Shown: piece by piece, positions 1-64,000 of the stretch
How the letters are laid out: every line of letters starts with the position of its first letter
Numbering within the stretch: position 1 is the first letter of the stretch
NCBI GenBank assembly: GCA_944331895.1
Contig: CALVIX010000003.1
Location: 1-64,000, forward strand
DNA length: 64,000 nt
Source: an uncultured Bacilli bacterium
GTDB taxonomy: Bacteria > Bacillota_I > Bacilli_A > RF39 > UBA660
Reading direction: 5' to 3'
The notes under the pieces: generated by a model
Database searches by the model: none
Told to the model about the DNA's origin: nothing
The model's input: the letters and a program-made list of their open reading frames with translations, nothing else
Made by a program: the position numbers and the translations under genes

Positions 1-116
1 TTACTGACAATCTTTTTGGTAAATTACTATTTATCATCTTAAATTTTCAAGTAATTTTTATAAGATTATTATATCATTTTATTTTATTTTTTTATATAGT
101 TCTACAAAAATTATTT

Positions 117-264
117 TTATTTATCTGGACGGAGATATTTGTTTTTCATATCAACTATTAGTTCATCTAATTTATCCATATTTCCATTGAAATTTAATAA
201 TAATTCATATATAATATTCTTAGAAAGAGAACATAGTTCGTAACTTGTATGCTATTCGCTCCAT
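117..264 (-). pseudogene. possible decayed gene fragment (hypothetical)
   Basis: Reading the minus strand, a 44-codon open stretch (stop at 117-119, open up to 251) has protein-like composition, ending in KNKYLRPDK. It has no start codon in its own frame apart from an internal Met. A different frame just upstream begins with ATG at 262-264 (MERIAYKL...) and closes after 14 codons, so one frameshift would join the two. I recognise no family. This could be the 3' remnant of a lost gene or chance; support is weak. Confidence 0.22.
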
Positions 265-273
265 TAAAAAATA

Positions 274-303
274 AAGAGCTTAGTTTTTACTAAGTTCTTT
301 TTT
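274..303 (+). terminator. hairpin with T-run
   Basis: A 10-bp stem (AAGAGCTTAG at 274-283 with CTAAGTTCTT at 290-299, one G-U pair) encloses a six-base loop and runs into TTTTTT at 298-303. A-rich sequence on the left makes it usable from the minus strand too. It separates the two doubtful fragments at the left edge. Confidence 0.6.
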
Positions 304-323
304 CATACTTTCACGTAGTCAGC

Positions 324-440
324 TTAGGAAGGATCACCCGGATATAAAGATTCTAGCAGATATCGATGATTCATATTTTCAATGATGTCATCCGCTAGAT
401 TATACCATTTTATTTGAATACAAAATCGCTTTTTTTGCAT
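324..440 (-). CDS. small hypothetical protein, 38 aa
   Basis: An ATG at 438-440 opens 38 codons and ends in TAA at 324-326. The product starts MQKKRFC and ends LYPGDPS, with an acidic, helix-prone middle (LADDIIENMN). AGG sits about seven bases before the ATG, a weak ribosome site. It lies just downstream of the phosphatase gene on the same strand. No family is recognised; it may be a genuine microprotein or the tail of a degraded gene. Confidence 0.3.
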   Translation of the reverse strand: MQKKRFCIQIKWYNLADDIIENMNHRYLLESLYPGDPS

Positions 441-478
441 TTAACCTAGTCCATTACCTTCCGTCAAAACAACATTTT

Positions 479-958
479 TTATAATGTTTTTTCGTTTGAA
501 CTATCCATAACATATTCTAAAAACTTCTCACATCCATATGTAATATCACTATAAGTTGCGTCAAAATTTCCATAGTACCATGGATCTATAATATCTCTTG
601 GTGATTCTGTAAAATCTAATAATCTCATCACCTTATGTTTTGGATCTCCTTCGATTATTTTCATTATATTTGTGATATTCTCCTCTTCCATGGCTAAAAT
701 GTAATCAAATTGATCGTAATCTTCTTTTTTCATATGTCGTGACATATGTTCTGTGAAAGGAACGTTCATTTTTTTCAAAATATCTTTCGCCTCGGGGTAA
801 ATACCAAGCTGAAACTTCTCATTATAACCACTCGTTGCTGCAGAGTCTATTATAAACTCATTTTCTAGTCCTCTCTTTTTCACAATATCTTTCAAAATAA
901 ATTCTGCCATCGGTGATCTACAAATATTTCCTAAACATACAAATAATACTTTTACCAT
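479..958 (-). CDS. low molecular weight protein-tyrosine phosphatase
   Basis: Cytosolic phosphatase that removes phosphate from protein phosphotyrosine (or phosphoarginine in some Bacilli) through a cysteinyl-phosphate intermediate. The P-loop CLGNICRS spans residues 8-15, with nucleophile Cys8 and Arg14. The general acid is Asp125 in the DPW motif, near the end as usual for the family. The length of 159 aa is normal. The arginine phosphatase YwlE carries Thr in the P-loop where this protein has Ile12, as in tyrosine-type enzymes, so a tyrosine phosphatase is the better guess. It stands alone; no kinase gene is adjacent. The substrate is unknown. Confidence 0.88.
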   Translation of the reverse strand: MVKVLFVCLGNICRSPMAEFILKDIVKKRGLENEFIIDSAATSGYNEKFQLGIYPEAKDILKKMNVPFTEHMSRHMKKEDYDQFDYILAMEEENITNIMKIIEGDPKHKVMRLLDFTESPRDIIDPWYYGNFDATYSDITYGCEKFLEYVMDSSNEKTL

Positions 959-1057
959 ACACCTTGCCTACTTTCTAGTTTACTTTTTATTGCAAATACA
1001 CTTACTGATATTATAACTCATTTTGATTCCAGCTAATATAGTTTTTTATTCTATACT

Positions 1058-1082
1058 AAAAAGCTTACAAGTAACTTGTAAA
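1058..1082 (-). terminator. terminator of the HD-domain gene
   Basis: On the minus strand TTTACAAG and CTTGTAAG pair around a three-base loop and are followed by CTTTTT. It begins immediately after the stop codon of the HD-domain gene. Confidence 0.65.
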
Positions 1083-2660
1083 CTATATTTTCATTTTCAA
1101 TTTTCTCTTAACAGCTTCACTCATTGGTGGTATATAATCAACTAAATAATGTTGATTAAGATAATCTTGGTTCTTCATATCATTTTGGAGTTTCGTAGTT
1201 TGTCCACTCTTGTCGAAGAGAATATCTGATACGGCAAGTCTTTCTAACCTTGACAAATCTTGCGGTTGAAAAGCAACCATCAAATTATCTTGCACATGTC
1301 CGTATTGAAAATAAACGTCAATTTTCGTTGGATTCTTTTTATCTATCATACGATTTATTCTATTGATCATTTCACAGTAAGGAAAAGAGTGAACGCCATT
1401 TTTTAACAATATTGTAATCTGAATCGAACCGCTTTCTTTCTGCTCTGTTTGATCGCTTATCATATATACACAGTCGATATTATTGTCTGTATATAATGCA
1501 TTTACTTCCGAAGTGATCAAATTTGTAAGAGTTTCGTGTTCTTTTTCAGTAAGTTCTACTTTTTCCTTTAAAACTCCCTCATGTAAATGAAATAGATTAT
1601 TATCACGCGCCATTTTTAAAAGCATAGAAAATTCTGGAAATTGTTGATTGCATGCATAAATCTCATGATCGAACGAATACCAAATGTCAAACGCAGTAGA
1701 AGCACCATTTTCTTTTATTTTCTGTATCTCTTTATTTGCAAAAACGATATTATCTGACTGATCACTAAGAGACTGTTGCAATTTTTGATCTTGATAGATT
1801 TTCGCCTGCAGATCGGCGTCCAATTTATCAGAGAAATATACAAACTTTGCTTCATCTGTTCTGCCCTCATCAAATTCAAATAACATATCTAATAATGCAT
1901 CTCGATGTGATAATCTTCCTACGGCTTTTGTCATAGCTTGATGCTCTATTTCTTTCTTTTGTTCATCTGTCACTCCATCGAAAGGTGTGATATCTCCAAT
2001 CAATGTCTCTCCAGTTTCGTGGATAATCAACATTTGTAGTATGCGGTCCATATCTAATGGATACTGAAATTCAGATTCCATCAAAAGTGCTAACATCATC
2101 GTTTTTACGACATGCTCTGATACTCTTTCTAAACGTTTCGTTTTAATGTTCCAATGATTCTGATCCCAACCAGTTCTCACTTTGTGTTTCAATCTAGCGT
2201 GGAGTGCATAAAAACGATAAATTTCATCCATTTCATCTAAAGAGCAATCACATGCATCTTTTAAAATAGACCTTGCCATATTTATCTTTTGTTCATCATC
2301 TAATTCTTTTCCTTCTAACATAGCTTCTGCAAATGAGAGATCTAATAATTTATATTTAAATGCTAATCTAGCTTCTTTCGTTTGTAATTTGTGAAATTCA
2401 TTGATTTCTTGTTCAAACAAACTACCTGACTTTAAAACATATAAACGATATGGATACAGTTTTTGAAAGTCGTCCAAAATCATCATTCTCAAAACTTTTC
2501 CCAGTTGATCAGTTTCATTCATGGCGATTGCCAGAATCATACTTCCATAAAGATGATCTGCTGTACTATAGTTATTTCGAACATCCGTAATAGACGTTTG
2601 CAACTTATTTGCTAACACATAATATTGTAAAACATTTCTTACCTCATCTAACTTCTTCAT
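1083..2660 (-). CDS. HD-domain hydrolase (YfbR/HDDC2-like), two-part protein
   Basis: Predicted metal-dependent phosphohydrolase, 525 aa. The middle carries signatures of the YfbR/HDDC2 5'-deoxynucleotidase family: an RTGW motif, then SEHVVKTMML (metal-binding His), LIIHETGETLIGD (His-Glu in place of His-Asp) and a later metal-contact stretch near KFVYFSDKLDAD. The N-terminal third looks helical and related in style but lacks clear HD residues. The C-terminal ~130 residues form a separate mixed alpha/beta region of unknown role. I start at 2660 rather than the longer frame because AAAGGAG lies six bases before that ATG. The substrate cannot be read from sequence; HE instead of HD at the second motif makes activity uncertain. 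Confidence 0.7.
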   Translation of the reverse strand: MKKLDEVRNVLQYYVLANKLQTSITDVRNNYSTADHLYGSMILAIAMNETDQLGKVLRMMILDDFQKLYPYRLYVLKSGSLFEQEINEFHKLQTKEARLAFKYKLLDLSFAEAMLEGKELDDEQKINMARSILKDACDCSLDEMDEIYRFYALHARLKHKVRTGWDQNHWNIKTKRLERVSEHVVKTMMLALLMESEFQYPLDMDRILQMLIIHETGETLIGDITPFDGVTDEQKKEIEHQAMTKAVGRLSHRDALLDMLFEFDEGRTDEAKFVYFSDKLDADLQAKIYQDQKLQQSLSDQSDNIVFANKEIQKIKENGASTAFDIWYSFDHEIYACNQQFPEFSMLLKMARDNNLFHLHEGVLKEKVELTEKEHETLTNLITSEVNALYTDNNIDCVYMISDQTEQKESGSIQITILLKNGVHSFPYCEMINRINRMIDKKNPTKIDVYFQYGHVQDNLMVAFQPQDLSRLERLAVSDILFDKSGQTTKLQNDMKNQDYLNQHYLVDYIPPMSEAVKRKLKMKI

Positions 2661-2862
2661 AAAATCTCCTTTTTTATGTTTTATTATAACACGTATCATG
2701 TGAGACATAAACCTTTTAAAATGAAATTTTGTATTTTCCATTATAATTTTTATTTCTCTATCCCAACCTTTGAAAATATAACCTGCCTTTGTTGGCTCTG
2801 CTCATTTCTGTTGCTATCACATCCTATATTCTATTTTTTTTTAAATATCATAATTTCATACA

Positions 2863-2891
2863 TTGCGGTTTTAAACAAATTATGTTATGCT
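2863..2891 (+). promoter_or_regulatory. promoter of mscL
   Basis: TTGCGG at 2863-2868 and TATGCT at 2886-2891 are separated by 17 bases. The expected transcript start, near 2898, falls on the GAGGTG ribosome site, so the mRNA has almost no leader and translation must begin downstream of it. Confidence 0.55.
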
Positions 2892-2908
2892 ACTACTGAG
2901 GTGATATT

Positions 2909-3334
2909 ACGGCAAAAAGGAGTGTCAATAAGAAAGAAATTTTAAAAAAAGGAAACTCTACTTTAAAAGAATTTAAACAATTTATATCGAGAGGAAATGT
3001 CATCGATCTTTCTGTCGGAGTTATTATAGGTTCCGCATTTGGAAAAATCGTGTCATCCGTTGTCAACGATATTCTAATGCCAGTCATTGGGATCATGATT
3101 GGAGGATTAAACTTTTCTTCTCTTACAATTCAAGTTGGAAATGCTACAATCCGTTATGGTAGTTTTTTACAAAATGTCATTGATTTTCTCATTGTCGCTG
3201 CTTGTATTTTCGTCTTTATTAAATTACTGTCTAAATTGAGTAAGAAAAAAGAAGAGGAAGAAGTAATTCAAAAAGATGAACAAGTAAAATTACTTGAGGA
3301 AATTAGAGATTTATTAAAAGAAAAACAGCAATAG
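2909..3334 (+). CDS. mscL: large-conductance mechanosensitive channel MscL (apparent ACG start)
   Basis: Pentameric membrane channel that opens under osmotic downshock. The family's N-terminal helix and TM1 are present ([19 protein letters not shown], then [22 protein letters not shown]), followed by a short periplasmic loop, TM2 and a charged C-terminal helix bundle rich in Lys/Glu. The only in-frame ATG (3050) would remove most of TM1 and cannot be the start. Upstream, GAGGTG at 2898-2903 is followed, at normal spacing, by ACG at 2909 and then GCA AAA AGG. An ATG-to-ACG change at exactly the expected start is the simplest reading; true ACG initiation or a sequence error are both possible. 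Full product about 141 aa, normal for MscL. Confidence 0.85.
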
Positions 3335-3377
3335 TAAAATAATTTGTCAAATTTCTATTTCTGTTTCTTTTTTTTCT

Positions 3378-3405
3378 TTGTAAGATATAAATTCTATGAT
3401 ATGAT
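3378..3405 (+). promoter_or_regulatory. promoter of the DedA gene
   Basis: TTGTAA (3378-3383), a 16-base spacer and TATGAT (3400-3405) lie just before the DedA ribosome site GGAAGGTG. Confidence 0.4.
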
Positions 3406-3427
3406 TATGATAATCGGAAGGTGAAAT

Positions 3428-4048
3428 ATGCAACAATTTATTATAGATCTTATGAATCAGTGGGGATATTTAGGCGTTAGTTTTCTCATTGCCTTGGAAA
3501 ACATATTTCCCCCTATTCCGTCTGAAGTAATTCTAACATTTGGTGGATTTATGACGACAACGACAGAACTTAATATCGTTGGAATGATCCTCGCATCGAC
3601 AATTGGATCTGTCATCGGAGCGATTATTTTATACTTAGTCGGAAGTCTTGTCAGTGAACAGACATTAGAAAAATGGTTGACTGGTAAAATAGGAAAAATA
3701 CTACATATTAAATTAAAAGATATTAGGAAAGCAGAAAAATGGTTCGATGAGAAAGGAATATTCACAGTATTCTTCTGCCGTTTTATCCCTGTTGTTCGCA
3801 GTTTGATTTCTATTCCTGCTGGTATTGCACGCATGAAATGGGCGCCATTTTTACTATTTACGACATTAGGTTCTCTTATTTGGAATACTGTTTTAATCTG
3901 TTTAGGAAGTATCGCTGGAGAACACTGGGAAACAATTGTATCTTATGTTTCTATGTATTCTAAAGTTGGATTTGGTCTTCTCGTAATTGCGATTGTCATT
4001 TTCTATCTATGGTACAGAAATAAAGCAAACAAGAAAAATAAGTCATGA
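3428..4048 (+). CDS. DedA family membrane protein
   Basis: Polytopic inner-membrane protein of the DedA/VTT family. Members act in lipid-carrier (undecaprenyl phosphate) or phospholipid flipping and in membrane homeostasis. At 206 aa it has the family length. Visible signatures are ENIFPPIPSE near residue 25 (conserved acidic residue in a re-entrant loop) and FCRFIPVVRSLISIPAG near residues 118-134 (the F-x-R-x-x-P-x-x-R-x-x-x-x-x-x-A-G pattern), with hydrophobic helices between and at the C-terminus. GGAAGGTG precedes the ATG. It is a single gene with its own terminator. The exact substrate is not determinable here. Confidence 0.9.
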   Translation: MQQFIIDLMNQWGYLGVSFLIALENIFPPIPSEVILTFGGFMTTTTELNIVGMILASTIGSVIGAIILYLVGSLVSEQTLEKWLTGKIGKILHIKLKDIRKAEKWFDEKGIFTVFFCRFIPVVRSLISIPAGIARMKWAPFLLFTTLGSLIWNTVLICLGSIAGEHWETIVSYVSMYSKVGFGLLVIAIVIFYLWYRNKANKKNKS

Positions 4049-4062
4049 CGACTTATTTTTTT
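4037..4062 (+). terminator. terminator of the DedA gene
   Basis: AATAAGTC (4037-4044) pairs with GACTTATT (4050-4057) and runs into seven Ts. The TGA stop codon of the gene lies in the loop. Confidence 0.8.
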
Positions 4063-4069
4063 ATGATTA

Positions 4070-4093
4070 AAAAAAGAACCACAAAATGTGATT
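4070..4093 (-). terminator. terminator of the downstream-facing membrane protein gene
   Basis: Minus strand: AATCACA pairs with TGTGGTT around a three-base loop and is followed by CTTTTTTT. It sits two bases beyond the stop codon of the gene at 4096. Confidence 0.75.
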
Positions 4094-4095
4094 CC

Positions 4096-4611
4096 TTATT
4101 CAAATTCTAACTCTACCTTATAAGTTTTATTCGGTGTTGTAATTACAGTCGATGTATCGCTTACTTTTGCCGTAACGTATACACTTAATGTTTTGTTTGG
4201 CTCTATCTTTGTATTTTTTTCCTTTACGTTTCCAATTCCATATGTCATCACATTCGCATCTGTCACATCAGGATATAATTCTGCACTTTTTAAAACTTTC
4301 GTATCAGAACTCATATTCTTATATACCACCTCGTAGATGATCTCATCTCCTGGTGTCACAAACATACTTTGAAATGTAATCTCCTGGTTATGATAAGAAG
4401 GTCCTACGATGCTCTTCGCATTCCCTTTCGTAGCCATCTCCTCTACTGATAAAATGACAACTTCGTTATCTATCCCTTGGGCTTTTACGCTATCATTCAA
4501 TTGCTCCGATAATTCTGATTTTTGATTTGCAAATAAATATCCTACAGATACGACAAGCAATAAAATAACTGCAGCCAATACTTGATATTCTTTCTTTACT
4601 TTCTGAAACAT
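4096..4611 (-). CDS. membrane-anchored extracytoplasmic protein, unknown function
   Basis: I do not recognise a named family. The 171-aa product has a short basic N-terminus, one hydrophobic helix at about residues 12-30 (VLAAVILLLVVSVGYLFA) and an outer part rich in beta strands. The segment VTPGDEIIYEVVYKNMSSDT followed by a conserved-looking Pro-Asn turn and a strand-rich end resembles the DUF11/camelysin type of beta-sandwich, which fits a surface protein. The start at 4611 is chosen because GAGAGGG lies just before it; the longer frame adds 13 residues without a better ribosome site. Single gene with its own terminator, divergent from the DEAD-box helicase. Confidence 0.6.
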   Translation of the reverse strand: MFQKVKKEYQVLAAVILLLVVSVGYLFANQKSELSEQLNDSVKAQGIDNEVVILSVEEMATKGNAKSIVGPSYHNQEITFQSMFVTPGDEIIYEVVYKNMSSDTKVLKSAELYPDVTDANVMTYGIGNVKEKNTKIEPNKTLSVYVTAKVSDTSTVITTPNKTYKVELEFE

Positions 4612-4721
4612 ATTGATCCCTCTCTTTATATATTTCTCTACTCTATTCAAATTATACTGTGTTTTCTTATAATTGTCAACGATTGTATGTTATAATAAAA
4701 GAAAGAAATGGAGGACTTGAC

Positions 4722-5888
4722 ATGGAATCAATTCAATTATCAACTCACTCATACTTAGAAACTTGTCTTGAATCTCACGGATATCAAACCCCTACATCTA
4801 TTCAAGCAAGTGTCATGCCTCTCATCCGCGAAAGACGAAACATTTTATTTCTCTCACCTACTGGTAGTGGAAAAACACTAGCCTATGTGATTCCTATCTT
4901 AGAATCAATCAATCTTAAAATCGAACAAACGCAAGCTCTCATTATCGTTCCCACGAGAGAACTAGCAATTCAGGTAAGAGAAACTGTTCGATCACTAGAA
5001 CCTGCAACAGGTGTCAAATGTAGTGTTCTATTCGGTGGAAGCAACCCAAAATCGCAAAAAGAAATTTTGAAAAAGCACGTACCAATCCTCGTCATCACTG
5101 CAGGAAAAGCAAGTGAGCTCATAAAAGCTAAGAAATTAAAGCTAGAATATCTTTCCTATCTTGTACTGGATGAAGCAGATCTTTTGACGGAGAAAAATTG
5201 TTATCGCGACTCTGAAAATATCGTAGCAGCACTATCATCTAATACACAAGTGATCTTGTGTTCCGCAACAAAGACACCTAAATTAGAAACATTCGCCCAA
5301 AACTTACAACTTAAAATAATAGAAACAGAAGAAAAGAAAAATGAAAATATTGAACAATCTTTTTATCAAGTAGAAGAAAAGGAAAAATACGATCGTCTAA
5401 AACAATTGCTAGAGAAAGAACAAGTTTTTCATGCACTTATCTTTGTTCAAACGAAAAACAAAGCTACCAAACTAGCGCAAAAATTAACAAATGATCATAT
5501 TCCTGCGATCGCTTTTCACCATGATCTCGAAAAAGAAAAGCGAAAAAAAATAGCACAAATGATATCGCAAAACCAACCTCTACTACTTGTCACGACAGAT
5601 ATTGCTGCACGCGGACTAGATATTCCTAATTTACCATACGTTATTCAATATGATGCAGCTAATTCTACTGAAACATATTTTCATCGTATCGGTCGTACAG
5701 GGCGAAAAAATAAGGGAAATAGTATCATCTTTTTAACAAAACAAGATGACAAACTAAAACGAGACATTGAATACAAGTATCAGACTAAGATAAAAAAGAA
5801 AAAGAAAATTGATAATGAAAAGGTAATAAAAAAGAAAAAGAAGAGAAAACATACGAAGAATATTGGAAAACCACACAAGAAAAAATAG
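4722..5888 (+). CDS. DEAD-box ATP-dependent RNA helicase
   Basis: RNA helicase that unwinds short duplexes in ribosome assembly or mRNA turnover. The 388-aa protein has the full motif set: the N-terminal Q-motif region (YQTPTSIQ), Walker A SPTGSGKT near residue 45, PTRELAIQ, VLDEAD near residue 150, CSAT, then in the second RecA fold TTDIAARGLD and HRIGRTGR. The tail of about 40 residues is strongly Lys-rich, as in CshA/DbpA-like helicases that grip RNA. ATG 4722 has GGAGG seven bases before it; an upstream in-frame ATG lacks a ribosome site. TGTTATAAT at 4688-4696 is a good extended -10. Its terminator is the left copy of the 28-bp repeat. Confidence 0.92.
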   Translation: MESIQLSTHSYLETCLESHGYQTPTSIQASVMPLIRERRNILFLSPTGSGKTLAYVIPILESINLKIEQTQALIIVPTRELAIQVRETVRSLEPATGVKCSVLFGGSNPKSQKEILKKHVPILVITAGKASELIKAKKLKLEYLSYLVLDEADLLTEKNCYRDSENIVAALSSNTQVILCSATKTPKLETFAQNLQLKIIETEEKKNENIEQSFYQVEEKEKYDRLKQLLEKEQVFHALIFVQTKNKATKLAQKLTNDHIPAIAFHHDLEKEKRKKIAQMISQNQPLLLVTTDIAARGLDIPNLPYVIQYDAANSTETYFHRIGRTGRKNKGNSIIFLTKQDDKLKRDIEYKYQTKIKKKKKIDNEKVIKKKKKRKHTKNIGKPHKKK

Positions 5889-5911
5889 AGACCTAGATCT
5901 CTATTTTTTTA
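5884..5911 (+). repeat. 28-bp direct repeat, left copy (terminator hairpin)
   Basis: ATAGAGA (5885-5891) pairs with TCTCTAT (5898-5904), then seven Ts: the terminator of the DEAD-box helicase gene. All 28 bases recur without mismatch at 8566-8593, on the other side of the UvrD-like gene. An A-run lies before this copy but not before the right copy. Confidence 0.9.
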
Positions 5912-5966
5912 CTGGTAGGATTTTAATTATAATTCTTCTACTTTTTACAATACTAAAATACAATTT

Positions 5967-8429
5967 TTATCCAATCTTCCTTTTGTAAGTACATCCGTTT
6001 TGGTAATAATTCGAACATCCAAAAAACTCGCCATATTTACTAATTTTTTTTCTCAATTGACCGCCACACACCGGACACTCAAATTGTTCTCTCTTCAGTT
6101 CGTGTTCATAATTTTGTTTGAGCTCTAGTGCAAATTCCGATTCTTGCCCATTGATAGTGACAATAAACGTTTTCTTCTTTGCTCTCGTTAGTGCTACATA
6201 AAATAATCGTCGTTCCTCTGCATAAGGATATTGTTCACAATGTTCAAGCAACAAATCTAAAATAGGAGCATCTTGAATTTTACTTGGAAATCCCATCTTT
6301 GATTTACGATTATTTATAATAAAAACATAGTCGGCTTGTAAGCCTTTCGCTTTATGCGCTGTCAAAAAAATTATATTCAGATCTGTCCGCATTTTTGATT
6401 TTACATCAATAAACCCCGTTATATTGTTATACTTACATGCAAATAATCCACTGTCGCTTAGAATCTTGTTATCAAACGAATATCTTCCAATAAAATATAC
6501 CGTACTTCCTTTAGGAAGATCATATAATTTTGCCGCCATAAATTTAATAACATTTTTATCAGTGTAGCCAGAAATTTCTCCAAGCGGAAATCCCTTAGTT
6601 TCAGATTTTCCTTGGATATTTTTTTTAATTTGCAGTGGATTCTGCATTATAAAATTACTACTTATTTCCGCCATCTTCTGCGAAAATCGATATGTAGTTT
6701 CTATTTTACTAATTTCTGTTTCACCCCAATATTTTGAAAAATTAAGAATAAATCCAATATCACTACCTGTAAAGCGATATATACTTTGCCAGTCATCTCC
6801 CACACAAAAAAGCTCATAATCCTTTGATTTTCGTAAACTATCTAATAGAGAAAAATTAGCTTTTGATATATCTTGATATTCATCAACTATTACATATTTA
6901 TACGGATTAGTGTATTTCCCTTGACGTACATATTCAGAAGCCAGATTAATCATATCATTAAAATCAATCTCATTGTTTGTTGTAAGATATTGACAATATG
7001 CATTAAAAATCGGTTCTAATAACAAAAGGATAATTTTATTTGTGTATACATTATCTCTATTATAATTAAGTTTTTGAACTGTTGATATATCATATCCATT
7101 ACTTTTAATAAGGTTGATCAACGTTTCAAACAATTCAGCAAGACTTTCTAGTAAAAAATCCTCTTTATCATTAACTTGAGCCCACAGTTCTTTAGCGGGT
7201 CTTGGTTTCAAAATTACAGATGAATCTTTAAGTTTTTTTGTCAATGAATTAAGCAGATTTCCTTCACTTTTTTCATATGCATAACACTCGATCATTTTTG
7301 TTTTATATTTTCGATGGATAGTACGCTTCCACTTCATAGATGCTCGATATGCTTCTGTAGCAGTCTTTCCATTTGCTGAACTAAAATACGATGGGACTTC
7401 ACCCTTTTCATTAATACCAAAATATTCTATATATATTTTGTAATCTGGCAGATAAAAATCAGGATGATATTGTCCATACGCTTCTGTTCTCACATCAAAT
7501 TCATAAGGTGCTTCATAAATATATCGAATACCATTTTGCATTAAAAAATTAGCAATGTCCATTTCTCCGTAACTTTTTACAATCTCGTGTTGAATTGTAG
7601 TAGGTGGGTTCATCTTAAGATATTCGTCATATTCTTTCTGCGATGCAAAATCAAATTCAGATTTAGCTACCACACGATTATATAACAAATAAGAATTCAA
7701 TAAATCGAGGTATTCATCAGATTGCATATTAATCACAAGTTGTTTTTTAATAAATTCACGTAAAGAAATTTGCGTAATCTTTGGCATTGTCCCGTTAACT
7801 TCAGAAATAATATTTAATCCAAGCTTATGAAATGTACAAATTGCAATATTACATTCGGTCTCAATAGCAATTCTTTCTTTCATCTCTGTTGTTGTGGCCC
7901 GTGTAAAAGATATGACTAAAATATCTTGCGGAAGATATTTTAGCTTCTTTAATAAATATTTTATTTTTCCGATGATAATGGTTGTTTTTCCTGTCCCTGC
8001 ACCAGCTATGATTAAATGATTATGTGCTTCTTTTACGATACAAGTCATTTGTTGTTTGTCTAATTCTTTTCCACTAATATTACCAATAAGAGAATATGCC
8101 TCCTCAATTACTTTCTCATTGTGTTGATAAATTTGGTGGGGCATCAATCGAGCTGAATTAAATAGTTCGGCCTGTTTTAAACATAGTGATTGATATTGAG
8201 CAGTTTTTTTCAATCGCTTTATTTTTTTCGCTTTGGATTCATCTAAAACAATGTTATGTCGTTTATTCCATATTTTTTCAACATTTGGATTAATGAGGCC
8301 TGATGTAGAAAATATTGAATCTCTATCAAACAAGGCAATATCAATATACGAAATCCATCGATTACAGATTTCCTCTTTTTCTTGGCACTTCTTTCGATAT
8401 AATTTAATAAACTTTTGAACAATTCCCAT
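5967..8429 (-). CDS. UvrD/HelD-like superfamily 1 helicase with internal nuclease-like domain and zinc finger
   Basis: Predicted DNA helicase of about 820 aa. Walker A AGAGTGKT lies near residue 144, SFTRATT (motif Ia) near 175, VIVDEYQD (motif II) near 514, VGDDWQSIYRFTG (motif III) near 544, TAHKAKG (motif V) near 692 and FYVALTRAKK (motif VI) near 745. Between the two halves of the first RecA fold sits an insertion with HPDFYLPDYKIYIEYFG (about 322-338), which reads like the PD-(D/E)XK core of VSR/DUF559-type endonucleases. The C-terminus ends in a four-Cys topoisomerase-type zinc finger (CPVCGG...CSNYYQNGC). ATG 8429 follows GGGAG and is preferred to the one four codons upstream. Flanked by the 28-bp repeats, this gene looks inserted. 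Cellular role unknown; repair or defence are possible. Confidence 0.83.
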   Translation of the reverse strand: MGIVQKFIKLYRKKCQEKEEICNRWISYIDIALFDRDSIFSTSGLINPNVEKIWNKRHNIVLDESKAKKIKRLKKTAQYQSLCLKQAELFNSARLMPHQIYQHNEKVIEEAYSLIGNISGKELDKQQMTCIVKEAHNHLIIAGAGTGKTTIIIGKIKYLLKKLKYLPQDILVISFTRATTTEMKERIAIETECNIAICTFHKLGLNIISEVNGTMPKITQISLREFIKKQLVINMQSDEYLDLLNSYLLYNRVVAKSEFDFASQKEYDEYLKMNPPTTIQHEIVKSYGEMDIANFLMQNGIRYIYEAPYEFDVRTEAYGQYHPDFYLPDYKIYIEYFGINEKGEVPSYFSSANGKTATEAYRASMKWKRTIHRKYKTKMIECYAYEKSEGNLLNSLTKKLKDSSVILKPRPAKELWAQVNDKEDFLLESLAELFETLINLIKSNGYDISTVQKLNYNRDNVYTNKIILLLLEPIFNAYCQYLTTNNEIDFNDMINLASEYVRQGKYTNPYKYVIVDEYQDISKANFSLLDSLRKSKDYELFCVGDDWQSIYRFTGSDIGFILNFSKYWGETEISKIETTYRFSQKMAEISSNFIMQNPLQIKKNIQGKSETKGFPLGEISGYTDKNVIKFMAAKLYDLPKGSTVYFIGRYSFDNKILSDSGLFACKYNNITGFIDVKSKMRTDLNIIFLTAHKAKGLQADYVFIINNRKSKMGFPSKIQDAPILDLLLEHCEQYPYAEERRLFYVALTRAKKKTFIVTINGQESEFALELKQNYEHELKREQFECPVCGGQLRKKISKYGEFFGCSNYYQNGCTYKRKIG

Positions 8430-8565
8430 ATTTTCTCCCATTCTATTCTTACGTCATAACATAGGGTATCGACTCTAAAAGCAATGACACTTCAGAAATA
8501 ATATTGAACTTACATTTTGTTTTATTTTAGATCTCACTTTAAAATATCTCAATAACTATCTTATT

Positions 8566-8593
8566 AATAGAGACCTAGATCTCTATTTTTTTA
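8566..8593 (-). repeat. 28-bp direct repeat, right copy (terminator of gltX)
   Basis: Identical to 5884-5911. The gltX stop codon (8583-8585) lies inside it. On the minus strand the hairpin is followed only by TTAATAAG, so the poly-T tract expected of a terminator is missing here, whereas the left copy is flanked by both an A-run and a T-run. Confidence 0.9.
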
Positions 8594-10235
8594 GTCCATA
8601 TCTTTCCATCATGCGATCGCGTCCAAATAACTTCATAATATCATATAAATTTGGTGTCATCGATTTCGTTGTGAGCGCTACACGTAATACCATACTAATA
8701 TCTCCGATGTGTCCCTTATATTGATCTGGATTATTTTTGTATTCTTTCACTTCTCTTGCGTATCCAAATTCAGCAGCTAAATCTTTCATATGCCCAAACC
8801 AAGTTTGTTCATCCTCTTCCTCGCTATAGTACTTTTCCATGTAAGTAGATAAAATCGTTTCAATTTCTTTTGGATCTTTGATGTTTTGATATTCAAAATC
8901 TTCCTTATTTGGATGATATAATTCATCATACATATACCAAATTTGATTCTTGAGATCACTAAAACATGTGTAATCTTTTCTTGGTTTTTTCTTGTTTCTT
9001 TCGATATCAAAAATACCGATAGAATATTCTTTATACTTCTTTAAAAGATCTGCAAACTCACTATCGTATTCCTCTGCCCATGCAAGGCCTCTTTCATATA
9101 CTTCCTCTGCTTTTAATCGGCTGATAAAGTTTTTAGATAAATTTAAGATCTTTTCTAGATCGAATAATGATCCACTTGGACTAATTTTCTTGAAATCCAT
9201 TTTGAAATCATCGATTTTACCAGTTGGATTCGCATCTAACCAACCTTCGAAATTAGAGTTAGCAACCGTTGCTAAATAAAGTAAAATCGCTTCGTTTGGA
9301 ATTCCCTTTTCGTGATAATAACTTACTGCCATCTCTGGATCTTTTCTCTTGCTCAATTTACGACGCGCACCATTTTCTTCCTTCATCAAAGGCGAAATAT
9401 GAGCATATTTTGGAGCTTTGAATCCAAATACTTGGAATAACTGTAAATGAATTGGTGCCGAACTTACCCATTCATCTCCACGAATGACGTGTGTCGTGCG
9501 CATTAAATGGTCATCGACAAGATGCGCGAAATGATATGTTGGAAGACCATCCGACTTGATGATAACGATATCCATGTCATTTTCTGGCATCTCAATTTTA
9601 CCTTTAATCGCATCATTTAACACGATCTTTTTATTAAAATCACCAGGAGATTTCAAACGAATAATATATGGTGCCCCATTTTTTATTTTCTCTACTGCTT
9701 CTTCTTTGGTAAAGAAACGACTTTTTGCGAAATCCCCATAATATCCAATACGATCTTTGACAAGTTCTTGATGCTCGCGAATCTCTTTTAGTTCCTCTTC
9801 TGTTTCAAATGCTGGATATGCGAGGTCTTGTTCAATTAAATATTTTGCGAATGCTTGGTAGATATCTTTTCTCTTACTTTGAATATATGGACCGTATATT
9901 CCCTTTTCTTCTGTTTCATTTACGACACCTTCATCAAACGTAATTCCGAAGTTATTTAAATCACGTACGATACTTTCAATTCCATTTTCGACTTCACGTT
10001 TTTTATCAGTATCCTCAATTCTTAAGAAGAATACACCATCTGTTTGGCGTGCCATCTTTCTTTCGATAAATGCTGCATATAATGCCCCCATATGAACAAA
10101 TCCCGTTGGACTTGGTGCGTAACGTGTTACGATTGCTCCTTCTTTTAAATCGCGGTATGGATATTTCTTCTCATAGTAATCCATGTCATGTTCTACATTT
10201 GGTAATAAAAAATCTGCGTATTCTTTATTTGTCAT
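8583..10235 (-). CDS. gltX: glutamate--tRNA ligase
   Basis: Class I aminoacyl-tRNA synthetase that charges tRNA-Glu, and in many Firmicutes also tRNA-Gln for later amidation. The ATP-binding signature APSPTGFVHMGAL is near residue 50, with ThrGly-Phe-Val-His-Met standing for HIGH, and KLSKRKDPE is the KMSKS loop near residue 320. At 550 aa it is longer than the ~480-aa GltX of Bacillus and matches the larger clostridial-type form. The ATG at 10235 is preferred over the longer frame because AAGGAATGAG lies before it. Expression is governed by the T-box leader upstream. Its terminator is the right copy of the 28-bp repeat, whose T-run is degraded. Confidence 0.93.
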   Translation of the reverse strand: MTNKEYADFLLPNVEHDMDYYEKKYPYRDLKEGAIVTRYAPSPTGFVHMGALYAAFIERKMARQTDGVFFLRIEDTDKKREVENGIESIVRDLNNFGITFDEGVVNETEEKGIYGPYIQSKRKDIYQAFAKYLIEQDLAYPAFETEEELKEIREHQELVKDRIGYYGDFAKSRFFTKEEAVEKIKNGAPYIIRLKSPGDFNKKIVLNDAIKGKIEMPENDMDIVIIKSDGLPTYHFAHLVDDHLMRTTHVIRGDEWVSSAPIHLQLFQVFGFKAPKYAHISPLMKEENGARRKLSKRKDPEMAVSYYHEKGIPNEAILLYLATVANSNFEGWLDANPTGKIDDFKMDFKKISPSGSLFDLEKILNLSKNFISRLKAEEVYERGLAWAEEYDSEFADLLKKYKEYSIGIFDIERNKKKPRKDYTCFSDLKNQIWYMYDELYHPNKEDFEYQNIKDPKEIETILSTYMEKYYSEEEDEQTWFGHMKDLAAEFGYAREVKEYKNNPDQYKGHIGDISMVLRVALTTKSMTPNLYDIMKLFGRDRMMERYGLKK

Positions 10236-10254
10236 ACTCTCATTCCTTTCTACA

Positions 10255-10458
10255 TAAAAAAGATTCATCTGTTAAGGACGAATCTTCGTGGTACCACCTT
10301 AGTTCTCTATTTATAAAATAGACTCAAATCCCTTAACGCGGGAAACGGAATCATCAACTCCAAAGTTTCTTCTCTATGTTCCTCGTACTTATTTTCACCA
10401 ACCATAAGCTCTCTATAACGATTTCGATAGATACTCCTCTTCTTCTTCGTCTTTTACA
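10255..10458 (-). promoter_or_regulatory. T-box riboswitch of gltX (tRNA-Glu sensor)
   Basis: On the minus strand the leader has the T-box AAGGTGGTACCACG (rc of 10287-10300) just before a terminator hairpin (AAGATTC/GAATCTT, 10260-10286) with a T-run. Upstream are the Stem I marks AGAGAGC and GGTTGGTGAAA, then a GAGGAA stretch where the specifier is expected; GAA or GAG fits Glu. Uncharged tRNA-Glu should stabilise the antiterminator and allow gltX transcription. Confidence 0.9.
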
Positions 10459-10464
10459 ACTAGT

Positions 10465-10493
10465 ATTTTATCATGAACCATTTTGCTTGTCAA
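10465..10493 (-). promoter_or_regulatory. promoter of the gltX T-box leader
   Basis: Minus-strand TTGACA (10488-10493), 17-base spacer, TAAAAT (10465-10470). The -35 and spacer lie inside the last codons of the GH25 lysozyme gene and the -10 directly follows its stop. Confidence 0.85.
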
Positions 10494-11361
10494 CGGATCC
10501 CGCTTTATAATATAGCTCGTCATCCTTATCTAACGAAAGATAATAGGTTGCTTTTTTAGGACAGGTAAAAATTAGTTTCACATCTAGTTTTTCTGGATCT
10601 TTTTCCTGCATATTGTTTAACTCTTCTTTCAATTGTTCATTTTCTTTTTGCAATGCTTCTATTTTTGCGTTTGCTGTATTTAATAATTCCTCACAACTTG
10701 CCTCTGGGGTCGGTTCTGGTTCAGGCTCTGGTGCCGGTTTTTGAAATCCATTTAACCCTGCTTTTTTAATAATCTCTGGATAATCGTAATATGCGATATC
10801 CAAATCGACTCTTCCCGTAATTCCTGTGATCGATCCATCAGAACTATATTGCCACATACCATGTGTAAAATCTGCTTGATCTATCGAATTCCACTGTGCT
10901 ACCCATTTATCGTAACGATCTAACACAGAACTATTCAATTTCGTACGAAACCAATTCAAGCTAGAATAAATTCCTACATAGTACCCTGCTGCTTCTATTT
11001 CCGAACAATACGTATTACATATCTCTGTTAAAAGATCATTTGATAACCCTGCTTGGTACTGTGGATCTTCAACATCGTAGAAAATTGGGTATGATAATTT
11101 AAAATCTTTGACTAAACGTAATGTATGAGCAACTTCACTTTTCGCATTTTCAATATTCTGAGCATAACTATATAGATAAACACCAAACGGAATTCCTAAT
11201 CGTGTGCATTCCGTTGCATTATATATAAATTGTTTATCATCATATGCTTTCAAATCTCCTGCATATCCACATCGTATGATTGCAAAATCAATTTGTGATT
11301 TTACTGCTTCCCAATTGATCACGCCCTGATGACTCGAAACATCGATTCCTCTTAATGCCAT
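10471..11361 (-). CDS. GH25 family lysozyme (N-acetylmuramidase)
   Basis: Muramidase that cuts the glycan chain of peptidoglycan between MurNAc and GlcNAc. The GH25 barrel covers residues 1-210: GIDVSSHQG with Asp7, and FYDVED with Asp96 and Glu98, the acidic pair used in catalysis. A Pro-Glu repeat linker (PEPEPEPTPE) follows, then a Glu/Lys-rich coiled coil (about 230-265) and a short beta-like end. No signal peptide or membrane helix is visible, which is typical of phage endolysins or of proteins released by other means. The start at 11361 has AGAGGTGAG before it. It ends inside the gltX promoter. A tRNA-Ser gene lies 410 bp away. Confidence 0.87.
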   Translation of the reverse strand: MALRGIDVSSHQGVINWEAVKSQIDFAIIRCGYAGDLKAYDDKQFIYNATECTRLGIPFGVYLYSYAQNIENAKSEVAHTLRLVKDFKLSYPIFYDVEDPQYQAGLSNDLLTEICNTYCSEIEAAGYYVGIYSSLNWFRTKLNSSVLDRYDKWVAQWNSIDQADFTHGMWQYSSDGSITGITGRVDLDIAYYDYPEIIKKAGLNGFQKPAPEPEPEPTPEASCEELLNTANAKIEALQKENEQLKEELNNMQEKDPEKLDVKLIFTCPKKATYYLSLDKDDELYYKAGSVDKQNGS

Positions 11362-11684
11362 ATCTCTCACCTCTAACATATGATATTCGAGAAATATTTT
11401 TTTGCATACGCAGATACCTTTTTTTTAAATTTTTTATATAGCTATACTTTGCAATTTTTTACACAATCCATCTAAGCATACAATCGTAGATTATCATCTT
11501 CCTTATGGTATCAAATAAAACGAAACAAGGCACTTTCACTTTACATTATGCCGTATTCATCATACAGTATATTGGAATATAGATTTCCAAACATTTTATC
11601 CACACAGAACAACTTTACCCCTTGTTGTTCTACTCCGCGTCTTTTCAGATTGATACATCATCGAAATCTATTTTTCATTATAAT
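11362..11684 (+). other. non-coding AT-rich stretch with DnaA-box-like site and small hairpin
   Basis: No convincing reading frame is seen on either strand in this ~320-bp stretch. It holds TTATCCACA at 11596-11604, identical to the DnaA-box consensus; an inverted repeat GAACAAC/GTTGTTC at 11608-11630; and TCTACTCCGC at 11629-11638, which repeats ten bases of the 3' end of the tRNA-Ser gene 222 bp downstream. Whether these mean anything is unclear. Confidence 0.4.
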
Positions 11685-11718
11685 AAAAGATATCATTTTC
11701 TAGAAATGATATCTTTTT
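11685..11718. terminator. strong bidirectional hairpin
   Basis: AAAGATATCATTT pairs with AAATGATATCTTT around a short loop, flanked by A-rich and T-rich runs. No gene directly precedes it on the plus strand; it insulates the tRNA-Ser promoter. Confidence 0.7.
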
Positions 11719-11730
11719 TGTATCCCTTAC

Positions 11731-11759
11731 TTGACAAGGAAACAGAAGTCATGTAAAAT
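11731..11759 (+). promoter_or_regulatory. promoter of tRNA-Ser
   Basis: TTGACA (11731-11736), 17-base spacer, TAAAAT (11754-11759), a near-consensus vegetative promoter 12 bases before the tRNA. Confidence 0.85.
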
Positions 11760-11771
11760 GAATATTGTTCT

Positions 11772-11862
11772 GGAGTAGTACTCAAGTGGTTGAAGAGGCG
11801 CCCCTGCTAAGGGTGTAGGTCGGGCAACTGGCGCGGAGGTTCAAATCCTCTCTACTCCGCCA
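11772..11862 (+). tRNA. tRNA-Ser (anticodon GCU)
   Basis: Acceptor GGAGTAG pairs with CTACTCC; the anticodon stem CGCCC/GGGTG holds loop CTGCTAA, giving anticodon GCU, which reads AGC/AGU. A long variable arm is present as expected for tRNA-Ser, and CCA is encoded (11860-11862). Confidence 0.96.
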
Positions 11863-11872
11863 TATGAAATCA

Positions 11873-11895
11873 AAACACTTTATAGTGTTTTTTTT
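11873..11895 (+). terminator. terminator of tRNA-Ser
   Basis: AACACT and AGTGTT pair around TTAT and are followed by a run of Ts. Confidence 0.75.
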
Positions 11896-11928
11896 CTTTT
11901 TGTGCTATCATATAAATGAGGTGGTATG

Positions 11929-13239
11929 ATGAGAAAAGAAATTACGATGAAAGAATTAGAACGCTTTCAAAAAAAATATCATGATGATCCTAAAAATAAG
12001 TTAATTGAAAATGCTATCACGAGATCAGGTATCGATGATGTGTGTTTCAATCGAGAAACTTTAATTGAAAATCAAAATGTATTCAATGTAGAAACAGAAT
12101 TAGGAAGTGTTCAAAACCAAAAAAATAGTGGTCGTTGTTGGTGCTTTGCCGGAACGAACATGATTCGTGGAAACATCGCAAAGAACATGAATGTCGAGGT
12201 AAAAGATCTCTCTTTATCCAATGTTTATCTTACCTTTTATGATCGATTAGAAAAATTTAATAACGCCTATGAAAATTTATTTACAGTAGAAAATTTAGAC
12301 TATGACTATCTACTACAAGAGTATTATCTCATGTGTGGTGAAGGTGGGTGGTACGAATCCTTTTCTAACTTAGTTACAAAGTATGGAATTCTACCGTCCT
12401 CATATATGCCAGAGTCACACGATAGTGTCGCTTCCAATCGACTTAATACTCTTCTGCAAGAAAAATTAAAATACGATGCGAATATAATTATCGAACTCCG
12501 CAATCAAAATACACCGATCGAAAAATTACGAAAAGAAAAAGAAAGAATGTTATCAGAAGTATATGAAATTCTATGTAAAGTATTAGGAGAACCAACGAAA
12601 GAATTTACATTAGAATATCAAGACAAAAAGAAAAAGAAAATCAGAATCGAACACATGACTCCAATGAAATTTAAAGAACAATATTTAACAATCGATCTAA
12701 ACGATTTTGTGGTATTAAAAAGTATCGATCACTATAAGAAAAAATACTATCAAAAATATCAGGATGAACGAGCTTACGGCGCAACGACGAGGAAATTTGA
12801 ATACATCAATGTTCCCCTGAAAGAATTAGAAAAAGCTGCAATCAAACAATTAAAAGATAATATGCCTGTATGGTTTGCTTGTCCTACAAACAAAATGTGG
12901 AATCGTAAAGAATGGATTTTAGATATGAGGAACTATAACTATCTTGACACCCTTGGAATGAAACTGATGGATCGCAAAACATCGTATAACTTTCACGATA
13001 TTCCATCTAGTCATGCGATGTCATTCGTTGGAGTTCATCTCATCGATCATAAGCCCGTACGTTGGAAAGTAGAAAATTCGTGGGGAAATGAAAAGGATGC
13101 GAAACAATTTCTTATTATGAATCAAAACTATTTTGAAGAGCGTGTCACTGCTGTTGCAGTTCACAAGAAATATTTATCCGCAAAAATTAAAAAATGTTTG
13201 GACCAAGCACCAATTATCATCAATATTCACGAACTATAA
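11929..13239 (+). CDS. pepC: aminopeptidase C (bleomycin hydrolase family, peptidase C1B)
   Basis: Cytosolic cysteine aminopeptidase that trims peptides from their N-terminus, normally a hexameric barrel. The papain-type catalytic set is visible: NQKNSGRCWCFAG with Cys70, SSHAMSFVG for the His, and VENSWGNE for the Asn. At 436 aa the length matches PepC of lactic acid bacteria and human bleomycin hydrolase. Two adjacent ATGs exist; the second (11929) has the better seven-base spacing from AGG in GAGGTGG. The C-terminus ends in HEL, whereas the family usually closes its active site with a final short tail, so that detail agrees only loosely. Convergent with recA across a shared terminator. Confidence 0.93.
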   Translation: MRKEITMKELERFQKKYHDDPKNKLIENAITRSGIDDVCFNRETLIENQNVFNVETELGSVQNQKNSGRCWCFAGTNMIRGNIAKNMNVEVKDLSLSNVYLTFYDRLEKFNNAYENLFTVENLDYDYLLQEYYLMCGEGGWYESFSNLVTKYGILPSSYMPESHDSVASNRLNTLLQEKLKYDANIIIELRNQNTPIEKLRKEKERMLSEVYEILCKVLGEPTKEFTLEYQDKKKKKIRIEHMTPMKFKEQYLTIDLNDFVVLKSIDHYKKKYYQKYQDERAYGATTRKFEYINVPLKELEKAAIKQLKDNMPVWFACPTNKMWNRKEWILDMRNYNYLDTLGMKLMDRKTSYNFHDIPSSHAMSFVGVHLIDHKPVRWKVENSWGNEKDAKQFLIMNQNYFEERVTAVAVHKKYLSAKIKKCLDQAPIIINIHEL

Positions 13240-13243
13240 AAAG

Positions 13244-13274
13244 GAAGAAGTTTTATTTTACTTCTTCTTTTTTT
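13244..13274. terminator. shared terminator between pepC and recA
   Basis: GAAGAAG (13244-13250) pairs with CTTCTTC (13261-13267), ten-base loop, then a T-run on the plus strand. On the minus strand the last recA codons and stop lie in the hairpin. Confidence 0.7.
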
Positions 13275-14287
13275 GTTGCTTTTTTATTCTTATTAACACT
13301 AATATCATAATGTTCACGTACTTGTTCTTCCAATTCTTCTTTTAAAGCTTTGTTCGTACGTAATAACTCTTTGACATTTTCTTTTCCTTGTCCAAGTTTT
13401 TCACCATGATATGCGTACCAAGCTCCACTCTTCTCAATAATATGAGCATCACTTGCTAAATCGACAATTTCACCTTCGACAGAGACACCCTCTCCATACA
13501 TGATGTCTACTGTTGCACTCTTAAATGGAGGTGCCATCTTATTCTTGACAACTTTAATATTTGTTTTGTTTCCGATAATGTTGGTTCCGTTTTTAATCTG
13601 TTCAGAGCGTCTAATTTCAAGACGTACAGAAGCATAGAATTTCAAAGCTCTTCCTCCAGGTGTCGTCTCAGGATTTCCAAACATAACCCCCACTTTTTCA
13701 CGTAATTGGTTGATGAAAATTGCAATTGTATTTGTCTTGCTAATGACTCCGGATAATTTACGAAGTGCCTGACTCATAAGTCTTGCTTGTAATCCAACAT
13801 GACTATCTCCCATTTCTCCTTCGATTTCAGCTTGTGGAACCAATGCCGCAACAGAATCGATAACAACGATACTAATTGCACCACTACGTACCAACGCTTC
13901 GCAAATTTCTAGTGCTTGTTCTCCATTATCTGGTTGAGACAATAATAGTTCATCGATATTAACTCCCAATTTTGCTGCATATTGAGGATCTAATGAATGC
14001 TCTGCATCGATAAATGCAACTCTTCCTCCAGCTTTTTGTGCTTCTGCAATCGCATGTAATGCAAACGTCGTTTTACCACTTGACTCCGGTCCGTATATTT
14101 CGATAATACGACCTTTTGGATATCCTCCAATTCCTAGTGCGATGTCTAATGAAAGAGAACCACTTGGAATGACATCGATTTCACGATGTTCATTTGCTCC
14201 CAACTTCATTACAGCTCCTTTTCCAAACTGTTTTTCCATATCTGCTAAAACTTGATCTAATGTTTTATCCGCAGTTGTCTTTGCCAT
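13253..14287 (-). CDS. recA: recombinase RecA
   Basis: DNA strand-exchange protein that coats single-stranded DNA, drives homologous recombination and activates LexA self-cleavage. The 344-aa product has Walker A GPESSGKT (66-73), [18 protein letters not shown] (Walker B), the L1 and L2 DNA-binding loops ([17 protein letters not shown] and [21 protein letters not shown]) and an acidic/basic C-terminal tail. GGAGG lies before the ATG. It is a single gene with a promoter and LexA-like box upstream. In place of the usual IDAEHALDP there is Ser, a mild variation. Confidence 0.97.
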
Positions 14288-14334
14288 AAATTCCTCCTCT
14301 ATCTATGTTGGTTTTATTTAACTCTTACATACTC

Positions 14335-14362
14335 ATTTTATCACATAGAAATAATTTGTCAA
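14335..14362 (-). promoter_or_regulatory. promoter of recA
   Basis: Minus-strand TTGACA (14357-14362) and TAAAAT (14335-14340) with a 16-base spacer. Confidence 0.75.
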
Positions 14363-14371
14363 TAGTTTTTG

Positions 14372-14385
14372 CGAACAATTGTTTG
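14372..14385 (-). promoter_or_regulatory. LexA/DinR-like operator of recA
   Basis: Plus-strand CGAACAATTGTTTG, a near-palindrome with two departures from the Gram-positive SOS box CGAACRNRYGTTYC. It lies nine bases upstream of the recA -35 element, about where Bacillus recA carries its SOS box. Confidence 0.65.
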
Positions 14386-14413
14386 CCAAAATATGTATTC
14401 CTAAATCAACAGA

Positions 14414-14450
14414 TAAAAAAAGAAGTATATACAAATTGATATACTCTTCT
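14414..14450 (-). terminator. terminator of pgsA
   Basis: Minus-strand stem with AGAAGAGTATAT against ATATACTTCT (one bulge) followed by seven Ts. Confidence 0.7.
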
Positions 14451-15066
14451 ACTTTGTTTTTGCAGATGTACTTTGATCTTCAAAAATATATTTTTTATTC
14501 ATAGTGTAATACTGTACACCAGACACGATCGAAAGTACTGCTGCGATAATTAATAAGAAGTCTGACACCTTTAAATTCCATAATTCAAATGGTAAGTTAT
14601 AGAATAAAGTGAGTGTAATTCCAACCATTAAACACGCTGTTTTTAACTTTCCAGACATGATCGCTGCAACTGCCTCACCTTTATTTCCGGCAACCATTTT
14701 AATCGCATTGACAATGCTATCTCGCACGATAACTACAACTGTAATAATTGGATGGATAAATCCTGTTGCACATAGAATAATCAATACAGAGTTTACGAGA
14801 ACTTTATCTGCGATCGCATCGATCATCTTTCCAAAGTCAGTTACTAAATTGTATTTGCGAGCAATGTATCCATCTAAGAAGTCAGTTAAAGATGCGACAA
14901 TAAAAATGAATCCAGCAATTGGATATCGTATATCTACGACGATTGCCTCATTTACAAATAATTTAGGTAAAGTAATTCCAGTTGCATCAAATGGAAATAA
15001 TAAGATGGCAATAATCAAAAATGCCATAAAAATTCTTAACATCGTTAATTTATTTGGTAAATTCAT
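14449..15066 (-). CDS. pgsA: CDP-diacylglycerol--glycerol-3-phosphate 3-phosphatidyltransferase
   Basis: Integral membrane enzyme that makes phosphatidylglycerol phosphate, the committed step to phosphatidylglycerol. The CDP-alcohol phosphatidyltransferase signature D-G-x2-A-R-x8-G-x3-D-x3-D is seen as DFLDGYIARKYNLVTDFG followed by KMIDAIADK. About five to six hydrophobic helices fill the 205-aa protein. GGAGG precedes the ATG. It lies nine bases after rodZ, the same neighbour order as ymfM-pgsA in Bacillus, so the two are probably co-transcribed. Confidence 0.93.
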   Translation of the reverse strand: MNLPNKLTMLRIFMAFLIIAILLFPFDATGITLPKLFVNEAIVVDIRYPIAGFIFIVASLTDFLDGYIARKYNLVTDFGKMIDAIADKVLVNSVLIILCATGFIHPIITVVVIVRDSIVNAIKMVAGNKGEAVAAIMSGKLKTACLMVGITLTLFYNLPFELWNLKVSDFLLIIAAVLSIVSGVQYYTMNKKYIFEDQSTSAKTK

Positions 15067-15075
15067 AAGTTCCTC

Positions 15076-15564
15076 CTAGCGAATGATAGCATCATTCATT
15101 ACAACTACATCATCTGTGAAATCATCACGTTCAATACTGGAAATAATAAAATAACCAATCAATAAGACAAGTAATCCAACTCCTACGTAAATTACGATTG
15201 GAGGAATAAAAAAACTTCTCTTCCGCTCTATCGTATAAGGTGATGCGATATGCTTTGGTTCTTCTTTTCTTTTTCCCAGTGCATTCTTCTTGGCTTTTTT
15301 TATGTCTTCAATCGATATCTTCGACGTATAATCGAATAAATATTCATTGAATTCATCGACCATATCTTCATAATCGAGACCAAGATATTTGGAATAATCG
15401 CGAATGAAATATTTTAAATAAAATACATCTTTAAATGCTTCCATATTTCCTGCTTCGATATTTTCAATCTGCGACGGTCTCATCTTTAGATCTTCCGCAG
15501 CTTCCTCAATCGAAATTCCGATATTCTCGCGTGTTTCCTTTAATCTCTCACCGATTTCTTTCAA
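15076..15564 (-). CDS. rodZ: RodZ-like cytoskeletal anchor with N-terminal HTH and one TM helix
   Basis: Membrane protein related to RodZ/YmfM, which links MreB filaments to the membrane and supports cell shape. An XRE-like helix-turn-helix (GERLKETRENIGISIEEAAEDL, and PSQIENIEAGN) fills the first ~75 residues; one TM helix (IVIYVGVGLLVLLIGYFII) sits near residue 130 and only a short extracytoplasmic tail remains, so the usual C-terminal beta domain is absent. A longer reading frame runs back into rnpB and is not credible. I start at TTG 15564 (giving MKEIGERLKE) because the RNase P RNA ends at 15593 and GGGTG lies five bases upstream; GTG at 15576 is an alternative. Confidence 0.78.
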   Translation of the reverse strand: MKEIGERLKETRENIGISIEEAAEDLKMRPSQIENIEAGNMEAFKDVFYLKYFIRDYSKYLGLDYEDMVDEFNEYLFDYTSKISIEDIKKAKKNALGKRKEEPKHIASPYTIERKRSFFIPPIVIYVGVGLLVLLIGYFIISSIERDDFTDDVVVMNDAIIR

Positions 15565-15592
15565 GTTAACACCCACTTTCGTACTAGCAAAA

Positions 15593-15948
15593 AATAATAT
15601 TTTATAAGCCATGTTCTGTTCCTCCGAAGAGGCGACAAACATTTATCTATCGTTTCCGATCCCAAGGCTCGTTCGTTTCCCAGCCTTTAGGTTCCCCTAC
15701 CAAAATTTGGGTTTCTCGCTCGTGGGGTTTACCGCGTTCCACACCACCTGTTTCCAAGTGGTATCGTCACTATGGCACTTTATGACTAATACAACCATAA
15801 CCGAGGTCTTAGGTTGCCTCGTCGCCGTTAGATTTCTCTACTACAGGTTATTTTTTCCCTGTACACGGACACTACAATCATCACAGATTGTGCGAGCATG
15901 GACTTTCCTCTACATTGCAAAGAATGCAGCGTTTGTCAAAATATTATT
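15593..15948 (-). ncRNA. rnpB: RNase P RNA (bacterial type B)
   Basis: Catalytic RNA that removes the 5' leader of tRNA precursors. On the minus strand the conserved elements appear in order: GAGGAAAGTCCATGCTCGC, GTGCCATAGTGACGA, GTGGAACGCGGTAAACCCC, CGAGCGAGAAACCCAAATT, TTGGTAGGGGAACC, and a 3' part with AACAGAACATGGCTTA. This closely follows the Bacillus subtilis type B order. P1 forms between AATAATATTTT at the 5' end (15938-15948) and AAAATATTATT at the 3' end (15593-15603), and the following TTTTT makes the same helix act as terminator. It begins two bases after the gpsB stop, the same neighbour as in Bacillus, and runs up to rodZ. Confidence 0.95.
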
Positions 15949-15949
15949 C

Positions 15950-16276
15950 TTAATCTTCTTTTCCATATATAATTTTTTCTAGATTTGATAGTCGCCTTAA
16001 TAGGTCGGCGTTGCTAACATCACCTTTACTATGATCTTTTAATACATCAAGTTTCGTCTTCAAAGCACGTACTTCTTGTTTTAATTGAATATTATCTTCC
16101 ATGAGTTCTTTTTTATCCATTTCTAATTCTTTCATGATGGCATTCATCTCTTCGTAATCACGAATAATAATATCTAGAAATTTATCGACTTCTTGCGGAC
16201 GGTATCCTCTCGTATCGATCTTAAACTCCTTTTCCAAAATATCTTTTGTTGTCAATTCGACTCTTCCTTGATACAT
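15950..16276 (-). CDS. gpsB: cell-division regulator GpsB (DivIVA family)
   Basis: Cytosolic, membrane-associated coiled-coil adaptor that moves PBP1-type penicillin-binding proteins between side wall and septum. The N-terminal DivIVA/GpsB domain is clear (TTKDILEKEFKIDTRGYRPQ then EVDKFLDIIIRDYEE), followed by a coiled coil (about residues 35-75) and a C-terminal trimerising segment (DLLRRLSNLEKIIYG). At 108 aa it matches GpsB rather than the longer DivIVA. AGAGGTGAAGG precedes the ATG. rnpB starts immediately downstream, as in Bacillus. Confidence 0.93.
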   Translation of the reverse strand: MYQGRVELTTKDILEKEFKIDTRGYRPQEVDKFLDIIIRDYEEMNAIMKELEMDKKELMEDNIQLKQEVRALKTKLDVLKDHSKGDVSNADLLRRLSNLEKIIYGKED

Positions 16277-16358
16277 GATCCTTCACCTCTTTTTATCATT
16301 ACTATTTTCTCAAAAAAACAAGCATTTGTCAATTGACTTTTCCTATACATCTAGGTCA

Positions 16359-16397
16359 TAAAAAAGCTACTTATATACCTCTCGGAAATAAGTAGCT
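16359..16397 (-). terminator. terminator of the 32-aa gene
   Basis: Minus strand: AGCTACTTAT and ATAAGTAGCT form a perfect 10-bp stem with a 13-base loop and TTTTTTA after it. The stop codon of the small gene is in the second arm. Confidence 0.85.
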
Positions 16398-16465
16398 AAT
16401 TTAATATAATTTACATCTTCTATCATATTGTCAAACATCATGTGAATCCTCATCTTTTCTTCCAT
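16367..16465 (-). CDS. 32-aa microprotein, unknown function
   Basis: ATG at 16463-16465 follows GAGGTGAG at good spacing and opens 32 codons to TAG at 16367-16369, which lies inside a perfect terminator hairpin. The product begins MEEKMRIHMMFDNM and ends YFREVYK; five of the first fourteen residues are Met. It is acidic/amphipathic with no membrane helix. The ribosome site, compact reading frame and dedicated terminator together suggest a real gene, transcribed either on its own or after the upstream pilin gene. No known family is recognised; a small regulator of protein partners is one guess. Confidence 0.6.
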   Translation of the reverse strand: MEEKMRIHMMFDNMIEDVNYIKLATYFREVYK

Positions 16466-16544
16466 GTGTCTCACCTCTATATAGAGTCTAACACACGAAA
16501 ATTTATCTGTCTTGCTGTTCGACAAAACTAGAAAAAACTAGACC

Positions 16545-17981
16545 TTAAATTGCGATGACAGTAACGCGATATCCAACTTGAGCATTATACGTTCCTGTTC
16601 CTGATGAAAATGAAAATATTCCGGACGTAGCTCCACTACCTGCTCCTCCACGGATAAACCATGGCTGTGCACTCGTCACCATCTGCGCTGTATCTCCATA
16701 CCATGTAGCAACTTCTTTTACTGCATCTCCATTTAAAGATACTTCATAATTTGTTGCACTATATGAACTATAATAGTCATAGTATTTGGTCTCTGGAAGT
16801 TCTGACATATGTGACTCTCCAATCTCTCCAAGATTGTTTCCCATCACGTACTCTCCAACGCCGCCACTCATGTCGTATACCCCGTAAATATTTCCAGTTG
16901 TAGATTGCGCGACATTCGACCGGTAATTTCCCCCTCCAGTTTTTCCACTTCCATTTGCTGTAATTTCTTTTAATGTACCATATTTTGAATGTGATAAATA
17001 AGCTACTGCTCCCCATTCGCTATTCTTCATTAAATGAGTATCTGATTTTCTTTCGTTAAATCCATGACGAGATGCACTACTCGTACTAAAGCTACGAGAC
17101 GATTCAAAATAAGTGTTTAAGCTCTCTCCTGATATTGGCGTAACATTAGGTAATACTGTCGGTTGATCTGACGTTCCTGTCGTTTCAAACTTTCCAACCC
17201 AAAATCCACTAATCTCTCTTCCACCAAAACGGAATGCTGGATGTGTAATTAAACTTTCATCACTCGTCGTTCCTAAATTAAATGAAATTTCAATCTCCGT
17301 TGGTCCCGTCGTGAATGCTCGATATTGAAATCTTGGAATCCATACGTAATAACCGACGACATCTACTGGATCAACGACATCTCCCACTTTCGCTGTCCTA
17401 TACTTTTCACGCTGCGATGGCGTTACAGTAATTGCATTCGCCCATCTTTTTTCTCCGTAATTATACCACTCATTATTCTCGTAATTTGCTTCGCTTGCAA
17501 TCACCCAAGAACCTTGCGAAGCATCCCATACAACCGGATACATATTGGCAAGTAATTCTGGTGTAGATGCTCCAGAGGTATCGGCAATTTTTGGACATTC
17601 TCCCGCATCTTTCACGATAATCTCACTAGATTTAAACGGTTTAATTCCACAGAATTGTCCATTGCTCGCTTCTATTTTAGTGTTACCTTTCAGATCGATT
17701 TCAATCGTTCCATTTCCCTCGATACTTCCGTTATAATCAATTTTTTCATCATTATAAACAATTTTTCCGTTTTTAATTTCATACATATGCCGGTCATAAT
17801 CGTATTCTGCACTATCTTGTGATACTGCACGTAGTACCCCCATTAAAGTTTCTTTATAGCCACTCTGGCGTGCTGTAAAAATTGCATCCATAAAATTAGG
17901 TGCAATTACAAGTACTATGATTCCAAGTACGACAATCACGGCTAATAATTCGATTAATGTAAACCCATATCTTCGTCTCAT
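16545..17981 (-). CDS. type IV pilin-like protein with C-terminal FGE/C-type-lectin-like domain
   Basis: Surface protein exported by the type IV pilin/pseudopilin route. The N-terminus MRRRYGFTLIELLAV is a class III prepilin signal: cleavage after Gly6, Glu at mature position 5, then a hydrophobic helix to about residue 28. After a pilin-like stretch to ~140, the C-terminal ~320 residues resemble the formylglycine-generating-enzyme (SUMF1) fold used in C-type-lectin proteins: GNIYGVYDMSGGVGEYVMGN, then WFIRGG, and final GYRVTV. Such domains usually bind ligands. AGAGGG precedes the ATG and a strong promoter lies upstream. No pilus assembly gene is in the window. The C-terminal block also resembles variable proteins of diversity-generating retroelements, but no reverse transcriptase is nearby. 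Confidence 0.8.
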   Translation of the reverse strand: MRRRYGFTLIELLAVIVVLGIIVLVIAPNFMDAIFTARQSGYKETLMGVLRAVSQDSAEYDYDRHMYEIKNGKIVYNDEKIDYNGSIEGNGTIEIDLKGNTKIEASNGQFCGIKPFKSSEIIVKDAGECPKIADTSGASTPELLANMYPVVWDASQGSWVIASEANYENNEWYNYGEKRWANAITVTPSQREKYRTAKVGDVVDPVDVVGYYVWIPRFQYRAFTTGPTEIEISFNLGTTSDESLITHPAFRFGGREISGFWVGKFETTGTSDQPTVLPNVTPISGESLNTYFESSRSFSTSSASRHGFNERKSDTHLMKNSEWGAVAYLSHSKYGTLKEITANGSGKTGGGNYRSNVAQSTTGNIYGVYDMSGGVGEYVMGNNLGEIGESHMSELPETKYYDYYSSYSATNYEVSLNGDAVKEVATWYGDTAQMVTSAQPWFIRGGAGSGATSGIFSFSSGTGTYNAQVGYRVTVIAI

Positions 17982-18002
17982 AAGATCCCTCTATTCTTTT
18001 AT

Positions 18003-18031
18003 ATTATAACAACATTCCAATTCTTTTTCAA
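18003..18031 (-). promoter_or_regulatory. promoter of the pilin-like gene
   Basis: Minus-strand TTGAAA (18026-18031), 17-base spacer, TATAAT (18003-18008). Confidence 0.75.
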
Positions 18032-18033
18032 TC

Positions 18034-18061
18034 AAAAGAAAGTAGCCATATCGACTACTTT
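18034..18061 (-). terminator. terminator of thrS
   Basis: Minus strand: AAAGTAG and CTACTTT pair around a nine-base loop and are followed by CTTTT. The thrS stop codon lies in the first arm. Confidence 0.7.
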
Positions 18062-19818
18062 ACAATTTTTTTCTCTTTGATTTCTTCTTCGATCATGTCG
18101 ACAAATTCATTTGCTGCAACTGTCGTTGTCTTTTGTTCTCCATGCAAACGATAACTAATTAAATTTTCGTCGCGTTCTTTATCTCCTAAAACAAGAATAT
18201 AAGGAACCTTCTTCGTCTGTGCTTCACGCATACGATATCCAAGCTTCTCATCTCGATCATCTAACGTTACTCGAATATTTTTCTCTTCTAACATTGCCTT
18301 TATCTTTTCAGCATATTCTAAGTGATATTCATTATTTACTGGAATGATACTTACTTGAACAGGCGCTAACCAAGTTGGGAATGCACCCTTTGTCTCTTCT
18401 ATTAAAAATGCAGTAAATCTATCAAATGTACCAAATATTGCTCTATGAAGAACGACAGGAACTTGCTTTTCTCCCTTATTGTCAATGTATGATAAATCAA
18501 ATCGTCTTGGAAGTAAGAAATCCAATTGGCAAGTTGATAATGTGACCTCTGGCCCAACCGCTGGTTTCACTTCGACATCTAATTTAGGACCATAAAAAGC
18601 AGCTTCTCCAAGTGCCTCAAAATATTCAACGCCAAGTTCATTTAAAACTTCTCTTAATCTTTCTTCAGCATTATTCCACATTTCATCATCATCAAAATAT
18701 TTTTCTTTATCTTCAGGATCGCGGAGCGACAATCTAAATTTATAATCTTTAATTCCAAAGTCTTTATATACATCGAGAATTAAATTAACAACTTTTTTGA
18801 ACTCTTCTCCAATCTGTTCCGGAGTTACAAACAGATGAGCATCATTTTGGCACATGCATCTTACACGTTCTAATCCTTTCACAGCACCTGACGCTTCATA
18901 TCTAAAATCTGTTGCAAACTCGCCGATTCTAATAGGCAATTCTTTATACGAATGAAGTTTATTTTTATATACTAACATATGGTGCGGACAATTCATTGGA
19001 CGGAGCACAAACTCTTCTTCATCCACTTTCATAGAAGGAAACATATTTTCTTTATAGTGATCCCAGTGTCCTGAAGTCTTATATAAATCCACTGTTCCAA
19101 CACACGGTGTATAGACATGTTGATATCCCATTTTTCTTTCTTTGTCATAAATATAATTTTCTAGCTCTTTTCGAACCAAAGCACCATTAGGAAGCCACAA
19201 AGGCATTCCAGCACCAACTAGTTCATGATTCATAAATATTTCTTGGTCTTTTCCTATTTTTCTATGATCTCTTTGTTTTCTCTCTTCTAACTCTTGCAAA
19301 TAACAATTTAAATCTTCTTCGTTTTCAAAACATACTCCGTATATTCTTTGAAGCATTTTATTGTTAGCATCACCCTTCCAGTAAGCACCACTATGTTTAA
19401 TCAATTTAAAATACTTCATTTTCTTCGTAGATTCCACATGAGGTCCTCTACATAGATCGGTAAAGTCTCCTTGAGTATAACAAGAAATAACAGTCTCTTT
19501 CTCATCCATTCTACTAATTAAATCTATTTTATATGGATCATCTTTAAATTTTTCTAGTGCATCTTTTTTAGATATTTCTTCTCTATAAATTCTCTTATCA
19601 GCTTTCGCACACTTTTTCATTTCCTTCTCAATTTTAATCAAATCTTCATCAGTTAAGGTTTTATCACCCAAATCTATATCATAGTAAAACCCTTCCTCAA
19701 TCACTGGACCTACCCAAAATTTAGCCTCTGGATATAAATGTTTTACCGCTTGTGCAAGTAAATGTGCACAGCTATGATTTAATACACTTAACTTTTCATT
19801 TTCTTTAATATTTTCCAT
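18055..19818 (-). CDS. thrS: threonine--tRNA ligase (no TGS domain)
   Basis: Class II aminoacyl-tRNA synthetase for tRNA-Thr. The editing domain comes first ([16 protein letters not shown] at residues 15-30, with the HxxxH zinc/water motif, and later [15 protein letters not shown]), then the catalytic core with the zinc-binding [22 protein letters not shown] (motif 2) and [14 protein letters not shown] (motif 3), and the anticodon-binding domain. At 587 aa it lacks the ~60-residue N-terminal TGS domain of the usual ~640-aa enzyme. The start has AAGG seven bases before it and the T-box leader directly upstream, so no longer N-terminus is possible. Controlled by tRNA-Thr charging. Confidence 0.95.
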
Positions 19819-19850
19819 AAAAAACCTTCTTTCTATTATTTCGGGAATGA

Positions 19851-20059
19851 AAAAACACTCCCTACTATCATGTAAGGAGCGTTGATACGCGGTACCATCC
19901 TTTGTTTCGCTTAATTACGGAATAACGGTCCTAAACCGGAAATCTCTTTCGAGTTCTGCTCATAGGTAGTAATATTTTAACTTTTCTACAGGTTTCCACC
20001 ACTTCCTGCTCTCTAAAAGAAAAGGTTTAAAATATCGTGTCCTAATCATCGCATTTAAT
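19851..20059 (-). promoter_or_regulatory. T-box riboswitch of thrS (tRNA-Thr sensor)
   Basis: Minus-strand leader with T-box GGATGGTACCGCG (rc of 19888-19900), followed by a terminator (AACGCTCCTTAC against GTAGGGAGTGTT, then Ts, 19851-19883). Stem I marks AGAGAGC and GTGGTGGAAA are present, followed by ACTACC where the specifier should be; both ACU and ACC are Thr codons. Confidence 0.92.
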
Positions 20060-20065
20060 AGTTTA

Positions 20066-20094
20066 ATCATATATCTTTTTCCATTGTTTGTCAA
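20066..20094 (-). promoter_or_regulatory. promoter of the thrS T-box leader
   Basis: Minus-strand TTGACA (20089-20094), 17-base spacer, TATGAT (20066-20071). Confidence 0.85.
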
Positions 20095-20098
20095 CCTA

Positions 20099-20872
20099 TT
20101 AATGATGATGTCCACCCAACAAAACACTGACGAGTAAAAGTGCAACCCCAAGTAATACTCCTGTGATCGTTCCTTTTTCTTTTTTGTGCTCTACTAGATG
20201 TGGGAACAATTCGAATACGGCAATATATAAAACCATTCCCGTTGTGATTGCAAGTAAAATACCAAGTAGGAATTCATTTAACATACCACTCATAAAGAAC
20301 ATCAAAAGGCCACCGAACAATGTAGAAATTGCAGTGAGAAATACAATAGCAATCGTTCTTTTCAAGTGTTTTTTCGATGTATAAAACGTAGATGCAATTA
20401 CCATTCCCATTGGAATATTGTGAAGCCCTACCCCGATACACATTAAAATTCCAAGTTCTAATGAACTTAAAACACTCGTATAAATTGCCATTCCCTCTAT
20501 TATATTATGCAGAATCAAAGCAACACTTGCCACAATTCCAATATGTGTTAAGTTTTCTTCATCTACTTTTTCATGTTCCTTTTCGTGATGATCAGGAACA
20601 AATAAATCCAGTGCTTTTAATAGTAAGACTCCAATGACAATAAAGAAAAGCAAACATCCTACTGCTTGCCAATTTTCTAAACTTCCACTTAAATGTTCAA
20701 AACTTTCTGGTAGCAATTCCAATATAATCAGTGATGCCATCACACCAAATGCAGTACTGATAGAAAACTGTACAATCTTTTTATTATTCTTCGTAATTAA
20801 AATAATTGCGGTTCCAAATACGATAAATAATCCAACCAACAATGTTAATAAAAGTGCTGCGAACTCATTCAT
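20099..20872 (-). CDS. ZIP family metal (zinc) transporter
   Basis: Polytopic membrane transporter that moves divalent metal, usually zinc, into the cytosol. It has about eight hydrophobic helices in 257 aa. The metal site of the ZIP family is visible as ILHNIIEGMAIY (TM4) and GLHNIPMGMV (TM5). A cytosolic His/Glu-rich loop (DHHEKEHEKVDEE) sits between TM3 and TM4 and the protein ends in GGHHH; both may bind zinc. The start at 20872 has GAGGGG before it; a longer frame adds 48 residues without support. It stands alone downstream of the hypothetical membrane protein, whose terminator lies between. Confidence 0.9.
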   Translation of the reverse strand: MNEFAALLLTLLVGLFIVFGTAIILITKNNKKIVQFSISTAFGVMASLIILELLPESFEHLSGSLENWQAVGCLLFFIVIGVLLLKALDLFVPDHHEKEHEKVDEENLTHIGIVASVALILHNIIEGMAIYTSVLSSLELGILMCIGVGLHNIPMGMVIASTFYTSKKHLKRTIAIVFLTAISTLFGGLLMFFMSGMLNEFLLGILLAITTGMVLYIAVFELFPHLVEHKKEKGTITGVLLGVALLLVSVLLGGHHH

Positions 20873-20933
20873 ATTATCCCCTCTTTCGCACATATCTATT
20901 GTATCATACTTGTCAATATATTCTTTTTTGTAA

Positions 20934-20966
20934 AGTAAAAGCTTCTGAAACATCAAGAAGCTTTTT
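20934..20966 (-). terminator. terminator of the 299-aa membrane protein gene
   Basis: Minus strand: AAAAGCTTCT and AGAAGCTTTT form a 10-bp stem; the gene's stop codon lies in the loop and a short T-rich tail follows. Confidence 0.7.
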
Positions 20967-21852
20967 GATAAAACTCTGGAAATCTTCCAAAAAAATGATC
21001 TGGATTGTCGTGGCATGTTAACACAATTTTTTGGGTTTCCTCATTTAATTTGTAATATATTTCAACGGTAAAAGTAACCTGATAATTCACTTTCTCAGAA
21101 CCTCCTAAACTTCCGATACTTTCAGCAATCATAGGTCCCCAAGCACCTAACAAAGCAGAAGCCAACATTGCTCTTTCCACACTATGATCTTCTACCTGGG
21201 ATGTTTCTTCACTACTCAATGTCGTTCTTGATTTTACCGTAATTTTTTCAACCTGCTCATGTTTAATCTCATAGCGAAATTCCTCATTCGCAGCGATGAT
21301 GAGCACTATATCTTTGCAATCTTTATTCGTCGTGATCGCACACAAATGATTAGATAACTCTGGTTTGCCTTTGATTCCAAAGCGATAAGTACCTACCATG
21401 TAATTATCTTGGCTTTGTTCTTTCATATTCTTATCCAATGCTTCTTTTTTTATTTCGGATTCCTTTTTCACTGGTTTTTGAGTTTCTTGCATCGGAAAAA
21501 ATAAACTAACGATTAAAAGTATAAAACTTGTCACATAAAGATAAAATCCGAGTTCCAAACGCACCATTTCGCCATAGATGCTATATACCGTATAAAAAGT
21601 ATAACCAAAACCTAAAAATATGATCAGTGAAGCAATAAAATAGAATTTCTTACGATTCGCAAACACAGTATATAATAAGAACAAGGATACTGTTGCTACA
21701 ATGGTAAATCCATTTACATATAAACTTGGTAAACGCTCCGAACCAATTCTTAAAAATGTTGTAAATCCTGTGTGAAATAACACAAGAAAATAAATTGCAG
21801 TTATGATCTTCTTAGCAGTGGTCTTTGGTACTACTTTTGCCTTTTGTCCCAT
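20953..21852 (-). CDS. four-helix membrane protein with cytosolic C-terminal domain, unknown
   Basis: I do not recognise a named family. The 299-aa product has four predicted TM helices in the first ~140 residues (for example ITAIYFLVLFHTGF and FYFIASLIIFLGFGYTF), a Lys/Glu-rich linker (about 145-165), then a soluble domain of ~135 residues with alternating strands (NYMVGTYRFGIKGKPEL, RYEIKHEQVEKITVKSR, YQVTFTVEIYYKL). That pattern looks like a bacterial PH-like fold. The start at 21852 is used because the first ATG of the longer frame overlaps the AAGGAG ribosome site. Single gene with its own terminator. Confidence 0.6.
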   Translation of the reverse strand: MGQKAKVVPKTTAKKIITAIYFLVLFHTGFTTFLRIGSERLPSLYVNGFTIVATVSLFLLYTVFANRKKFYFIASLIIFLGFGYTFYTVYSIYGEMVRLELGFYLYVTSFILLIVSLFFPMQETQKPVKKESEIKKEALDKNMKEQSQDNYMVGTYRFGIKGKPELSNHLCAITTNKDCKDIVLIIAANEEFRYEIKHEQVEKITVKSRTTLSSEETSQVEDHSVERAMLASALLGAWGPMIAESIGSLGGSEKVNYQVTFTVEIYYKLNEETQKIVLTCHDNPDHFFGRFPEFYQKAS

Positions 21853-21955
21853 AAAATATATACTCCTTATCACATCGATTTTTTAACTTCTATGATCAGT
21901 ATACCTTTCTCTAGGCAATCTTGTCAACATAATAAAATAACTTTCAAACAAGTAA

Positions 21956-21986
21956 GAAAAAAAGAGAGGATAGTCTCTCTTTTTTT
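21956..21986 (-). terminator. terminator of the LCP gene
   Basis: AAAGAGAG (21961-21968) pairs with CTCTCTTT (21975-21982); A- and T-runs on both sides make it usable from either strand. Confidence 0.75.
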
Positions 21987-21995
21987 CACTTACAC

Positions 21996-23969
21996 CTAAG
22001 GAACAATACCACCAATATCTGGATCAGATGTTTCGATTGGTTGCGTTGGCGGAGGCGTTGGAGTTGGTGTTGGTTTTACATCTTCTTCATCACCATCATC
22101 AGGTGTAGGTGTCGGCTTAGATGGCACCTTTTTGTCATCATCATCATCTTTTGGCTTTGTCGCTCCCACTCCAGTAGAAACATTGATCGTAATTGATTTT
22201 ACATATTCCATATCTGTCTTAGCTGGGATGCTTTGGCTAATCACCGTTCCCTTAGGTCTAGATGATGCCACTTGTTTTACTGCAACGGTAAATCCATATC
22301 TAGAACCCCAACTACGTACGATCGATTCGGTATCTCCAGAGAAATCTGGTAACAAGTTAATTCCTGTCGTACCCTTGTTCATTTTTCCAATAATCGTCTC
22401 TTCATATGGTTTGTTGATGTCAAAACTAAATTCCTTAGTTATCTTAGGTTCTTTCAATCCTAAATTTACTTTCATCGCATCGATAACTGCTTTCAAACTT
22501 TCTTCGTATGGAACAAAATTATATAAATTCATTCGCGTTCCTTGCCCACTTCTAGGATCATAGTCATAGATATATGCATCAGCTCCACTAATATAAAGTC
22601 GTTGCATACTCAATAAATCTTCCATTGGCGTATCGGCAGCTTTTATAATGACATCTTTACCAATATTGTATAAAGATAAAATTTCATTTGTCGTCATGTT
22701 TGTCTGCATGTTATTTCCTAGAGTATCCATAAGTTCGTATACAGTATCCAAACTTCTAACATTCTTCAATTGATTTAAAATTCCTTTTACGACAAGTTGT
22801 TGGTTTTGTCCACGGACAAAGTCATCAAATCCTGCACTCTTTCTGTGACGTGCCCAAGCGAGTGCTTGTTCACCATTTAACACCTGGTGTCCGGCTTCCA
22901 CACATTGTAAATTACCAAAATTTCTATCGCTGTCTTGCTCACAGAATCCAAGTGGTACATCTACTTCGATTCCACCTAGAGAATCTACAAGTTTTACCAC
23001 TCCTTTAAAGTTGATCTTTACATAGTAGTCAATTGTAATTCCCGTAAAGTTTTGAATCGTATTGATCATACATGATTCTCCCTGCCAAGCAGCATGCGTA
23101 ATCTTATTTTTTCTCTGATTCTTCATACACGCGATTGGAACATAAGTATCACGTGGAATACTTAAAATGGTAGAACTCAATGTCTTAGGGTTAAACGTAA
23201 TTAACATGAGGGAATCCCCATTGTAAGAAGCTGTTCTAACATCTTCCTGCTCGGAATCTACTCCCATTAAAAGAATTGTAAAAGGTTCTTTTAAGTTAGC
23301 TCCTGCTTTCTTTTCTGCTTTTACTTCTTTTGTTTGCGTATATATGATCTTTGTTGTGTTTCCAATTTCAGCATATGTTTCAATACTACTAAACATTGCT
23401 ACATAATCAGTTGGTAAGAAAACATAATCAATTTTTTCATTTAATAATGCATCTAATAAATCTGTATAAGTATCATAATCTTCTATTTTATTTTTTAGAT
23501 TATTCTTATCGATAATTTCCTCTGGTATCGTATACCCCTCGACACTTGTCTCATCCGTAATACGACCAATTTTCTTATTATTCATATCTTTGATAGAATC
23601 TACTTTGTTCGATTTTAGCGTTACGATACTTGTAGAATACAAATCATGACTCGATGTCAAGTTATCTACCTTTGAATACGTTTTAATAATAAACCCACCG
23701 ATTACAATTAAAATCACTATATATATTATAGATAAAATGATACGTGGTATATATTTTGATATCTTTCGTTTCTTTAATGATCGGATATAAGAACGCAAAG
23801 TCAATAACCATATCATTACAACTACAACAGAAACGATAAAACGTAGTGTATTTTCAATTCCATTTAATAAACTGATTGCATAGATAAAATAAACTGAAGC
23901 TCCTGTTACGATGAGAAATAACAACATCATAATTACAAACCAACCTTTTGCTTTTTTCAATTCTTTCAC
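21996..23969 (-). CDS. LytR-CpsA-Psr (LCP) family cell-wall polymer ligase with PASTA-like domain
   Basis: Membrane enzyme that transfers undecaprenyl-linked glycopolymers (teichoic acid or capsule) onto peptidoglycan. The 657-aa protein has two or three N-terminal TM helices, an accessory domain (~100-220), and the LCP catalytic domain (~230-440) with LLMGVDSEQ, SIPRDTYVPI, KITHAAWQG, GGIEVDVP and AWARHRKSAGFDDFVRGQNQQ, in which the Arg and Asp residues bind the pyrophosphate. Residues ~540-610 look like one PASTA repeat (YGFTVAVKQVASSRPKGTVI). The tail is Pro/Thr/Asp rich and probably wall-spanning. Start is GTG at 23969, six bases after GGAGGG. LCP with PASTA is an uncommon arrangement. 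Confidence 0.88.
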   Translation of the reverse strand: MKELKKAKGWFVIMMLLFLIVTGASVYFIYAISLLNGIENTLRFIVSVVVVMIWLLTLRSYIRSLKKRKISKYIPRIILSIIYIVILIVIGGFIIKTYSKVDNLTSSHDLYSTSIVTLKSNKVDSIKDMNNKKIGRITDETSVEGYTIPEEIIDKNNLKNKIEDYDTYTDLLDALLNEKIDYVFLPTDYVAMFSSIETYAEIGNTTKIIYTQTKEVKAEKKAGANLKEPFTILLMGVDSEQEDVRTASYNGDSLMLITFNPKTLSSTILSIPRDTYVPIACMKNQRKNKITHAAWQGESCMINTIQNFTGITIDYYVKINFKGVVKLVDSLGGIEVDVPLGFCEQDSDRNFGNLQCVEAGHQVLNGEQALAWARHRKSAGFDDFVRGQNQQLVVKGILNQLKNVRSLDTVYELMDTLGNNMQTNMTTNEILSLYNIGKDVIIKAADTPMEDLLSMQRLYISGADAYIYDYDPRSGQGTRMNLYNFVPYEESLKAVIDAMKVNLGLKEPKITKEFSFDINKPYEETIIGKMNKGTTGINLLPDFSGDTESIVRSWGSRYGFTVAVKQVASSRPKGTVISQSIPAKTDMEYVKSITINVSTGVGATKPKDDDDDKKVPSKPTPTPDDGDEEDVKPTPTPTPPPTQPIETSDPDIGGIVP

Positions 23970-24084
23970 AGACAGCCCTCCTTAGATTAGCTTCTATCAT
24001 TATAAAACAAAATTGTATAATAGACAAGTTTTATAGTAAAAAATCACAAAATATTTTCTGTTGCATAAAATATGATTAGAATGC

Positions 24085-24113
24085 TTGCACCTAATGTTAT
24101 TTTCTGATATAAT
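24085..24113 (+). promoter_or_regulatory. promoter of tRNA-Cys
   Basis: TTGCAC (24085-24090), 17-base spacer, TATAAT (24108-24113). Confidence 0.8.
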
Positions 24114-24144
24114 TTAATTGTTCTTTTCAAGAACACATATAAAT

Positions 24145-24218
24145 GGGTCTATAGCCAAGTGGTAAGGCACGGGACTGCAACTCCCTTATCGTTGGTTCAA
24201 ATCCGACTAGGCCCTCCA
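24145..24218 (+). tRNA. tRNA-Cys (anticodon GCA)
   Basis: Acceptor GGGTCTA pairs with TAGGCCC (one G-U); the anticodon loop CTGCAAC gives GCA. T-arm TTGGTTCAAATCCGA-like sequence and encoded CCA (24216-24218) are present. Confidence 0.95.
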
Positions 24219-24228
24219 TAAATAAAAT

Positions 24229-24261
24229 AACTTACGAGCTATCATTGTTCGTAAGTTTTTT
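24229..24261 (+). terminator. terminator of tRNA-Cys
   Basis: AACTTACGA (24229-24237) pairs with TCGTAAGTT (24249-24257), followed by a T-run. Confidence 0.8.
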
Positions 24262-24392
24262 ATATATTTTCTAGAAAATAGAGTCACATTTTCTCATTCA
24301 ACCAGGCTATGATTTCCCTTTTTTATAATTTTAGTTCTAAACGGGACAAAGGGTAATATACTTTACTAAAGAGATACTGGGAGGGAAAAAAT

Positions 24393-24914
24393 ATGATCAA
24401 TAAAAAAAGTTTGTGGTTTCTTACATTATTTAGTTTAATTCTCGTATTAAGTGTCTACTATGTTACGATGCCAACAGAACTATTACTCACAAGTAATGGC
24501 AAGTACAATACAGATACCCAGGAGAAAAAGAAAGAAAATAAAAATGAAGCAACGGTAAGTATCGAAGAAAGCGAAATATTAACGTCTCTTCGAGTAGAAG
24601 CCGATGAACAAATGGTACAGGAAATAAACGAACTAAAAGAAATCTTAACAAATTCTGAAAGTACGACAGAAGAAAAAAATCAAGCTTTTGAAAAAATGAA
24701 AAATCTAAATGTGGTACGTGGTGAAGAAGAAACACTAGAGAAAAATATCAAAAGTGAATTTGATTTAGAAGCTTTCGTTAAAATTGATGGTGATCAAATC
24801 CGTGTCGTAGTCGTCGCAGATAAACTTGATAACAAACAAGCTAATAATATCATGCGCAGTATTCAAAAAAACTATGATACGAAAAAATATATCTCTGTCA
24901 AATATCAAAAATAG
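24393..24914 (+). CDS. spoIIIAH: SpoIIIAH-like sporulation protein
   Basis: Membrane-anchored protein resembling SpoIIIAH, which in spore formers sits in the mother-cell membrane and forms, with forespore SpoIIQ, the channel that feeds the forespore. The 173-aa product has one N-terminal TM helix (LWFLTLFSLILVLSVYYVT, typical of the family), a charged coiled-coil linker, a conserved helix pair (MVQEINELKEILTNSEST, EEKNQAFEKMKNL) and the C-terminal ring-building domain (EAFVKIDGDQIRVVVVADKL, ANNIMRSIQ). It is somewhat shorter than the 218-aa Bacillus protein. GGGAGGG precedes the ATG. The rest of the spoIIIA operon is not adjacent; gerE and gerM follow instead. Confidence 0.82.
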   Translation: MINKKSLWFLTLFSLILVLSVYYVTMPTELLLTSNGKYNTDTQEKKKENKNEATVSIEESEILTSLRVEADEQMVQEINELKEILTNSESTTEEKNQAFEKMKNLNVVRGEEETLEKNIKSEFDLEAFVKIDGDQIRVVVVADKLDNKQANNIMRSIQKNYDTKKYISVKYQK

Positions 24915-24932
24915 ATGCCTCATCTATTTTTA
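24910..24932 (+). terminator. terminator of spoIIIAH
   Basis: AATAGATG (24910-24917) pairs with CATCTATT (24921-24928) around a three-base loop, with Ts after; the stop codon is in the first arm. Confidence 0.75.
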
Positions 24933-25023
24933 TATTGAGCGAAAATCCCGCACGAAAAAACTGTTCGCACATAAAATAATATGAGAAAGTAAAAACCACC
25001 CAACTTAGGAAGTGAGGGAAATC

Positions 25024-25230
25024 GTGAACAAAAGCATATTAACCAAAAGAGAAAAACAAGTTTTTGAGTTGCTCATATTAAATAAGTCGACAACAGAAAT
25101 TGCAAAAGAGCTACACATTAGTGAGAAAACAGTCCGCAATCACATTTCGAACGCCATGCAAAAGCTTGGGGTGAAAGGACGTGCTGGAGCAGTTGTAGAA
25201 CTTTTGAAACTTGGAGAAATTTCATTATAA
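25024..25230 (+). CDS. gerE: GerE-type LuxR-family transcription regulator
   Basis: Small DNA-binding regulator made only of a GerE/LuxR helix-turn-helix. The 68-aa product carries LTKREKQVFELL, TTEIAKELHISEKTVRNHIS and NAMQKLGVKGRAGAVVELL, closely matching Bacillus GerE (74 aa), the last mother-cell regulator of spore coat genes. GTG at 25024 is the likely start, since GAGGG lies five to six bases before it; the frame is open further upstream. gerM lies directly downstream, as it does close to gerE in Bacillus, which supports the sporulation assignment over a generic LuxR protein. Confidence 0.83.
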   Translation: MNKSILTKREKQVFELLILNKSTTEIAKELHISEKTVRNHISNAMQKLGVKGRAGAVVELLKLGEISL

Positions 25231-25256
25231 AATCGTATTAAAATACGATTTTTTTC
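25229..25256 (+). terminator. terminator of gerE
   Basis: AAATCGTATT (25230-25239) pairs with AATACGATTT (25242-25251) and runs into Ts. Confidence 0.8.
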
Positions 25257-25279
25257 ATATAGTTAGTTAGAGGTGACTT

Positions 25280-26257
25280 ATGATCAAACGAATCTTATCA
25301 CGTAAAGTAATTGTCGCTACATCTGCCCTATTTGCTTTATTTTTAGTCTACATGATTCCTAAAGACGAAATAAAGCAATTAGAAAATATTCCTGAAAATA
25401 TCGAGTATGTTGAAAGTCAAGTAGAAGAACAAACTGTATTTTTACTCAATCGAGATAACTTACTTGGAAGAACACAGGTGGTGGCGAGTGAGACGACTGA
25501 CCCACTCTCAAAAGTCAAAGATGCCTTACAAACCCTCATTCAAGAAGGACCAAACGAATCTCGTGTTCCCAATGGGTTCAAAGCAATCATTCCGAGCGAT
25601 ACAAAAATCAATAGTATCGATTTGCAAGACGGCATACTAAAAGTAGATTTTTCCAAAGAGCTTCTCGACGTCAAGGAAGAAATGGAAGAAAAAGTAGTAG
25701 AAGCGATCGTCTATACCGCAACGAACATTAAAGAAGTAAAAAATGTGATCATCTTTGTCGATGGAGATGTTTTAACAAAACTTCCTAAAAGTGGGATCAA
25801 TTTGCCTAGTATACTCAATCGATCCTTTGGCATCAATAAAGAATATGATCTTACGAGTACTGATAGCATCAATCAAGTAACTGTTTATTATGTAGATGAA
25901 TATAACGACACTTATTACTACGTACCTGTCACTAAATATTTAAATGACGATCGTGATAAAATTAAAATTATAATCGATGAACTGACTAGTGCAAACATGT
26001 ATCAAACCAATCTGATGAGCTTTTTAAATAGCAATACAAAATTATTAGATATTCAGCAGAGCGAAGATGTCTTATCGTTAAATTTCAACTCCTATATTTT
26101 TAATGATGCAACAAAAAAAGATATTTTAGAAGAAGTTATTTATACGATTTGTCTTTCAGTTGGAGATAATTACAATGTCGAAGAAGTCATATTTCAAGTA
26201 GATACGGAAGAAGTATATAAAACAGGCATACAAGATGTAGAAGAAAGCGAAGAATAA
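25280..26257 (+). CDS. gerM: GerM-like protein with two GerMN domains
   Basis: Extracytoplasmic protein of the GerM family, needed for spore assembly and germination in Bacillus and thought to help anchor SpoIIQ-SpoIIIAH. The 325-aa protein has an N-terminal TM/signal segment (IVATSALFALFLVYMI) and two GerMN repeats: residues ~55-165 (VFLLNRDNLLGRTQVV, LQTLIQEGPNES, LKVDFSKELLDVKEEMEEK) and ~205-310 (VTVYYVDEYNDTYYYVP, LLDIQQSEDVLSLNF). Unlike Bacillus GerM no lipobox Cys is seen, so it is probably held by its TM helix. GAGGTGA precedes the ATG. It sits with gerE and the spoIIIAH-like gene. Confidence 0.85.
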   Translation: MIKRILSRKVIVATSALFALFLVYMIPKDEIKQLENIPENIEYVESQVEEQTVFLLNRDNLLGRTQVVASETTDPLSKVKDALQTLIQEGPNESRVPNGFKAIIPSDTKINSIDLQDGILKVDFSKELLDVKEEMEEKVVEAIVYTATNIKEVKNVIIFVDGDVLTKLPKSGINLPSILNRSFGINKEYDLTSTDSINQVTVYYVDEYNDTYYYVPVTKYLNDDRDKIKIIIDELTSANMYQTNLMSFLNSNTKLLDIQQSEDVLSLNFNSYIFNDATKKDILEEVIYTICLSVGDNYNVEEVIFQVDTEEVYKTGIQDVEESEE

Positions 26258-26268
26258 GCTTTCTTTTT
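26241..26268 (+). terminator. terminator of gerM
   Basis: AAGAAAGC (26241-26248) pairs with GCTTTCTT (26258-26265), followed by Ts; the stop codon lies in the loop. Confidence 0.7.
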
Positions 26269-26296
26269 ACATTTTAGAGAAAATAGATAAAAACTA

Positions 26297-26325
26297 TTGA
26301 ATAAAATTTATTTTTGAGGTATAAT
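26297..26325 (+). promoter_or_regulatory. promoter of tRNA-Arg
   Basis: TTGAAT (26297-26302), 17-base spacer, TATAAT (26320-26325). Confidence 0.8.
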
Positions 26326-26350
26326 CATTATGTTTCCAAAAGGAACACGT

Positions 26351-26427
<77 letters not shown>

Positions 26428-26439
26428 CTTATGAAATAT

Positions 26440-26466
26440 ACTAGATAGTAATATCTAGTTTTTTTA
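26440..26466 (+). terminator. terminator of tRNA-Arg
   Basis: ACTAGATA (26440-26447) pairs with TATCTAGT (26452-26459), followed by seven Ts. Confidence 0.8.
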
Positions 26467-26536
26467 TACTTCTATCTTGCGTACATTAACAAACTAAGAT
26501 AAAATAAACTTAAGTACATAGAAAGGATACGATGAC

Positions 26537-27778
26537 ATGAAATTTACAGAATTATCAAAAGAAGAATTTCGATCATTCTTAAAAACACAGCCACTCAACG
26601 ACTTTGTACAAGCTCCAGAAATGGAAGAGATCGGAAAACAACACAATTGGAAAAGTTACTATGTTGGGGTGAAAAAAGATGACAAAGTCATAGCAGCTAG
26701 CAGAATTATGGCACGGAAAAGCCATTTTGGAAAACAAAATTTCTACGCTCCACGAGGACTTATTTTGGATTACCACGATAAAGATTTACTTGCTTTTTTT
26801 ACGAAAGCATTAAAAAATTTCATCAAAAAAAGACACGGATATATTCTTACGATCGATCCTGCCCTTCTCTATCAAGAAAGAGATATCGATGGAAATATCG
26901 TCGAAGGTGGAATCGATAACAAAGATGTTGTAGATACATTAAAATCTCTCGGATATCGTCATCTAGGTTTCCCAGTCAAAATGGATGTATCATCACAAGT
27001 ACGATTTACTTTTGTTTTAGATCTTAAAGATGAAACCGAGGAAAGTATTTTAAAAAATATGAAACCAAATACGCGAAACTTAATTCGTAAGACGATGAAG
27101 GATGGTATCGAAATACGAGAATTAGAGTACGACGAACTTGATCGATTCAAAAAAATTACCGAAGCAACTGGAGAACGTCGAAATTTTTCCGATCGTACTT
27201 TAGCATACTATCAAAAAATGTATCAATTATTTCATCCGAACGATGAGGTACACTTCTTACTAGCAACTTTAAATTTGGAGAATCTTATATCACAATTAGA
27301 AGAACAAAAAGAAGAAGAACAAGAGAAACTCGATCTTCTAATAGAACAAAATAGCGATGGTAAAAAAGCAAAGGCACAGCGAAGAGAATCAGAGCAATTG
27401 ATTCAAAACCTAGAAAATAAGATTAAAAATTATAAAAAAATGATGGATGAAGATGGAAAAGTGATCGATCTTTCTGCTGCTATGTTTATGACATATGGAA
27501 ACGAAGTCGTTTATCTATTTAGCGGAAACGTTGCAAAATACATGAAATTTAATGCTCAATATCTTATTCAATGGTACATGATACAATACGGATTAAAACA
27601 CAAATTTCCAAGATATAACTTTTATGGAATCTCTGGAATTTTCGATCGTAATGACCCAGACTATGGTGTATATGAATTTAAACGTGGATTTAATGGGCAT
27701 GTAGAAGAATACATTGGAGAATTTGAATTACCTATTTCCAATTATTACTATATTCAAAAAATATTGCAAAAAAAATAA
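26537..27778 (+). CDS. FemAB/MurM-type peptidoglycan aminoacyltransferase (copy 1)
   Basis: Enzyme that transfers amino acids from aminoacyl-tRNA onto the peptidoglycan stem peptide to build the interpeptide bridge. The 413-aa protein shows the two GNAT-like halves of the Fem family (QAPEMEEIGKQHNWKSYYVG and NFYAPRGLILDYHD in the first; AAMFMTYGNEVVYLFSGN and YNFYGISGIF...YGVYEFKRGFNG in the second) with the helical coiled-coil arm (about residues 240-300) that Fem proteins insert into the second domain. AAAGGA precedes the ATG. Single gene just after tRNA-Arg. A diverged paralogue lies at 60470-61720. The amino acid added cannot be told from sequence. Confidence 0.88.
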   Translation: MKFTELSKEEFRSFLKTQPLNDFVQAPEMEEIGKQHNWKSYYVGVKKDDKVIAASRIMARKSHFGKQNFYAPRGLILDYHDKDLLAFFTKALKNFIKKRHGYILTIDPALLYQERDIDGNIVEGGIDNKDVVDTLKSLGYRHLGFPVKMDVSSQVRFTFVLDLKDETEESILKNMKPNTRNLIRKTMKDGIEIRELEYDELDRFKKITEATGERRNFSDRTLAYYQKMYQLFHPNDEVHFLLATLNLENLISQLEEQKEEEQEKLDLLIEQNSDGKKAKAQRRESEQLIQNLENKIKNYKKMMDEDGKVIDLSAAMFMTYGNEVVYLFSGNVAKYMKFNAQYLIQWYMIQYGLKHKFPRYNFYGISGIFDRNDPDYGVYEFKRGFNGHVEEYIGEFELPISNYYYIQKILQKK

Positions 27779-27835
27779 AAGCCATCTGAATGATGTAGAC
27801 TATATTTGATAGGCATCATCTGGATAGCTTTTTTT
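27777..27835. terminator. bidirectional terminator between FemAB and the DUF5305-like gene
   Basis: A long imperfect stem (AGCCATCTGAATGATG against CATCATCTGGATAGCT) with A-rich left and T-rich right flanks. Confidence 0.6.
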
Positions 27836-27837
27836 GA

Positions 27838-28854
27838 TTATTTATTTTTATAGATAGAATAGATATAGACACTCTCATCTTTAACGTAGAAGATAGCGAC
27901 TTTGCGATTTTCGTAGTAAAAGATTGGACTACTAGAATTGATCGACATTGTTAATAATTCTGTAAAATCAGTGATATCAATGACTTCTACATGATCTAAA
28001 TCTGGTGCGGTTTTCGTATTGACAATATAGTCATCATATTTTTTTAAATATGTATGAATTTCTTTTTCCTCTTCACTGAGATTTTTTGTTAACGCTTTCG
28101 ATAATAATACAATATCTATCGTCGCTAATATGACGAGTACTGTCATCATCATAATAACTTGTACATACGAAATTTCTTCTGCCTGTTGATAAAATTCTCT
28201 ATCTTGACTGGTTTCCCCTTCTACGTTGATTGCAAAAACATCACGTAAAAGTGGGATATCGATCGTTGTCAAATAGGATGACTTTACCTCATCTTTTCCT
28301 TCGATACTCACTTGATATGCAAGTTCTAAAGTAGAAGTTAGAGGAAACTCTGTCGCTCCTTTAAAATCCGATACTATTTGCTCATATTGTGCAAGTGAAA
28401 TATCGTTTACAAGTTCTAACTTCTTTTCCTTTTCATCTATATCAAAGTTCCCTTCATCCAATATATATTCTTTCGTAAAAATTTCTGGATTTTCTTCGTC
28501 GTTAATACTGTTTCTATAAGATGCTCTCAAAGTTGCAACTAATTGATAAGTTCCATAATATGTTTGTTCTATTTTATTTTCGATACGATATTGGTATTGA
28601 AAACGAATAAAATCGACGTAATTTGTAATATAATTTTTTCCTTTCTCCATCACAGAGTCTTCTATATAATCATTTTCTTTTAAATGTACTTCGTAGTTGA
28701 CATCAGCTTTTTCTGTATATTTCCCTATCAATTTTCGATTCTGATGCATTTGAGTGAAATAGTTAATTGTCATAACAAGACAAGCAATCATAACTGCTGT
28801 ATTGATTACTGTTAAAAGAAAATATATCATTTTTCTCTGCTTGATCAGATCCAT
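27838..28854 (-). CDS. DUF5305-like membrane protein
   Basis: Two-TM membrane protein of 338 aa: helix at ~10-32, an extracytoplasmic beta-rich region (~35-215) beginning with VNYEVHLKEND, then a second helix (VIMMMTVLVILATIDIVLL) and a cytosolic tail with a small C-terminal domain. This layout and the YEVHLKENDYIE start of the outer domain match the DUF5305 family, often found beside SipW-type signal peptidases and TasA-like proteins. ATG 28854 follows GGTGGTG and is preferred to the GTG four codons upstream. Last gene of the four-gene surface operon; a role in handling or anchoring the secreted proteins is inference. Confidence 0.7.
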   Translation of the reverse strand: MDLIKQRKMIYFLLTVINTAVMIACLVMTINYFTQMHQNRKLIGKYTEKADVNYEVHLKENDYIEDSVMEKGKNYITNYVDFIRFQYQYRIENKIEQTYYGTYQLVATLRASYRNSINDEENPEIFTKEYILDEGNFDIDEKEKKLELVNDISLAQYEQIVSDFKGATEFPLTSTLELAYQVSIEGKDEVKSSYLTTIDIPLLRDVFAINVEGETSQDREFYQQAEEISYVQVIMMMTVLVILATIDIVLLSKALTKNLSEEEKEIHTYLKKYDDYIVNTKTAPDLDHVEVIDITDFTELLTMSINSSSPIFYYENRKVAIFYVKDESVYIYSIYKNK

Positions 28855-28872
28855 ATAAATCACCACCCAATT

Positions 28873-30003
28873 TTATTCATGTAATTGTTCGTATAACCAA
28901 ACGGTTGGATACCCTATATATTTTACGGTTCCGATTACTTCTCCTAACACTTGGCTTTCCTCTACAGGCACCAAATCTACAGTGTCATTATTATCTCCTT
29001 GCGTTACGTAATAAATATCTTGATTTCTTTTCGTTACTTTTACGATACGATGAATATATGTCTTATTGTTTTTCGTTGGAAATTGAATAATATCTCCTAC
29101 TTGATATATATCATCCTTGTTTTCTTTTAAAATAACAACGTCCCCTTTTGAAAAAGTTGGAGACATACTATTACTGGCAATCGCAAGTGGATAAATTGGA
29201 AATAAACGATTGATAAATAGTACACTAAAAACTAAAATTACCCATATTCCTACGCTGAAAACAGAACTGGTATAAGATTTCTTTATTGGAAAATTTGGTT
29301 GTTCTAATTTCCCTATCAGGAAGTATAAAAATACTGGGATCGAGACTGTAATTAGACTCGTTACAATCCATGGAATCTTAGGTAATATCGGCAAAATCAT
29401 ACGAATGAACTGTGGAACCAACATATAGGTATATACACCTATTGTAGCTCCTTTTAAACATGCATAGCTAAGCATAAAACTAATCACAATATTAGGCAAT
29501 AATTGCTCGTAAAAACGAACGACTGTCATTCCGATATTAGAAGTAATATAGCTATTTAAATTACAATACCCTAGTGCTAGCAGAATAGAAATTACTATGA
29601 CGTAATATCGGTTTTCTTTTTGTGGAATTGCGTGAAGCAAGCGAATTCGCATAAATTCTTGTGCCAATACAATAACAATAAGATAGAAAAAATTTAATAT
29701 TAATTTTTCTAATGTTAATTGCAAGGGGTTATGAGCAAACCCAAAAAAGATCCCAGCGCCAAACAATAATATTTCTACAATGATAATTCCAACGACAAGA
29801 AATAAATCAATCAGTTTATGATCCAACCATATCAATTTACGATTTGGAATAAGATAGCATAAAATAATCGCGCTTAACAAATACATGAAAGGTTTAATAC
29901 AGTAATAAAAAATTTCTCCAATCATATACCCCAATATGTTTGAAAGTACCAATAACATAAATAAAAATACAAGAAAAAAATATATTTTATTTTTATTTTT
30001 CAT
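28873..30003 (-). CDS. SipW-type (ER-type) signal peptidase I with multi-TM N-terminal domain
   Basis: Membrane serine protease that removes signal peptides. The catalytic domain is C-terminal: IASNSMSPTFSKGDVVIL with Ser279, and TYIHRIVKV with His318. His instead of Lys marks the ER/SipW type used for TasA-like substrates. QGDNNDTVD is the conserved third box. Unusually, about 270 residues with roughly eight hydrophobic helices precede it, whereas SipW itself is ~190 aa. That region has GFAHNPLQLTLEK and AQEFMRIRLL, vaguely like CPBP-type membrane proteases, but I cannot confirm this. ATG 30003 follows GGAG and lies beside the previous stop. The two upstream genes encode its likely substrates. 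Confidence 0.82.
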   Translation of the reverse strand: MKNKNKIYFFLVFLFMLLVLSNILGYMIGEIFYYCIKPFMYLLSAIILCYLIPNRKLIWLDHKLIDLFLVVGIIIVEILLFGAGIFFGFAHNPLQLTLEKLILNFFYLIVIVLAQEFMRIRLLHAIPQKENRYYVIVISILLALGYCNLNSYITSNIGMTVVRFYEQLLPNIVISFMLSYACLKGATIGVYTYMLVPQFIRMILPILPKIPWIVTSLITVSIPVFLYFLIGKLEQPNFPIKKSYTSSVFSVGIWVILVFSVLFINRLFPIYPLAIASNSMSPTFSKGDVVILKENKDDIYQVGDIIQFPTKNNKTYIHRIVKVTKRNQDIYYVTQGDNNDTVDLVPVEESQVLGEVIGTVKYIGYPTVWLYEQLHE

Positions 30004-30004
30004 A

Positions 30005-30616
30005 CTACGCTCCCTCAAACTTGAAATTAAAGATAAACTCTCTTGTCTCTCCATTGACATTATAGCGGAGTACTGATTGAATCTCCTCTCTTGCTGTACT
30101 AATTACCCTTAGAGAAAATTTAATATGAAACGTTACGACTTCACCTGGCTGTAGAGTTGATTTATCGATAGAAGATTCGTCAATAGAAAGAGCGATTAGG
30201 GTATCTCTTTCTTCGGATGTATCAATTGTTCCATCTGTGTATGTATAATTACTTACATTTTTAATTTTTATCGTCCATTCAAACGTCGTTGCAGGTTGGA
30301 AAATTTGACCAAATTGATAAGATTTACCAAAAACAACATTATATGTATTTCCTTCCCAAGATTCGCTTTTTACATTCATGCGATCTGTTAACTGTGTCCC
30401 GGAAAAGTAATGGTCGCTTCCTTCGTCGATTACTGGTAAATTTGGCAATTGTCCATCTGGCCATTGATACCCTTCTATCGCAATAACTCCATTCATTTGC
30501 AAAGTTGTGGAAAACCAAGAATACGATATTCCAAGCGTCACAATAAAAATAAGATAAATAACAAACACAAAGCGAGAAATCTTTGCTTTGTGTATAAAAT
30601 TATTTTTGTGTTGCAT
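30005..30616 (-). CDS. secreted surface protein, likely SipW-dependent
   Basis: Exported protein of 203 aa with a basic N-terminus and TM/signal helix (VFVIYLIFIVTLGISYSWFSTT; the Ser-Tyr-Ser-Trp-Phe stretch is typical of SipW-dependent signal regions). The mature part is beta-rich (FEWTIKIKNVSNYTYT, LQPGEVVTFHIKFSLRV, REFIFNFKFEG) and resembles a carbohydrate-module or camelysin-like sandwich. Its ATG overlaps the end of the upstream TasA-like gene by 17 bases with only a weak ribosome site, so translation is probably coupled. It could cap, anchor or co-assemble with the TasA-like protein, like TapA in Bacillus; that role is inference. Confidence 0.68.
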   Translation of the reverse strand: MQHKNNFIHKAKISRFVFVIYLIFIVTLGISYSWFSTTLQMNGVIAIEGYQWPDGQLPNLPVIDEGSDHYFSGTQLTDRMNVKSESWEGNTYNVVFGKSYQFGQIFQPATTFEWTIKIKNVSNYTYTDGTIDTSEERDTLIALSIDESSIDKSTLQPGEVVTFHIKFSLRVISTAREEIQSVLRYNVNGETREFIFNFKFEGA

Positions 30617-31091
30617 TAATTGTTGCAGTAAATGTAATATCTTTTTTAGCCGCTACGGAATCAGAATCCCAAGTAACCGTGATCGTTCCATCTTTTGTTC
30701 CCTGACTCGCAAGATCTCCTGCAATCACTGATGGTGTAATTGTGACATCTGGGTCATCAGCTCCTGCTGTAATAGAAAGTTCATTCAATGTCGCATCAAT
30801 AGATCCATTATTAGTGATTTGATAATTAACAACTTTACTATCTCCAGGCTTTGCTAAAGATATCTTCCATGTTAGTGTTTGTCCATCATCAGTGATCGTC
30901 GCTGCTTCATCTGATTGTTCAGCAGGTGTAGGTGTAATAGAAGCGCTATTAAAGATGACTTCAAAATCACCAGTCAAAGATGCTGTTCCACTAATGTTTA
31001 AAACTGTTGTAAATGCTGCAAATCCAACTCCTAATAATAAAACTGCGGCAAGGGCTATCATTCCCACTTTCATGTTATTTTTGTTTTTCAC
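30600..31091 (-). CDS. TasA/camelysin-like secreted protein
   Basis: Small exported protein of 163 aa. The N-terminus (KVGMIALAAVLLLGVGFAAFTT) is a SipW-dependent-type signal peptide. The mature domain is a Ser/Thr/Asp-rich beta sandwich with ISGTASLTGDFEVIF, TLTWKISLAKPGDSKVVNYQ and ITNNGSIDATLNELSI, as in the camelysin/TasA family that forms matrix fibres in Bacillus biofilms. Start is GTG at 31091, seven bases after AGGAG; an ATG two bases upstream is out of frame and stops at once. First gene of the operon behind a consensus promoter. Cys is absent. Fibre formation is inferred from the family, not seen. Confidence 0.78.
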   Translation of the reverse strand: MKNKNNMKVGMIALAAVLLLGVGFAAFTTVLNISGTASLTGDFEVIFNSASITPTPAEQSDEAATITDDGQTLTWKISLAKPGDSKVVNYQITNNGSIDATLNELSITAGADDPDVTITPSVIAGDLASQGTKDGTITVTWDSDSVAAKKDITFTATINATQK

Positions 31092-31147
31092 ATTCTCACT
31101 CCTCTTCTATATAATTGCATAGGCATCTCTACCTACTTTTCACATAT

Positions 31148-31176
31148 ATTATAATTTTGATTATTTCTTATGTCAA
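31148..31176 (-). promoter_or_regulatory. promoter of the TasA-like/SipW operon
   Basis: Minus-strand TTGACA (31171-31176), 17-base spacer, TATAAT (31148-31153): consensus in both hexamers, so the operon is probably strongly expressed. Confidence 0.85.
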
Positions 31177-31215
31177 TTGTCTGTTTACAATATGTTGTCA
31201 TCCCTATTAGAAAAT

Positions 31216-32130
31216 CTATTTTTGCTCTGCACTTTCGATCGCATTTTTCACAACTTGAATCGAATGCTGTAATTTTTCGGACTCCTTTTGCGTCAAAGAT
31301 ACCCATATTTTCTCTCTTACGCCATGTCGATTGATTACTGTTGGTGTACTAATATAGACATCGTGATCTTTATCGTAACTAGATACAGTCATAATACTAT
31401 TTTGATTATCTAAAATCGCATTCGTGATGCGAACCAAACACATTCCAATTCCGTAAGATGTATCTCCTTTTCTCTTTTGAATTTCATATGCTGAATCACG
31501 TACACCTTGATAGATTTCTTCAAGTTCTTCCTCGCTTAAAAATTCACGAATATTTTGTAATCCCACAGATGCATTGCTCCAAGGAACAAACTCACTATCG
31601 CCGTGTTCTCCCATGACGTAAGCATGGATGTTCTTAGGACTCACTTCTAACTTTTTTCCTATCAAATAACGCAAGCGTGAAGTATCCAGTGTCGTTCCTG
31701 ATCCTAATACTCTATGTGCTGGAAGTCCTGAATATTTCCATGTAAAATAAGTTACAACATCGAGTGGATTGGTTGCAATCAAGAAAATTCCATCAAACCC
31801 AGTCTTCATAATTTCAGGAATCATAGATGCAAATAAATCGTGATTCTTTTTTAATAGATCCATTCTCGTCTCCCCTACTTTTTGTGGAATACCAGCAGTG
31901 ATCACGACGATGTCTGCATCTTTACAATCTGCGTATGTTCCTGCTTTGATGCTCATTTCATGTGGTGCAAAAGAAAGACCATGGTTTAAATCCATCACTT
32001 CTCCAACGACTTTATCTTCTTTGATATCGACTAATACGAACTCCATCACCGAAGTCTTTTGATTTAATAATGCATATGCATAACTCATTCCAACAGAGCC
32101 ACATCCAATTAAAACTACTTTATTTTTCAT
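31216..32130 (-). CDS. ldh: L-lactate dehydrogenase
   Basis: Cytosolic enzyme that reduces pyruvate to L-lactate and regenerates NAD+ in fermentation. The 304-aa protein has GCGSVGMSYAYAL (NAD-binding Gly loop), VLVDI with the acidic ribose ligand, AGIPQKVGETRMDLL (mobile loop; the Gln selects pyruvate over oxaloacetate and the Arg acts in catalysis), ATNPLDVVTY and GEHGDSEF with the catalytic His. The Gln separates it from malate dehydrogenase. GGAGATGAG precedes the ATG. Monocistronic. Confidence 0.94.
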   Translation of the reverse strand: MKNKVVLIGCGSVGMSYAYALLNQKTSVMEFVLVDIKEDKVVGEVMDLNHGLSFAPHEMSIKAGTYADCKDADIVVITAGIPQKVGETRMDLLKKNHDLFASMIPEIMKTGFDGIFLIATNPLDVVTYFTWKYSGLPAHRVLGSGTTLDTSRLRYLIGKKLEVSPKNIHAYVMGEHGDSEFVPWSNASVGLQNIREFLSEEELEEIYQGVRDSAYEIQKRKGDTSYGIGMCLVRITNAILDNQNSIMTVSSYDKDHDVYISTPTVINRHGVREKIWVSLTQKESEKLQHSIQVVKNAIESAEQK

Positions 32131-32174
32131 AACTCATCTCCTATTTTTAGTATAGCAAGAAATCTTGAAACATA

Positions 32175-32204
32175 CAAAAAAAGTTGTAAATTACTTTACA
32201 ACTT
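32175..32204 (-). terminator. terminator of miaB
   Basis: GTTGTAAA and TTTACAAC pair around a four-base loop; minus strand runs into seven Ts. The stop codon lies in the loop. Confidence 0.8.
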
Positions 32205-33612
32205 CTCCATCCATACTCCATGTTTTCACATCTGTAATTTTTACATTTTGAATTGTACCAATATCTTTTGGATCTCCTTTGACATTGACTAGTTTCATCG
32301 TGTCGGTATATCCCATCAACATATCGTGATTATTCTCACTATATCCTTCTAATAAAACAGGTGCCACTGTTCCAAGATAACGATCATTGGCAATTTTAGA
32401 GTAACGATTGACAATTTCATTCAGACGATGTAATCTTTCATTTTTTACTTCTATGCTAACATCGTCTTGCATTCTGCATGCTGGTGTTCCAACGCGTGGA
32501 GAAAAGATAAAGGTAAATGCTGAATCATACTTACACTCCTCGTATACATCTAGCGTATCTTGAAAGTCTTCTTCTGTCTCCCCAGGGAAACCTACGATAA
32601 TATCTGTCGTAATCGAAGAATATGGCATTGCCTTTTTGAGCTTATGGTAAAGCTCTAAATAGGATTCTTTCGTATAACGTCTTCCCATCAATTTTAAAAT
32701 GCGATTACTTCCACTTTGTAAAGGAAGATGAATATATGGCATGATATTATCGTATTTTGAAATCACATCGATCATACCATCCGTAAAATCCCATGGATGA
32801 CTCGTAACGAATCGAACGCGTGAGATACCCGTTTTTGCAACATCTTCTAATAACTGTTCCATTCCATAGTCCATGTTCAAATCTTTTCCATACGCATTTA
32901 CATTCTGCCCAAGTAACGTTACTTCCTGATATCCATCTTTTACAAGTTCTTTTACCTCACTTAAAATGTATTCAGGTTTTCTACTTCTCTGTTTTCCTCT
33001 CGTATATGGAACGATACAATAAGTACAAAACTTATCACATCCATACATGATATTGACCCATGCCTTATATTTATTATCGCGTTTAACAGGAACATTTTCG
33101 ATAATGTCTCCCTCCATCGATAATACATCTACTTCAGTTTTTGGATTTTGGAAAGCATGTTCTAGAATCGTTGGCAATTTGTGAATATTATGTGTTCCAA
33201 AGACAAGATCTAGAAAACGATATTTCTTTAAAATCTCATCTACAACTACTTCCTCTTGTGCCATACATCCACAGATACCTGCGACTAAGTCTGGTTTTTC
33301 TTCTTTCAGATGTTTAATTCTCCCAATCATTCCAAATACTTTGTTATGAGCATTTTCACGAATCGCACAGGTATTTAAAAGAATGAGATCAGCATCTTCC
33401 ATGCGATCCGTCTCTTCGTAGGACATATCTTCTAAAATTGCTTTGATATTCTCCGTATCATGTTCGTTCATTTGACATCCATATGTCTTAATAAAGTATT
33501 TTTTTCCTTGTCCAAAGTTTTGTAAATGTTTTTCTACGATATATTCATTCGTCTTTACTAATACCTCTTGTTTCGTTCTTTTTTGCGCTTCTTTTAGATT
33601 TGGTAATTTCAT
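32191..33612 (-). CDS. miaB: tRNA-2-methylthio-N6-dimethylallyladenosine synthase MiaB
   Basis: Radical SAM enzyme that adds a methylthio group to i6A37 of tRNAs reading UNN codons. Domains in order in the 473-aa protein: N-terminal MTTase domain with cluster-binding Cys in KTYGCQMNEHD (Cys46), LLNTCAIRENA and GICGCMAQEE; radical SAM core with YGCDKFCTYCIVPYTRG (CxxxCxxC); and a C-terminal TRAM domain ending in KTWSMDGE. ATG 33612 follows GGGTGAT; the in-frame start four codons upstream is less likely. It follows the rnjB-like gene on the same strand. Confidence 0.95.
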   Translation of the reverse strand: MKLPNLKEAQKRTKQEVLVKTNEYIVEKHLQNFGQGKKYFIKTYGCQMNEHDTENIKAILEDMSYEETDRMEDADLILLNTCAIRENAHNKVFGMIGRIKHLKEEKPDLVAGICGCMAQEEVVVDEILKKYRFLDLVFGTHNIHKLPTILEHAFQNPKTEVDVLSMEGDIIENVPVKRDNKYKAWVNIMYGCDKFCTYCIVPYTRGKQRSRKPEYILSEVKELVKDGYQEVTLLGQNVNAYGKDLNMDYGMEQLLEDVAKTGISRVRFVTSHPWDFTDGMIDVISKYDNIMPYIHLPLQSGSNRILKLMGRRYTKESYLELYHKLKKAMPYSSITTDIIVGFPGETEEDFQDTLDVYEECKYDSAFTFIFSPRVGTPACRMQDDVSIEVKNERLHRLNEIVNRYSKIANDRYLGTVAPVLLEGYSENNHDMLMGYTDTMKLVNVKGDPKDIGTIQNVKITDVKTWSMDGEVVK

Positions 33613-33656
33613 ATTATCACCCATTTCCCACTTCTATTTTTCTATCCTTTATTCCA

Positions 33657-33682
33657 AGAAAAGAAACACGCAAAGTGTCTCT
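33657..33682 (-). terminator. terminator of the RNase J-like gene
   Basis: Minus strand GAGACAC pairs with GTGTTTC (one G-U), followed by TTTTC; the stop codon is in the first arm. Confidence 0.55.
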
Positions 33683-35327
33683 ATACTTCCTGGATTACAA
33701 TAAGTATCATCGGCTTACATTCAGTTGCTTGATATAGATATTTTCCAAGCTTATCACGTACTCCGTTTTTAATCTTATTGAAATCAACATAATTTGGTTT
33801 GATGTTTTCTTCTATGACAGCAAGTGAAATCTTTTCCGCTTCCTTAATTAAGTCAATATTATCTTTTACGTATACAAATCCTCTTGTTAAAATTTCTGGC
33901 CCAGCCAAAATCTTCTTGCTTGCTTTATCCAATGTCGCACATACTAATACGATTCCATTATCACTTAGTAACTCACGATCCTTTAATACAAGATCTCCAA
34001 TATCTCCAGCTGTCTTTCCGTCAACTAAAATATCGTCTACTTTTACCTTTTCATTCGTATCGATATATTCCCCATTTTCAAATGTTACCACTTGTCCATT
34101 TAATTTTAATAATACATTTTCTTCTTTCATACCAATCGCATAAGCAACTTTCGCATTTTCCACTTGATCCCTATAATCTCCGATTACCGGCATATAGTAT
34201 TTTGGATTGATCAAATCGATCATCATCATCAAGTCCTCACTGGAAGCATGATGATCCAAATATTTCTTCGTCGGTAAAATGACTAAATTCGCACCGATCT
34301 GAGCAATTCTATCAAAAATGCGTGTCGCACTCTTCTCAAGTCCTTCGTAAACAGGAGATGCAAATACAACGGTATCTGTATCTTTGATCTTTACAAACTT
34401 GTCATATCCTTTTACGATACGGTCCATATTAGAAAATTGTTTTTCTCTTTCATCTGAAATTAGTACGAAGATATTATCATCGTTCACTTGACGAATCGAT
34501 TTGATTCTATTTTTATCGAACTTCACATACTTCATATCGATTGCTTTCATAATCGTATTTTCTAGTCTCTTCCCTACGATTACAACGTTGCGATCTGTCT
34601 TCATTAAAACATTTAATACCTCTTGAATACGATACAAATTAGATGAAAAAATACTACATAAAATACGTCCCTCTTTTTTATTGATCGTCTCACTTAAAAT
34701 CGGCGTGATTCGATGATTTGGAGATGTATACCCCTTTCTCGGTGCATAGAGAGATTCACTCATCAAACAAAGTACTCCTTGCTTTCCTACGTATGCTAAT
34801 TTCCCAATATCCGTTTTATATGGCCCGATCATCGTTGGATCAAATACAAAGTTTCCCGTATATACAATCGCACCATCCGGTGTATTTAATACATATCCAA
34901 CCGCATCTGGAACTGAGTGTGTTACACTAATTGGAAAGACGCTATTCTTTCCAAATTTAATCTTGCGATGTGGTTTTAACTCAACTAATTGATCTAATTT
35001 TAGCCCGTCTTCTAATAATTGTGGTTTTAACATTTCTAATGTAAATGGAGTTCCATATACTTTTACTTGTTTTAACTCCGATAACATATCAGGAATCGCA
35101 CCCATTTGTTCATCGTGTCCATGGGTTAGAAAAATCCCTTGAATTCTTTTCTCGTTTTCTTTTAAATAATCGTAATTAGGTAAAATGTAATCGACTCCTA
35201 ACATGAAGTCATCCGCATATTTTAATCCCGCATCAAATACAAATATATCTTGGTCTACTTCGACCACATACATGTTTTTCCCAATTTCGTTTAGTCCACC
35301 TAAACTGAATATTTTTATTTTGCTCAT
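33681..35327 (-). CDS. rnjB: RNase J-family protein with degenerate metal site (RNase J2-like)
   Basis: Beta-CASP metallo-beta-lactamase protein of 548 aa with the full RNase J layout (beta-lactamase fold, beta-CASP insert near 200-350, C-terminal domain). Catalytic residues are altered: THGHDEQ at residues 68-74 replaces the family's HGHxDH (Asp to Glu, His to Gln); TGNFVFDPT replaces TGDF; the HxSGH box reads DHHASSED; and PVIGDYR replaces PVHGEYR. These losses resemble RNase J2, the weak partner of J1 in Bacillus, and suggest a structural subunit of an RNase J1-J2 complex. ATG 35327 follows AAAGGAG. A catalytically complete rnjA is expected elsewhere. Confidence 0.88.
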   Translation of the reverse strand: MSKIKIFSLGGLNEIGKNMYVVEVDQDIFVFDAGLKYADDFMLGVDYILPNYDYLKENEKRIQGIFLTHGHDEQMGAIPDMLSELKQVKVYGTPFTLEMLKPQLLEDGLKLDQLVELKPHRKIKFGKNSVFPISVTHSVPDAVGYVLNTPDGAIVYTGNFVFDPTMIGPYKTDIGKLAYVGKQGVLCLMSESLYAPRKGYTSPNHRITPILSETINKKEGRILCSIFSSNLYRIQEVLNVLMKTDRNVVIVGKRLENTIMKAIDMKYVKFDKNRIKSIRQVNDDNIFVLISDEREKQFSNMDRIVKGYDKFVKIKDTDTVVFASPVYEGLEKSATRIFDRIAQIGANLVILPTKKYLDHHASSEDLMMMIDLINPKYYMPVIGDYRDQVENAKVAYAIGMKEENVLLKLNGQVVTFENGEYIDTNEKVKVDDILVDGKTAGDIGDLVLKDRELLSDNGIVLVCATLDKASKKILAGPEILTRGFVYVKDNIDLIKEAEKISLAVIEENIKPNYVDFNKIKNGVRDKLGKYLYQATECKPMILIVIQEV

Positions 35328-35360
35328 GTTTTCTCCTTTCTTTTTCATTTGTATATAAAA

Positions 35361-35398
35361 AGACTTCTACATTATATCAAAAAATAACGAAGAAGTCT
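35361..35398 (-). terminator. terminator of the 140-aa gene, with the rnjB promoter inside its loop
   Basis: Minus-strand AGACTTCT (35391-35398) pairs with AGAAGTCT (35361-35368) and runs into TTTTTAT. The 22-base loop contains TGATATAAT (TATAAT at 35371-35376), a good extended -10 for the rnjB-like gene downstream. Confidence 0.7.
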
Positions 35399-35403
35399 AA
35401 TTT

Positions 35404-35826
35404 TTACGACATATTTAAACACGCATGATACGTCTCTTGATTTTTATCTGCAACCTTGATTACTTTGCTATCTACAAGGGTAATTTGCTTGTCATCGAAA
35501 AACAAAGCACCACTGAAGTACCCTCCTACTTGTATCAAATCCATACAATCAGGAAGGTTTCCCTTCATATCTAAAGTCCATTCGTAATCGTTTCGAATCT
35601 TATTTAGATTTTTCGTCTCTCCATATAATCCTTTCATCTCAATATCTTGTTTCAATCCCTCTATAAATTGAGTTGCCAAAAGTTCATATGCCTTATTTTC
35701 TGTTTCATTCTTTTTTTCTACTACTTTCTTTGCATGATCTTGGTATTTCGTCCATACTTGAAATCCCACTGCCATTACGCCACATATTATCAGTAAAGCA
35801 ATTACCATAACTATAACTTTTTTCAT
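35404..35826 (-). CDS. small membrane-anchored extracytoplasmic protein, unknown
   Basis: The 140-aa product has an N-terminal TM helix (VIVMVIALLIICGVMAVGF), a charged helical stretch and an outer domain with two Cys residues (DCMDL near 98 and HACLNMS at the end) that could form a disulfide. I do not recognise a family. It starts four bases after the DHHW gene ends and is probably the third gene of the MBOAT-DHHW operon, which suggests a link to envelope polymer acylation. It ends at the hairpin 35361-35398. Confidence 0.62.
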   Translation of the reverse strand: MKKVIVMVIALLIICGVMAVGFQVWTKYQDHAKKVVEKKNETENKAYELLATQFIEGLKQDIEMKGLYGETKNLNKIRNDYEWTLDMKGNLPDCMDLIQVGGYFSGALFFDDKQITLVDSKVIKVADKNQETYHACLNMS

Positions 35827-35830
35827 TTTA

Positions 35831-36931
35831 TCACCTAATTTCTAACCATGCGTTATTTTGATCGATATGATTCATCGTCGCTATGTAAAGAAGATCTGTA
35901 ACCTTCTCATGATCTTTGACCCAATCACTTAAATTCTTTGCCTCATCAACATTTAACACATATACTTTTTCGTAATGTTGACTTAGGAATGGAACAATTT
36001 CATTCCCGCTATCATCCTTGACAATCAAAAGTTCTTTTCCATTATGAACCTCAGGATTGGTAATCGTTATCTCTCCATCATCTTCTCCTAAAAAGAATCC
36101 TTTTTTATGAACTTGTTTTAAATAATCATTCTGATAAAACGTATCTTTCTCGTGTTCTTTTTTCGTATAAGAAACTTGATACTTCGGTTCATCTTTCACA
36201 AATTGATAGATCGTATCCGCAGGAATTGTTCCATCTAACGTCTTATAATATAAATCTCCATAATACGTTTCCGAAACCTTTTTGATTTCATATTCCGTCA
36301 TCGGAACTGACTCGATATCATTTTTTTCACAATATTCTAAATATGCATAATATGATCCATAGCTCGTCCAAGTAAAATCTGTTCGATAGTAAAGTGGATA
36401 ATCATTTTTCTTTCCCGTCAATGTCTGAACGAGATTGATATCGTTAATCGCGAGATTATAATATAATTCGTTCATCTCTTCTACTTCCGAACTAGATACG
36501 TGATCTGGTTGATACTCTTTATAAATACTTGATTTGGATGGAATCAGCATCAACGAACTATTGATGTAATTAAACTTTTCTTGCACTTTATTTAATGTTT
36601 GAATCATTTTCTTTCCGTTCGCCTGAGGCACCGTCTTCTCTACTAATTGATCCTGTTTTCCAAAATAAACATCATTTTGCTCTTTTATTCCGAATGCTTG
36701 TTCTACATTGGTTGCGATCTTGCGAAACGACGTACGGAGTGGAAAATGATCTTCTAAATAACTTTGATAATCTTTTGCGTAATTTCCATTCCATAATTCC
36801 GCCATCGTAAGATTAGGTTTCTGCTCTAACTTTTTATCCTCTTCGCTTGAATAGTTTTCACTCCCCAACGATAGATAAAATAAAACGAGAAATGGAATGA
36901 GGCAAATCGTAATTTTTAATTTATCTTTCAT
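35831..36931 (-). CDS. DHHW/AlgJ-like membrane-anchored SGNH-type protein
   Basis: Extracytoplasmic protein of 366 aa with an N-terminal TM anchor (LKITICLIPFLVLFYLSL). YQSYLEDHFPLRTSFRK matches the start of the DHHW/AlgX-AlgJ family; FTWTSYGSYYAYLEYC near residue 190 carries the usual Thr/Gly-rich block (in which AlgJ proteins have DTHW), and KELLIVKDDSGNE with a late strand-turn contains the conserved Asp-Ser pair. Partners of MBOAT proteins, such proteins pass acetyl groups to surface polysaccharides. The His-Trp of the classic DxHW box is not present, so activity is uncertain. It overlaps the MBOAT gene by four bases (ATGA), showing tight coupling. Confidence 0.72.
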   Translation of the reverse strand: MKDKLKITICLIPFLVLFYLSLGSENYSSEEDKKLEQKPNLTMAELWNGNYAKDYQSYLEDHFPLRTSFRKIATNVEQAFGIKEQNDVYFGKQDQLVEKTVPQANGKKMIQTLNKVQEKFNYINSSLMLIPSKSSIYKEYQPDHVSSSEVEEMNELYYNLAINDINLVQTLTGKKNDYPLYYRTDFTWTSYGSYYAYLEYCEKNDIESVPMTEYEIKKVSETYYGDLYYKTLDGTIPADTIYQFVKDEPKYQVSYTKKEHEKDTFYQNDYLKQVHKKGFFLGEDDGEITITNPEVHNGKELLIVKDDSGNEIVPFLSQHYEKVYVLNVDEAKNLSDWVKDHEKVTDLLYIATMNHIDQNNAWLEIR

Positions 36932-38220
36932 ACACTCACCTGCCAAAAATAAACACATAAAAGAACGAAAAGAAGAATTGAAATAAGAATCATCAAAATT
37001 GTCATGAGACGTGCAACCCATTTATTTTCTATCTTCTTTTTCTTCCATGGAATCGCACATAAAATCGTAACTAGATAGAATAATCCATATTGTAAGATTT
37101 GATATAACGTCATATTTCCTATAAATGGAAGATGTTCTAATCCAATCATTGCTTTTAAATACGTCATACCATCTGCACCTAATAGGAATAGCGTAACAAT
37201 ACTTACTATTATAAAATAAATTGTATAACGCACCCATCCTGGTCGTTTTTGTACCCATGGAATCGCATCGCAACTAACAAGGATTCCAAGAATCATACCA
37301 CCCCAAAGAAATGCGAAACTCGGATACAAACAGAAGGCAAATAAAGCTGTAAGGCAAGCAATTGATAGTGCATACTTCCTACTCCAACCATTCTCATATT
37401 GAATTGGAATATGTGATAACAACGATGGATAAAGAGCGATCACAAACTTGTGAAGTGGCTGTAAGAAACTGACCGGACTCTTCTCTTTTTTCAATTCTAA
37501 TCCTGCCATCATCCATAGTCCATCCGATAGTTGGCGAAGACCGATCCAAATATGATAACAAGAGAGAACGAAAAGTGGTAAAAAGATCCATAACGTGAAA
37601 ACAGATTGCTCCATCATATGAGAAATCAAATATCGTACGATCTCAATTCCAACCATTCCAAGCAATATCGCATGACACATTCCAAAAAAGAAACGCTTTC
37701 CTCCATTTTTAAATTGTTCCCATGTCACATCTTTATGATAAAGCCTTTTAAATTTTGAATACTCCATATAACGAGAAATCCAAATACGTGGGAATCCAAT
37801 CAGATAAAATCCATATAAATCTATTTCTTTTACAGGTGTGATCCGTCCTTGAAAAACATCGATACTATATTTCATTGCATGCAAGAAGACAAGTAAAAGT
37901 GAAATAGAACCTAAGAAAAACTCTTGAAACGCTCCACTTCCCCATAGAATATTCCACAAAACAAAGTATAGTAACATCTCCGATAGAAAAATGAGTTCTT
38001 TTTTTCTTCGATCGACCCGAATCTGGTATAACCATCTGCTTCCTCCCCACGAAGTTAGAAACATTCCAATCATCACAAGGGAAACTACTGGCGAAAGGAT
38101 AAACCAACAGAGGATACTTCCTAAGAAAAGAATCCAATTTTTTCCTTTTGGAATCCAGCAAGATAGCATATATATCAAAGGTAAAATACCAAGACAAAGC
38201 AAATACATCATCTCAATCAT
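36928..38220 (-). CDS. divergent MBOAT-like membrane O-acyltransferase
   Basis: Polytopic membrane protein of 430 aa with about ten hydrophobic helices. The order and spacing resemble AlgI/DltB-type MBOAT proteins, which move acyl groups across the membrane: LTSWGGSRWLYQ early, IDLYGFYLIGFPRI in the middle, and GLRQLSDGLWMMAGLEL before PLHKFVIALYPSLLSHIP, where AlgI has its FWRRWH catalytic stretch. The canonical Trp-His is not obvious, so it is a divergent member. It overlaps the DHHW gene, which is the standard partner. Likely target: cell wall or teichoic polymers. GGAAG precedes ATG 38220. Confidence 0.68.
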   Translation of the reverse strand: MIEMMYLLCLGILPLIYMLSCWIPKGKNWILFLGSILCWFILSPVVSLVMIGMFLTSWGGSRWLYQIRVDRRKKELIFLSEMLLYFVLWNILWGSGAFQEFFLGSISLLLVFLHAMKYSIDVFQGRITPVKEIDLYGFYLIGFPRIWISRYMEYSKFKRLYHKDVTWEQFKNGGKRFFFGMCHAILLGMVGIEIVRYLISHMMEQSVFTLWIFLPLFVLSCYHIWIGLRQLSDGLWMMAGLELKKEKSPVSFLQPLHKFVIALYPSLLSHIPIQYENGWSRKYALSIACLTALFAFCLYPSFAFLWGGMILGILVSCDAIPWVQKRPGWVRYTIYFIIVSIVTLFLLGADGMTYLKAMIGLEHLPFIGNMTLYQILQYGLFYLVTILCAIPWKKKKIENKWVARLMTILMILISILLFVLLCVYFWQVSV

Positions 38221-38280
38221 ACTCTAACTTCCTTCCATGATCTATAGGTTATCGTATCAAACAAAATTATCCTTGTCAAT

Positions 38281-38311
38281 CAAAGAAAAGGCAACTTATT
38301 CGTCGCCTTTT
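38281..38311 (-). terminator. terminator of the HExxH protein gene
   Basis: AAAAGGC (38285-38291) pairs with GCCTTTT (38304-38310); on the minus strand a short T-rich tail follows. The stop codon lies in the loop. Confidence 0.65.
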
Positions 38312-39321
38312 TGAAATATAGATCGATATTTTTTTGCAGCCTGTCGAAGATGGGTTACTTCTTCCTGTTTTCCTACACCTCTTAAAAATGTTACGAAGTC
38401 CTCTCCATATTTTTCTATCATGTCGTAAAAAAGATAGTCTTCGATGAATAAACGCATGTCCTCTTCAGAATAATCGATATCATGATCATCGTTGAATCGT
38501 GATAAACAACGATTAGAGATCGCTTTTAAACTCCCCTCTTTCCAATCTTTATCATAGGAAGCTGCATACGGACTTTCCGCTAATACCTGTGATACTTTCT
38601 GGTAAGAGCTCTGAATCGCATGATATTCCTCCGGTAAAAACCGGTAAAGTATTTCTGCTTTATCGATCAATTTAAATTGGTTTACAAAACGCATCGATAA
38701 AATACTCGCACAAATATCACGTGGTGTATTTTCCTCAAACGGCATTTGGGAAACATAGACATGATCTAATTCATGATAAATATACTCTAAATAGTAAATT
38801 CCATGTGCATCCTTCTGCCTTAATATTTTCTGATTGACAGCGATCGCACAACGCTCGTTTTCATAATCGTGAATCATCGAAAATACAGCGATTCCCATCT
38901 CTGACTGTCCTATAGATTGAGACTCAAATACTGGAACTTCTGGTAATTTTTCTTTTTCACAATTCAAACGCACCAACTCTCTAACCAAATAAATTCTCGT
39001 AGATACTTTCACACATGGGAAAATACTCCCTAAAAACATATTCTCTATCAATTTTATCTTTTCATCTAAATTCATTTTCTGATATCCCGGATGATGATCA
39101 AAAATCCACGGTAAATATTTTTGACATGCTAACAAGTCTCTCGGTGATAAATCACTTTTATCCCATAATTGATTTGTACTACGTAATCGATATACTTTAT
39201 ATTGCTGTAAAAATGATTCTCCCATACTATGATATTGTTTTAATATCTCATTTCTCTTAGAAAGGGGTATGTGGAGGAGTTCTATTGCAAAGTCAAATTC
39301 CTTTTCTAATTCTTCATTCAT
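38296..39321 (-). CDS. hypothetical protein with HExxH metallopeptidase-like motif (A)
   Basis: The 341-aa product has no signal peptide or TM helix. YIYHELDHVYVSQ near residue 186 is an HExxH zinc site, and RDICASILSMRFVN about 20 residues on could hold further ligands, though no Glu is placed there. The rest is helical and charged with clusters of Asp/Glu. I recognise no family. It follows a 51-aa gene by ten bases and is probably translated from the same mRNA. Another unrelated-looking HExxH protein is at 56069-57229. Could be a cytosolic peptidase; not tested by sequence alone. Confidence 0.62.
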   Translation of the reverse strand: MNEELEKEFDFAIELLHIPLSKRNEILKQYHSMGESFLQQYKVYRLRSTNQLWDKSDLSPRDLLACQKYLPWIFDHHPGYQKMNLDEKIKLIENMFLGSIFPCVKVSTRIYLVRELVRLNCEKEKLPEVPVFESQSIGQSEMGIAVFSMIHDYENERCAIAVNQKILRQKDAHGIYYLEYIYHELDHVYVSQMPFEENTPRDICASILSMRFVNQFKLIDKAEILYRFLPEEYHAIQSSYQKVSQVLAESPYAASYDKDWKEGSLKAISNRCLSRFNDDHDIDYSEEDMRLFIEDYLFYDMIEKYGEDFVTFLRGVGKQEEVTHLRQAAKKYRSIFQKGDE

Positions 39322-39331
39322 CGATCATGAC

Positions 39332-39487
39332 CTACTTTTGACTTTCGCAAATCTTACGAAATTCCTTTACCTTTTCTTTATATTGTCTCATAATAAGATC
39401 GATAATTTGATTCCTAATTTCTAAGTGTGATGATAGTAAATCATATCCAATTTCCATTTCCAATCTTATTTGTTTTTCTGTTATCAT
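39332..39487 (-). CDS. 51-aa small protein, unknown
   Basis: ATG at 39485-39487 follows AAGGGA by six bases; 51 codons end at TAG (39332-39334). The product MITEKQIRLEMEIGYDLLSS...ICESQK is charged and helical, with no membrane segment. A consensus promoter lies upstream and the next gene (HExxH protein A) starts ten bases later, so the two form an operon. No family is recognised; a toxin-antitoxin-like or adaptor role would be guesswork. Confidence 0.7.
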   Translation of the reverse strand: MITEKQIRLEMEIGYDLLSSHLEIRNQIIDLIMRQYKEKVKEFRKICESQK

Positions 39488-39517
39488 TGCTATCCCTTCT
39501 TTTATACACGCTATGAT

Positions 39518-39545
39518 ATTTTATCACAACTCGATGAATTGTCAA
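39518..39545 (-). promoter_or_regulatory. promoter of the 51-aa/HExxH operon
   Basis: Minus-strand TTGACA (39540-39545), 16-base spacer, TAAAAT (39518-39523). Confidence 0.75.
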
Positions 39546-39548
39546 ATC

Positions 39549-39578
39549 AAAAGCACATTGAAAACTCAATGTGCCTTC
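39549..39578 (-). terminator. terminator of tig
   Basis: GCACATTGA (39553-39561) pairs with TCAATGTGC (39566-39574); the minus strand continues TTTTG. Confidence 0.7.
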
Positions 39579-39580
39579 TT

Positions 39581-40834
39581 TTATTTATCGTTGTTTTCCT
39601 TTAATGCTTCAATTGCTTTACGCATTTTTTGATCATATTTGATCATATCGAGTCCACCAAACATCTTCAAGAACTCTTCTTTTTCCATCTGATATTTCTC
39701 TGCTAACTTTTGAGCCTCTTCTTCAGCTTCTTTATCAGTGATATCGATCTTTTCAGCTTTTGCTACTTCTTCTAACATGAAGCGAGACAATACTCTCTTT
39801 TCTGCTTCTTCGTGCATTTGATCGCGAAGTGCTTGCTCATCAGAATTTGTGAACTGGTAGAATTGTTCTAATGTCAATCCTTGCATTCTTAAATTCTCTT
39901 CATATTGACGAAGCATACGATCGATTTCATCGTGAATCATAACATGTGGTACATCCACTTCGATTTGTTTGATTGCTGCTTCGATTAAATCATCGATAAA
40001 TTTATTTTCAACATTTGCCTCTTTACGAGTTTTAATCATATCTTTTACTGTTGCTTCTAATGTCTCTTTAGAATTAACTCCTTCTAATTCTAAGTCAGCA
40101 TAGAATTCTTCTCCTAATTCAGGAATCACAGTTGTTTTAACATCATTTACTTTTACTTTAAATGTTACTTCTTTTCCTTTTAAATCCTCTGCATGGTAAT
40201 CTTTTGGGAACGTTACTTTAATCTCTTTTTCGTCTCCCTTTTTCATACCTACAAGTTGTTCTTCAAATCCAGGAATAAATGTTCCACTTCCGATTTTTAA
40301 AGAGTAGTTTTCTCCTTTTCCACCATCGAATGCAACTCCATCTTTGAATCCTTCAAAATCGATTACAGCAGTATCTCCATCCTCTACTGTCTCGTTTTCT
40401 TTATTCATTGTTTCTGCATAACGACTACGCATTTCATCGATTGCATGGTTCACTTCTTCCTTCGTTACCTTAGCTGATTCTTTCTTAACTTTTAATCCTT
40501 TGTATTTTTTTAATTTTACTTCTGGACGTGTCGTTAAAGTAAAATTGAATGTAACACCTTTCTCATCGATACTCTTAAGTGCGATCTCTGGTTGTGCTAC
40601 TAATTCAACATCTTTACTTTTCTTTAACATTTGTTCATATGCATCGTTTAACACTGCATCTGCTGCATCCATGTAAAGAGATTCTTTTCCATATTTCTTT
40701 AAGAACACTTCTTTTGGTGCATGTCCTGGACGAAATCCATCGATCTTAGCTTTTTTGTTTGCCTTTTTAAATGCTTTATCTAATGCATCTTCCCATTTCT
40801 TACCGTCAATTTTAATTTCAATTTGTTTTTCCAT
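39581..40834 (-). CDS. tig: trigger factor (ribosome-bound chaperone and prolyl isomerase)
   Basis: Chaperone that meets nascent chains at the ribosome exit. The 417-aa protein has the ribosome-docking signature GFRPGHAP (residues ~34-41), an FKBP-like peptidyl-prolyl isomerase domain near 150-235 (DTAVIDFEGFKDG, LVGMKKGDEKEI) and the helical C-terminal cradle (about 250-415). GAAAGGATG lies before the ATG. A promoter is directly upstream. Slightly shorter than the ~430-aa Bacillus protein. Monocistronic. Confidence 0.94.
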   Translation of the reverse strand: MEKQIEIKIDGKKWEDALDKAFKKANKKAKIDGFRPGHAPKEVFLKKYGKESLYMDAADAVLNDAYEQMLKKSKDVELVAQPEIALKSIDEKGVTFNFTLTTRPEVKLKKYKGLKVKKESAKVTKEEVNHAIDEMRSRYAETMNKENETVEDGDTAVIDFEGFKDGVAFDGGKGENYSLKIGSGTFIPGFEEQLVGMKKGDEKEIKVTFPKDYHAEDLKGKEVTFKVKVNDVKTTVIPELGEEFYADLELEGVNSKETLEATVKDMIKTRKEANVENKFIDDLIEAAIKQIEVDVPHVMIHDEIDRMLRQYEENLRMQGLTLEQFYQFTNSDEQALRDQMHEEAEKRVLSRFMLEEVAKAEKIDITDKEAEEEAQKLAEKYQMEKEEFLKMFGGLDMIKYDQKMRKAIEALKENNDK

Positions 40835-40860
40835 ATTAACATCCTTTCAAATACCCTTAT

Positions 40861-40889
40861 AGTATATAATAAAATTCCTACTTTGACAA
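40861..40889 (-). promoter_or_regulatory. promoter of tig
   Basis: Minus-strand TTGTCA (40884-40889), 17-base spacer, TATACT (40861-40866). Confidence 0.7.
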
Positions 40890-40901
40890 GCCTTGAGTTC
40901 T

Positions 40902-40948
40902 AAAAAAAGTACCTAGAGAAGGTATCGTTTTGCCTCTCTTAGGTACTA
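40902..40948 (-). terminator. terminator of greA
   Basis: Minus-strand AGTACCTAAGAGA pairs with TCTCTAGGTACT (one bulge) around a long loop, then seven Ts. Confidence 0.75.
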
Positions 40949-41416
40949 TTTAATATCCATGATTTCTACATCGTATGTTCCGCTTGGACTTTCGACTGTA
41001 ACGACATCTCCAACTTTTTTATTCATAATTGCCTGCGCTATTGGAGACTCATTTGAAATCTTGTTCATAAACGGATCTACTTCTTTACTTCCTACGATAG
41101 AATAATCATCTGTATCTCCATCTTCTACGTATTTCAAAGTTACAGTAGTACCAATCGTTACTTTTGAAGTATCAACCTTCGTCACAACGACAGCATTCTC
41201 GATCATCTTTTCTAACTCTTTGATCTTAGCTTCGACCATAGCCTGTTCGTTACGTGCTGCATCATACTCTGCATTTTCACTTAAATCTCCTAAGGCACGT
41301 GCCTCTTTTAACGCTTCGATTACCTCAGGGCGTTTCTCTAATTTTAAATAATCTAATTCTTTCTTAATATCATCTAACCCTTGTTGTGTTAAATAAACTT
41401 CTTTTGTGTTTGACAT
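40946..41416 (-). CDS. greA: transcription elongation factor GreA
   Basis: Factor that enters the RNA polymerase secondary channel and stimulates cleavage of backtracked RNA. The 156-aa protein has an N-terminal coiled coil (LTQQGLDDIKKELDYLKL...RPEVIEALKEARALGDLSEN) with DLSENAEY at the tip, whose Asp/Glu pair supports catalysis, and a C-terminal FKBP-like domain (SPIAQAIMNKKVGD). GAGGTGG precedes the ATG. It lies downstream of trhP2 as in Bacillus (where udk lies between), but a separate promoter is present. Confidence 0.95.
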   Translation of the reverse strand: MSNTKEVYLTQQGLDDIKKELDYLKLEKRPEVIEALKEARALGDLSENAEYDAARNEQAMVEAKIKELEKMIENAVVVTKVDTSKVTIGTTVTLKYVEDGDTDDYSIVGSKEVDPFMNKISNESPIAQAIMNKKVGDVVTVESPSGTYDVEIMDIK

Positions 41417-41462
41417 AATCTATTCCACCTCACTATGTTATTTATTTCATGAAACCTACAAA

Positions 41463-41491
41463 ATAATACTACGAAATAATTGTTTTGTCAA
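41463..41491 (-). promoter_or_regulatory. promoter of greA
   Basis: Minus-strand TTGACA (41486-41491), 17-base spacer, TATTAT (41463-41468). Confidence 0.75.
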
Positions 41492-41515
41492 CTTAAATTT
41501 TTCATTCCCATTAAC

Positions 41516-42724
41516 TTATGTTTCGAGAGTGTGATTTATGCGCATCATCGCCCATTTTTCCACCTCTTTTGGAACTTTAATATAAACGTTCTGCCTAGGA
41601 TGGTTCACTACGTCAAGCGGCTTTTTCTCTTCATCTAGAATCTCTTCGATCGTAAACGAAATTGTCTCTTTCTCAGGCCCAAAAATCTCTACACGATCTC
41701 CTTTTCGGAAGAAGTTTCTCTCTTCTAAGAAAGCGTATCCAGTCTCTTTATCGTAATCTAAAACAACTCCTAGAAAATCCTGGTTAGACAATTCGATACG
41801 TCCATTGTAATACTGTGTATCCACTCCTTCGCTTCCATCGAAAAATTGAACAGTCGATTCTCGATTCGCACAGTTTGTTAAAATTCTTTCGTACGCTTTA
41901 TTATATGCGTAGCCATCTTTCTCGTTCCAATATTCATCGATCGCACGGCGATAGATATTTACGATCGTTGCAATATAGTAAATAGAACGCATGCGCCCTT
42001 CTATTTTAAAAGATGTAATACCAAGCTCTATCATTTGATCCAACACTTTTAACATAGAGAGATCCTTCGTACAAAAAGTAAATGGCTTTTCTCCATGTAA
42101 AGGTCGATCTTCATTATCATATAAATCAAAATCCCAACGGCAAATTTGACTACATCCTCCACGATTGGCATCTCTCATCGTTAAAAAATTAGATAGCACG
42201 CATCGTCCACTGTAAGAAGCACACATAGCTCCATGAATAAAACATTCAATTTCGATATCCACACGATCTCGAATTTCTCTAATATCTGCTTTCGATGCTT
42301 CTCTTCCTAATACGACACGCGTTACTCCTTCATCTTTCCAAAACTGAACTGCCTCATAATTTAATGTGGATTGTTGTGTCGATAAATGAATCTCCAGTCC
42401 TAGTTTTTTAGCAATGGATATCATGCCAGGATCACTAATAATAATCGCATCGATATCACACTCTTTCAGTGCTTTTAAATATTCCTTCAACTCTTTTACT
42501 TCTCTATTATGCATGACGATATTGACAGTGACGTAAACTTTTTTTTGATGAGAATGCGCGAACTTCACTCCTTCTTTGATCTCATTTATAGAAAAATTAT
42601 TCGCATTCGCACGAAGACCAAATGCAGGCCCACCTATATAAACCGCATCAGCTCCATATAGGATGGCTATTTTAAGACGTTCTAAATCCCCCGCAGGTGC
42701 TAATAATTCAGGTTTATTTTTCAT
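41516..42724 (-). CDS. trhP2: tRNA 5-hydroxyuridine synthesis protein TrhP2 (peptidase U32 family)
   Basis: U32-family protein (YrrO in Bacillus, YegQ/TrhP in E. coli) that hydroxylates U34 of tRNAs using prephenate, first step toward 5-methoxyuridine. The 402-aa protein opens LLAPAGDLERLKIAI and has YGADAVYIGGPAFGLRA, the U32 signature EIECFIHGAMCASYSGRC, and Cys residues of an iron-sulfur site (GRCVLSN, GGCSQICRW). A C-terminal beta-barrel-like part follows (about 320-400). It overlaps trhP1 by 11 bases. Old annotation as a collagenase-like protease is likely wrong for this subgroup. Gene order (trmR-trhP1-trhP2-greA) supports the assignment. Confidence 0.9.
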   Translation of the reverse strand: MKNKPELLAPAGDLERLKIAILYGADAVYIGGPAFGLRANANNFSINEIKEGVKFAHSHQKKVYVTVNIVMHNREVKELKEYLKALKECDIDAIIISDPGMISIAKKLGLEIHLSTQQSTLNYEAVQFWKDEGVTRVVLGREASKADIREIRDRVDIEIECFIHGAMCASYSGRCVLSNFLTMRDANRGGCSQICRWDFDLYDNEDRPLHGEKPFTFCTKDLSMLKVLDQMIELGITSFKIEGRMRSIYYIATIVNIYRRAIDEYWNEKDGYAYNKAYERILTNCANRESTVQFFDGSEGVDTQYYNGRIELSNQDFLGVVLDYDKETGYAFLEERNFFRKGDRVEIFGPEKETISFTIEEILDEEKKPLDVVNHPRQNVYIKVPKEVEKWAMMRINHTLET

Positions 42725-43595
42725 TTTTCTTCACCCTAAATACCGTCTCTTTATAAAAGAATCCTTTATCGGTATTCCCTTTCAACATATGATCTATCTT
42801 CTCCTCTTCTAAAAGGACGTTTTCCCTCGTAAGAGAACGATATGATTTTAAAACTTCTACCATACATTTTGGTTCAATATGAAATGAATAGAATAAGAGA
42901 TAAGAAATATCTTCATCCCTTAAAAGGAGACTTTCTTCCATACCATTTAAAATATGAGAAGAATAGACTTGCGTCCCCATTTCATCGTTTACAATAGGAT
43001 AAGTATACCCTTCTTTTTTTATTTGATACTCTATCCCTCTTCCCTCTAATTGAAAACGTTCTATATAGTTCTTTACCAGATTTCTCTTTGAGACAAACAT
43101 CGGAAGATAACCAAAGATAGGAACGATCAACCCCATCTTGGTATTCTGCTTTATCTCTATTATCTCTTCTAATGTGATTTCACTCGATAAACATGCCATT
43201 GATACACCTTGTTTCTCCCAAAAATTACATGTTTCATAATTTGTCGTCATGTGTTCCTGGTGCCACACGAGTGGTAGATCAAACCATCCGTCCTTCTTTA
43301 GTTTCACAAGAGAGATATCATAGTAAAAAATGCCATCTATTTTTAAAACTTCACATTCTTTTAATAATACCTTTAATGGCTCCAAATCAGAAGTATGCAT
43401 GTTTTTATTGATCGATAAGAAGACTTCTTTTTGATTCTTTTTTAACTCTACAATCAGAGGTTTTAACTCTTCCAACGTATAATAATGCTCAAAATTTCTA
43501 CTAAATCCTTTGATTCCAAATAAGTAACTATCCACGTATGGAAGCGTCTTTAATACTTCTTTTTCATCTTTAGGTGTTAACATATATTTTGTCAT
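42714..43595 (-). CDS. trhP1: TrhP1-like U32 family protein
   Basis: Shorter U32-family partner (YrrN in Bacillus) of TrhP2, 293 aa. It shares the barrel layout (VDSYLFGIKGFSRNFEHYYT, KEVFLSINKNMHTSDLE, HQEHMTTNYETCNFW) but lacks the iron-sulfur Cys cluster of its neighbour, so it may be an accessory subunit. Ribosome site GAGAGGACG precedes the ATG. It is first in the trhP1-trhP2 pair, whose promoter overlaps a LexA-like palindrome. The iron-sulfur free paralogue is normal for this locus; its own chemistry is unclear. Confidence 0.82.
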   Translation of the reverse strand: MTKYMLTPKDEKEVLKTLPYVDSYLFGIKGFSRNFEHYYTLEELKPLIVELKKNQKEVFLSINKNMHTSDLEPLKVLLKECEVLKIDGIFYYDISLVKLKKDGWFDLPLVWHQEHMTTNYETCNFWEKQGVSMACLSSEITLEEIIEIKQNTKMGLIVPIFGYLPMFVSKRNLVKNYIERFQLEGRGIEYQIKKEGYTYPIVNDEMGTQVYSSHILNGMEESLLLRDEDISYLLFYSFHIEPKCMVEVLKSYRSLTRENVLLEEEKIDHMLKGNTDKGFFYKETVFRVKKNEK

Positions 43596-43629
43596 ATTCC
43601 ACGTCCTCTCTTAGACATTTATCAACAAC

Positions 43630-43658
43630 ATTCTATCAAACGAACGCACGTTCGTCAA
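43630..43658 (-). promoter_or_regulatory. trhP1-trhP2 promoter with LexA/DinR-like palindrome in the spacer
   Basis: Minus-strand TTGACG (43653-43658), 17-base spacer, TAGAAT (43630-43635). The spacer contains CGAACGCACGTTCG (43641-43654), a perfect palindrome in its arms that fits the Gram-positive SOS box CGAACRNRYGTTYC at 13 of 14 positions. A bound repressor would block the polymerase. A TetR-family operator is an alternative reading. Confidence 0.65.
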
Positions 43659-43722
43659 TGCTTTTTTGCATATGCTCGAGAAGCTTCGTCTGTGAACATC
43701 CTAACTTTTCAATCGTTCTATA

Positions 43723-43751
43723 TAAAAAGAAGAACACTAGCGTATTCTTCT
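43723..43751 (-). terminator. terminator of trmR
   Basis: AGAAGAA (43728-43734) pairs with TTCTTCT (43745-43751); minus strand runs into TTTTTAT. It separates trmR from the trhP pair, which therefore needs its own promoter. Confidence 0.7.
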
Positions 43752-44321
43752 ACTAATTCCGATTCCATCTCCTACTTCGTAAAAATCTGTATGGAACTCT
43801 TTATTTTCATGTAAAAATGTAATATATTTATTTAGCTTTTGAACCAATTGCCTTAAATTTTTGCTCTCGATTCTCTCTTTCTGATGTGTATATCCATGAA
43901 AGTCTAAATTATCTGAAACGATCACTCCGTCTTTTTTCAAGTATTTTTTATACTGTTCGAAAAACTTAATATATTGTGCTTTGGCAGCATCGATAAAAAT
44001 AAGGTCAAATGTATCTTCTAAAACGACATCAAAAGCATCTTTATGAATCAGTTCAATCTGCTCTTCTAAATGAGCTTTGTGTACATTTTCTACTGCCATC
44101 TGATAACGTTTTTGATCTCTTTCGATCGTGACAACATGTACTTTCGGATCCACTAGCGCCATCTTGATCGCTGAATACCCAATTGCTGTTCCGATTTCTA
44201 GAATTTTAGTTACTTGATTTTTCTTTATATAGTCGGTTAAAAAAGCAATTCCATCTGGAAGCATGATAGGAACATGATTTTCCTTCGCATATGCTTCTAT
44301 TTCTTCTAATAAGTGTACCAT
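43737..44321 (-). CDS. trmR: tRNA 5-hydroxyuridine methyltransferase TrmR
   Basis: SAM-dependent O-methyltransferase (YrrM in Bacillus) that converts 5-hydroxyuridine-34 to 5-methoxyuridine in tRNA, acting after TrhP. The 194-aa protein has the class I fold of the COMT-like family: ILEIGTAIGYSAIKMA (motif I), VVTIERDQKRYQMA (ribose ligand), HKDAFDV, and FDLIFIDAAKAQYIKFFEQY with the metal/catalytic Asp, then GVIVSDNLDFHG. Its start overlaps the end of mltG by 16 bases, so the genes are coupled. Position next to the trhP genes supports the tRNA role over a catechol-type substrate. Confidence 0.9.
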   Translation of the reverse strand: MVHLLEEIEAYAKENHVPIMLPDGIAFLTDYIKKNQVTKILEIGTAIGYSAIKMALVDPKVHVVTIERDQKRYQMAVENVHKAHLEEQIELIHKDAFDVVLEDTFDLIFIDAAKAQYIKFFEQYKKYLKKDGVIVSDNLDFHGYTHQKERIESKNLRQLVQKLNKYITFLHENKEFHTDFYEVGDGIGISRRIR

Positions 44322-45397
44322 AATCCTTGATCCTTTAATGTTTGAATAGTCTTATCATGCTCTTTTGCTGTCGTAGAAAAATATGTCTTTTTATTTTTAT
44401 CTGCTACGAAATATAAATAATTATGCTTTTTCGGATTCAATGTTGCTTCAATCGCAACGATAGATGGATTACATATTGGTCCTACCGGTAACTTCCCAGC
44501 CATCTTACTAGAACGTGTATTATAGGCATTATAATCATTCAATTCCGATTGATATAAATCTCTTTCGTTTAAATCAACTTGAACGGCATAATATGTCGTA
44601 ACATCACTTCCAAGTGCCCATCCACCTTCTAATCGATTGTAAAATACGCCAGCGACTCCAGCTCGATCATCACTATGTGCTGCTTCTAACTCGATAATAG
44701 AAGATAATGTTAATAGTTGATGAATCGTATAAGGACTATTTTCAAGTTGTGTTCGATAAGGTTCTAATTTACGATCCGTATTATCTAATATTTTTTCTAT
44801 TAAATCTTTGAGTGGAACATCTTTATTTACAAACTCGTAAGTGTCAGGATATAAATATCCTTCGAGAGAATAATAAATTTCTTGATTTTTGATCTCATCC
44901 GTTAAGAACCAATATTTTGATATCAACTCCGTTAGATACCCATCGTCTTTTAATAATGCATACAATTCTTGTTCCGTATGATTGGTCGATTCTGCAATCT
45001 GACGTGCGTACCAACGCATATTTCTTCCTTCTTTGAATGTAATTCGAACGACATTTGACTCGTATAATTCATCCCCCGATAAAGAGGTAATAATTTGATC
45101 TAAATTCATCGATCTATTTAACGTATAATTTCCTTCTTTTAAACCACTCGGATTTTTCATTTTCAAAAACAACTTGTAGAACATCTCCGAACGAATCAGA
45201 TTTTGCTTTTTCAATTCTGGTGCTAGAGAGCTATAAGTATCACCTTTCTCAACTGTAATTACTACAGTTTCATTCATACTTCCCGTTCCCGACGTCATAT
45301 AGTTAAAAAATAAAATACCGCTTACAACAATAACTAAGAGAATTAAAATAGCAAGTGCAAACTTTCCATTTTTATTTAACTTCCTTTTTTTCTTCAT
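44306..45397 (-). CDS. mltG: endolytic peptidoglycan transglycosylase MltG (YceG family)
   Basis: Membrane-anchored lytic transglycosylase that cuts nascent glycan strands and sets their length. The 363-aa protein has an N-terminal TM helix (FALAILILLVIVVSGILFF), a LysM-like subdomain, and the YceG catalytic domain: LEGYLYPDTYEF, SSIIELEAAHSDDR with the catalytic Glu, VAGVFYNRLEGGW, LGSDVTTYYA, YNTRSSKMAGKLPVGPICNPS. A clear ribosome site is not seen before the ATG; a hairpin with T-run sits between it and the DUF1292 gene. Same order as in the Bacillus alaS operon. Confidence 0.93.
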   Translation of the reverse strand: MKKKRKLNKNGKFALAILILLVIVVSGILFFNYMTSGTGSMNETVVITVEKGDTYSSLAPELKKQNLIRSEMFYKLFLKMKNPSGLKEGNYTLNRSMNLDQIITSLSGDELYESNVVRITFKEGRNMRWYARQIAESTNHTEQELYALLKDDGYLTELISKYWFLTDEIKNQEIYYSLEGYLYPDTYEFVNKDVPLKDLIEKILDNTDRKLEPYRTQLENSPYTIHQLLTLSSIIELEAAHSDDRAGVAGVFYNRLEGGWALGSDVTTYYAVQVDLNERDLYQSELNDYNAYNTRSSKMAGKLPVGPICNPSIVAIEATLNPKKHNYLYFVADKNKKTYFSTTAKEHDKTIQTLKDQGLWYTY

Positions 45398-45406
45398 TTT
45401 ATCAAC

Positions 45407-45430
45407 AAAAAGCGAGCTTATGCTTGCTCG
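45407..45430 (-). terminator. hairpin between the DUF1292 gene and mltG (possible attenuator)
   Basis: Minus strand CGAGC pairs with GCTCG around eight bases, then CTTTTTG. It overlaps the DUF1292 stop codon and would reduce read-through into mltG. Confidence 0.5.
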
Positions 45431-45726
45431 TTGTTTCCTCCTTCAGCCGCAACTTGTTCTCTTGCTTCTGCTTGTAATTCACTCAAGATTGTTTCGATAA
45501 TTTTCCACTCTTTCTCAGTTTCAATCGGTTGTAAAACTGTCGATTCTTGATTTGGTTCATAAATAGAAGCATACACTTTTGTATTTCCTTGTTCGTCTGT
45601 CGTATTGTCAGTATATACCATGTAATTTTTCTTCGTCTCGTCAGATTCGAATGTAAATAATACTTCGCATTCTACCTCTTTTCCTGCATCGTCAGTTACT
45701 GTAAAAGTCATTCTTTGATCGTTCAT
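45418..45726 (-). CDS. DUF1292 protein (YrzB family)
   Basis: Small cytosolic protein of unknown function, 102 aa, conserved in Firmicutes between ruvX and mltG. The DUF1292 pattern is visible: a strand pair with EVECEVLFTFESDETKKNYMVYTD, then TKVYASIYEP and TEKEWKIIETILSEL. It overlaps the end of ruvX by four bases (ATGA), so translation is coupled. Acidic, no export signal. Identified by pattern and synteny; the role is unknown also in Bacillus. Confidence 0.88.
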   Translation of the reverse strand: MNDQRMTFTVTDDAGKEVECEVLFTFESDETKKNYMVYTDNTTDEQGNTKVYASIYEPNQESTVLQPIETEKEWKIIETILSELQAEAREQVAAEGGNNEQA

Positions 45727-46151
45727 AAATTCATCCCTTTCTCTTTATCTAAATATGTCTGCAAGATAATATTCGCAGCTAAACTATCGATTTTCTTTTT
45801 CCTTTTCTTTCTAGAAATATCAGCAGCGAGCATATAATTTGTCGCTTCTACTGTCGACAGCCGTTCATCTTGCATCACGACCTTTTTTCCTAAGTACTCC
45901 TCTAATTTTTTTTGGAAGGCAAGCGTCGTCTCAGCACGCTCTCCCATACTATTATTCATATTTTTTGGCAATCCTAACACTAATGTTTCAACTTGATACT
46001 CTGTCACAATCTCTTTTAGTTGTGGAAGCAAGCTATCGTAATCTCCCTCTTCAAAACGAATTGTCTTCAAAGGAGAGGCAATCGTTCCCGTTATATCCGA
46101 TAACGCTAAGCCCAGTGTTCTCGTTCCTAAGTCAAGTCCTAAATAACGCAT
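45723..46151 (-). CDS. ruvX: Holliday-junction resolvase-like RuvX/YqgF
   Basis: RNase H-fold protein of 142 aa, a putative Holliday junction resolvase also implicated in 16S rRNA 5'-end maturation. LGLDLGTRTLGLALSD carries the first catalytic Asp, VETLVLGLPKNMNNSMGER the core strand and loop, and MQDERLSTVEATNYM the Glu-Arg motif, with a late Asp in KKIDSLAANIILQTYLD. The ATG overlaps the ireB stop. Part of the conserved alaS-ireB-ruvX-yrzB-mltG run. Confidence 0.93.
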   Translation of the reverse strand: MRYLGLDLGTRTLGLALSDITGTIASPLKTIRFEEGDYDSLLPQLKEIVTEYQVETLVLGLPKNMNNSMGERAETTLAFQKKLEEYLGKKVVMQDERLSTVEATNYMLAADISRKKRKKKIDSLAANIILQTYLDKEKGMNL

Positions 46152-46393
46152 TATTTTTGTAATGATTTCCGTACCAAGTATTCTAAAATTTTAGAGCGAT
46201 CGTATTTTGTAATACGACTACGTGCTTCCTTATTACTCGTGATAAATCCAGGATCTCCACTCATCAGATATCCAACCATTTGATTGATGGCATTGTATCC
46301 TGTATCCTCTAAAATTTCATACACATCTTTTAACGTCTCTTCGATCATCGCGTCTTTTAGCTCGTTTGTTCCAAATACTTTCGTTTGGTCCAT
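46151..46393 (-). CDS. IreB family regulatory phosphoprotein
   Basis: Small cytosolic protein (DUF965; YrzL in Bacillus, IreB in Enterococcus) that is phosphorylated by the PASTA kinase and influences cell-wall stress and cephalosporin resistance in Enterococcus. The 80-aa product has the family block DVYEILEDTGYNAINQMVGY and LMSGDPGFITSNKEAR. The Thr-rich start (QTKVFGTNELKD) may hold the phosphosite. ATG 46393 follows GGTGATG; a longer frame upstream has no support. alaS is normally directly upstream; here a plus-strand gene separates them. Confidence 0.92.
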   Translation of the reverse strand: MDQTKVFGTNELKDAMIEETLKDVYEILEDTGYNAINQMVGYLMSGDPGFITSNKEARSRITKYDRSKILEYLVRKSLQK

Positions 46394-46521
46394 ACCATCA
46401 CCTACTTTATGAATACAATTACATTTTAACATGTTTCTTTTTTTTTTACAATCATTTTCCCTATAAAAATAGAATAATAATCTGTTCTTTTATGATATAA
46501 TATAGCGCGAAAGGAGGCAGT

Positions 46522-47103
46522 ATGAACACAATTCACATTTTTCTCGCAGAAGAACACCAAAGACTTACTGGTCATTTGAAAAAATACGATGATGCGATAC
46601 AGAACATTCATATGCAACACGCATATAAATTCGACATTGAAAACAACGTTCTTTTTTTCGACATCAACAGTTTAACACCTGAACTTAGGATGGATTACGA
46701 ATGGTACGAAAAAAAGAAAATAGAGTGTCAGACCAAATTACATATCTTTTACAATGTATTACTACAACACACACAATTAGAAACACGTAGTCAACATCAC
46801 TATCCATTAGGTGAGAAAGTGAAACATAGTCTATCATGTGATCAAATTTCACTCGATCCGGAAGAAAACACCCCTTTTGCTGTCCAAGCAGGGCCTATTT
46901 TCATATGCAGTCCAAGGGAAATGTCTGCATCCGAGTATATAAGTTACTATCATCAAGCATTTAAAAAAGCGCTTTTACTATGTTTCGCTAACGAAGACTT
47001 CACGAAAGAAGAAGAGGATGACATCATCAAAGAATCATGTACATCGTTTTTTCAAACTGAAATTTTGAAAAAAGAAAAAGGATACCAAAAAAATATGCAA
47101 TAA
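46522..47103 (+). CDS. hypothetical cytosolic protein, 193 aa
   Basis: No family recognised. The product begins MNTIHIFLAEEHQRLTGHLKKYDD and has a helical N-terminal half rich in His and Gln, then IFICSPREMSASEYISYYHQ and a charged tail. No signal or TM segment. AAAGGAGG lies seven bases before the ATG and TGATATAAT gives an extended -10 just upstream. It is the only plus-strand gene in the alaS-mltG region, set between alaS and ireB, which in Bacillus are neighbours; this looks like an insertion into a conserved run. Confidence 0.65.
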   Translation: MNTIHIFLAEEHQRLTGHLKKYDDAIQNIHMQHAYKFDIENNVLFFDINSLTPELRMDYEWYEKKKIECQTKLHIFYNVLLQHTQLETRSQHHYPLGEKVKHSLSCDQISLDPEENTPFAVQAGPIFICSPREMSASEYISYYHQAFKKALLLCFANEDFTKEEEDDIIKESCTSFFQTEILKKEKGYQKNMQ

Positions 47104-47118
47104 TCTGCATATTTTTTT
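47091..47118. terminator. terminator between the 193-aa gene and alaS
   Basis: AAATATGCA (47091-47099) pairs with TGCATATTT (47106-47114), with an A-run before and T-run after, so it serves both convergent genes. Confidence 0.8.
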
Positions 47119-47120
47119 AT

Positions 47121-48887
47121 TTATTCCTCTGTTAAAATTGCTTTAATTCTTCTGACTCCTGCGCTGCTTGCTTCCTCTTTTTTAATCTTGAAATGTCCAA
47201 GTTCTCTAGTGTTCTCAACGTGTGGTCCACCACAGATTTCCAATGAGACATCCCCTATTTTATAGACTGTGACAGTATCTCCATACTTTTCGATAAATTG
47301 TGCTTCCGCATGCATATCGATTGCCTCTTGTTTCGTCGTCTCGAAATGAGTTACTGGAATTGCCTCACGAATCCATTCATTGACTAAATTTTCAACAGCT
47401 TCTTTTTGCTCAGGTGTAAGCTTACTATCATGAGAAAAATCAAAACGCATTCTCTCTGGTGTAATATTACTTCCCTTTTGATGAACGTGATCTCCTAACA
47501 CTCTTTTTAAAGCTGCATTTAACAAGTGGGTCGCAGTATGGTATTTAATGTCCATTTCACTATTTCCAGAAAGACCACCCTTAAATTTTTGAGCTGATCC
47601 CATACGAGATTTTTCTTGATGTTCTTTAAACTTTTGATGGAACCCTTCGATATCCACAGTTAAATTCTTTTCGTGTGCTAACTCTTCCGTTAGTTCGATT
47701 GGAAATCCATATGTATCATATAAATGAAATGCATTTACAGCATCTATCGTCGTTCCAGATAACTTTGATGTGATCTTTTCAAACTCTCTAAGTCCTTTTT
47801 CTAATGTACGATTAAATTTTTTCTTTTCCGTTGAAAGTACGTTACGAATGACTTCTTGATTGCGCTCTAGTTCAGGATAATATTCTTTATATTGATTGAT
47901 AAAGATATTTGCAATCTCTACATCCCAATCACTATTGATATCGATATCTAACTGTTTTGCATAACGAATTGTTCGACGAATCAAACGTCTCAAAATATAT
48001 CCTTGATCTGTATTTGAAGGCTTGATTCCGGCATCATCTCCAGCGATAATCACGATTGCACGAATGTGATCTGCGATAATACGCATCGCTCTTTTTTTTG
48101 TTTCATCTTCGTAAGATGCATGGGCCACTTCTTCGATTTTTGCAATTGCTTCTTTAAATATTGATGTTTTATAGTTATCGTCAACACCTTCTAATACTGC
48201 TGTAATACGCTCTACTCCCATTCCTGTATCTACATTCTTCTTCGTAAGTGGAGTCACTGTACCATCTTCGTTTCCATTATACTGTGTAAAAACATTGTTC
48301 CAAATTTCTACCCAACGTTCATCTTTTGGATCGAAAACGACAGGAGCTTTCTCATCACTGCGCCAATAAAAAATCTCTGTATCTGGTCCACATGGACCTA
48401 CTCCACCTCCGAGACTCCACCAGTTATCTTCTACTCCAAGAAACGCGATTCTTTCTTTTGGAATACCCAAACTCATCCAAATATTTGCACTTTCTTCATC
48501 AGCAGGAACAACATCATTTCCTTTAAATACTGTAACCGCTAATTTTTCTACAGGAATATTTAACTTCGTCGTTAAAAACTCAAAACTCCATGAAATAGAT
48601 TCTTTTTTGAAATAATCCCCTAACGACCAATTTCCTAGCATTTCGAAAAACGTATGATGTGTCGTATCTCCGATTGCATCTAAATCAGTTAAACGAAAAC
48701 ATTTTTGGAAATTTGTAAGTCTCGTCCCGAGTGGATGTGGTTGTCCCATTAAATATGGTACCAATGGTTGCATTCCCGCTGTATTAAATAAGCAAGTTGG
48801 GTCATTTTCAGGAATGATTGGTGCACTATTTAATTTCTTATGTCCCTTTGACAAGAAAAAATCTATATATAAATCCTTAATCTTCAT
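47121..48887 (-). CDS. alaS: alanine--tRNA ligase, short form without C-terminal domains
   Basis: Class II synthetase for tRNA-Ala. The 588-aa protein has the catalytic domain (FNTAGMQPLVPYLMG, TNFQKCFRLTDLDAIG, TFFEMLGNWSLGDYFK, GGGVGPCGPDTEIFY), the tRNA-recognition helices, and the editing domain with HTATHLLNAAL and CGGPHVENT (normally CGGTHV). It stops shortly after the editing domain, so the DHHA1 oligomerisation/C-Ala part (about 250-280 residues of the usual ~875) is absent. The stop is followed by the terminator, so truncation by the window or by a nearby frameshift is unlikely. Start overlaps the upstream kinase-like gene by 11 bases. No T-box is seen. Confidence 0.92.
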   Translation of the reverse strand: MKIKDLYIDFFLSKGHKKLNSAPIIPENDPTCLFNTAGMQPLVPYLMGQPHPLGTRLTNFQKCFRLTDLDAIGDTTHHTFFEMLGNWSLGDYFKKESISWSFEFLTTKLNIPVEKLAVTVFKGNDVVPADEESANIWMSLGIPKERIAFLGVEDNWWSLGGGVGPCGPDTEIFYWRSDEKAPVVFDPKDERWVEIWNNVFTQYNGNEDGTVTPLTKKNVDTGMGVERITAVLEGVDDNYKTSIFKEAIAKIEEVAHASYEDETKKRAMRIIADHIRAIVIIAGDDAGIKPSNTDQGYILRRLIRRTIRYAKQLDIDINSDWDVEIANIFINQYKEYYPELERNQEVIRNVLSTEKKKFNRTLEKGLREFEKITSKLSGTTIDAVNAFHLYDTYGFPIELTEELAHEKNLTVDIEGFHQKFKEHQEKSRMGSAQKFKGGLSGNSEMDIKYHTATHLLNAALKRVLGDHVHQKGSNITPERMRFDFSHDSKLTPEQKEAVENLVNEWIREAIPVTHFETTKQEAIDMHAEAQFIEKYGDTVTVYKIGDVSLEICGGPHVENTRELGHFKIKKEEASSAGVRRIKAILTEE

Positions 48888-49446
48888 GTTCCACCTCTTC
48901 TACTAATTTTATTGCTTTTTCTCTCAACTCGTCCAATGTTCCATCATTTATGATCGTAGCATCGTATCCATCAAAGTTTACAAGGCCTTGCTCTGTAGCA
49001 TGATGTTTCTGCTCTTCCGTTAAACCATCGTCATAGTTTGGTCGCACGATATGGATCACATAAGCATTGGGAAAACGATCTTTTACATATGTAACTTCGT
49101 CAGCAAACCGACCATCTGTAATCGTTAAAACATCGTAATAGAAAGAAAACACTTGAATATCTTCTACCATGCGGTGAGCAAAGAAATTAGAATCGATCTC
49201 TTTACGAATTACATCGGTTCCTAACTGTTGCAATACAGTGCGCGGTTTCGTTTCATCTCTTCCGTCCCAACCAGTTAACTGTTTGGCATAATCCTTAATA
49301 TAATAACTATATTGTAAAACCGTCGCTTTTTTTCCATACTTAGATTCGTAGTACTCTCGAATATAAGAACCTAGTGTATCCTTTCCCTGTCGTGCTGAAC
49401 CACAAATAATAAAGATCCGTGGTGTGTGCTTTATTGCTTCTAACAT
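48877..49446 (-). CDS. P-loop nucleotide kinase-like protein
   Basis: Predicted nucleoside-monophosphate kinase of the deoxynucleotide/AAA_33-like group. IFIICGSARQGKDTLG near residue 13 is a Walker A with the Lys-Asp ending seen in dNMP kinases; QYSYYIKDYAKQLTGW and LQQLGTDVIRKEIDSNFFA follow, then TITDGRFADEV and AYVIHIVRP. Length 189 aa. The start at 49446 has GAGGAAGAG before it, and the gene overlaps alaS by 11 bases, so the two are coupled. Phage dNMP kinases share this signature; dephospho-CoA kinase is another relative. Substrate uncertain. Confidence 0.68.
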   Translation of the reverse strand: MLEAIKHTPRIFIICGSARQGKDTLGSYIREYYESKYGKKATVLQYSYYIKDYAKQLTGWDGRDETKPRTVLQQLGTDVIRKEIDSNFFAHRMVEDIQVFSFYYDVLTITDGRFADEVTYVKDRFPNAYVIHIVRPNYDDGLTEEQKHHATEQGLVNFDGYDATIINDGTLDELREKAIKLVEEVEHED

Positions 49447-49447
49447 A

Positions 49448-50596
49448 TTACTCTTCCTCACTATTTAATATATTATATTTATCGTCGAAAAATTGAAAAA
49501 ATGATTTCACCGCTGAAATAATCGGCGTTGAAACAACCATTCCGACAATTCCCCAGAAGTGACCGAAAATCAAAAGTCCCAACATGATCGTAACTGGATG
49601 TAATTTTGTCGTACGACTCATGATCAACGGCTGTAAAAAATTTCCTTCCAAGAATTGAATAACGACAATGACGAGCAAAGTCAAAAGTCCGATCGTAGGA
49701 CTCTGAGAGAATCCGACGATAACTGCTGGTGCTCCGCCTATATATGGTCCCGCATATGGAATGATATTGGTGATTCCACAGAACAACCCAAACAATACAA
49801 AACCTTTTAATCCGACAATCCATAAAAAGAACGTCGTAATGATAAAGATGAAAGTACAGTCCAAAAGAGCACCTTGCACAAAATTTCTCATAGATTCATT
49901 CATGCGTGATAATAACTCCTTCGTATCTGATTGAATTCTAGGTGGAATAAATACCATCAACATATCGTGAACTCCATCGAAACTCACGAGTAAGTAAAAT
50001 CCAATAATCAATCCAATGACAAAAATCCCAATACCTGAAAAAATAGATTGTACAACATCGATCGTTATGTTTGGAAGATCTTTCGTCAACCCAATTCCAA
50101 ATTCATTGATCTGCGAAAAAATATCCTTTTTCATCGCGATCGCATCGAAGTTTTCAATATGATCTAACTGATCAAAGACTCCATCTAACCATCCTTTAAT
50201 GTTATCAAATATACTTGGCAACATGTTGACAAAATCGTTGATCTGTTGCGATAAAATCGGAATGATCGCGCCAATTACGATCGCGAGAGCTCCCAAAAAT
50301 AACACATAGGTAATAAACGCTCCAAGGCCTCTATGAATTCCTTTTTGCTGTAGGAAACTGACAAACGGATGAAACAACCAAGCGATCAAGAGCCCTACAA
50401 ATAAAGGTGATACAACCCCTAGAATCGTAAATAAAAACGACTTGACATTCCACTCCTTAAAAATCATGGTAATCGCATAAATACCAATAATTGCAATCAA
50501 AATGTAAGCGATCTTTAAAATATTTTTAGAAAGTCCTATGACTTCATTTAAACTTTTATAGTCCACTTCTTTTTCTTTGTTGCGTCTACCTAACAT
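49448..50596 (-). CDS. AI-2E family transporter (PerM/YdbI-like)
   Basis: Membrane protein of 382 aa with seven to eight predicted TM helices, the family pattern being GVVSPLFVGLLIAWLFHPFV early, LLVSFDGVHDMLMVFIPPRI in the middle and GITNIIPYAGPYIGGAPAVIVG plus VSTPIISAVKSFF late. Members export small molecules or act in Na+/H+ exchange; the name comes from TqsA, and autoinducer-2 transport should not be assumed here. ATG 50596 follows GAGGTG and is preferred to the GTG three codons upstream. It ends one base before the kinase-like gene. Confidence 0.9.
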   Translation of the reverse strand: MLGRRNKEKEVDYKSLNEVIGLSKNILKIAYILIAIIGIYAITMIFKEWNVKSFLFTILGVVSPLFVGLLIAWLFHPFVSFLQQKGIHRGLGAFITYVLFLGALAIVIGAIIPILSQQINDFVNMLPSIFDNIKGWLDGVFDQLDHIENFDAIAMKKDIFSQINEFGIGLTKDLPNITIDVVQSIFSGIGIFVIGLIIGFYLLVSFDGVHDMLMVFIPPRIQSDTKELLSRMNESMRNFVQGALLDCTFIFIITTFFLWIVGLKGFVLFGLFCGITNIIPYAGPYIGGAPAVIVGFSQSPTIGLLTLLVIVVIQFLEGNFLQPLIMSRTTKLHPVTIMLGLLIFGHFWGIVGMVVSTPIISAVKSFFQFFDDKYNILNSEEE

Positions 50597-50643
50597 AAGT
50601 TTCACCTCATTCTTAGTATATCATTATACGCCTTTATTGTAAA

Positions 50644-50669
50644 TAAAAAAACCATTGTTTTTCAATGGT
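50644..50669 (-). terminator. terminator of the GNAT gene
   Basis: ACCATTG (50651-50657) pairs with CAATGGT (50663-50669); the minus strand continues into seven Ts. Confidence 0.8.
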
Positions 50670-50687
50670 GCAAAGTCTATATTTTCA

Positions 50688-51188
50688 TCAATTTTCGACA
50701 ATTGTTTTTCTTTTTTTCTGAAGATGTTTCTCACCAAACTTTTTCACTAAATCTTTTTGACATACAAGATAACTCCCTTCATTCGAAGCAATTTCATACT
50801 GCATCCTCATTGCAACACGTAAAGATGCTTCATGATCACGTGGAATTTCCAATATCGTTTTTTGAACACCCTGCTCGTATAAAAGTCGCTCCATCTTTTC
50901 TATCATCCGATCGATATGTCCCCAACCGCGATATTCTGGTAAGAGACAATAAAGTAATTCTGCTTCTTTTGTGTTAGAAGAAAAACCGTAAGAGATCCAA
51001 CCGATGTAATCATTCTCTTCTTTTACGTAGTAATTATGATAGTAATGGTTTGTCTTTTCAAATCGTTTCAAATAATTATAATCGTACGAGAAACATTCAA
51101 AAATATTGCGAATATCTTCTACTTGTAATAATGACTGAATAAATTTTTTCTGCATTTTACTATCTTCTTTAAACTTCCGAAATTTCAT
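50688..51188 (-). CDS. GNAT family N-acetyltransferase
   Basis: Predicted acetyltransferase of 166 aa. The core runs from about residue 60: DYIGWISYGFSSNTKEAELLYCLLPEYRGWG, where PEYRGWG stands for the acetyl-CoA-binding R/Q-x-x-G-x-G/A motif, then a helix and TILEIPRDHEASLRVAMRMQYE, typical of the last GNAT strand-helix. The N-terminal part is Lys/Phe rich. ATG 51188 follows AGGTGATC; a longer frame begins ten codons upstream without a better site. Single gene; substrate unknown. Confidence 0.8.
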   Translation of the reverse strand: MKFRKFKEDSKMQKKFIQSLLQVEDIRNIFECFSYDYNYLKRFEKTNHYYHNYYVKEENDYIGWISYGFSSNTKEAELLYCLLPEYRGWGHIDRMIEKMERLLYEQGVQKTILEIPRDHEASLRVAMRMQYEIASNEGSYLVCQKDLVKKFGEKHLQKKRKTIVEN

Positions 51189-51235
51189 AAGATCACCTAG
51201 TGACGTATTATAACACAAATCTCTCTTTTATCAAA

Positions 51236-51266
51236 TAAAAAGAACTTATACACTCATAAGTTCTTC
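51236..51266 (-). terminator. terminator of frr
   Basis: AGAACTTAT (51241-51249) pairs with ATAAGTTCT (51256-51264); the minus strand continues TTTTTAT. The stop codon is in the hairpin. Confidence 0.8.
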
Positions 51267-51794
51267 TTCTTTAACTTTTAATTTCTCATCAATGATCTTA
51301 TTATAGCGATTAATCAACTCTTGAACATCCTCTTGACCATCTTTTTTGTCGTCTTCTGTCATATCATCCGCTTTTTTAATATCGTTATTTGCATCTTGTC
51401 TTGCATTACGAAGCGCGATACGAGCATCTTCAGCAATCTGCTTCGCTTGTTTTACATATTCTCTTCTCGTCTCCTCTGTCAATGCAGGAATATTTAAGAT
51501 AATTACTTCTCCATTGTTATTTGGCGTAAGTCCAATATTAGCTTCGTAGATTCCCTTTTCAATTGCATTTAAACAAGAGCGGTCAAATGGTTTAATAGAA
51601 AGTTGACGTGCTTCAGGTATAGAAATCGTCGCTAATTGTTGTAATGGAGTTGGAGTTCCATAATACTCTACCATCACGCTATGTAAAATGGCTGGATTAG
51701 CTCTACCTGCTCTAATATTAGTAAGACGCTTTTCCATGTTTTCAATCGCCTGTTGCATCGCTGTTTCTGCTTCTAATAAAATGTCATCTATCAT
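51246..51794 (-). CDS. frr: ribosome recycling factor
   Basis: With EF-G, splits post-termination ribosomes into subunits. The 182-aa protein is a three-helix bundle with a small beta domain, and shows the family signatures RLTNIRAGRANPAILHSVMV, YYGTPTPLQQLATISIPEAR, LSIKPFDRSCLNAIEKGI and EETRREYVKQAKQIAEDARIALRN. GGAG lies before the ATG. In Bacillus frr follows tsf and pyrH; here it is separated from them. The EF-G gene is at the far end of this window. Confidence 0.95.
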   Translation of the reverse strand: MIDDILLEAETAMQQAIENMEKRLTNIRAGRANPAILHSVMVEYYGTPTPLQQLATISIPEARQLSIKPFDRSCLNAIEKGIYEANIGLTPNNNGEVIILNIPALTEETRREYVKQAKQIAEDARIALRNARQDANNDIKKADDMTEDDKKDGQEDVQELINRYNKIIDEKLKVKEEELMSV

Positions 51795-51835
51795 AATTCA
51801 TTCTCCTTTATCTCTACTCTTATTATACGAATAAT

Positions 51836-52840
51836 TTATTTTAGTGTCAATTGTTTTTCTCGGACTTCCTGATACTCTGTTTCACACGGAATATTGGTAA
51901 GCATCAGCATCTCACAGTCTGATACATCCTCTCGAATAAGAGGATTAGAATATGGCTTAAATGCTTTTAAAATCTCATAAATATCTTGCATTCTTTTTTG
52001 ATTGATTCCCAATGCATATACATCAAATAAATTTCTTAAAGCAGTTCTATATTCTACACTATAAAGCATCAAGTAATTTTGAATAATTCGTTTTTCCAAT
52101 TGTATTTGATGACTCTCTAAAATTCCTTTCTCAGCATAGTTCACTGCGATTTGTCCATATTCATTTAACAAGCGATAAGCATCTGTTAAATTAGATGTCA
52201 TCGATAATCCGTTTTGATGACGTATGTAAATATATACGTAGGTTGGAATATCTACTACTATTTTTGCATCCGCATATGCATATAAATTAAAAAGATGATC
52301 TTCTCCTTGTTGTAAATTAACAAAATAATGATCTTTTATTAATGTCTTTTTATAAAGGGCACTCCACATTGGAATATTTTGAGATTGAAATGATTGTTTG
52401 CTTGGGCCATCGAACTGTCTTCCAAAAAAGCCTAGTGGCATAGAACAAATTTCTAAAGCATGTTTTATATCTTCATCATATAAACTATAAAAGTGTCCTC
52501 TCACAATATCAGCGTTTTCCATTTCTGCTGCCCATGCCATATCTGCTATTCCATTTGGAGTAACATAATCATCAGCATCGACAAAGTAAACATATTCTCC
52601 TGTCGCTTCTTGAAACCCATGTCTTCGTGCATAAGTAACTCCAAGTTTTTCCTCTTTCACGACTTTAACCCTGGGATCGATCATTTGGTAGTAACTTACT
52701 TTTTCATAACTACGATCCGTTGAAGCATTATCGACAAAAATGATCTCTAAATCTTTATAATTCGAACGATATAGAGACGTATAAAGTCTCTCGATCGTAT
52801 TTTCTGCATTGTGCATCGGAATAATTACGCTTACTAACAT
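51836..52840 (-). CDS. family 2 glycosyltransferase (copy 2)
   Basis: GT-A fold glycosyltransferase of 334 aa for surface polysaccharide synthesis. The N-terminus shows SVIIPMHNAENTIERL, IIFVDNASTDRSYE and VYFVDADDY with the DxD metal site. The C-terminal third is helical without a TM anchor, so the enzyme is cytosolic or peripheral. It begins directly after the stop of its tandem paralogue, with GGTGAG as ribosome site, showing coupled translation. The two share the whole layout, suggesting duplication and divergence. Acceptor and sugar unknown. Confidence 0.87.
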   Translation of the reverse strand: MLVSVIIPMHNAENTIERLYTSLYRSNYKDLEIIFVDNASTDRSYEKVSYYQMIDPRVKVVKEEKLGVTYARRHGFQEATGEYVYFVDADDYVTPNGIADMAWAAEMENADIVRGHFYSLYDEDIKHALEICSMPLGFFGRQFDGPSKQSFQSQNIPMWSALYKKTLIKDHYFVNLQQGEDHLFNLYAYADAKIVVDIPTYVYIYIRHQNGLSMTSNLTDAYRLLNEYGQIAVNYAEKGILESHQIQLEKRIIQNYLMLYSVEYRTALRNLFDVYALGINQKRMQDIYEILKAFKPYSNPLIREDVSDCEMLMLTNIPCETEYQEVREKQLTLK

Positions 52841-53755
52841 CTATCTCACCACTTTCTGTTTACAGTTTACAGCTTCATTTAAATTCAACAATCGAATGAT
52901 ATCATCTACTTCCTGTTTCATTTCTTTTAGTTTAGAATACGAATATGGACTTTTCTCTGCTCCATGATATAACGAAGCGAGTTTTAACTTCAGAAATAAA
53001 AGTTGTTTTAATATCAGACGATTTAGACTATTTTCATATTGTTCCATCCATCCCATTTTAATACACTCTTGATAAAGTTTAACTGCATAGTGCATAAATG
53101 TATAAGGTTCCACCGCGTAATGATTAGAAGATAATCCACTATCTTTCATTTGATAAAAATAAACAGGTTCTGAAATACATACCACTCTATTTGCATTTAA
53201 AAATGCATGCCAGTTAAATAGATGGTCTTCGAATTGATTCAAGGGAACGAAGAAGTCATCTCTAATACAAGATCTACGGTATAGATGTTGCCAAAGTGGT
53301 GCCGAAATTCCCTCGAGATCATGAATTTCCCACTTACTATAAGGACTCTTCTCTACACTTCGTCGGACAATGGTTGCTAATTGATGATCATTCAAGTAAG
53401 TATTATAATTTCCTTCGACGATATCTGCATTCGTCTTGATCGCTGTTTCTACTAAATATGAAATACCATTTGGTGCAACGCAATCATCACTGTCGATAAA
53501 ATATAGATATTCTCCATTTGATGCATGAAATCCTTTCTTTCGCGCATAACTAACTCCTTGTGTCGGCTCTTTTAAAACTCGTACACGTGGATCATTTTTA
53601 GCAAAAAAGCAAGCTTTTTCATAACTGTGATCTTGTGAATTATTATCGACAAAAATAATTTCTAGACTGTCGTATTCTTGATATTGTAATGAAGCATATA
53701 AATTGTCTAAATACTTTTCCGCATTATACATTGGTATGATCACACTTACTAGCAT
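52841..53755 (-). CDS. family 2 glycosyltransferase (copy 1)
   Basis: GT-A fold glycosyltransferase of 304 aa, paralogue of the next gene. SVIIPMYNAEKYLDNL, IIFVDNNSQDHSYEKA, VRVLKEPTQGVSYARKKG and LYFIDSDDCV (DxD site) are in the same order as in its neighbour. AGGAGAGG precedes the ATG. Behind a strong promoter with an extended -10. Together the two likely build two sugar linkages of one glycan, though no other polysaccharide gene is adjacent. Confidence 0.87.
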   Translation of the reverse strand: MLVSVIIPMYNAEKYLDNLYASLQYQEYDSLEIIFVDNNSQDHSYEKACFFAKNDPRVRVLKEPTQGVSYARKKGFHASNGEYLYFIDSDDCVAPNGISYLVETAIKTNADIVEGNYNTYLNDHQLATIVRRSVEKSPYSKWEIHDLEGISAPLWQHLYRRSCIRDDFFVPLNQFEDHLFNWHAFLNANRVVCISEPVYFYQMKDSGLSSNHYAVEPYTFMHYAVKLYQECIKMGWMEQYENSLNRLILKQLLFLKLKLASLYHGAEKSPYSYSKLKEMKQEVDDIIRLLNLNEAVNCKQKVVR

Positions 53756-53787
53756 ACAACCCTCTCCTTTTTCATTTCTAGGTGTGT

Positions 53788-53815
53788 ATTATACCATACC
53801 AATTTTATTTGTCAA
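53788..53815 (-). promoter_or_regulatory. promoter of the GT2 pair
   Basis: Minus-strand TTGACA (53810-53815), 16-base spacer, TATAAT (53788-53793) with TGG before it (extended -10). Confidence 0.8.
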
Positions 53816-53834
53816 AAAAAAGAAGTCTCCTTCT
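53813..53834 (-). terminator. terminator of priA
   Basis: AGAAG and CTTCT pair around a four-base loop (53821-53834) and the minus strand runs into eight Ts; it overlaps the -35 of the GT2 promoter. Confidence 0.65.
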
Positions 53835-53837
53835 TTT

Positions 53838-56006
53838 TTATAAGCGCATTGGTGATAGATCAATATCTAAATTCACTTTGCGATGTGGTTGATAAAGGTC
53901 GATTAAAAAATGACACATTTGCAATAAAGGCTTCGTATGTTTATACTTTATCATAATTTGAACAGAGTATATTTGATTTACCTTTGGCATAGAAGATGCA
54001 TTAGGTCCTAAAATAATCTGATCCTTTTCATTTTCCTTACGTAAATACTTCGCGATCTTGGTAATTTCCTTCCATACTTCCTTTTCGTCTTTTCCCGTCA
54101 TTTTAATGAGTGCTAAATTTTGATATGGTGGATACCCTAGTTTTTTTCGCAATGACATCTCCTGCTGATAGAAGGCCTGATAATCATGCTTGGCAGCTGT
54201 TTTTATACTGTAATGATCTATATTAAAGGCTTGAATCATAACTTTACCAGGTTTTTCTGCACGTCCTGCTCTCCCTGCAACTTGATTTAATAACTGAAAT
54301 GTTCTCTCTGCGCTGCGAAAGTCAGGTAAGTTCAAAGAGGCATCTCCATTGATCACACCAACTAAAGTAACATTAGGAAAATCTAATCCTTTCGCAATCA
54401 TCTGCGTTCCAATTAAAATATCATATTCATGATTCTGAAAAGAACGAATAATCTTCTCATGGCTTCCCTTTCGGGTTGTCGTATCGATATCCATGCGGAT
54501 CACTCTCGCGTTTGGATAACGCTCTTCTATCATTTCCACTAACTTCTCAGTTCCAAGACCTCGCCCATTGATATCATGTTCATGACAAACAGGACACTCT
54601 GTTAACAATCTCGTTCCATACCCACAATAATGACATCGCATCGTATGACTTGTTTTGTGATATGTAAGTGGTATATCACAATTTGGACAATTATGGACAA
54701 ACCCACAGTGATGACAGGAAATGACCGTTTGATATCCCCTTCGATTTAAAAGAAGAATCGTCTGTTCCTTCTTTTCCAAACGATCTTGGATTGCATCTTC
54801 CAATGCAGAAGACAAAATCGAATGCCCTTTTTTTATCTCTTTTCGCATGTCAATACGAATCACTTCAGGTAAATTAGAAGAAACACGATGATGCATCTCC
54901 AACAAGTGATAAATACCTGTTTTCGCACGTGTATAACTTTCAATTTGGGGAGTCGCACTTCCTAAGATGACTGGAATTTGATAATACTGTCCTCTTTTGA
55001 GTGCAATATCGATCGCATGATACTTCGGATGATTTTCTTGCTTATAAGTCATAGAATGTTCTTCATCTATGATAATCATCCCAAGATTCGTAAATGGAGC
55101 AAAAATCGCACTGCGAGCACCAATTACAATATGGACTTCTCCATTTTCGATCTTTCTCCATTCATCATATTTCTCTCCTTGTGATAAACGACTATGTAAA
55201 ATAGCAATATCAGATCCAAACCTCTTTTTAAAATGATCTACCATCTGTGGCGTTAAACTGATTTCTGGAACAAGTACAATTGCTTCTTTTCCTTCTTTTA
55301 CAACTTCGCCAATCCACTGCATATAAACTTCTGTCTTCCCGCTTCCCGTTACTCCATGTAATAAACAAGGATAAAACTGAGTTCGATGAGAAAATACATC
55401 CTCCCAAACTTTTTCTTGTTCTTCAGTCAAAGGAAATGGTTTTTCCAATACATCGACTTCATCTTGTAATCTGTAAACTTCTTCCTGAAACTCAGTTAAT
55501 ACCTCTTTTTTAATTAACGTTTGTACTGCCGAAGCAGAAATATTACATGCTTCTTTTTTTTCAATATATGTACGCATTTCAAATAAATCTAAAATCTTCT
55601 TTTGAAGTGGCGTCTCATTTCCACTCACTTTATTTATCTTCAAATATGTTTGATATTTCTTAGGAACTGAAACCCCAACGCGTGCCTTTAATGCGGTAGG
55701 AAGCATCGTTTGATAACAAAAAATTTTCTTAGAAAGCGTCTTTTTACTCATATAATCGCCAAGCTTTAAAAGTTCTTCTGTCAATACTGGTTTTTCATCT
55801 ATCATCGTTTCTATTTCTTTCAATTCGTACGTTCCATTTTGTTCTTCCAAAAGTGCTGTCACAAACCCTTCCAAAGTCTGCTTTCCAAAAGGAACACGAA
55901 CTCGACATCCTACTTTTATTTTTGGCTCCATTTCTCTTGGAACGAGGTAAGAAAATGTCTGATCTATATTTTTGGCTTTGCTCTCCGTTAGTACTTCTGC
56001 TATCAT
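53838..56006 (-). CDS. priA: primosomal protein N' (PriA helicase)
   Basis: Replication-restart helicase that recognises branched DNA and reloads the replisome. The 722-aa protein has an N-terminal DNA-binding domain (IAEVLTESKAKNIDQTFSYL), Walker A LLHGVTGSGKTEVYM, DEEH box MIIIDEEHSMTYKQ, helicase motif VI region QVAGRAGRAEKPG, and a zinc-binding insertion with eight Cys in CHHCGFVHNCPNCD and MRCHYCGYG...CPVCHEHD. Start ATG 56006 with GAGGTGAG upstream. Monocistronic here; in Bacillus it sits with coaBC and fmt. Confidence 0.95.
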   Translation of the reverse strand: MIAEVLTESKAKNIDQTFSYLVPREMEPKIKVGCRVRVPFGKQTLEGFVTALLEEQNGTYELKEIETMIDEKPVLTEELLKLGDYMSKKTLSKKIFCYQTMLPTALKARVGVSVPKKYQTYLKINKVSGNETPLQKKILDLFEMRTYIEKKEACNISASAVQTLIKKEVLTEFQEEVYRLQDEVDVLEKPFPLTEEQEKVWEDVFSHRTQFYPCLLHGVTGSGKTEVYMQWIGEVVKEGKEAIVLVPEISLTPQMVDHFKKRFGSDIAILHSRLSQGEKYDEWRKIENGEVHIVIGARSAIFAPFTNLGMIIIDEEHSMTYKQENHPKYHAIDIALKRGQYYQIPVILGSATPQIESYTRAKTGIYHLLEMHHRVSSNLPEVIRIDMRKEIKKGHSILSSALEDAIQDRLEKKEQTILLLNRRGYQTVISCHHCGFVHNCPNCDIPLTYHKTSHTMRCHYCGYGTRLLTECPVCHEHDINGRGLGTEKLVEMIEERYPNARVIRMDIDTTTRKGSHEKIIRSFQNHEYDILIGTQMIAKGLDFPNVTLVGVINGDASLNLPDFRSAERTFQLLNQVAGRAGRAEKPGKVMIQAFNIDHYSIKTAAKHDYQAFYQQEMSLRKKLGYPPYQNLALIKMTGKDEKEVWKEITKIAKYLRKENEKDQIILGPNASSMPKVNQIYSVQIMIKYKHTKPLLQMCHFLIDLYQPHRKVNLDIDLSPMRL

Positions 56007-56068
56007 AGTCTCACCTCTTTATCCTACTATATCATTCTAAACAAAAGATCGTCAACAAAAAAAGATTT

Positions 56069-57229
56069 CTAAAAAACCTTTTTCCTCTTTTGAAATTGAA
56101 TTAACTCTTCCACATCTTCTCCGATTTTATAAAAAATAGGTGTGGGAAATCTTTCCATTAAATCTTCGTTAAAATGTGGCACAAACACACCTTCTTCAAC
56201 GTCTTCTAAAAACATATTTCCATAAGTTGCCAACACTTTGTTATCTTTTAAATATTCATTATTATTCGCGTAGCAATATTGATTTATCATTTTTAAAATT
56301 TCATAAATTAAATTAGAGTAATCTACATTGATTCCCGTTTCTAAAAGATCGGATAAAAAATCGGTAAGTGCAAATAATCGATCAGGATTTAATGTAGGAT
56401 CAATTAAGCGTAGTTCATTTTTTACGAAATTAAAATTGCCTGTATTATTCGCAACATGAAATAAATTAGGATCGATCATTTCAGATAACATGGATATCAC
56501 CAAAGCTGGCACTTTATAGTATAAATCATCGATCAGAGGATACCCATAATACTCTGCCGAGATTAAATCAGCAAGCCCCTCCGTCGTTTTATATCCAATT
56601 TCAGAATTTTTTTGAACGCCACAACTTCCCTTTTCTTTGTGATTTGTAAGTAAATGTATCTTTTCATGATCCAAAAGAAATTGTTCTTTTTCTTGATATC
56701 CCAACAAGTTGCATGATTGATCATAAGTTCCCGAAAAATTATCGCGAAAATCTTTTTGCCTCATGCGTACAGTTCGATAAAGTTCGTATAATCTTTTAAA
56801 GTCCATGCAAGGAGCTGTCTTCAAATAATAGTTTAATTGATAAAGCTGATCTTTTTCCCACTGTGATAGTCTTTTATTTTTCTCAATTGCTTGATTTAAC
56901 AATAAAATTCTTTCTCTTTTTGACATTGTCTTAATGTCTATACTTTTTTTATTAAATGGATTTTCAAAAGAAATAATAAATTCTCTTCCACGTTGAATTA
57001 AGTATTGTAATTCTTCCTTCATACAATATAATACTATCATATACTGATGACCAAAGTTAATACCTTCACTATGAAGTAAATGTGCGTTATGATTATTCCC
57101 TTCATATTCGCCTAGAAATGTATCGACAAGTTGGCTTCCTCGAAACAGATAAGTTTCTGATTCGTATGAATATGATACTTCGATCGTTTCTCCATGATAT
57201 TCGATTTTTCCTAAATATAATTCATTCAT
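56069..57229 (-). CDS. hypothetical protein with HExxH metallopeptidase-like motif (B)
   Basis: The 386-aa product has no export signal. LLDHEKIHLLTNH near residue 185 is an HExxH zinc site, and TTEGLADLISAEYYGYP about 30 residues on supplies a Glu at the position of a third ligand, the gluzincin arrangement. The N-terminus (LYLGKIEYHGETIEVSYSY) is a small beta unit; the C-terminal half is helical. No family is recognised. It is unrelated in order to the other HExxH protein (38296-39321), apart from the motif. GAGGGG precedes the ATG. Single gene. Confidence 0.62.
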   Translation of the reverse strand: MNELYLGKIEYHGETIEVSYSYESETYLFRGSQLVDTFLGEYEGNNHNAHLLHSEGINFGHQYMIVLYCMKEELQYLIQRGREFIISFENPFNKKSIDIKTMSKRERILLLNQAIEKNKRLSQWEKDQLYQLNYYLKTAPCMDFKRLYELYRTVRMRQKDFRDNFSGTYDQSCNLLGYQEKEQFLLDHEKIHLLTNHKEKGSCGVQKNSEIGYKTTEGLADLISAEYYGYPLIDDLYYKVPALVISMLSEMIDPNLFHVANNTGNFNFVKNELRLIDPTLNPDRLFALTDFLSDLLETGINVDYSNLIYEILKMINQYCYANNNEYLKDNKVLATYGNMFLEDVEEGVFVPHFNEDLMERFPTPIFYKIGEDVEELIQFQKRKKVF

Positions 57230-57264
57230 GCAATCCCCTCACATAGTGGTCTATTATAACAAAA

Positions 57265-57292
57265 ATAAAACAGAATGAAAAGATCATTCTGT
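57265..57292 (-). terminator. terminator of the 115-aa membrane protein gene
   Basis: ACAGAATGA (57270-57278) pairs with TCATTCTGT (57284-57292); minus strand continues TTTTATT. Confidence 0.7.
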
Positions 57293-57300
57293 CGTTTTAA

Positions 57301-57648
57301 CTAAAACACTCCGAACAATTCTGCAACGAAATTAACCATAAACGACTGTACGACAATCGTTGTCAATACTGAAAAAGCTGCAAAACTTATTTTGATAAAA
57401 GCATTCTTTTTTTCCTCGATGGAACTAATGATATAAAATAGTGCTATAACAAAAATTAAAATATTATCTATCCAAAGCAAAATATTAAATGGTGTAGAAA
57501 CTAATAGTTCATTGAGTCCCATCGTATCATAGGAACAATTATAAATCATGTTAGTAAATAATAGTGCATTGATTACAAGACTAATACCTGTTAAAACAAC
57601 TAAAATAATTCCTACCATCTGATTAAAATTTTTAATCTCTCTTTTCAT
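57301..57648 (-). CDS. small membrane protein, 115 aa, unknown
   Basis: Three predicted TM helices (VGIILVVLTGISLVINALLF; ILLWIDNILIFVIALFYIIS; FAAFSVLTTIVVQSFMVNFV) with a short outer loop containing a Cys. No family is recognised. AGGAGG lies before the ATG. Single gene with its own terminator, between eno and HExxH protein B. Confidence 0.6.
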   Translation of the reverse strand: MKREIKNFNQMVGIILVVLTGISLVINALLFTNMIYNCSYDTMGLNELLVSTPFNILLWIDNILIFVIALFYIISSIEEKKNAFIKISFAAFSVLTTIVVQSFMVNFVAELFGVF

Positions 57649-57680
57649 CTTGTCCTCCTATTATCATTATAACACGATCA

Positions 57681-60271
<2,591 letters not shown>

Positions 60272-60469
60272 GTTTTCACCTTCCTATTTCATTATAACAT
60301 TATTCTTTTTCTTTGTTAATATACAGACATTTTCTTGACAAAAAAACATGTGCGATATATCTTCTAATTTCGACAAAAATACAAGTAAAAAGGTGTTTTT
60401 TTCTCAATCTCGTCTTTATGTTTTACATAATCCATGATATAATATTTCTATAAGAGAGGATGAGGGGCA

Positions 60470-61720
60470 ATGTCTATTAGAGAGTTATCTACAGAAGAGT
60501 TCAATCTATTTATCAACGCATTTCAAAAGACAAGCGTGTATCAGACAAGCGAATATGCTCTTGCTATGAGTCATCAAGAATATCAATCTTTATTATTAGG
60601 TCTCGTAGATGAACACAGTAACATTTATGGCGCCACTTTAATCCTCGTCGAAAAATTAGGTGGTTTTAAATATGCAACCGCACCACGTGGGTTCTTAATC
60701 GATTATAACAATCCTGAACTCATATCCATCTTTACGAAAGAAATCAAAAAATATCTCGGAAAAAAAGATATTATTGCAGTTAAAATCGCACCAATCATCG
60801 AACGCATGCGATATCAGATCAACGAAAAAACAAAAACAACGACGACAAACTATGATACAACGTTCGATGTACTCAAAAAAAACGGATACTTTCACATGGG
60901 ATATAACAATTACTTTGAATCTATACTACCTAGATACGAAGCAGAATTAAAATTAAATGTTCCATACTATACTCTGTTTGAACAACTCAATCCAGAACTA
61001 CAAGAACACATTCGTTTTTCTGAACAAATGGGAGTTAAAATATATAAAGGTAATCAAAATCACCTAGAATACTTATATTTAGAAGTAAAAGATGAATATC
61101 CAAGGGATTTAAATTTCTTGAAACAATTTTATCAGTACTTTGATACAAGGCAAGCAGTTGAATTTTACTATGCCAAGTTAGACACGGAAGTTTACTTGAA
61201 AAAATCACAAGAACTCTATCAAGAATACGAGGCAAGATCAAATGAACTCAATACTCTTTTATTAAGACAAGATCTTTCAAAAGAAAAAGTGATCAATGAA
61301 AAAATGCGTGTTGATCGTTTATTCGATCAATATAAAAATCAGCTGATTCAAGCAACAAATCTTCTAAGAGAATATCCAAAAGGAGTGATTTTATCTTCCC
61401 TACTCATCGTTAAACATAAAAAAACAGTCTATACTATACTCGATGGTTATAATCACCAAATGAAAGAATTTTCAGCAAGACATTTACTCTTCTGGAAAGT
61501 AATCGAAAAATATTCTCGGCTCGGATTTGAGACATTTAACTTTGGTGGCGTTGCGAACCCGACATTAGCGGAAAATAAAATGAAAGAATTAAACGACTTT
61601 AAAACTTCTTTTCATACTGAGATCGTCGAATACATTGGTGATTTAGAACTTATTACAAATGCACCACTCTATTTCATGTATCGCAATACAGCACCACTTA
61701 AAAATATATTTAGTAAATAA
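60470..61720 (+). CDS. FemAB/MurM-type peptidoglycan aminoacyltransferase (copy 2)
   Basis: Second Fem-type transferase, 416 aa, a distant paralogue of 26537-27778. The first half has YQTSEYALAMSHQEYQSLLL and YATAPRGFLIDYNNPEL; the arm with Gln/Glu/Lys-rich coiled coil is at about 240-285; the second half has LLFWKVIEKYSRLGFETFNF and GGVANPTLAENKMKE, ending FKTSFHTEIVEYIGDLEL. GAGGGG precedes the ATG and TGATATAAT gives an extended -10. Two Fem enzymes often add successive residues of a dipeptide bridge, as FemA and FemB do. Confidence 0.87.
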   Translation: MSIRELSTEEFNLFINAFQKTSVYQTSEYALAMSHQEYQSLLLGLVDEHSNIYGATLILVEKLGGFKYATAPRGFLIDYNNPELISIFTKEIKKYLGKKDIIAVKIAPIIERMRYQINEKTKTTTTNYDTTFDVLKKNGYFHMGYNNYFESILPRYEAELKLNVPYYTLFEQLNPELQEHIRFSEQMGVKIYKGNQNHLEYLYLEVKDEYPRDLNFLKQFYQYFDTRQAVEFYYAKLDTEVYLKKSQELYQEYEARSNELNTLLLRQDLSKEKVINEKMRVDRLFDQYKNQLIQATNLLREYPKGVILSSLLIVKHKKTVYTILDGYNHQMKEFSARHLLFWKVIEKYSRLGFETFNFGGVANPTLAENKMKELNDFKTSFHTEIVEYIGDLELITNAPLYFMYRNTAPLKNIFSK

Positions 61721-61747
61721 ACGTGAGAAAATATCTCACGTTTTTAT
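61718..61747 (+). terminator. terminator of FemAB copy 2
   Basis: ACGTGAGA (61721-61728) pairs with TCTCACGT (61734-61741), followed by Ts. Confidence 0.8.
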
Positions 61748-61752
61748 TTAAC

Positions 61753-61778
61753 TAAAAAAAGAATCCGAAGATTCTTTT
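61753..61778 (-). terminator. terminator of tuf
   Basis: Minus strand AAGAATC pairs with GATTCTT around the stable tetraloop TTCG, then seven Ts. Confidence 0.85.
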
Positions 61779-61785
61779 TGTTTTA

Positions 61786-62970
61786 TTATTCAACGATTTC
61801 AGAAACGTTTCCAGCACCAACTGTACGTCCACCTTCACGGATTGAGAATTTCGTTCCGTTTTCGATAGCGATTGAGCTGATTAACTCTACTGTCATTTCT
61901 ACGTTGTCTCCTGGCATTACCATTTCTACTCCTGCTGGTAACTCGATTACTCCAGTTACGTCAGTTGTACGGAAATAGAATTGTGGACGGTAATTTGAGA
62001 AGAATGGAGTATGACGTCCACCTTCTTCTTTGCTAAGTACATAAACTTGAGCTTTGAATTTCTTGTGTGGAGTCACTGAACCTGGTTTAGCTAATACTTG
62101 ACCACGTTCTACATCTTCACGAGCAATACCACGTAATAATACTCCGGCATTATCTCCTGCTTCTGCATAGTCTAATTGTTTACGGAACATTTCAATTCCT
62201 GTAACAACAGATTTTTGAGTTGGTTTAATACCAACGATTTCAACTTCGTCGTTAAGTTTTAATTGTCCACGTTCTACACGACCTGTAACAACAGTTCCAC
62301 GTCCTGTAATTGTGAATACATCCTCAATTGGCATTAAGAATGGTTTGTCAGTATCACGAGCTGGAGTTTCGATCCAGTTATCAACTGCATCCATAAGTTC
62401 GTTGATAGCTCCAGTCCATTTTTCATCACCTTCAAGAGCTTTTAAAGCAGATCCACGGATGATTGGAGTGTTATCTCCATCGTATCCATATTCGCTTAAT
62501 AACTCACGAATTTCCATTTCAACTAAGTCTAATAATTCTTCATCATCTACCATATCACATTTGTTCATGAATACAACCATGCGAGGTACTCCAACTTGAC
62601 GTGATAATAAGATGTGTTCACGAGTTTGGGCCATAGGTCCATCAGTTGCAGCAATAACTAAGATTGCTCCGTCCATTTGAGCAGCACCTGTGATCATGTT
62701 CTTTACATAATCGGCGTGTCCTGGACAGTCTACGTGAGCGTAGTGACGTTTGTCAGTACGGTATTCAACGTGAGCAGTGTTAATTGTAATTCCACGTTCT
62801 CTTTCTTCTGGTGCCTTATCGATATCAGCATATCCTTCGAATTGAGCATATCCTTTATCAGATAATACTTTTGTAATAGCAGCAGTTAAAGTAGTTTTAC
62901 CGTGGTCAACGTGTCCGATTGTACCAATATTAACGTGTGGTAACGAACGGTCAAATTTTTCTTTTGCCAT
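61786..62970 (-). CDS. tuf: elongation factor Tu
   Basis: GTPase that delivers aminoacyl-tRNA to the ribosome. The 394-aa protein has GTP loop [23 protein letters not shown] (switch I), DCPGHADY (switch II), [12 protein letters not shown] and the domain II/III sequence. Very even codon use and a strong ribosome site (AAGGAGG) fit high expression. Downstream of fusA as in the str operon, with its own promoter in the gap. Confidence 0.98.
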
Positions 62971-63005
62971 AATAATTTCCTCCTTATATTTAACTTACAT
63001 ATTAT

Positions 63006-63034
63006 ATTTTATATGAACTCATGAGAAATATCAA
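63006..63034 (-). promoter_or_regulatory. promoter of tuf
   Basis: Minus-strand TTGATA (63029-63034), 17-base spacer, TAAAAT (63006-63011) in the fusA-tuf gap. Confidence 0.7.
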
Positions 63035-63071
63035 GCATTTTTCATGAATTTATATCGAATTATTGGAAACC

Positions 63072-63099
63072 TTTGGAAAAAGGAACCCCCTTTTCCAAA
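63072..63099 (-). terminator. hairpin after fusA (no T-run)
   Basis: TTTGGAAAA pairs with the TTTTCCAAA arm around a C-rich loop directly after the fusA stop. No poly-T follows, so it may slow RNA decay or partly stop transcription before tuf. Confidence 0.5.
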
Positions 63100-64000
63100 T
63101 TAGTTTTGGCTTCCACCATTTTTCTTGATGATCTCTTCTGCAATGTTCTTTGGTACTTCTTCATAATGATCGAATACCATTGTAAATTGTCCACGTCCTT
63201 GCGTGTTAGAACGTAAGCTTGTTGCGTATCCAAACATCTCTGCAAGTGGCACTGTAGCATTGATTGCAAGTGCATTTCCACGTGATTCTTGACCAAGTGG
63301 ACGTCCACGACGTGAAGTAATGTCTCCCATAACATTTCCAAGATATTCATCTGGAACAATGACTTGTACTTTCATGATTGGTTCCAAAAGTACTGGAGCA
63401 CATTTTTTCTTTGCTTCTTTTAATGCTAATGAAGCAGCAACTTTATATGCCATTTCTGATGAATCGACATCATGGTAAGAACCATCGAATAATGTTGCTT
63501 TAACGTCTACCATAGGGTATCCAGCAAGCACACCTGTCTTCATTGCATCTTGAAGTCCTTTATCTGTTACTGGAATGTATTCACGAGGAACGACTCCACC
63601 AACAACAGCATCAACGAACTCATATCCTTTATCTGGGTTTGGTTCAAACTTGATCCATACGTGTCCATATTGTCCACGTCCTCCAGATTGTTTAATGTAC
63701 TTACCTTCACACTCAGCAGCTTGCGTGATTGTCTCACGGTAAGATACTTGTGGTTGACCAATGTTAGCTTCTACACCAAATTCTCTTTTCATACGGTCAA
63801 CGATGATATCAAGGTGTAACTCACCCATTCCAGCGATGATCGTCTGTCCAGTTTCATGGTTTGTACTAGCTCTAAATGTTGGATCCTCTTCACTTAATTT
63901 CTGTAAAGCAATTCCCATCTTGTCTTGGTCACCTTTAGATTTTGGTTCTACTGCAAGTTCGATAACTGGTTCTGGGAATTCCATTGATTCCAAAATAACA
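63100..64000 (-). CDS. fusA: elongation factor G, 3' part (cut by the window edge)
   Basis: Translocation GTPase, of which only the C-terminal ~300 residues are in the window. Recognisable blocks: [41 protein letters not shown] (domain III), [14 protein letters not shown] (domain IV start), [20 protein letters not shown], and [26 protein letters not shown] near the end in ~20-residue pieces, then [14 protein letters not shown]. The frame stays open to base 64000 and the start lies outside. It is followed by tuf. GTPase motifs are not visible here because they lie beyond the edge. Confidence 0.96.

Follow-up and report, generated by a model that had tools for sequence, protein, structure and literature searches.

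A bidirectional terminator hairpin, once common to a DEAD-box RNA helicase gene and gltX, appears to have been duplicated by the insertion of a DNA unit, which now separates the two genes and carries a single gene for a UvrD-like helicase. The probability of an insertion with duplication of the hairpin is put at about 0.85, because the stop codons of both flanking genes fall within the hairpin, the pattern is found again at two more loci of the genome, with different hairpins, and duplications of this kind are also made by IS30 elements within the bacterial family. The locus lies in a window of 64,000 nucleotides, the whole stretch analyzed here, which is part of a draft assembly, 83% complete.

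The repeated terminator

The coordinates of the features are collected in Table 1. The sequence AATAGAGACCTAGATCTCTATTTTTTTA, 28 bp long, is present twice on the plus strand, with 0 mismatches between the copies; such an exact duplication around the UvrD-like gene, already noticed in the first-pass annotation, was seen 0 times in dinucleotide shuffles of the window. The possibility, raised at that stage, of many copies of the same sequence across the genome can be set aside: no other copy is found in the 1.12-Mb genome, allowing up to 3 mismatches.

Table 1. Features of the DEAD-box/gltX locus (positions in the window)
Feature	Position	Strand	Remarks
DEAD-box RNA helicase gene, 388 aa	4722..5888	+	stop codon within the left terminator copy
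Left 28-bp copy	5884..5911		predicted bidirectional intrinsic terminator, palindrome 5879-5910
Unit between the copies, putatively inserted	5912..8565		2,654 bp; one gene only; no recognisable IS end on either side
Helicase IV/UvrD-like SF1 helicase gene (putative cargo), 824 aa	5967..8441	-	nuclease-like insert at about residues 263-343, C-terminal zinc ribbon
Region upstream of the putative cargo gene	8442..8565	-	promoter-like match TTGAGA-17-TAAAAT, 8552-8524, by consensus only
Right 28-bp copy	8566..8593		contains the gltX stop; A-run lost
gltX (glutamate-tRNA ligase)	8583..10235	-	T-box leader upstream, 10271-10456

Each copy contains a stop codon, the TAG of the DEAD-box gene (5886-5888) in the left one, and that of gltX (CTA on the plus strand, 8583-8585) in the right one: the layout of the target is that of two convergent genes meeting at a hairpin, with both stop codons within the repeat. 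When the flanks are joined in silico (up to 5911, and from 8594), two convergent genes are obtained, with their stops 12 bp apart and one palindrome; since the repeat carries the stop codons of both, the joined flanks feature one bidirectional terminator for the two genes, as had been proposed. The DEAD-box gene and gltX would, before the insertion, have been common owners of this terminator.

Folding of both copies bears out the asymmetry described earlier, where an A-run and a T-run are present at the left copy, and the A-run is missing at the right one. The left copy forms a stem of 13 bp, flanked by a run on each side, with folding energies of -12.4 and -12.1 kcal/mol for the two strands (z -4.6 and -3.9): it is predicted to terminate the DEAD-box transcript and can also, on the opposite strand, end that of the inserted helicase gene. 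The right copy keeps an 8-bp stem, and the missing A-run leaves no T-run on the gltX strand; it is probably a weaker terminator for gltX, which, lacking the T-run, may be read through into the helicase gene.

The unit and its helicase

The helicase gene is the only open reading frame of the unit, where neither terminal inverted repeats (TIRs) nor a transposase were found, in agreement with the first inspection. An IS30 TIR, about 26 bp long, would be expected inside the duplication (...TTTCAACCGCACCA; IS30 end sequence CYTAAATTRAAATYTCAACCGCACCA): when compared with IS30 ends and TIRs, the ends of the unit score at random level, and the IS motif is absent from it. The promoter-like match upstream of the gene shows no excess over shuffled sequence.

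Pfam detects UvrD helicase domains in the encoded protein, along with a Top1-type zinc ribbon, slightly below its cut-off. The best NCBIfam model is DNA helicase IV (NF008276), with a score of 338.8 bits, below the equivalog cut-off of 543. PADLOC reports matches to the RTasHel and GajB models, because of the shared helicase core; neither GajA nor a reverse transcriptase adjoins the gene, whose neighbours are the DEAD-box helicase gene and gltX. A Gabija (GajAB) system was considered and rejected, as no GajA nuclease gene is adjacent and the unit consists of a single gene. The protein shares with DNA helicase IV (HelD, E. coli type) the UvrD-type SF1 core and the C-terminal zinc ribbon, and is related to GajB of Gabija through the same core; it differs from these proteins by its score under the helicase IV cut-off, by the nuclease-like insert, and by the lack of a GajA partner. 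The insert matches a Holliday junction resolvase PHROG (8e-7), and Pfam reports only phage endonuclease I, at E 0.075; it may be a nuclease domain.

Homologues of the helicase, 54–62% identical, are found in MAGs labelled Muribaculum, Oscillospiraceae, Acetatifactor, Fibrimonadaceae and Eubacteriaceae, labels which may include contaminants; a closer one (68%) is present in one genus of the family, within a different gene context. In the relative G001, DNA homology to the unit is confined to the coding region. At 16 other loci carrying homologues no flanking duplication was found, except for one 14-bp match, and a search of plasmid records gave no match. To judge from its relatives, the helicase appears to be a mobile accessory gene. 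Codon use and GC content, suggested earlier as a check on the unit, proved uninformative: codon use is at the 56th percentile among the large genes of the genome, and does not mark the gene as foreign, while GC is mildly low (14th percentile).

Hairpin-bearing repeats in the genome

The genome was scanned, starting from 567 hairpins, for exact direct repeats containing a hairpin, with copies up to 30 kb apart, leaving out coding repeats and tandem copies. Three hairpin repeats longer than 18 bp remain: the one at the helicase (C3:5884/8566, 28 bp), C2:23002/24082 (28 bp) and C5:5853/9436 (25 bp). Each of the three loci duplicates its own, different hairpin, and the repeat starts at a gene stop codon, or a few bases from it. 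The C2 repeat is located at the end of uppP and brackets a prepilin-like gene (PF07963), at which no IS ends are found. The C5 repeat, at the end of a Spo0A-C gene, brackets a 3.58-kb unit, composed of a truncated OLD-like ATPase gene, an HTH gene, a DUF4190 gene and an IS30 transposase gene. Direct IS traces are missing in two of the three units (helicase and prepilin).

Other repeats were not counted: C4:15449/16257 (25 bp) falls within short open reading frames, or next to them, and lacks any stem reaching 7; those in C8 resemble genes copied in tandem; coding repeats account for C1:44621 and C1:43327. A diverged hairpin pair, C9:14887/15416, is reported as a lead only.

Outside this genome, in 1.06 Mb of other loci, hairpin direct repeats were found only around IS30 elements, with the addition of one Flavobacterium repeat. 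In the relative G212, 0.8 Mb of which were scanned, the sole exact hairpin repeats form a cluster of parS-like sites.

IS30 elements of the genome and of the family

The transposase in the C5 unit belongs to the IS30 family (NF033563, 194 bits, cut-off 80) and is the only one of this family in the genome; NCBIfam detects it, while the rve Pfam model misses it in a genome search. The TIRs of the element are CTTAAATTAAAATTTCAACCGCACCA and CTTTTTTTAATATTTCAACCGCACCA. Hairpins are found directly against both TIRs: the right copy of the repeat against the right TIR, and a second hairpin against the left TIR. Directly inside the left hairpin copy of the unit lies CTTAAATTAA, identical to the first 10 bases of the left IS end: in a sample of 20,000 random positions, 0 match 10 bases. 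When all 26 bases of the end are compared, the agreement is weak (12/26, reached by 6.7% of random positions), and it is the 10-base prefix, placed exactly at the boundary, that gives the stub its weight. The OLD gene, which follows the stub, has lost its start. The simplest reading is that the C5 unit would be an IS-cargo-IS composite, located in the Spo0A/orf81 terminator, from which the left IS has since been deleted. In four relatives the unit is absent, and rny adjoins orf81/pepM29; in two of them (G001 and G141; loci L328 and L330) a single hairpin was found, by reading, between convergent rny and orf81. The Spo0A-C gene is also missing in those relatives, which makes them an imperfect empty site for C5.

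Close homologues of the C5 transposase, with 67–84% identity, are present in other genera of the family. Among such IS30 elements with 68–72% amino acid identity, six are flanked by exact direct repeats of 26–32 bp, all of them hairpins. The TIR is found directly inside the duplication in all but L234, where the outer part of the left TIR is lost and the duplication is intact. Five of the six are located between convergent genes: the left, plus-strand gene stops where the duplication starts, or close by, and the right, minus-strand gene stops 25–55 bp from that point. From these gene-end positions, the elements are seen to sit in terminators between convergent genes, a layout like that of the DEAD-box/gltX locus. 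The duplication at the helicase is off-centre relative to its hairpin, while most IS30 duplications are centred.

Origin of the duplication

The first-pass annotation had read the repeat as the result of an insertion at the hairpin, leaving the mechanism open: the insertion is now strongly supported and, for the mechanism, a lost element of the IS30/IS1630 type may be proposed as a good candidate. Its parts have known counterparts. For IS1630 of Mycoplasma fermentans, a member of the IS30 family, the targeting and duplication of inverted repeats is reported in the title of its own paper, as cited in PMC3317919 and PMC7648426; it shares with the helicase locus an inverted-repeat target and a long duplication of the target hairpin, and duplications in strain M64 are of 16–26 bp (PMC3317919). 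ISMhom-1, an IS30-type element of M. hominis, has the 3' ends of genes as its insertion sites and does not disrupt the ORFs (PMC7648426), as is the case for the neighbours of the helicase unit. The bracketed DNA differs from both elements, being here a 2.65-kb helicase unit with neither a transposase nor a 27-bp TIR. Loss of the element from around its cargo has a parallel in ISApl1, also of the IS30 family, one or both copies of which are deleted from composite mcr-1 units, with ragged junctions (PMC5821093). In the double-deletion form of ISApl1-mcr-1-ISApl1 (Tn6330), likewise, the cargo is left at the site, the IS copies are gone and the junctions are ragged (PMC5821093); however, Tn6330 duplications are of 2 bp and are not described as involving hairpins, and at the helicase the loss of IS copies is only presumed. 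Judging from C5, composite elements seem to decay in this genome too, as in the ISApl1-mcr-1 case.

By analogy with these elements, a moderately favoured reading is that an agent of the IS30/IS1630 type moved the helicase unit, and that its IS ends were lost later. A DNA unit would have inserted into the bidirectional terminator hairpin common to the DEAD-box gene and gltX. The transposase responsible would be an IS30-family one, of the IS1630 type, whose targets are inverted repeats, duplicated upon insertion. The hairpin would have been duplicated as a target-site duplication, so that each gene kept a stop codon and a hairpin. The helicase gene would have travelled as cargo, probably within a composite (IS-cargo-IS), whose IS copies would have been lost later, with the cargo staying between the hairpin copies; the right junction would also have lost a few bases, those of the A-run. 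This junction is read as ragged, because the palindrome spans 5879-5910, while the right copy starts at the equivalent of 5884: the duplication may originally have measured about 32 bp, 4–5 bases of which would have gone together with the IS end. An exact hairpin duplication of 28 bp (within the expected range of about 16–32 bp) and a target between convergent genes are what a decayed IS1630-type composite would show; TIRs inside the duplication and an IS30 transposase are absent from the unit. As its ends score at random level and the IS motif is absent, the unit is likely a derivative, rather than a member, of the IS1630-type composites. No empty site was found among 50 gltX loci of relatives from outside the genus, where the gltX context is not conserved; few genomes of the family (5 of 58) have the DEAD-box gene, at 33–37% identity, and its pairing with gltX was not found in the other genomes examined.

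An insertion provoked by the hairpin, with no transposase involved, would account for the lack of IS traces at the helicase and prepilin units, for the off-centre position of the duplication and for the movement of the helicase family among unrelated contexts: a fork or a staggered break would capture foreign DNA, and the hairpin would be copied twice, by template switching or by end joining with fill-in. This explanation is considered rather unlikely. Break repair predicts variable sizes, with no need to match hairpins, whereas the three duplications (25, 28 and 28 bp) lie within the 26–32 bp range of the IS30 elements or at its margin, and the target, a convergent bidirectional terminator, is of the same type; furthermore, hairpin duplications are otherwise nearly absent, both from the 1.06 Mb of other loci and from the 0.8 Mb of G212.

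Sites of the attL/attR type are commonly located at gene 3' ends, and the palindrome, with its 8-bp arms and 6-bp spacer, is shaped like a recombinase core; the 28 bp might then be an att core, recognized in trans by a recombinase of the tyrosine or serine type, and the unit a small integrated element. Such site-specific integration is improbable, as the unit has no integrase, the genome has just two tyrosine recombinases, whose frames, 305 and 326 aa long, agree in number and size with a XerC/XerD pair, to which they are putatively assigned, and three different hairpins are duplicated, which one att enzyme would not do. Homologous recombination or gene conversion, by which the helicase gene came with, or later gained, a terminator identical to that of its neighbour, has a similarly small probability. 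A stretch of G212 does contain recurring similar terminators (3–5 mismatches), pointing to possible local resemblance within the family; but a donor hairpin is needed, and the genome contains no other match within 3 mismatches. Moreover, homology stops exactly at 28 bp, flanking repeats are missing from the examined loci of helicase homologues, except for the one 14-bp match, and in G001 homology covers the coding region only.

Discussion

With insertion into the hairpin as the preferred reading, the three loci suggest, tentatively, that hairpin-duplicating transposition of the IS30 type may be, in this small-genome Bacilli lineage, a general way for single accessory genes (helicase, prepilin, OLD-type ATPase) to arrive at terminators. 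Insertion would typically take place between convergent genes, breaking neither gene nor hairpin, and the IS copies would then be lost. While the parts of this mechanism are known separately, their combination, in the form of accessory genes located between duplicated bidirectional terminators, was not found described in the literature searched, and is new as far as these searches show.

The proposal links a known but little-studied habit of IS30 elements, the targeting and duplication of terminator hairpins, to the way in which accessory genes are gained, and would explain how a gene may be inserted between two facing genes, both of which keep their stop codon and hairpin. A gene bracketed by a duplicated terminator would provide a simple signature, which may be searched in any genome for past insertions, after loss of the transposase. 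If the proposal is true, orphan genes bracketed by hairpins would be a readable fossil of IS30-type transposition.

Hairpin-flanked loci and other repeats

Coordinates of the features discussed in this section
Feature	Genome or sequence	Locus	Position
IS30 copy in a related genus		L234	1347-2402
uppP to ttcA-like gene slot, reversed strand	G002 (relative)	L302	~795-1491
Diverged hairpin pair	G000 (this genome), C9	L213	14887 and 15416
Promoter-like pair	G000, C2	L173	23030-23100
CRISPR-like array	G000, C4	L188	8962-11250
Cluster of similar terminators	G212 (relative), C1	L254 on	10015-24165
DEAD-box gene	window		4722-5888

End decay beside a kept hairpin duplication is seen in one IS30 copy, where the left TIR is without its outer part and the 27-bp duplication is still intact. 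The two diverged hairpins on C9, identical at 26 of 28 positions and with similarity extending to about 40 bp, enclose a small ORF (~97 aa) and are adjoined by a tRNA-like sequence; they are possibly an older instance of hairpin-bracketed insertion.

In one relative, uppP and the ttcA-like gene flank a different ORF of about 190 aa, which is preceded by a terminator; this slot may therefore be an insertion hot spot. At the prepilin-like cargo gene, on reading the sequence, a TTGACA / TATAAT pair is separated by a 20-nt spacer containing an 11-G tract, a candidate phase-variable promoter.

Among other repeats, the CRISPR-like array has a period of 66 bp, and several of its repeat-spacer units are found again exactly, at an offset of 528 bp or 1056 bp. 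Several similar terminators, AAAAAGACTAG...CTAGTCTTT with 3-5 mismatches, are clustered within 14 kb of another relative.

The DEAD-box gene is rare in the family, being present in 5 of 58 genomes, with identity not above 37%, and may therefore itself be an acquisition too.
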